Source of the DNA: a virus
IMG/VR virus record: IMGVR_UViG_3300013286_000059
Location: 1-23,296 of that record
Direction: 5' to 3' (one strand)
DNA length: 23,296 nt
Shown here: piece after piece, positions 1 through 23,296 of the stretch
How the letters are laid out: each line of letters opens with the position of its first letter
Numbering within the stretch: position 1 is the stretch's first letter
Made by a program: the position numbers and the translations under genes
Notes under the pieces: model-generated
The model's input: the letters and a program-made list of their open reading frames with translations, nothing else
What the model was told of the DNA's origin: nothing
Database searches by the model: none

Positions 1-105
1 GCTGAAGCAAAATGGTATCGTAGTCAAGCTGATAAACTAGCCAAAGAAGCTGCTAGCTATCGCCGTAAAGCAGAGGAATTGGTTCCTACCAAAAAAACTG
101 CTTAA
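1..105 (+). CDS. 3' end of an unidentified small phage protein (partial)
   Basis: The frame is open from the window edge to a TAA at 103-105 and gives 34 residues, starting AEAKWYRSQADK and ending in PTKKTA. The segment is rich in Lys, Glu, Ala and Arg and looks helical, perhaps a coiled coil, but too little is visible to name a family. The next gene starts at the base after the stop (TAAATG), which suggests the two are co-transcribed and translationally coupled. The start lies outside the window. Confidence 0.65.
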   Translation, partial: AEAKWYRSQADKLAKEAASYRRKAEELVPTKKTA

Positions 106-426
106 ATGACACGAACGGGAAGACCTCTTCCCAAGGATGTTATAGCAAATTGGCCAGAAGTATTCGGTGAAGTACATTTAAATGTGGTACCTTTAAGGTA
201 TCTCCACACCGTACTGGTCAATTTTAAAGATGGCAAAACTTGGGAAATCAAAATCACAGCTCAAGCTAGACGAGAAGGTTGGCTAGCCTTTGAGCAGAGT
301 CTTTCAGAAATGGTAAAAAATTACGAAGACAGCATAGACAATGTGGATTTTAAATTGGATGCGCTGCGTGTTCGCAAAGATGTTGAGCGTAGCACAGGAA
401 AATTTCTGCGCAAAAAGAAATTATAA
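106..426 (+). CDS. Conserved hypothetical phage protein, 106 aa
   Basis: The ATG follows directly after the upstream stop codon. No good Shine-Dalgarno is visible, so reinitiation from the previous gene is likely. The protein starts MTRTGRPLPKDVIANWPEVF and ends with a basic tail (residues 100-106, KFLRKKKL region). It has a probable beta-sheet core around residues 25-50 and a charged helical second half. From memory it resembles small proteins seen in T4-like cyanophages and other marine myoviruses, with no assigned role. There is no signal peptide or membrane segment. Its last codons overlap the stop of the convergent gene on the other strand. Confidence 0.75.
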   Translation: MTRTGRPLPKDVIANWPEVFGEVHLNVVPLRYLHTVLVNFKDGKTWEIKITAQARREGWLAFEQSLSEMVKNYEDSIDNVDFKLDALRVRKDVERSTGKFLRKKKL

Positions 427-1125
427 AGTACCTGTGTTAGAGTCTTGTTGTTGCCAAATCTTATGTAACCAATCAAAATTATTAATCTTAGCGATTGCTT
501 CCTTATCGGAGGCATTTTTTTCTCCATACTTCCGTCCGCTCTGAGCACCCATGTGTGCATAAAATCCATATGGCACTGAGTCATTTAATTTACACCAGAT
601 GTTAAGCCTGGTTTCACTTTCACTATTCTGCTGCCTTAAAATACTATTGCTAGCCAACTTGCAACATTCTCTAAAAGCACTCTTCCATGTGTTGAAAGGA
701 TCGGTATTGAATGCAGTGATATTACTGATTTCCGGAAGTGGCATGAATTTGCTACTTATGCTTGTGGTCATGTCCGTGCTCGAGCAATCCATTTTTAATG
801 TGAGATTTTTTGGCAATAATTTTACGCCGCCATACCCATAGCTCAACCCATTCACTGGATTTTGACTTCTATAAACATACACAGTTTCCAAGTCTATTTC
901 TTTGTATGCGCCATCAAAAACAAAATTAAAAGAATCCAGAATTTTAGCATCACCGTCTACTACCCAAAACATTTTAGTAAAACATTTCTTGGCCGCGGCA
1001 ATGTGTGCTTGATGTATGCCCTTTACTCCAGACACTCTTTTCGCCAACGGAAAACGCCTTGTTAAATTATTAAAATTTTCATCTGCATTAGGTTCGTTAT
1101 AACTTATAAAAACCAAATCGTACAT
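421..1125 (-). CDS. Glycosyltransferase-like protein (DxD), 234 aa, last gene of the operon
   Basis: The N-terminus reads as a beta strand followed by SYNEPNADEN. A conserved AKRVSGVKGIHQAH stretch lies at about residues 28-41, and VVDGDA at residues 55-60 supplies a DxD-like motif (D57-G58-D59). This arrangement suits a GT-A-fold nucleotide-sugar transferase, in which the DxD binds a metal and the sugar nucleotide. The neighbour at 1125-2015 is a clear paralogue, sharing the SYxEPNA, AKRVxGVKG, NGLxYGxGGxKL and FxxWxxxFRE blocks. The start overlaps the neighbour's stop by one base (TAATG), which indicates translational coupling. There is no signal peptide, so it is probably cytoplasmic. The acceptor is unknown, and the transferase assignment rests on motifs only. 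Confidence 0.7.
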   Translation of the reverse strand: MYDLVFISYNEPNADENFNNLTRRFPLAKRVSGVKGIHQAHIAAAKKCFTKMFWVVDGDAKILDSFNFVFDGAYKEIDLETVYVYRSQNPVNGLSYGYGGVKLLPKNLTLKMDCSSTDMTTSISSKFMPLPEISNITAFNTDPFNTWKSAFRECCKLASNSILRQQNSESETRLNIWCKLNDSVPYGFYAHMGAQSGRKYGEKNASDKEAIAKINNFDWLHKIWQQQDSNTGTL

Positions 1126-2015
1126 TAGCGTTTCCTTATAATCCTAGGAGAATTATTATAAACTGATTTAAAAAATTTACTACCATGAGAGTCCAAATCT
1201 GCCAATTCTAAACCGCATTCTTCTTGCAATGTTTCTCCTAGGCCCATAATTTCGTAAGCCAGCATCTTTTCAGTTATTTTACTATACTTTGTTTCCCATT
1301 GCTCAGTGAGCCATTCAAAATCTCGCACATTGGTATAATCCCAATCAGTGCAATTGGTGAGATAGGCACCTTGTCTAGCACCGTACATGCTCCATTCACC
1401 GTTTTCAACATCAGCACCCACATTACACCAAATAAGTAATCTATCGTAATTTTGCCACCATACAGTTTTCAAATCTTGTACCTTTGCACCTTGATTCAGA
1501 CTCATTTTAACGCCTTCACGAAAGCCTGCTCTCCATGCTTGAAACGGTGAGGCATTGGTAAAACTCTCACTGTAGTTTTCATTAAATTGATAATACCTAT
1601 CGTCAAAACAAAACTCAACCAGTCCTTTGGTATCGGCAGGATCGCTATTTTCGTGCGTACGCATTTCGGCAACAAATTTGCGTGTCCATAGTTTCAAACC
1701 GCCATTGCCGTACATAAGCCCATTCACATGTACTTGGCCGCACCAGCTGAACACATGGTCGGTACTTAAACCTAATTTGTCTAGATCTATTTCAACTTCC
1801 AAAAATTTTGCATCAACAATATTGTCAGCATCCACCGTTACAAAGTATTCAGTATCACTAAGTGCAGCACAGGCTTTGTGTGCGTCATCTGATCCCTTAA
1901 CTCCGTGAACTCGTTTGGCCCACGGTGCCTTGATCAGCAGATCTGCATAGTTTTTTTCAGCATTTGGTTCATCGTAGCTGAGGAATATAATGTCTTGTTC
2001 TATGATTTTAATCAT
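1125..2015 (-). CDS. Glycosyltransferase-like protein (DxD), 296 aa
   Basis: This is a paralogue of the 234-residue gene that follows it. Landmarks are a SYDEPNAE block at residues 13-20, AKRVHGVKG at 33-41, and VDADN at 61-65, where D62-A63-D64 is the probable metal and nucleotide-sugar binding motif. An NGLMYGNGG block and an FQAWRAGFREG block follow in the middle. It has about 60 extra residues at the C-terminus compared with its paralogue. The ATG overlaps the upstream gene's stop by eight bases (ATGATTAA). The Shine-Dalgarno is weak (a GGG about 11 bases upstream), so coupling probably matters. It is likely a cytosolic enzyme, with sugar donor and acceptor unknown. A non-enzymatic relative that keeps the fold cannot be excluded. 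Confidence 0.7.
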   Translation of the reverse strand: MIKIIEQDIIFLSYDEPNAEKNYADLLIKAPWAKRVHGVKGSDDAHKACAALSDTEYFVTVDADNIVDAKFLEVEIDLDKLGLSTDHVFSWCGQVHVNGLMYGNGGLKLWTRKFVAEMRTHENSDPADTKGLVEFCFDDRYYQFNENYSESFTNASPFQAWRAGFREGVKMSLNQGAKVQDLKTVWWQNYDRLLIWCNVGADVENGEWSMYGARQGAYLTNCTDWDYTNVRDFEWLTEQWETKYSKITEKMLAYEIMGLGETLQEECGLELADLDSHGSKFFKSVYNNSPRIIRKR

Positions 2016-2613
2016 TTATTTTCAACCCATAATTATTAAATAATTTTTTTGTTGTTATGGCTATACTGTGTATATTTTTTTCCAACTGGCCTTCAAATTG
2101 AAAGGTAATCACATCTTCTCTCAGCAGATCATGCACCCGGATATAAAATGTTCTTATTAAAAAATCAAAATCAGTTTCTAAGGTGGCAAAAAATACCATG
2201 GTTCTGTCATAAAGATTGTCAGTAAGTAGATGTCTTCCAGCATTGGTTATATGAAAAGTCCAATTTTGATTGTTCCAAGTTATCAATAATTCAGTGGATT
2301 CGTCAACCTTGGTACTTACCCATACCAAAGATCTATTGTTGAATTTAAATTCTCCGCTGACTGATTTGGTCAAGATCTTGCTTTCAACTTCACCGTTTGG
2401 GGTGACAAATCTATCGATCACGCAGTCCTCATATTTCAATAAGCCCAGATGAAAATTTTTAAACTCTTCTGAATTAATCACAGCATAGTGTTTAAATTCA
2501 TGATGTGGAACATTGGTTACTGCTATAATTTTTTCAGTGGCTGGATCAAAATATGCGCGATATTCTTCTTGAGCAGTGTAGTCTATGGGTCCAAATTTTC
2601 TTCGTTTAACCAC
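2008..2613 (-). CDS. Unknown protein, 201 aa, inside the glycosyltransferase operon
   Basis: I do not recognise this protein. Translation starts at GTG (2611-2613), supported by a GAGGAG Shine-Dalgarno at 2621-2626 with a 7-base spacer. The start overlaps the upstream gene's stop by eight bases. The protein looks largely beta: it begins KRRKFGPIDYTAQEEYRAYF, has a segment near residues 22-33 of the type FDPATEKIIAV, and contains several alternating hydrophobic strands. No signal peptide or membrane helix is visible. It separates the two pairs of glycosyltransferase-like genes, so a role in the same pathway (acceptor recognition, an accessory subunit, or a modified target) is a guess from context only. 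Confidence 0.7.
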   Translation of the reverse strand: MVKRRKFGPIDYTAQEEYRAYFDPATEKIIAVTNVPHHEFKHYAVINSEEFKNFHLGLLKYEDCVIDRFVTPNGEVESKILTKSVSGEFKFNNRSLVWVSTKVDESTELLITWNNQNWTFHITNAGRHLLTDNLYDRTMVFFATLETDFDFLIRTFYIRVHDLLREDVITFQFEGQLEKNIHSIAITTKKLFNNYGLKIND

Positions 2614-3445
2614 GACACAGCTCCTCTAATCTTGAAATAATATCATCTGTTAAAAATTCTTTGTCAATGTAGTGAAACAATTTGCTTTGTTTTATGTTGC
2701 CCACAATCAAATCTCCTTTGGAATTCAACACATAGTTCACTGTGTTGCGCCAGTTTACTTGTGTTTCTTCCCAACCCTGAATGGCACTTCGCATGTGAAT
2801 AAATTCCATTGGATTGATCTTATCCAAAACTTTATCATGTGCTAGCATGATCTCAACAGTGACAGCAATGGCCAGGTCCATGCTGACACATTTTTGATAT
2901 TCTTTTGGTGCATATTGAGTCCAACACCATTCCCAGTTCTTGCAAACAAATTCTAAAACTTTAAAAAACTCCACAGCAAAATCGCATTTTTGAAAATAAT
3001 GACATGCATAGTAAGGGCTGGTCAAGTTGTTGGCTATAAATGTTTTTCTACTGGTGGTATCAGCCACTATATCTAGCTTGTAGTTTTTAATTCTATTACA
3101 GAATCTCATGTCATGATTGCTGCAATATTGCCACCAAGTGGATATGTCTTCCAACAACAGCATATCAGTGTCCAATACCATGGTTTCTTGATAAGGAGTC
3201 ACATGGAACAATTTCCATCTATGTTCAGCCATGTATCTACTAGAAACTTTGTTATCAAACCAAGGAATAGCAATTATCTCATCAAACACCGCACGATATT
3301 TTATCGGTACTGGATTATTGGTCACAATAGAAATTTTGTCTACCTGTGTTTGACTGTGTTTGATACTGAGTGCCAAAGCATAGGCCTGTTTGACATAATC
3401 CACAGTTGTTGTATTTTGTGCGAATACTACAAATCCTTTAGACAC
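2606..3445 (-). CDS. GT8-like glycosyltransferase, 279 aa
   Basis: The N-terminus (GFVVFAQNTTTVDYVKQAY) matches the first strand and helix of GT-A enzymes related to family GT8 and glycogenin. MVLDTDML at residues 89-96 supplies the metal-binding DxD (D92-T93-D94). Translation most likely starts at GTG (3443-3445): GGAGG lies at 3451-3455 with a 5-base spacer, and the start overlaps the upstream stop by eight bases (GTGTCTAA). It is a paralogue of the preceding 282-residue protein, with similar N-termini and matching DxD positions. The second half is Trp- and Cys-rich (a CKNWEWCW segment). There is no signal peptide. The reaction would be sugar transfer from a nucleotide sugar; donor and acceptor are not known. 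Confidence 0.75.
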   Translation of the reverse strand: MSKGFVVFAQNTTTVDYVKQAYALALSIKHSQTQVDKISIVTNNPVPIKYRAVFDEIIAIPWFDNKVSSRYMAEHRWKLFHVTPYQETMVLDTDMLLLEDISTWWQYCSNHDMRFCNRIKNYKLDIVADTTSRKTFIANNLTSPYYACHYFQKCDFAVEFFKVLEFVCKNWEWCWTQYAPKEYQKCVSMDLAIAVTVEIMLAHDKVLDKINPMEFIHMRSAIQGWEETQVNWRNTVNYVLNSKGDLIVGNIKQSKLFHYIDKEFLTDDIISRLEELCRG

Positions 3446-4286
3446 CTGAACCTCCGTCTATGTAGCGACTCAAGCTGTGCTTGTTCATGACATGTATATC
3501 CAAGGCATTAGTTTTGACCACTATATACTGTCCAGGATAATCCTTTTTTTCAACTAAAAACTTCATAATGCCATCCTGCATGTTGATCAAGAGATCCTTG
3601 TCCTTGGTGTATATCATCTTGCCCGGTAGCTCGATAGCAAAGCCGCCGTTGGTTTTTCCATTCATTATGTGTATAGCTATGCTGAAAGCAAAATCATTTC
3701 TAAATGTGGTACTTTCTATATGGTATAAATTTCTAAAATATAACCAGTTGCTTTTTACATAAGATACAAGATCAAACAGAGCCTTTGTGATATCATTCTT
3801 TTCAAATATAAACACGGTGCCCCAATAAAACGGAATACTGAATTGATTTATTCTAGTGAATTCCTTCGTGGGTCGCCATTCAGCAAGATCCATACTGGAT
3901 CGATATACTTGAAAATCCCACTGATTTTTCAATGCTGACTTTAGTATGCTGGAATTTATTATGTAGTCGCTGTCAATTACCAATGTGCGTTCATAAGGGC
4001 TGAGATCGTATATTTGATCTCGAATAAAATTTTTCCACTCCAATCTCTTAACAGTTAGTACTCCGTCGTTAAAGTTTCTCAATTGTGTAGTGTCTTTGAA
4101 ATCCACTGTGATAACTTTATCAAAAGGATGATCAGGATAGCTACCTTTTAACCATCCTGGACTGTCGGTAACTATGCTGACAGGAATATCTAAATACTTG
4201 ATCAACTGCCTAGCTGAAAACACAGCTAGCTTGATGTAATCCAAACTGGCATTGTTTTGAGCAAAGATCACTGCACCTGTGGTCAT
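3438..4286 (-). CDS. GT8-like glycosyltransferase, 282 aa
   Basis: The protein opens with GAVIFAQNNASLDYIKLAVF, the same pattern as its downstream paralogue, followed by a strand ending IVTDSP typical of the nucleotide-binding half of GT-A folds. LVIDSDY at residues 102-108 contains the DxD motif (D105-S106-D107). Conserved aromatic and Gly positions follow in the acceptor half (FYWGTVFIFEK). The ATG overlaps the upstream TGA by four bases (ATGA), which is classic translational coupling; no strong Shine-Dalgarno is visible. There is no signal peptide or membrane anchor, so it probably works in the cytosol. The target is unknown: host lipopolysaccharide, teichoic or capsule intermediates, phage protein or phage DNA are all possible. 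Confidence 0.75.
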   Translation of the reverse strand: MTTGAVIFAQNNASLDYIKLAVFSARQLIKYLDIPVSIVTDSPGWLKGSYPDHPFDKVITVDFKDTTQLRNFNDGVLTVKRLEWKNFIRDQIYDLSPYERTLVIDSDYIINSSILKSALKNQWDFQVYRSSMDLAEWRPTKEFTRINQFSIPFYWGTVFIFEKNDITKALFDLVSYVKSNWLYFRNLYHIESTTFRNDFAFSIAIHIMNGKTNGGFAIELPGKMIYTKDKDLLINMQDGIMKFLVEKKDYPGQYIVVKTNALDIHVMNKHSLSRYIDGGSGV

Positions 4287-4633
4287 AGATCCACGATGTC
4301 TGAAATTTTTCTTTTGCTTTTGAGTGTAGTAAACTTGGCAGAATAGTCGTTGGTGGATTCAAAGTATATGGCGACTAGATTGTCAAAAAATTCTTGCACA
4401 TCAGTGATCAATACAGGAAAGTTGTTCACATCAATAAATGCCACATCACTCGAATACCCAAGATCCAACACTGTTTTTGTGAAGTTGATTAGTTCTGGTC
4501 CGACCCGAAATGTGGCTCCGTTGATGTAGTGAACCAATTTTTGTTCGTATTCTTCCAACATGACTCGCCGTTGGTTAGACAGTGTTGACATGTAGTTGGC
4601 CACTGCAAAGGCCTTTTCAATTCTTTCATCCAT
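4283..4633 (-). CDS. Conserved hypothetical phage protein, 116 aa, first gene of the operon
   Basis: The ATG at 4631-4633 has GGAG at 4640-4643 with a 6-base spacer, and a sigma-70-like promoter lies directly upstream. The N-terminal half looks helical (MDERIEKAFAVANYMSTLSN, then an RR...EEYEQKL stretch). A mixed alpha/beta middle and a basic segment (KSKRK, about residues 104-108) follow. From memory, similar small proteins occur in marine T4-like phages next to glycosyltransferase or fibre genes, without a known role. There is no signal peptide or membrane span. As the leader gene of a coupled operon of four glycosyltransferase-like genes it may help the same process, but the sequence does not show how. 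Confidence 0.75.
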   Translation of the reverse strand: MDERIEKAFAVANYMSTLSNQRRVMLEEYEQKLVHYINGATFRVGPELINFTKTVLDLGYSSDVAFIDVNNFPVLITDVQEFFDNLVAIYFESTNDYSAKFTTLKSKRKISDIVDL

Positions 4634-4650
4634 AGCAATCTCCGTAGTTT

Positions 4651-4679
4651 ATAATACACTACAGTAATTAGCTTGTCAA
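4651..4679 (-). promoter_or_regulatory. Sigma-70-type promoter for the glycosyltransferase operon
   Basis: On the minus strand TTGACA (4674-4679, six of six to the -35 consensus) is followed by a 17-base spacer and TATTAT (4651-4656, five of six to the -10 consensus). Transcription would start near 4644, so the leader is only about ten bases and begins at or just before the GGAG of the first gene. This is the one host-type promoter noticed in the window, and it contrasts with the late-type motifs elsewhere. It sits in a 64-base gap between two genes. Confidence 0.7.
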
Positions 4680-4697
4680 TACAATTGAATGATGTGA

Positions 4698-5639
4698 TTA
4701 AGGACTGAACGGTTCTTGAGTTGTGAACACATTAGTGCTCAATGTGGGCAGATAGGCTGATACATCTATAGTGAAGCCAGTTGGTCCTCCGCTGGCGTAA
4801 CTCATGCTGCTGTTACTGGTTAGCAGGCCACCAACAGGTTCGTCAATAGTGAACAGGGTAGCACTGCCTGATCGATCTTCAAATTCAACATAAAATGTCA
4901 CTATGGCACCAGTAATATTGGCATAGATATCATATTGGTTGGGGCTGTAGGTAGACGCTTCTGTTAATTTTTGATACACCAGTTGATTGGTGGAATTCAA
5001 ACTATTGAATCCCATGTATCCGGTGCCAGGAGTGACAGCGCCTGCCAATGTGGTGCAACTGCCGCCCGAAAATGCAATGGTGCCCATATGGGATAGCATG
5101 CTTGCCCAAGAAAAATCCTTGGTAAGAGGCGTAGCAGTTTGGCCGCCGCTCATGTCCGCTGAAAAATAAACGGTTCCGCCACTGTTAAAAAAATATCCAG
5201 CAGCCGCAGCACTGGGAAATGTTAACGAAATTTGATGTCTCACTGTGGTACTTACTGTTTTCAAGCCCCATCCTGCAGCTTGAGTTTTACTAGTGAAACT
5301 TTGACTTGACTTATAGCCAGAGTTAAACTGCAAATAGTTGGTCAGTATGCTGGTGCCCATGGTGTCATATGCTTGGTAGTCGATATAATATATCGTATTT
5401 GTACTTACGGGATAAGTCAAACTACCATTTGATGCATTTTGATGATTGTAACAAATCAAGAGATCAGTATAAAGTTTTTGCCATTGCAATGCAGTTATTT
5501 TTGTGGCATTCAACGTGGTTACTGGTGTAGGAATCGCTTGACTATTCACAGTCTGTCCATAATAGGTGCCTAACACCTGCTGCACTTTTGTTTGTATAGC
5601 ATTGTAATCAGCTGCAAATATAATGGGATTGGTGGCCAT
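4698..5639 (-). CDS. Probable virion structural protein, 313 aa
   Basis: The N-terminus is helical, with an ITALQWQKLYTDLL segment at residues 48-61. The rest is beta-rich and low in charge, including a FPSAAAAGYFFNSGG block at 141-155 and a VTFYVEFEDRSG strand near 247-258. I recall this arrangement from uncharacterised virion or tail-associated proteins in marine T4-like phages; no enzymatic motif is visible. The ATG is preceded by AAAGGT and by a late-type promoter (5657-5664), so the gene is probably expressed late, on its own or with the upstream fibre. Exact position in the particle is unknown. Confidence 0.65.
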   Translation of the reverse strand: MATNPIIFAADYNAIQTKVQQVLGTYYGQTVNSQAIPTPVTTLNATKITALQWQKLYTDLLICYNHQNASNGSLTYPVSTNTIYYIDYQAYDTMGTSILTNYLQFNSGYKSSQSFTSKTQAAGWGLKTVSTTVRHQISLTFPSAAAAGYFFNSGGTVYFSADMSGGQTATPLTKDFSWASMLSHMGTIAFSGGSCTTLAGAVTPGTGYMGFNSLNSTNQLVYQKLTEASTYSPNQYDIYANITGAIVTFYVEFEDRSGSATLFTIDEPVGGLLTSNSSMSYASGGPTGFTIDVSAYLPTLSTNVFTTQEPFSP

Positions 5640-5656
5640 GGGTTACCTTTGTAGGA

Positions 5657-5664
5657 TATTTATG
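5657..5664 (-). promoter_or_regulatory. T4-type late promoter motif (CATAAATA)
   Basis: The minus strand reads CATAAATA, seven of eight to the T4 late consensus TATAAATA. It lies in the 26-base gap before the 313-residue gene, ending 17 bases upstream of its ATG. T4-like phages read such sites with a phage sigma factor (gp55 family). The assignment is supported by three similar sites in front of other structural genes here. Confidence 0.65.
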
Positions 5665-5665
5665 A

Positions 5666-7756
5666 TTATAGAATTACACATTCGATCAATTTGACACCTT
5701 CGTCAGCACTGGTTTCCAATGCCTGAGCAAACACTGCCGGTGTCCATCCTGCTATGGATGCCTGAGCGGCACCTTCATGATAAGCAATCAACGGTTGCCC
5801 TTTTGATACACGGCCATACACTAGCACTGGCACACGACCTTTTAGTGCAATGTAAGTGCCGCCTTCCAGTTCACTGTTCATCATGTAGGCTGGATTGGTA
5901 CTGACCACGCCCAAGGCTCGATCACCAAGTTGACTGGCTGTGACTTCTTTTTCTCCGCCTATGGAAACCACAGTACCCGGCCCGTATTCTTTGTCGGCCA
6001 AATATTTCTCTGCCAAGTCCGCATATCTAGCTTGTGTAGCTGTGCCTTGAAACAGCACTGCTGTCATGTTTCCAACCATGGTCAAATTGCCATTTGTTCC
6101 AAAAGCTCCACTATATACACCATTGTTGCTGATATTGATGCTGCCATTGGTTGACCAATAGAATCCTGAATTGGAATTACTGTCACTGATAAAATTAAGA
6201 CTAGGCGATACTGCAGAACCATCACCCAAAGATATGGAGTTGGCTCGCATTTTGCCCGTTGATGCATCTATCAAAGATGCACCTGATGTAATCTGGTTTG
6301 CGGTAGCACTGGCTTTGACGTTGCCAGTTACCGCACCAGTTACCGCACCAGTTACCGCACCAGTTACTGCGCCTATAAATGTGGTTGCATACACTGTTCC
6401 AAAAGTGTTACCAGATGATCCTATGTTTCCTGTGCCGGTGTTTCCAGCCTTGATAATACTGGACACAGTGGCAGCTGAGACTGCAATACCTCCACTTACA
6501 TCTCTTGCCACAATAGAGCTCGAGCTAGCCAACAAATCTGCCGGCAGATAAGTTGTAGTGCCAGTTAATTGCAAGGCGGCTGCTTGACTAGCTGTACCAT
6601 TCATAGCTGTTACATTTATAGTGCCTGTGGCATCTCTAGCTACAACACTGGCTACAGAAGTGTTATTGGCAATACTTGCAGTTACATAACCTATGCCAGT
6701 ATCTGTTAATCCTACCTTATCAGATTGCTGTGCTGTGGCGTACACATAATTGGCATACACACTGCTCCATTTGTATGTGGTGCTGCCTATGTTGCCGCCA
6801 ATTATCTGCCCAGGAATTAGGTCACTACCGCTGAATATCAAAGGTGTCAAAGTGGCTCCATTTGGATCTGTGGTTTGTATCTTGAGTAGATTGCTATTAA
6901 CTGTGCTTCGTATGATAGGTGTTTGTGTTCCATCCCCAAATATTTTCAGTATGCCTGGTGTGGCCACGCCGATTTGCAAACCATTATACACATCAAATTT
7001 TACTGTGCTGGTAAAACTGGCATTACCTGCCTGAATAAAATTGCTGGCAGATAGGCCACCCAGCAGATCAGCATTGCTTGCTGTACCCCAAAATCTTTCT
7101 GGTCCTTGAGCGTTGGTAACTCCTGCATTGGTCTGACCAGCTCCCGGTGTGTTTACCAAAGTGATACCCGGCATTATAAAACTAAATCCTGATATAGGGT
7201 TAGTCACAGAATCTAATTGAAATCCAGCGGCATCAATATCAGCACTAATTACATAAATGGTTCTGCCATTCACAATGGCCTTGATAATGTTGTGTTTAAC
7301 TTGGCTGGTGTCTACCACAGTCACTGACACCATCTGAGTATTTTGTCCAGTGGCCACACTGCCGCCCACCAGTGTAAAACTGGCTCCATTCCATACATTT
7401 ACCTGATTGTGATCAGTGTCATACCATAAATCACCAACCACGAGATTAGTGGGCTTATTGGTATAGGTAGTTGCAGTAGTGCCGCTTAGACTTCGCCAAG
7501 TTTTACCACTGTCATAAAATTTAACTTTGTTGGTTAGACTGTCAAACCATATCTGTCCTGGAATTGGCTTGCTAGGAGCCACGCTGTTAGCAAAATTTTC
7601 TAGCAGATAAATGAAATTTTCATTTTGCGCCAAGCCATAGCCGGCATAGCTCTTACCAATGATTTTCAAGTCTAGTGTTGTGTCAATCGTGCCGTCATTC
7701 ACCGCGATTGCGGGTGAAAAAGCTGATCCATTATAATGCGTTATTGTGTATGACAT
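5666..7756 (-). CDS. Tail fibre protein with C-terminal processing-type domain, 696 aa
   Basis: Residues 1-130 are the anchor domain shared by four fibres here: SYTITHYNG, GYGLAQNENFIYLLENFAN at about 39-57, PGQIWFD at 66-72 and GDLWYDT at 108-114. A beta-rich shaft follows, with four GAVT repeats at about 462-478. An SGFYWSTNGSINI block lies near 530. A final domain (about 575-696) begins ARYADLAEKYLADKEYGPGT and ends EGVKLIECVIL. It resembles C-terminal domains of marine phage fibres that I associate with intramolecular-chaperone/autoprocessing (Peptidase_G2-like) modules, but I cannot point to catalytic residues. AAGGAA lies 8 bases before the ATG. A late-type promoter precedes it, so it is probably a late virion protein for host attachment. 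Confidence 0.75.
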   Translation of the reverse strand: MSYTITHYNGSAFSPAIAVNDGTIDTTLDLKIIGKSYAGYGLAQNENFIYLLENFANSVAPSKPIPGQIWFDSLTNKVKFYDSGKTWRSLSGTTATTYTNKPTNLVVGDLWYDTDHNQVNVWNGASFTLVGGSVATGQNTQMVSVTVVDTSQVKHNIIKAIVNGRTIYVISADIDAAGFQLDSVTNPISGFSFIMPGITLVNTPGAGQTNAGVTNAQGPERFWGTASNADLLGGLSASNFIQAGNASFTSTVKFDVYNGLQIGVATPGILKIFGDGTQTPIIRSTVNSNLLKIQTTDPNGATLTPLIFSGSDLIPGQIIGGNIGSTTYKWSSVYANYVYATAQQSDKVGLTDTGIGYVTASIANNTSVASVVARDATGTINVTAMNGTASQAAALQLTGTTTYLPADLLASSSSIVARDVSGGIAVSAATVSSIIKAGNTGTGNIGSSGNTFGTVYATTFIGAVTGAVTGAVTGAVTGNVKASATANQITSGASLIDASTGKMRANSISLGDGSAVSPSLNFISDSNSNSGFYWSTNGSINISNNGVYSGAFGTNGNLTMVGNMTAVLFQGTATQARYADLAEKYLADKEYGPGTVVSIGGEKEVTASQLGDRALGVVSTNPAYMMNSELEGGTYIALKGRVPVLVYGRVSKGQPLIAYHEGAAQASIAGWTPAVFAQALETSADEGVKLIECVIL
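6324..6371 (-). repeat. 12-bp tandem repeat, 4 copies, coding GAVT
   Basis: The + strand unit CCAGTTACCGCA occurs at 6324, 6336 and 6348 without change, and at 6360 with two changed bases (CCAGTTACTGCG). In the minus-strand fibre gene each copy encodes Gly-Ala-Val-Thr, and the length keeps the frame. Confidence 0.9.
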
Positions 7757-7777
7757 CTCTAGCGTTCCTTGTTTGTG

Positions 7778-7785
7778 TATTTATT
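7778..7785 (-). promoter_or_regulatory. T4-type late promoter motif (AATAAATA)
   Basis: The minus strand reads AATAAATA, seven of eight to the T4 late consensus, and ends 21 bases before the ATG of the 696-residue fibre. The motif contains the TAA stop codon of the upstream 220-residue gene (7781-7783), so the coding end and the promoter share bases. Confidence 0.65.
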
Positions 7786-8443
7786 GTTTCGATTGACTGG
7801 TCCAAGCTGTAAAAGTAGCCAGATCATGTGGTTTGTACGCATACAATTCAGGGTACACAGACAGCCACAACGTGGTCAACTCTGGAATAATGACCTTGAA
7901 TCTGATAGTGGCCCGCCCTTGGTCCAGCATGTGAAGTGTCACAGCATTATTGTTGGCAACATTGGATTTGTAAGTGGCCGCATCTTGGCCGTTTATGCTT
8001 AAGGCAAAATTCTTTTTCTCCATATTTTTAATATCTATGTTGCTTACATCGCCCCAAACAATGCCCATGTCGTCCACGCACTGTGGAATCAGTGTGATTG
8101 TGTTGTTTAGTCCCACTATTGCGTTTCTTGTATTGTCCAGATAGGTGCCGTTGGCTAGATTAACAGTTAGTCTGCGTATTTTAACAGTTTCGTCCGGCAT
8201 CCAAAATGCCAAACAATGCGGATTGTTGATGCTTTCAACTATTACCTTATATCTATCATGCGTGATTGACCCTATATAATGCACCTTGATACCCGTGTTT
8301 GAATGCGATATGTCCTGAAAAGGCACAGGAGCTCCATACAAACCATTGATCAAACGGGTATCAATTGAAAATGCTATGCTGTAAGTATTGTCCGCACTCC
8401 ATCCTGCTGTCATTGTGGGTATACCCTGTATTATTGATTCCAT
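7781..8443 (-). CDS. Unknown protein between fibre genes, 220 aa
   Basis: I do not recognise this protein. It begins MESIIQGIPTMTAGWSADN and appears mainly beta-stranded, with few charged runs. A CLAFWMPDETVKIRRL segment lies near residues 77-92 and a short basic/acidic helix (NMEKKNFAL) near 139-147. The C-terminal third is rich in aromatic residues (WLSVYPELYAYKP). The ATG overlaps the stop of the upstream U32-like gene by one base (TAATG), with AAGGA about ten bases upstream, so the two are probably translated together. In T-even phages an adhesin or fibre-assembly factor often sits next to a fibre gene. That is only an analogy here, and a virion or chaperone role is unproven. Confidence 0.7.
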   Translation of the reverse strand: MESIIQGIPTMTAGWSADNTYSIAFSIDTRLINGLYGAPVPFQDISHSNTGIKVHYIGSITHDRYKVIVESINNPHCLAFWMPDETVKIRRLTVNLANGTYLDNTRNAIVGLNNTITLIPQCVDDMGIVWGDVSNIDIKNMEKKNFALSINGQDAATYKSNVANNNAVTLHMLDQGRATIRFKVIIPELTTLWLSVYPELYAYKPHDLATFTAWTSQSKQ

Positions 8444-9441
8444 TATCCAAAATTCCTTATAAGTCCGTCGTAAACTTTGTCACACTTGTTGCATTCAATT
8501 CCACACACTGATTTGCAGTTTTTGGTAATTTCATTGAATCCTAGATCGGACAATTGATTTACCACAGTGCCGGCCAGCAACTGATCACCCTTGGTACTGA
8601 GCAACTCGCCTAATCTTATATTGCCACTGCGTTTTTGGTAACTGTCAACTACCCGAGTCCAGTGGTCTATGGGAAATCCTCGACCAGCCAGTTTTATAGT
8701 GTCAACTAGTCCATCAAACTTGCCAATGTCATTGGGCAAGGTAAACGCAGTTTTTAACCATTCGCTGGGTTGACTCTTGAAATAATTTACACATCCCAGT
8801 TCTACATATATCTTGTCAGTAAGTCGCCTATCATCGCCCTCTTTGGTCTGACTTATTATCAAATCATCCCACTGCTTCCATTTGCAATCTACTATACAGC
8901 CTTCATTTACTAGCATAGTTATCTTGATACCATGTTGATCAGCATAATCTTTCATTTTCTTCAGTGTGTCCAAGTCTCTATTTAGACTTCTATCCACTAT
9001 TATGCTGGTAAGCGCCAGTTCCTGATGCATGAACACAAAGTCTTTGAGTGTCCTAACCAAATTATTCACACTATTTTTTAATTCAAGTTCAGGCTTGCTC
9101 ACATGAAAGTCTTTTATTATGCCAGCTCTCAACAAATAGGTGTTGTTCAATGTCACAATGTCAACATCTATTTCACTCACATAGTTTATCAACTGGGGCA
9201 CTTGACTGTAAAACTCATTTGTATAGGTGCTTGGATTTATCAAATAGTGCATCTTGATGCCATAGCGTTCCCTTACAGCATACATTTCATCAAACATCTC
9301 ATCACCGTTGAAAATACTTCTAGCACTGCCAAACTTGTTATCACTGAAAAACACATCACTTATGGTGCTGGTATCCAATTTTTCCAAGGCATTCAGTATA
9401 CCTTGAGTGTAGGGTATGCTGAATTTAACCGGCATATACAT
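8443..9441 (-). CDS. U32-peptidase-like TIM-barrel protein with Cys cluster, 332 aa
   Basis: The sequence shows alternating strands and helices with landmarks of the U32/collagenase-like superfamily: a GSAR motif, an NPSTYTNEF region, DIVTLNNTYLL, then LVNEGCIVDC and, later, IKLAGRG followed by a helix ending in VVDSY. Counting from the 9441 ATG, Cys are at 182, 186 and 217, and four more form CKSVCGIECNKC at 309-320. U32 relatives such as UbiU/UbiV, RlhA and TrhP act in quinone or RNA hydroxylation, and UbiU/UbiV carry Fe-S clusters; any of these roles here is inference. The start at 9441 is preferred over an in-frame one at 9492 because AGGA sits 6 bases upstream. It overlaps the end of the upstream fibre by 17 bases. 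Confidence 0.65.
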   Translation of the reverse strand: MYMPVKFSIPYTQGILNALEKLDTSTISDVFFSDNKFGSARSIFNGDEMFDEMYAVRERYGIKMHYLINPSTYTNEFYSQVPQLINYVSEIDVDIVTLNNTYLLRAGIIKDFHVSKPELELKNSVNNLVRTLKDFVFMHQELALTSIIVDRSLNRDLDTLKKMKDYADQHGIKITMLVNEGCIVDCKWKQWDDLIISQTKEGDDRRLTDKIYVELGCVNYFKSQPSEWLKTAFTLPNDIGKFDGLVDTIKLAGRGFPIDHWTRVVDSYQKRSGNIRLGELLSTKGDQLLAGTVVNQLSDLGFNEITKNCKSVCGIECNKCDKVYDGLIRNFG

Positions 9442-11983
9442 TTCTAATCCTACTTGATAAGCCAATCCAACCAGCACTAATACCAGTACCATGATACGGA
9501 TGTCCTTGATCCACAGCTTGCACGACTATGGTAAAAACCCCATAACTGGAATTTGTATTGTCTATAGACACTGGATAGGACGAAATGCTCCATACACCTG
9601 TACCAAAGCTGTAATAAGCATTTCTATTGTCATACACTCTGGTCAAACTTGGAGAAAGATTAAAACTGTAATTACCCCTCCAGTACAGACTACTAGAAAC
9701 ATTGCTAAGCCCTAATATACTGGCCACATCCACAGTGAATGTCACAGTTGGCGCACCATCTGTGCCTGAGAGACTGCTGCTCCAACCCGATCCATAGGAT
9801 ATGCCTTGGCCATTGCTGCCTCGAACACTTTGAACCACACTACTGGCCGTGGTCAAATCAATGCTGCCTATAATACTATCAACGATACGCGACAGGTTAG
9901 CATTGAGATTATTAACATTGACCGCCGCCGGAATACTAGGAAGGTTATTCAGGTCGTTGTAATTGCCACTAGTAGCCACTGCAGCCAGAAGAGGGGTATA
10001 CAATACTCCAGTTGAACTGTTGTATGTCAACCCGCCTGACACACCGATACTGTTTCTAGCTCTAGCGACTGTAAAATACAAGTTGGTAGCACCTTCTGAC
10101 ACCGTGTCTGTGTTGCCTTGCGTATAGCCAAACACGCCAGTGGTGCTATTGTATGTGAGCGCACCTGAGGCACCAACGCTGGTCCTTGCCCTTTGCTGCG
10201 TGAAGTACAAATTAGATCCTTCATCCACACTGGATGTGTTTATCGAAATGTCACCTGTGCCGTCAAAGTATGAGCCATTAATATATCGGCCAATCTGCAA
10301 TTTAGTTGCAGTGGTGGCATTGCCAGTAACATTGCCAGTAACTGGACCACTATGGACACCCGATGTGTTGCCGGTCACATTTCCAATCAAATTGCCAGAC
10401 ACATCACCTGTCACATTACCTGTCACACTACCTGTCACATTACCTGTCACATTACCAGTATGGACTCCAACAGTATTGCCAGTGACATTCCCGATAACAT
10501 TGCCTGCTAAGTTGCCGGTTACATTGCCGGTTACATTGCCGGTTACATTGCCGGTTACATTGCCGGTATGAACTCCAACAGTGTTGCCAGTTACATTGCC
10601 AGTAACATTGCCAATTGCCGGGCCAATTACTGCTCCAGTATGCACTCCAGTTGTATTACCTATCACATTCCCTGTCAAATTACCTGTAACATTCCCCAAC
10701 ACCGCACCAGTATGAGTGCCTTGACTATTACCAATAATACTAATGTTGTATGTTAGCTGATCATTGAACACAAAATTATCTGGCTTGTTACCTATATTAC
10801 TCCAAGCAACATAATTTGCTACAGTCGCTGTGTTTGCTAATGATGCAACATCTGCTAACAATGCATGATCGCCATTTACACTATAAGTTGCAAGGTCTGC
10901 AATACCGTGAAATGCACCATAAAATGCCGGAGAGGAAATAGCACCATTGGCGTCTCTTGCCACAACTGTGTTGGGTACAGTGCCGTCTACATTTGCCGAA
11001 AGATACTGGCCGTTTACACTCAGAGTAAGACTTTTTGTAGCCACGCCATTGAATGTATTGGCATATACACTATACCATTTATTTGCATTGGTTCCCAAAG
11101 TGCTTGTGTTGGATCCAGGCAACACATCTGACCCTGATAACAGCAAAGGTGTAGCTACTGCTCCGTTTGATCGTGTTACAAATGATATGTTAGAGCCCAC
11201 ATTATTTGCCAAAGTTGGCACCGATTTCACATTACTTATGGTCAACGCCGATCCCACATTAATTCCAGAATCAGTTGTTCCTATACTTGATGTGAATACA
11301 GGATTACTAATAGGTGCAAAATAGCTGGATGGCAGATTATTCAAATTGTCAGCATTAGTTGCTGTGCCATGCAATTTTACTGTGTTCGCAAGAGTTATAC
11401 CTGTATATATAGTTGGAAGATTGACCAGTGTGCTGGAATTAATCTGTGTATTGCTGATTGTGAATATGGTATTGCCATTAACCATGGCCTTCTGTATTGG
11501 TATACCCTGCTGATTAACACTTTGCATCTGTGTGTCAGCAAAACCATTTACACTTTGTGGGCCTATAATGGTGTACCCTGATCCATTTGAAATATTCAGT
11601 TGGTTGTTATAGGTATCCCACCACATGTCACCCACTGTGAGAGGCGCTGCCACAAAACTGCCACCGGACGATGATTGAGGAAATATGCCCGATGGCGTTG
11701 TTCCAACATTCAAATTGGCTACCGATTTCCAGCCAGATCCATCATTCACATTGAGTTTTAAGTTTGTAGATGTGGAATCAAACCATACTTGACCAGAGAT
11801 GGGAGCAGTGGGTGGATTCACATTGCTGAAATTTTCCAACAAGTATACAAAATTTTCATTCTGGGGCAAGCCATAACCAGCATAATTCTTACCCACTAAT
11901 GTAATATCCAATACAGTATTGATTGTGCCGTCGGCCAATGCAATAATGGATGTGCCGTTGTATCTCGTTATGTTATATGACAT
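9425..11983 (-). CDS. Tail fibre protein with GNVT-repeat shaft, 852 aa
   Basis: The shared fibre anchor is at residues 1-145: SYNITRYNG, GYGLPQNENFVYLLENF at about 37-53, SGQVWFD at 63-69 and GDMWWDT at 118-124. A beta-rich region follows, with a NKWYSVYANTFNG block near 300-313. A Gly-Asn-Val-Thr repeat shaft lies at about 423-557, broken four times by GVHTG or GVHSG. Two copies of an EGxxNLYFTxxRAR...SG.LTYNS.TGV unit lie at about 588-662, a motif common in marine phage fibres. The C-terminal 190 residues have aromatic-rich strands and end HPYHGTGISAGWIG...VYAG, and may be the receptor-facing tip. AAAGGGG lies 8 bases before the ATG, and a late-type promoter precedes it. Confidence 0.75.
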   Translation of the reverse strand: MSYNITRYNGTSIIALADGTINTVLDITLVGKNYAGYGLPQNENFVYLLENFSNVNPPTAPISGQVWFDSTSTNLKLNVNDGSGWKSVANLNVGTTPSGIFPQSSSGGSFVAAPLTVGDMWWDTYNNQLNISNGSGYTIIGPQSVNGFADTQMQSVNQQGIPIQKAMVNGNTIFTISNTQINSSTLVNLPTIYTGITLANTVKLHGTATNADNLNNLPSSYFAPISNPVFTSSIGTTDSGINVGSALTISNVKSVPTLANNVGSNISFVTRSNGAVATPLLLSGSDVLPGSNTSTLGTNANKWYSVYANTFNGVATKSLTLSVNGQYLSANVDGTVPNTVVARDANGAISSPAFYGAFHGIADLATYSVNGDHALLADVASLANTATVANYVAWSNIGNKPDNFVFNDQLTYNISIIGNSQGTHTGAVLGNVTGNLTGNVIGNTTGVHTGAVIGPAIGNVTGNVTGNTVGVHTGNVTGNVTGNVTGNVTGNLAGNVIGNVTGNTVGVHTGNVTGNVTGSVTGNVTGDVSGNLIGNVTGNTSGVHSGPVTGNVTGNATTATKLQIGRYINGSYFDGTGDISINTSSVDEGSNLYFTQQRARTSVGASGALTYNSTTGVFGYTQGNTDTVSEGATNLYFTVARARNSIGVSGGLTYNSSTGVLYTPLLAAVATSGNYNDLNNLPSIPAAVNVNNLNANLSRIVDSIIGSIDLTTASSVVQSVRGSNGQGISYGSGWSSSLSGTDGAPTVTFTVDVASILGLSNVSSSLYWRGNYSFNLSPSLTRVYDNRNAYYSFGTGVWSISSYPVSIDNTNSSYGVFTIVVQAVDQGHPYHGTGISAGWIGLSSRIRNVYAG
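9448..9451 (-). promoter_or_regulatory. Ribosome binding site deciding the U32-like start
   Basis: AGGA on the minus strand lies 6 bases before the ATG at 9439-9441, inside the end of the 852-residue fibre gene. The longer in-frame start at 9492 would add a Val/Leu-rich stretch (VLVLVLVGL) that is simply the fibre's coding sequence read in another frame. Confidence 0.6.
10313..10717 (-). repeat. GNVT tetrapeptide repeat region of the 852-aa fibre
   Basis: About 135 residues are built from Gly-X-(Val/Leu/Thr)-(Thr/Ile/Ser/Ala) tetrapeptides, mostly GNVT. A higher-order block of the form GNTxGVH(T/S)GxV recurs about every 25-40 residues. The pattern suggests a regular triple-stranded beta shaft. 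Copies differ at the DNA level except for the short perfect tract listed separately. Confidence 0.85.
10512..10567 (-). repeat. Perfect 12-bp tandem repeat, 4.7 copies, coding GNVT
   Basis: The + strand unit TTGCCGGTTACA starts at 10512, 10524, 10536 and 10548 with no change. A fifth partial copy starts at 10560 and diverges at 10568. It encodes Gly-Asn-Val-Thr in the fibre shaft. The identity of the copies stands out against the varied codons around them and suggests recent slippage or copying. Confidence 0.92.
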
Positions 11984-12005
11984 GTTGCTCGCCCCTTTGA
12001 TCTCG

Positions 12006-12013
12006 TATTTATT
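12006..12013 (-). promoter_or_regulatory. T4-type late promoter motif (AATAAATA)
   Basis: The minus strand reads AATAAATA in the 33-base gap between the 562- and 852-residue fibre genes, ending 22 bases before the ATG of the latter. It differs from the T4 late consensus only at the first base. Confidence 0.65.
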
Positions 12014-12016
12014 TGG

Positions 12017-13705
12017 TTATAGATTGGTTTGATATACCCAAGTACCTGAGGTCAACTTGAACTGCTTAATAGTGCCATTGGTCACATCGCTTGTTATGGT
12101 TATCACATTGCATAAACAACCTTCATTGTGGTCAGTATTCAAGAAAATTTTGCTTAAAAAAGTGCTGGCTATGGTGCTATTGGATAAGCCAGTAGTGGGC
12201 AGACCAACAGACACTGTAGCTGTTTTCACAGTGCTGTCCACATAATTTTTGTTTGCAGCATCTGTTCCGATTATAGGCGTGGCCAAATTTATAATTTTGT
12301 TGGTGGTAACATCCACGCTGCCGTTCAATGGAGACAATCTAATATTACCAGTAGTCTGCCCTGAATTAACATAACTGATAGTGTTATTTTGTATATTGAG
12401 ATAAGCAGCTTGCAAACTCAGTAGACTGCCAATAGTCTGTAAACCTGTAGCTCTAGTTATACCTGAGCCCAATTCAGTTGCGCTGATCACTGTGGCACCG
12501 TTGATCTTGTATGTTTTTCCAGTAGCTAAATTGATATTTTCACTGCTGTTAAATGCTGTTGTGGCACTACTGTACAACCATGTTTTATTTGTGGATCCAG
12601 CAACTATCAAGCCGGCGCCGTTGGCAGTCGCATCGCTAGGGCTTGCTGTATTAGCCAAAGTAACTGTGTAATCAGCCAAACTGACATTTAGAGTGCTGGT
12701 GCTGGTAGTGGATCCTTTTACCGTCAGATTGCCTTCTATGATTACACTGCCAACAGCCCCTCCATTGGTTCCGATATGCAGTGTGGCTTGTGGATTACTG
12801 TTGTATATTCCCACGAAATGTGAGTTGGCGGTAGCGTGTATGGCATCGTTGGTACTGTTATTGCCATCTTTGAGTTGTAACAGAAAATTTTGATTAGGAA
12901 CCAATGACTTGATAACTAATCCATCGGTGGGCGTAACATCAAACTCTATACTGCCAGATGTTCCCAATTTCAATGGTGCTGTATTAGCAATGGTTAGTGC
13001 GCCAGTCATGATGCTGTTGCCAGTCGTAGTTACAAAATCGCCGGCTGTTTTTAACGATCCGTCATTGGCAACTAGAGATTTTGATCTACTGACCAGCTGA
13101 TCAAACAAAAATCCTGAAATTCCGGCAGCAGTGAAACCCTGTCCTACCGTAGCCACGCCATACAAATTATTGCTGCTGGCGCCAACAACAAAAGCCGTAT
13201 CTCTATTGTAAACGCCCAACAATACACCACCTAGATACAGACTCAAAACAGTGTGGCTCAAATTATTAGTGTCAATTACATCCTGTACCTGGAATCCACT
13301 TAGACCTTGACTGGCGGTATATATGGGTCCTGCCAAAAGAGTGTTCAATCCGTCGCTGAACTTAAGTTGTTCATTCAAACTGTCAATCCAGATATCACCT
13401 GCAGTTAGTACAGGTGAACTGGGGCTAACTATGGTTCCGCCACTAACTTTCCATGCCTGTTGCGCTGCATCAAATACCTTGAGTCTTCCTTGATTGGTGT
13501 CATACCACAGTTGTCCAGTCAACGGTTTTCTAGGCGAGTTGCTGTTGGCAAAATTTTCTAACAAATACACTAGATTTTCGTTGAATAACAATCCGTATCC
13601 TGAACTGTTTTTGCCTATCAGCGTCAAACTGGTGTTCTGATCTATGCCGCCATCGGGTATAGATGTAAGTAGCGTAGCATCTGATTTGGTAATTGTGTAG
13701 CTCAT
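12017..13705 (-). CDS. Tail fibre protein, 562 aa
   Basis: The shared anchor occupies about residues 1-130: SYTITKSDA, GYGLLFNENLVYLLENFAN at about 36-54, TGQLWYDT at 63-70 and GDIWIDS at 103-109. A beta-rich shaft follows. A block at about 345-405 (DYTVTLANT, then a segment with NKTWLYSS and NINLATGKTYKINGA) is familiar from marine phage fibres. NKIINLATPIIGTDAANKNY at about 469-488 matches the KITNLxxPxxxTDAANKxYVD motif widespread in phage tail fibres. The C-terminal 65 residues contain a CLC triplet and strands. The ATG overlaps the upstream fibre's stop by one base (TAATG), with CAGGTG upstream. It is probably co-transcribed with the 741-residue fibre. Confidence 0.75.
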   Translation of the reverse strand: MSYTITKSDATLLTSIPDGGIDQNTSLTLIGKNSSGYGLLFNENLVYLLENFANSNSPRKPLTGQLWYDTNQGRLKVFDAAQQAWKVSGGTIVSPSSPVLTAGDIWIDSLNEQLKFSDGLNTLLAGPIYTASQGLSGFQVQDVIDTNNLSHTVLSLYLGGVLLGVYNRDTAFVVGASSNNLYGVATVGQGFTAAGISGFLFDQLVSRSKSLVANDGSLKTAGDFVTTTGNSIMTGALTIANTAPLKLGTSGSIEFDVTPTDGLVIKSLVPNQNFLLQLKDGNNSTNDAIHATANSHFVGIYNSNPQATLHIGTNGGAVGSVIIEGNLTVKGSTTSTSTLNVSLADYTVTLANTASPSDATANGAGLIVAGSTNKTWLYSSATTAFNSSENINLATGKTYKINGATVISATELGSGITRATGLQTIGSLLSLQAAYLNIQNNTISYVNSGQTTGNIRLSPLNGSVDVTTNKIINLATPIIGTDAANKNYVDSTVKTATVSVGLPTTGLSNSTIASTFLSKIFLNTDHNEGCLCNVITITSDVTNGTIKQFKLTSGTWVYQTNL

Positions 13706-15930
13706 TATATCACACCTGTGAAAATTATGTAGTTAATGGTTTGGTAAGGATTCATAGTGTTCACTGGCTGACTGCTTGTACTCGAAATCATGCTACCACT
13801 GTTTGATAATCCAAATCCTTGCCCAGTTGCGCTGGTTTGAGTAAGACCAAAACCAGGCTGTGTGCTATCGTTAGTGATGGGATTTGGAGCACCCACAGCG
13901 TAGTATTGATTCCCTGCATTATTTAGACTGTGTTTGTGATCTGGCAAATTTCCTGTAGTAAGGGATACATTTTGCACTCCACTACCTGCGCCAACTATGG
14001 CTGCTGTTGCATCACTCACTCGATTGACCACACCGCCGCCAGCACTGATTGTGCTGAGGGGATTTGTCTTGCTTATCATCTCAAACCCATTGCTCATGTT
14101 GTCAGCACCAAGAGCAAAGCGTCCCCGCAAGTCAGGCAATGCAAAAGTAGAAACACCATTCAACAGTGCGGCAGTTTTGTATGTGTATAGTATCACATTG
14201 AATAATGAGCTGTAGGTGGATGTAGACACTTCGCTACCATCGCACAGCAGATATCCTGAAGGAGGTATTTTGCCTGCGAATGGAAATATTGCACCCACTG
14301 GCACTGTAGCCACATGATTGAGCAGAGTGGCTTTGCTCATTTTAAATAATTGGCTTGATCCTGGTCTGTTTATCAGCAACTCATCTGTGAAATTGCTATC
14401 GGTCAGGGTGGTTTTTGTTGTAAATAATTGTGTGCTCAATGTGGTCAAAAACTGTGCAGTGCCGTTAGCACCATTAGTACCACTAGCACTTTGCCCATCA
14501 AAAAGAATAATTTGACTGCTTACATCGCCTGCCATGCTGAACTGGGTAGGACTTGCCAACTTGGCAGCACTGCCATTCACGCTGCCTGCCAAACTGCCTG
14601 CAAACGTTCCATTGAATGACCCCACAAAAGTGTTGGCATAGATATTTCTAAATTTGGCTGTAGGACTGCCAATATCAAATACACCGCTCTGCGGAATATC
14701 AGCAGTGCCAGGCAGTATGGCAGGGCCCACCTCACCATTGTTCCAATTAATATAAACCTGGCCCTGCGTGGTAACATCATCTCCCAGTATAGTTTTCTTA
14801 CCTACACTAAGCCCACCTGCAGTAGCCACGCTGGCTGTAACTGGGTCAATTGCATCCTGTGTACTAGCTATCGTTAGACTGCCGTTAATCACGCTGCTGC
14901 CTGAATTGCGTATGTTCACTGCTCCGTACACATTTAAATTAGATTGCAATGCACTAAGACTGCTGCCCCCTACCTGAACTATGTTTCCATTAGGATTTAT
15001 TGAAAGCAAGGGCACTATAACATTTGAGCCGTTGACAGCATTAAATGCAATACTGTTACCCTGAGTGCTACTTGTGAATGTGGTTGTTCCTGCAAGTGTG
15101 CTGATCTTGAAGCCGTCACTTATGCCAAATGTGATACCACCATCACTCTTGATCTTGATAGGAACATTTATGGTACCATCACTAGCACTGTCAGTTCGTA
15201 AAAAATTATCCCCACTATATTGCACACCTTTTACTAATAAACTGGCTGAACTGCTGGAGGTACCCCACAGGGCCGAAGTGACACCTGTGATAGGAGTCTG
15301 CGTCAATGCTGTCGGAATATTAATACCACTATTGAGAGTTTGATATCCCTCGAGGCGATTTTTAGGTATAAAACTGTCTGTACTTATTATGGCCACTCGA
15401 GCAGGAATTCCTGTAGCTGCCGAACTTGCATAAAGCGATATTACTGCATGACTTACATTAGCTGTATCAATTATATTTTCTACCACTGGGCCTGATGTTT
15501 GTCCTAGACTGTACTGCGGACCCACGAGAAGCCAATTGCTACCACTGTAAAGATACAGCTGACTGTTGTCAGTGTCTACCCACAAGTCACCTGCTATACT
15601 GCTTGCAATTGTGGGAGCACCGGATGACAGAGTACTTTTTCCAGCTTTTTTTATTGATCCAGCTTCTACCCAAGTGGTACCGTTCCATACTCTCAGCAGA
15701 TTGGTTGAACTGTCGTACCATATCTGTCCTTGTATAGGATTAGCTGGAGCTGTAGTGTTGGCAAAATTTTCCAACAAGTGTAAGAAATCAGCAGCAATAA
15801 CGGGACCATATCCTGTGTAATTCTGACCCACAAATGTGAGACTGGTCTGAGTGTTAAGACTTTGATCCTGAACAGTGATAGGCACTTTGGCTGGGTTGTT
15901 GGATTCAGTAAATTGAACTTTGTAAACCAT
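13705..15930 (-). CDS. Tail fibre/collar protein, 741 aa
   Basis: A variant of the shared anchor is at about residues 1-140 (FVGQNYTGYGP, HLLENFANTTAPANPIQGQI, GDLWVDTDNSQLYLY). A long beta-rich shaft follows, with a short FNGTFAGSLAGSVNG repeat near 439-453. The phage tail-collar domain is at about 543-608: VPVGAIFPFAGKIPPSGYLL, CDGSE, then ALPDLRGRFALGAD. LPDHKHSL at 662-669 carries an HxH (H665, H667), like the metal-binding histidines of T4 short tail fibre and related tips. The protein ends QTINYIIFTGVI, the usual ending of collar-type fibres. A perfect TAAGGAG lies 6 bases before the ATG. It is likely a receptor-binding late protein. Confidence 0.85.
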   Translation of the reverse strand: MVYKVQFTESNNPAKVPITVQDQSLNTQTSLTFVGQNYTGYGPVIAADFLHLLENFANTTAPANPIQGQIWYDSSTNLLRVWNGTTWVEAGSIKKAGKSTLSSGAPTIASSIAGDLWVDTDNSQLYLYSGSNWLLVGPQYSLGQTSGPVVENIIDTANVSHAVISLYASSAATGIPARVAIISTDSFIPKNRLEGYQTLNSGINIPTALTQTPITGVTSALWGTSSSSASLLVKGVQYSGDNFLRTDSASDGTINVPIKIKSDGGITFGISDGFKISTLAGTTTFTSSTQGNSIAFNAVNGSNVIVPLLSINPNGNIVQVGGSSLSALQSNLNVYGAVNIRNSGSSVINGSLTIASTQDAIDPVTASVATAGGLSVGKKTILGDDVTTQGQVYINWNNGEVGPAILPGTADIPQSGVFDIGSPTAKFRNIYANTFVGSFNGTFAGSLAGSVNGSAAKLASPTQFSMAGDVSSQIILFDGQSASGTNGANGTAQFLTTLSTQLFTTKTTLTDSNFTDELLINRPGSSQLFKMSKATLLNHVATVPVGAIFPFAGKIPPSGYLLCDGSEVSTSTYSSLFNVILYTYKTAALLNGVSTFALPDLRGRFALGADNMSNGFEMISKTNPLSTISAGGGVVNRVSDATAAIVGAGSGVQNVSLTTGNLPDHKHSLNNAGNQYYAVGAPNPITNDSTQPGFGLTQTSATGQGFGLSNSGSMISSTSSQPVNTMNPYQTINYIIFTGVI

Positions 15931-15936
15931 GCGTAT

Positions 15937-15943
15937 CTCCTTA
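15937..15943 (-). promoter_or_regulatory. Shine-Dalgarno TAAGGAG fused with a stop codon
   Basis: On the minus strand the TAA stop of the 202-residue gene (15941-15943) runs straight into GGAG, forming TAAGGAG. The ATG of the 741-residue fibre is 6 bases further on. Ribosomes ending the first gene stop on the binding site of the second. Confidence 0.8.
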
Positions 15944-16549
15944 TACTGCCACTAGGCCAGTAAGGCTTTGTATTCTTACTGTGTAGTCAATCTGTATCAA
16001 ACGGTTCAAACTTTTTAATACTGGATGAAAAATCACATGCGTTAGCAAACTAGTTGTTCCGTCTGTATTTAAGGATTGCAATCCCAACTCGTCAAACACA
16101 TATGCAGCACCTGTACTGGTCACTGTGTCATAGGCATCTTGTCCGCTGGGCTCACCATAGTCTAACAAACAAGTTACAAAAATGTCTGTGTAGTTGTTAC
16201 CAGTGGTATGGCGTGTTTCAATAAAATTTCTAGTGGGATCAAGATTGGTGCTGGAGTGCTGATTCACTACTTTTTGATAGGTCTGACTATATAGGCTGGC
16301 ATTTGTTCCAGCAGTATTGGGTGTGAGATATGTAATAATCCCAGTGGGATCTATGTTAGTGCCACCGTTACCAAAGCCCATTTGGTATATGAAACCGTTG
16401 CCAGCATTGGCCAAACTGGTGGCCATTGCTATGCTGATATTTTCATAATGAATGGCATTGCGTTTGTTTATGTAGATCTCATGACTTGAAGGATCATATA
16501 TCTTTATATGTCCCTCTATATGGATGCCTGTTGCGTCTTTTGTCTGCAT
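15941..16549 (-). CDS. Probable virion structural protein, 202 aa
   Basis: The protein has a charged start, an IKIYDPSSHEIYINKRNAIH region at about 15-34, a helix, then QMGFGNGGTNIDPTG at 56-70 and a beta-rich second half ending in YTVRIQSLTGLVAV. I recall this pattern from uncharacterised virion proteins encoded near fibre genes in marine T4-like phages; no catalytic motif is visible. GAGAG lies before the ATG and a late-type promoter lies further upstream, so it likely leads a transcript that continues into the 741- and 562-residue fibres. Its TAA stop is the first part of the Shine-Dalgarno of the next gene (15937-15943). Confidence 0.7.
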   Translation of the reverse strand: MQTKDATGIHIEGHIKIYDPSSHEIYINKRNAIHYENISIAMATSLANAGNGFIYQMGFGNGGTNIDPTGIITYLTPNTAGTNASLYSQTYQKVVNQHSSTNLDPTRNFIETRHTTGNNYTDIFVTCLLDYGEPSGQDAYDTVTSTGAAYVFDELGLQSLNTDGTTSLLTHVIFHPVLKSLNRLIQIDYTVRIQSLTGLVAV

Positions 16550-16569
16550 AATTCACTCTCTTTATCTTG

Positions 16570-16577
16570 TATTTATC
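16570..16577 (-). promoter_or_regulatory. T4-type late promoter motif (GATAAATA)
   Basis: The minus strand reads GATAAATA in the 49-base gap between the sedolisin gene and the 202-residue gene, ending 20 bases before the ATG. It matches the T4 late consensus at seven of eight positions. Confidence 0.65.
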
Positions 16578-16598
16578 AATGGTTATAATGTGCTAATT

Positions 16599-17822
16599 TT
16601 ATCGGGTACCCGTTGTTTTACGAGGATAAACAGGGCCTGTAGTCCTGAATCCGTAATTCTGTTTGGGGAAAACAGTCCCGTTACGAATTATTTTATACAC
16701 GGATATTCCAATAGGTGGACCCAGTCCTGTAACCGCATCCCAGCCGCTTGTTCCTGCATACCCGCTGGTTATTACAGTATTGTTAGTGCCAACCAAAATA
16801 TCGTAAAAAGCATTTGGATTAGCATAGGCTATAGCATTCCAATCAGCACTGGATCGGTTTATACCAGTTAGCTGTTGATATCTGGCAAGTATGCCGGCCA
16901 ATATTGGGCTTGCAAGACTGGTACCTCCAAATCCATAAACAACACTATTATAATATAATTTATAAACATTCATTGGGGCAGAAAAATCTGGTGCGCCACG
17001 CATTGACAACGGAGTAGGACTACCAGTAACTCCGCTGGTGATTGGAGTATAATACAAACCAGTTTGCCAAGTAGGCAAAGAAAATGTTGTACTGACTCCA
17101 CCACCGCCACCCCATTTGCTACCAAAAGCAAATTCTCTGTTGTCATCTGATTCTGCTGCTCGATTATTATTGCCGTCTAATGTAAGTTTTGTGCCGCCAA
17201 CAGATATTACATTTGGGCTGGATGCTGGATAGCAAAGTTGCAAAGAAGTGCCGGCATTGCCCAGTGTTGATCCCCAATCACCTGAGGCAGCAAGCACAGT
17301 AATTTTTGCATTGGCGGCGGCTGTAAAATATTGTTCGTCCGATGTATATTCACTGGTGGCCCAACTAATAGTAATAATGTTCATGCCATCCGCAATGGCT
17401 CGTGTAATCATACTTCCGTAACTTCCACCAATATAGATTGTGATACTGGCTTGGGGCGCCATTGTGGCGGCACAGAAAATATCCACTGTATTTTCTGCGC
17501 TGTACCCTGGATCGATCGAACTAAAAAATCCGGCTTGACCATCAAGTAATACTTTTGTAACGGTTGGAGGAGAATATGCCGTAGACATCAGCCCAGCTGT
17601 TTGTAGATCTGCCCAAGATTTATTGAGGTCTGCCTGTAGGAATCCTCCACCAAAACTTAAAATTCCAATTTTTATACCCAGTCCGGTTGCATTTGGAATA
17701 TTATAGGCTTTGGCAATTGTAGGCCCGTTGAGTTCCCCGTTACCAGCTAATGCAGACGGTAATTCTCCTGTTGCAGGATCTTTTAAGTCTACTGAAAATA
17801 ATTGTACGGACTGGGGGTTCAT
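16599..17822 (-). CDS. Sedolisin-type (S53) serine-carboxyl peptidase, no propeptide, 407 aa
   Basis: The catalytic residues expected of sedolisins are present in order: AENTVD gives Glu110 and Asp114, SGDWG gives the oxyanion Asp182, and GGTSLASP gives the nucleophile Ser302. The C-terminal calcium site also looks complete: FYDILVG with Asp341-Ile342, then the AGTSGWD...TGLG region with Asp362. The catalytic domain begins within the first 35 residues (PTIAKAYNIPNATGLG), so the propeptide of roughly 170-190 residues found in most secreted sedolisins is absent, as is a signal peptide. A basic C-terminal extension (about 380-407) lies beyond the fold. AGAGG is 6 bases before the ATG, one base after the repeat-fibre stop. 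Its place among late virion genes suggests a virion-borne or maturation protease; the target is unknown. Confidence 0.88.
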   Translation of the reverse strand: MNPQSVQLFSVDLKDPATGELPSALAGNGELNGPTIAKAYNIPNATGLGIKIGILSFGGGFLQADLNKSWADLQTAGLMSTAYSPPTVTKVLLDGQAGFFSSIDPGYSAENTVDIFCAATMAPQASITIYIGGSYGSMITRAIADGMNIITISWATSEYTSDEQYFTAAANAKITVLAASGDWGSTLGNAGTSLQLCYPASSPNVISVGGTKLTLDGNNNRAAESDDNREFAFGSKWGGGGGVSTTFSLPTWQTGLYYTPITSGVTGSPTPLSMRGAPDFSAPMNVYKLYYNSVVYGFGGTSLASPILAGILARYQQLTGINRSSADWNAIAYANPNAFYDILVGTNNTVITSGYAGTSGWDAVTGLGPPIGISVYKIIRNGTVFPKQNYGFRTTGPVYPRKTTGTR

Positions 17823-17823
17823 A

Positions 17824-20800
17824 TTAAACCTCTAGTTTCAAGTATGTTAATGTTACAATAATTGCAGTCGAGCCGCCACTGTTGTTATATATCTTCAAAT
17901 AGGCATTAGTACTTACGGACACATCCGCATTGAATCCCATCACTGCTGGAGTAAAGTATGTGGTAGTTGCTGTTGTAGTAATTGCTTCTGCTACCACTCC
18001 ACTACCAGGAATCGGATCTGTTGTTATCGCTCTAGCACTGTCACTGCTTTGTGCAGTTGAACTGGTATAAACAGTGATCCATGCTCCTGCGCTAACTTGT
18101 ATGCTGTACAATGCATATCCTTTAGACATGACCACTGTGGCATTGACGCTAGCTTGATTAGCTAATACTGTTGTAGTAGCGGAAACTGTGGCTCTAGAAG
18201 TACCACTAGTTATAACGCCGTTGTTGATAGTAACGGTACTACCATCAACCTTTACCCCTCCCAATGCTAAGGTTGTTGCCACAGGTAATGAGTAAGCTGT
18301 GGCACTTATTATACTGTTGTTAATTGTTATACTGGTGCCATCAACTTTGACACCACCCAATAGATTGGTTGTAGCAATTGGCAATGTATAGCCTCCGGCG
18401 GCGGCGCTAATCACACCGGTGCCAGCATTTATAGTTATGGTAGTTCCATCCACTTTCACGCCACCCAAGGTGAAGATTGAGGCCGTGGGCAAATTGTATT
18501 GTGTTGCGGAAATAACACCAGTGCTAATGGTTATGGTACTGCCGTCTACTTTTACTCCACCCAACTGAGTGGTAGTAGCAGTGGCCAATCCCAAAGTACC
18601 CAATGAGTTTGTGATGCCGCTGGTAGCAACTGCAGGAATAATCACGCCGCCTAATACAGTTGTGGTACTTGCAGGCAATGAGTAACTATAGGGAGCACTA
18701 ATCACACCAGTGCCAGCATTTATGGTCACAGTGGTTCCGTCCACTTTGACGCCCCCCAATACCGTTGTGCTGGCAGTGGGCAAGGTGTAGCCGCCTGTGC
18801 TGGTTATGACTCCGTTGCTGATAGTTATAGTGGTACCGTCTATCTTGACTCCACCCAACTGAGTGATACTGGCAGTGGCCAATCCCAAAGTACCCGATGT
18901 GTTTGTGATGCCGCTCGTGCCCACAGCTGGCACAATCACTCCACCTAACGCACTGGAGGTAGTGGCAGGCAATGTGTACGATGCTATGGGTGTGAATCCC
19001 AATGCAGTTGTCACTTGGCTGCTGGTCAATGTGTTACCGCTGATGCTGGTCACAGTGCCAGCACTGCCACTCACACTGCCTGTAATGGTATTGGTCACTG
19101 TCAAGTTAACCAGTGTGCCTACAGAAGTCAAACTGCTGGCAGTCACTGCGGGATTGAGTGTTACGCCAGTCAAAGTGCCAGCGGCGGCCACGGTGGAACT
19201 GGGTATTCTCTGCCAAACTGTACCGTTATATATTACAAAATCACCTGCTGTATATGTAATTGTACCAGAACCCAAGTTGACTGATCCACCTACACTGACC
19301 GCGTACTCAAAACCTGCTGTGCCCACACCGTCAACCAAAGACGGAGTGTTGGTGCTGGCATTCCATGTGCCTTTAAAGATCACCACGCCAGTCAAACTAT
19401 TGGGAATCTGACTGGCAGATAATTTGCCATCAGAACCCAGTGTAGCAATGCCGTTTATTAAGCCTAATGTTCCCACACTAATGGAACCGTTGCCTGATAT
19501 ATTAATTGTTGTTCCATCCACCTTTACTCCACCTAATATGTTTTGGGTAGCTGTGGGCAAACTGTAGCCACCCGGAGTGGCTGATATAGCACCATTTCCA
19601 TTTATGGTAATGCTTGTTCCATCAATCTTGACACCGCCCAACTGAGTGGTACTGGCAGTGGCTAGACCAATAGTGCCTGATGTATTTGTGATGCCACTGG
19701 TGCCAACTGCTGGCACTATCACTTCCCCCAATGCACTGGAGGTAGCTGCTGGCCTTACAGCACTGATCACTCCACTGCTGATTAGCACAGTGGTTCCGTC
19801 CACTTTGACGCCGCCCAAGGTGGAGGTCGAGGCCGTGGGCAGACTGTACACTTGTACACTAATGGTGCCATCGCCTGTGACATTTACTCCACTTCCAATC
19901 TTGACCCCGCCCAACGAGCCAGATGCAGACACAGGCAATGTGTAGGTTTGAGCACTTATTGCTCCATTAAAAATAGTTATAGTCGTTCCATCTATTTTGA
20001 CTCCACCTAACACACCAGTGCTGGCAGTGGGCAATGAATAGGTGTTTGCTCCACTGATAACTCCGTTGCTTATGGTTATAGTGCTACCATCCACTTTGAC
20101 TCCACCCAACACACCAGTGCTGGCAGTGGGCAATGAATAGGTGTTTGCTCCACTGATAACTCCATTGCTTATGGTTATAGTGCTACCATCCACTTTGACT
20201 CCACCCAACACACCGGTGCTGGCAGTGGGCAAATTGTATTGCGAACTGATGACTCCAGCATTGATTTGAATACTTGTACCGTCAATTTTGACACCCCCCA
20301 ATACACTAGTGGTGGCAATAGGCAATGAATAGGTTGCTGTGGGAGCACTAATCACACCAGTGCCAGCATTTATGGTCACAGTGGTTCCGTCCACTTTGAC
20401 GCCCCCCAATACCGTTGTGCTGGCGGTGGGCAAACTGTATGCCCCAGATGCCGCTTTGAGAATTCCCGAATTCACTGTGATAGTGGTGCCGTCCACCTTT
20501 ACTCCGCCCAACTGAGTGGTACTGGCAGTGGCTAGACCAATAGTGCCTGATGTATTTGTGATGCCACTGGTGGCAACTGCTGGCACTATCACTTCCCCCA
20601 ATGTACTGGAGGTAGCTGCTGGCCTTACAGCACTGATAACGCCACTGGCCACTGTGATTGTTGTCCCATCTGGTTTAGACACGCCCAGCTGACTGGTAGT
20701 GGCTGTTACTACACTCAAAACTCCATACTGTGTTGTTGTCACTGTAGTGCCGTCTGGCTTGATTCCCCCTAGTATAGAACTGGTGGCATTTGGCAAAGAA

Positions 20801-21312
20801 TACACACTGTAATTGGCTTGTATGACTCCGTTGCTGATGGTTATGCTAGTTCCATCCACTTTCACGCCACCCAATGTGGAGATTGAGGCCGTGGGCAGAC
20901 TGTAACTGAAAGACGCTGATATTACACCTGTGCTGTTGTTAATGGTTATACTTGTACCATCAACACGCACTCCACCCAGGGTTCCCATTGAGCTAATACC
21001 TGCTGTGGGCAAACTGTAGGCAGCAGGTGTGCCTACCAACTTGGCATAGCTGAGACTGTTTATCCATGAAGGATCGCTGTAACTGCCAGTGGTTAATACG
21101 CCATTATTAATAGCTACTGGTCCCCAGTACACATTAACTCCATCATTGAACAGCACCTGTCCTGCACGGCCATTCCTATTGGGCAATGTGTTTTGTAGTT
21201 GTACAGCATATACCTCTGAAAAATTAGCATTTATTTTAATAGCTGCGTTGCGCAAGGTATCGCCAGTCTTGTCTCCAATAACTGTACCTACATTGATTAA
21301 TTGTTGTGTCAT
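17824..21312 (-). CDS. Giant repeat tail-fibre/structural protein, 1162 aa
   Basis: The N-terminal 45 residues (INVGTVIGDKTGDTLRNAAI, then KINANFSEVY) form a phage-type attachment domain also seen at the start of other marine phage structural proteins. From about residue 99 to 1038 there are 24 repeats of 28-36 residues with the core YSLPTAST..LGGVKVDGTT.TI..GVIS. These are interrupted at 615-778 by a different domain (GLINGIATLGSDGKLSASQI, then FKGTWNASTNTPSLVDG, GDFVIYNGTVWQRI, and LGFTPIAS). Four repeats are a variant with IVPAVGTSGITNTSGT or close to it. The last 124 residues (1039-1162) are a compact beta domain (GYALYSIQVS, WITVYTS, DPIPGSGVVAE, TLTYLKLEV) familiar from T4-like cyanophages. 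AGGA lies 7 bases before the ATG. It is probably a long fibre or whisker. Confidence 0.8.
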   Translation of the reverse strand: MTQQLINVGTVIGDKTGDTLRNAAIKINANFSEVYAVQLQNTLPNRNGRAGQVLFNDGVNVYWGPVAINNGVLTTGSYSDPSWINSLSYAKLVGTPAAYSLPTAGISSMGTLGGVRVDGTSITINNSTGVISASFSYSLPTASISTLGGVKVDGTSITISNGVIQANYSVYSLPNATSSILGGIKPDGTTVTTTQYGVLSVVTATTSQLGVSKPDGTTITVASGVISAVRPAATSSTLGEVIVPAVATSGITNTSGTIGLATASTTQLGGVKVDGTTITVNSGILKAASGAYSLPTASTTVLGGVKVDGTTVTINAGTGVISAPTATYSLPIATTSVLGGVKIDGTSIQINAGVISSQYNLPTASTGVLGGVKVDGSTITISNGVISGANTYSLPTASTGVLGGVKVDGSTITISNGVISGANTYSLPTASTGVLGGVKIDGTTITIFNGAISAQTYTLPVSASGSLGGVKIGSGVNVTGDGTISVQVYSLPTASTSTLGGVKVDGTTVLISSGVISAVRPAATSSALGEVIVPAVGTSGITNTSGTIGLATASTTQLGGVKIDGTSITINGNGAISATPGGYSLPTATQNILGGVKVDGTTINISGNGSISVGTLGLINGIATLGSDGKLSASQIPNSLTGVVIFKGTWNASTNTPSLVDGVGTAGFEYAVSVGGSVNLGSGTITYTAGDFVIYNGTVWQRIPSSTVAAAGTLTGVTLNPAVTASSLTSVGTLVNLTVTNTITGSVSGSAGTVTSISGNTLTSSQVTTALGFTPIASYTLPATTSSALGGVIVPAVGTSGITNTSGTLGLATASITQLGGVKIDGTTITISNGVITSTGGYTLPTASTTVLGGVKVDGTTVTINAGTGVISAPYSYSLPASTTTVLGGVIIPAVATSGITNSLGTLGLATATTTQLGGVKVDGSTITISTGVISATQYNLPTASIFTLGGVKVDGTTITINAGTGVISAAAGGYTLPIATTNLLGGVKVDGTSITINNSIISATAYSLPVATTLALGGVKVDGSTVTINNGVITSGTSRATVSATTTVLANQASVNATVVMSKGYALYSIQVSAGAWITVYTSSTAQSSDSARAITTDPIPGSGVVAEAITTTATTTYFTPAVMGFNADVSVSTNAYLKIYNNSGGSTAIIVTLTYLKLEV
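18691..18783 (-). repeat. Dispersed 93-bp repeat, partner at 20341-20433
   Basis: The two stretches are 1650 bases apart and differ at a single base by hand comparison. Both lie within the 1162-residue fibre gene and keep the frame (550 codons apart). Confidence 0.85.
19634..19767 (-). repeat. Dispersed 134-bp repeat, partner at 20504-20637
   Basis: The two stretches are 870 bases (290 codons) apart and differ at two bases (19703 and 19734 against 20573 and 20604). Each holds a complete VPAV-type unit and parts of its flanks, so they look like a recently copied module. Confidence 0.85.
20009..20206 (-). repeat. Near-identical 99-bp tandem duplication
   Basis: Copy one (20009-20107) and copy two (20108-20206) are 99 bases each and differ at only one base in my hand comparison. 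A third copy starts at 20207 and diverges after about 23 bases. Each encodes 33 residues of the fibre repeat (TYSLPTASTGVLGGVKVDGS type). Confidence 0.88.
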
Positions 21313-21316
21313 TACT

Positions 21317-23296
21317 TTATCCTTGATCCATTGTTAAGTCGTCGTTATCTGTGCTGGCAGACAAGCCGTCAAATGTGGCTGCACCTGTGGTATTGGCTCC
21401 AGGTGCCGGTGCGACTGTTACTGTACTTATTTGATTGTATGCACTGTACCATGTGCCCGGCTGTGATTTTAAAAATTGAGAAATTTTGTCAGTTCCATTC
21501 AATAACACATTACTGGTAATCAGGTTGGGCAGGCCATCCCATGGAACAAGCGACCGCTGTATCACAGTTATAGTAGTGCCCAACTTGAGAGGAGTGGTCA
21601 ATCTAAGAGCCTGTGACACACCATCTACGGCAAAGTCAGCATCCAATTGCTGATCTCCCAATGGACTGTATGGAGCCACATTGACATTGTGTACCTTATA
21701 GGGTCGTTTGCTCAATCTAATATTGCCAACAAAAAAAGTCCATACAGTGCTGGATGCCACATTGCTAAGAATATTTGCGGTTGTGCCATTGGCATTAATT
21801 ATAACTGTCGTAACATCACCAAAGAATGTATCGCCACTGGTGTGACTGTGCAAACATCTGTATGTATAGCTGCCCACATTCACTACTGTGCCCTCAGCAT
21901 ACACAGATTTGGAAGCCCAAACCGCGGCATCATCATATCCTCCCACAAACACTTCTATATTGTCACACTGGCCATATACCGATGGTATCGAAGTAACAAA
22001 ATCAGTGCCATAATTCCACTTTGTGGATGATTTGACTGGCAAAATGTTCAAAGGTATTATTTGACTTACTCCGTCTGACACAATCTGTTGCTTGGTCACA
22101 CTGTCTTGATAGGGCATAGTTTCACTGGCTCCTATGCCTTGTACCGATGTGCCGGCCTTATTGATGTTGTAAATGCCTGTGCCCAATGTGCCTCTTCTCA
22201 ACTGGCTCAAAGTGTTACCACTTTTGACAAAATACTCTATTCTTTCTCCTCTGATATCCACAACACCCGGTATGAGATTGCTGACTATGGGCGTATCAAG
22301 ATTTGATGCATCTTGCAAATATATGCTTGTATCAGCGTAGTGCAGGTCCTTGGTCAAGATAGTTTGTTTTAGTTTGTTCAAGCGTTTGTATGTGACTCTG
22401 TTCAGCATGTCTTTGAACTGCATGTAACTGATGCCTCCTGTCAACACATTGTTGCCAAAAGTCACAATGCCCAATCTATCTCCATCAGCAGGATATGATG
22501 CAAGTTTCACAGTCACATGATCGTCATACAAAACATAGTCCACATTGGGTGTAAGCAAACTGTTATTGCGAGTGATCCACACATAATCTCCGTTTACAAC
22601 TGTTCTATCCAATCTAATGAATCCGCCACCCACGGCATTGTAATCAAAATATTGAGTAGTGCCCACTTGAGTGGTTATGTTGCTGCTGACCGTGATCAAG
22701 GTTCGTTCTAGATCAAGATACTGGTGATCATAACTGGTTATAACCTCCACAGTTGATCCAGCTGCTGGCACCGACCCACTGTTGAACTGTATGCTGTTGG
22801 ATTCTTTATTGTATGTGTACTGACTTCCCGCAGCGGAACTCACAGCCATAAGTTTACCTTGATACAAAGTGTTAGTAGCAGGACTTATTACTACAGTGAT
22901 GCCTGCAAGATCCAAAGAGTAATCACGCCCCAAAGTCAACGCAGATCCATCCACTATAACTGCAATGTCATTGACTCCTGCACTGTAAGGTTTTACCCGC
23001 TCTACATCAAAAGAATAACTGTAAAGTCCCGACACTATGGTAAAATACTGCACTATGTTGCTGTTATATATTTGATTGTCCACACGAACTATCATGTTGC
23101 TTTCATAAGGCAATGTTGTACCCACGGGATAAGTCAATGCATAAGTGTCTGTTATACCATTTACCGCTAGTCTTTCAGCATGAGTCACGCTGAATGTTTG
23201 TGCTCCACCACTCACTATGATGTAGCTAATTAAAGCACCGTAAACAGGCGCATCAGCGAACCGCAATCCCACCACATTTGAATTTTGATAAGTAGA
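21317..23296 (-). CDS. Large virion structural protein, C-terminal 659 aa (start outside window)
   Basis: The frame stays open to the right edge (the visible start reads STYQNSNVVGLRFADAPVYG), so the true start is beyond 23296; GTG codons near 23275 are not convincing starts. The visible part contains several beta modules with the pattern V.VDG..L..G.DY.L....V.L...P..GD, such as the one at about residues 221-273 counted from 23275. A conserved middle has GGISYMQFKDMLNR and IRGERIEYFV. Near 450-515 is a YAEGTVVNVGSYTYRCLHSH segment followed by W and F residues, loosely like small carbohydrate-binding modules. The end is low-complexity (Gly, Ala, Thr, Asp). It is four bases upstream of the repeat fibre, so both are probably on one late transcript. 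A baseplate or fibre-connector role is inferred. Confidence 0.7.
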   Translation of the reverse strand, partial: STYQNSNVVGLRFADAPVYGALISYIIVSGGAQTFSVTHAERLAVNGITDTYALTYPVGTTLPYESNMIVRVDNQIYNSNIVQYFTIVSGLYSYSFDVERVKPYSAGVNDIAVIVDGSALTLGRDYSLDLAGITVVISPATNTLYQGKLMAVSSAAGSQYTYNKESNSIQFNSGSVPAAGSTVEVITSYDHQYLDLERTLITVSSNITTQVGTTQYFDYNAVGGGFIRLDRTVVNGDYVWITRNNSLLTPNVDYVLYDDHVTVKLASYPADGDRLGIVTFGNNVLTGGISYMQFKDMLNRVTYKRLNKLKQTILTKDLHYADTSIYLQDASNLDTPIVSNLIPGVVDIRGERIEYFVKSGNTLSQLRRGTLGTGIYNINKAGTSVQGIGASETMPYQDSVTKQQIVSDGVSQIIPLNILPVKSSTKWNYGTDFVTSIPSVYGQCDNIEVFVGGYDDAAVWASKSVYAEGTVVNVGSYTYRCLHSHTSGDTFFGDVTTVIINANGTTANILSNVASSTVWTFFVGNIRLSKRPYKVHNVNVAPYSPLGDQQLDADFAVDGVSQALRLTTPLKLGTTITVIQRSLVPWDGLPNLITSNVLLNGTDKISQFLKSQPGTWYSAYNQISTVTVAPAPGANTTGAATFDGLSASTDNDDLTMDQG

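Follow-up and report, generated by a model that had tools for sequence, protein, structure and literature searches.

Sedolisins (MEROPS family S53) are acid enzymes whose propeptide is thought to be needed for folding and for restraint. The pro-domain (Pro-kuma_activ, PF09286) is typical of the family without defining it; membership rests on the peptidase unit. In kumamolisin, Glu32 is connected with both the catalytic Glu-Asp pair and Trp129. A full-text literature search for sedolisin together with phage returned no paper on a phage sedolisin. We describe here an S53 gene on the minus strand of the window, by which we mean the whole stretch of viral DNA analyzed, a 23.3-kb fragment. A sequence-only reading of this DNA, which named no strand, had called the gene a complete sedolisin without propeptide, set between tail genes. 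The gene and its neighbors are as follows.

16599..17822, minus strand: propeptide-less sedolisin (S53) gene, 407 aa, 42.4 kDa.
17824..21312, minus strand: upstream tail fiber, 1162 aa; PHROG 15343 at 383 bits, with a baseplate-wedge N-terminal motif (PHROG 958); syntenic in relatives.
17827..18216, minus strand: beta-sandwich domain at the fiber C terminus, which is the protease's conserved partner; AlphaFold2 pLDDT 88.6, eight strands.
15941..16549, minus strand: downstream 202-aa gene; PHROG 11259 at 218 bits, with tblastn matches in Phosso, Atu_ph07, CBB, and others.
13705..15930, minus strand: tail-collar fiber, next in the conserved order; PF07484 at 62 bits, and synteny.

The protein is a true S53 sedolisin. 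It matched kumamolisin-As (1sio) by phmmer with an E value of 2.9e-29 over residues 36 to 378, at about 30% identity, and Pfam gave a partial match of 43.7 bits to the clan-mate S8 profile PF00082, which is explained by S8 and S53 belonging to the same clan. An AlphaFold2 model built on a 27-sequence alignment (pLDDT 80.4, pTM 0.83) had kumamolisin-As as its top Foldseek matches (E about 1e-26; TM 0.72 to 0.73 by query and 0.82 to 0.83 by target). The profile search and the structure prediction had both been proposed as checks on the claim of a complete sedolisin; together with the catalytic set, they bear it out. The catalytic residues align with those of kumamolisin, given in parentheses, and are encoded at the following positions.

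17493..17495, minus strand: Glu110 codon (Glu78).
17481..17483, minus strand: Asp114 codon (Asp82).
17277..17279, minus strand: Asp182 codon (oxyanion Asp164).
16917..16919, minus strand: Ser302 codon (nucleophile Ser278, in GGTSLASP).

All four are invariant, in 69 of 69 viral and 23 of 23 cellular sequences, and the calcium-site residues that the sequence-only reading had also picked out are present: Asp341 is kept in 64 and Asp362 in 66 of the 67 viral rows that reach these positions. Catalytic set, peptidase-unit homology, fold, and calcium-site Asp residues all agree with S53 membership. The Asp-His-Ser triad of S8 subtilases is not found in the protein, where Glu110 and Asp114 replace the His. 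The protein also matched PHROG 3677, a phage protease family, and showed no similarity to tail-fiber assembly chaperones of the gp38/Tfa type in Pfam, PHROG, or NCBIfam. Inspection by eye reveals no signal peptide, in keeping with the earlier view.

A search with the S53 protein found 36 viral loci. A broader search used an alignment of the mature domain, from which the C-terminal tag was excluded because tags could otherwise bias the result; among its 152 viral matches, the 80 best were used, and a cut at 90% identity left 69 nonredundant viral sequences. Cellular relatives in the genome collection numbered 351, at 36% identity or less, and the best 80 of these were used. The viral S53s form one group against a cellular sample of 18 to 23 sequences (SH-aLRT 100; UFBoot/SH-aLRT 98/99 in a second tree). 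Values of dN/dS were 0.09 to 0.24 in propeptide-less pairs versus 0.09 to 0.14 in the computable propeptide-bearing pairs, figures that are rough because several dS values lie near saturation; from these low ratios we conclude that the protease activity is under purifying selection. S53 copies in two otherwise conserved cassettes (L020:6001-7267 and L111) are frameshifted or truncated, through sequencing errors or real decay.

Host contamination or an assembly artifact, for which nothing speaks beyond the metagenomic origin of the DNA, is refuted by the synteny conserved across independent contigs; the first search had given 36 viral loci and the broader one 152 matching stretches. A T4-type portal gene lies on 8 of 20 related contigs searched, and the viral clade is distinct from cellular S53; we therefore discount contamination almost entirely, and the assignment of the gene to a phage contig stands. 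The carriers are large phages, presumably from fresh water, going by the IMG sample numbers. A tblastn search with a propeptide-less or a propeptide-bearing query found no S53 in 50,697 deposited phage records. The same query matched plasmid S53s at 34 to 37% identity, so the search was able to see S53.

The open frame of the gene spans just 410 aa, of which the protein takes up 407. An in-frame propeptide cannot have been overlooked, and a miscalled start concealing one is ruled out. PF09286 was absent from the protein by Pfam and from the whole window contig; the same search of contigs does detect the pro-domain in related phages, and representative propeptide-bearing viral S53s score 46 to 62 bits. 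We also considered a pro-domain supplied in trans and rejected it, as a search for PF09286 across 20 related contigs detected it in none of the propeptide-less ones, which include contigs of 345 kb and 357 kb. The lack of a propeptide noted in the sequence-only reading is thus upheld. Two positions in the gene are relevant here.

17733..17822, minus strand: residues 1 to 30, a short N-terminal segment that replaces a pro-domain of 130 to 180 residues, going by low pLDDT at residues 1 to 23 and by N-terminal lengths across the clade.
17655..17657, minus strand: Ser56 codon, which takes the position of kumamolisin Glu32 in the alignment of viral and cellular rows.

The propeptide-less viral S53s fall into one clade, of 42 rows with support of 100 in the first tree and of 41 rows with support of 100/100 in the second, where it is recovered in all 200 bootstrap trees. 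The pro-domain was found in 0 of 42 rows of this clade versus 25 of 25 complete viral rows outside it. A single ancestral event therefore removed the propeptide within a phage S53 clade in which it is otherwise retained. The Glu at the Glu32 place follows the same division: it is present in all 25 propeptide-bearing viral rows and in 15 of 23 cellular rows, and absent from all 42 propeptide-less viral rows, which have Ser (32 rows), Ala (7), Gly (2), or Met (1). This is the most consistent difference seen in the active-site network between propeptide-bearing and propeptide-less orthologues. Since the two losses make up one evolutionary event, they are associated, and neither can be called the cause of the other. 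Loss of this buried Glu suggests that the pH dependence has been retuned, and if so, the zymogen switch would have gone out of use.

The idea that propeptide-less sedolisins are unheard of was rejected, because several cellular S53s, notably from Chloroflexota, show no pro-domain; the lack of a propeptide is therefore rare rather than unique. Six cellular S53s (L182, L199, L215, L223, L227, and L228), several of them from Chloroflexota, combine secretion-type N termini with no detectable pro-domain, and those inspected carry Ser or Asp where kumamolisin has Glu32. Core-only sedolisin forms have also been reported from a fungal secretome (PMC6278154).

The fiber stop codon and the S53 start codon are separated by 1 nt in the window. 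The single-base spacing described in the sequence-only reading is correct on this side only, the gap to the downstream 202-aa gene being about 50 nt; its view that the partners are tail-fiber and virion genes is supported. The 202-aa protein is kin to a protein labeled structural in the jumbo T4-like phage CBB (gp230); Atu_ph07 and Phosso encode related proteins as well. The conserved order is a large fiber, a fiber with LGGVKVDGTT repeats, S53, the 202-aa structural relative, and the collar fibers. Where a classed fiber lies upstream, the protease starts 1 to 3 nt after its stop in 49 of 55 cases, and propeptide-bearing and propeptide-less S53s fill the same slot. The C-terminal domain of the fiber is jelly-roll-like, with no significant PDB match by fold (best E value 1.1e-3).

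Several other features of the window were noted. Four paralogous fibers on the minus strand (5666-7756, 9425-11983, 12017-13705, and 13705-15930) share an N-terminal domain (YGLxxNENFxYLLENFANS...PGQxWFDS), differ in their downstream parts, and form an array of interchangeable fibers. Within the fiber cluster, 8443-9492 (minus) encodes a protein with a Cys-rich C terminus and a weak match to a PHROG "peptidase" family (phrog_5757); in Atu_ph07 and Phosso, several radical-SAM genes lie at a similar distance from the relative of the 202-aa gene. Beside the fibers, 421-4286 (minus) holds a run of proteins resembling sugar-transfer or surface-modification enzymes, of which three were scanned with no NCBIfam match.

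The proteases have two types of C-terminal tail, each matched to a fiber type. Fibers ending in a VTLTYLKLE-type beta-sandwich pair with proteases ending in RPxxGxxYPR (R-type) in 34 of 34 cases, and fibers ending in GDIWYQTF pair with proteases ending in KTxxTW repeats (K-type) in 11 of 11. The fourfold table under strict patterns (34, 0, 0, 11) gives a Fisher P value of 1e-10, which overstates the evidence because about three switches between R and K suffice on the tree, and only one of them lies on well-supported branches. Rows left unclassed by the strict patterns lie mostly on the same diagonal, as judged by eye. The K-type tail had no match in deposited phages.

Three loci (L018, L145, and L155) encode S53 as a natural fusion with about 1000 residues of other domains, Ig-like ones in L018. 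The fused part in L018 is related to what in L007 is a gene of its own, located after S53, and that gene matches baseplate-wedge and virion families. S53 is thus encoded with, or fused to, tail and virion proteins. These observations bear on two explanations that place the enzyme off the particle. It might be set free at lysis and digest host or extracellular proteins, for instance receptors on debris, or feed neighboring cells, in line with the usual role of sedolisins in bacteria and fungi as secreted digestive enzymes (PMC6278154). The protein has no signal peptide by eye, however, and strict fiber coupling, virion-type tails, and fusions would be unexpected of such an enzyme, so that we consider this improbable. 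A cytoplasmic protease that attacks host proteins during infection would fit intracellular synthesis and the lack of both a signal peptide and a zymogen domain, but its late fiber-cluster location, the acid-favoring chemistry of sedolisins, and again the virion-type tails and fusions make this reading more doubtful still.

The R-type tail of the window protein maps as follows.

16602..16670, minus strand: C-terminal tag FPKQNYGFRTTGPVYPRKTTGTR, residues 385 to 407, predicted to be disordered (pLDDT about 45).

The 28 C-terminal residues are basic, as had been proposed from the sequence, and over the final 30 the pI is 11.6, with six K/R and no D/E. The extension indeed has the look of an attachment tag. 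A strict DNA pattern for the tag had 41 matches across the collection, all of them S53 C termini. Of 1711 distinct open frames in the loci analyzed, 61 carry the looser motif RPxxGxx[YF]PR within their last 50 residues, namely 53 S53, 4 S8, and 4 small ORFs, and all 61 lie in fiber-protease cassettes. The notion of an S53-specific tag was dropped, since the looser motif is also carried by S8 proteins, those of S-H38, S-CREM1, Sf-FR1, and S-CAM1, and by four tiny cassette ORFs. The latter (L246:4224-4457, L254:7292-7531, L256:1845-2129, and L258:2710-3019) are cyanophage ORFs of about 80 to 100 aa that end in the motif beside virion-type genes; they are possible adaptor proteins.

Among cultured phages, 42 records contain homologues of the fiber C-terminal domain, and nearly all of them belong to Synechococcus phages. 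In 12 phages examined (S-H38, S-H9-1, ACG-2014h, S-RSM4, S-CAM1, S-WAM2, ACG-2014e/i/j, S-CAM4, S-CREM1, and Sf-FR1), a subtilisin-like protease gene begins 0 to 1 nt after this domain, as identified by annotation, Pfam, or sequence similarity; Pfam confirmed S8 in eight of the slot proteins scanned. The S8 proteins have intact Asp-His-Ser motifs of their own, and about half carry an azurin-like C-terminal domain instead of a tag. The slot holds something other than S8 in S-SCSM1, Sf-CH1b, and S-CRES2. The S-SCSM1 record labels an S8-bearing protein, the fiber, and the slot protein all as "virion protein," which is indirect evidence for virion location, and the S-SCSM1 paper reports that mass spectrometry identified 45 proteins of the virion (PMC9602691). 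The slot after this type of fiber appears to be a cassette, filled by S53 in presumed freshwater phages and by S8 in marine cyanophages, sometimes with the same tag.

Two further explanations can be weighed against this comparison. The sedolisin fold might act as an adhesin alone, with no need for proteolysis; the gene occupies the place of a fiber-tip adhesin, and other tail proteins reuse enzyme folds. With the four catalytic residues invariant in 69 of 69 sequences and proteases of a second family, their Asp-His-Ser motifs intact, taking over the slot, we think this highly unlikely. The other is fiber maturation, the alternative to surface digestion raised in the sequence-only reading, in which the protease cuts its partner fiber or another tail protein during assembly and need not remain on the particle. 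The obligate fiber neighborhood, the 1-nt coupling, and the match between fiber and tail type would all suit it; the C-terminal chaperone domains of some fibers get cut off, and this slot is often held by fiber-assembly proteins in tailed phages. The fused S53s (L096/L018, L145, and L155), however, have no such fiber upstream, S-SCSM1 and Sf-CH1b have the same fiber domain but no S8 in the slot, and in the fiber, conservation extends through the final residues of the C-terminal domain, with no sign of a disposable end. Maturation is the less well supported of the two, and we hold it to be unlikely, although the least so of the alternatives.

We favor a tail-fiber-docked, interchangeable virion protease that is active without a propeptide, and put the probability of this reading at roughly 60%. 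The protein would be a serine-carboxyl endopeptidase of the active type, coproduced with the tail fiber, on which, or near which, its C-terminal tail would mount it. Once on the particle, it may cut host-surface proteins during adsorption, much as tailspike depolymerases act on sugars; surface-layer or outer-membrane proteins, named in the sequence-only reading, would be candidate substrates. After the single loss of the pro-domain, the enzyme would have evolved propeptide-independent folding. This reading is argued for by the invariant catalytic set, the low dN/dS, and the 1- to 3-nt fiber gap; by the R/K matching, the S8 proteases in the same slot, and the common tag; and by the Ig-like fusions, the S-SCSM1 labels, and the failure to find a pro-domain in trans. 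Counted against it are the azurin-like ends of about half of the S8 proteins, the slots without S8, the small number of R/K switches, and the acid character of sedolisins, set against the pH of lake water. Whether aquatic T4-like phages carry an exchangeable fiber-protease cassette, with S53 or S8, a family-independent tag, and a fiber docking domain, and with one large S53 branch that lacks both the propeptide and Glu32, part of the acid proton network, we regard as an evenly balanced proposition.

The fold, the Glu-Asp-Asp-Ser set, the calcium-site Asp residues, and an equivalent of Trp129 (Trp154) are shared with kumamolisin and kumamolisin-As (PDB 1gt9, 1sio, and 1t1e). Unlike these, the window protein has no pro-domain or obvious secretion signal, has Ser56 for Glu32, and carries a basic C-terminal tag in a phage fiber operon. 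Propeptide-bearing phage S53s (group B, e.g., L033 and L029) belong to the same viral clade and share the slot and the C-terminal tag, but they keep the Pro-kuma_activ domain and Glu32 and are 34 to 40% identical to the window protein. With orthologues that have and lack the propeptide sharing one gene slot, the clade opens an old question to direct test: the reason sedolisins depend on a propeptide, and the residues through which folding and acid activation are coupled. The propeptide-less Chloroflexota S53s (Ktedonobacter L215 and relatives) resemble the window protein in having no detected pro-domain and, in L215, Ser at the Glu32 place; they differ in their secretion-type N termini and lie on long branches far from the phage clade. 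The S53s of giant viruses (Homavirus, Barrevirus, Terrestrivirus, and Sylvanvirus) are also viral and gave the best structural matches among viral models (BFVD), but they belong to eukaryotic giant viruses and, in the first three, have 578 to 972 aa with extra regions.

The S8 proteases in the fiber clusters of Kyanoviridae (e.g., S-H38 gp095, S-CREM1 ORF165, and S-RSM4 039) occupy the same slot, 0 to 1 nt after the same fiber domain, and some end in RPxxGxx[YF]PR. They belong to the Asp-His-Ser family, have about 130 additional residues in their N-terminal part, and show no significant full-length similarity to the window S53 (single-pair E value 0.03). A fiber-mounted, plug-in protein cutter of this kind appears to be undescribed so far, and if the reading is right, the short tag would lend itself to the mounting of cargo on fibers. 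The proposed logic, a tail enzyme that clears the host surface, would be that of tailspike depolymerases and other tail-borne enzymes, whereas here the enzyme is a peptidase encoded by a separate gene. Tail-mounted proteases would then be a general, swappable phage tool against protein surface layers, the counterpart of the depolymerases that act on sugars.
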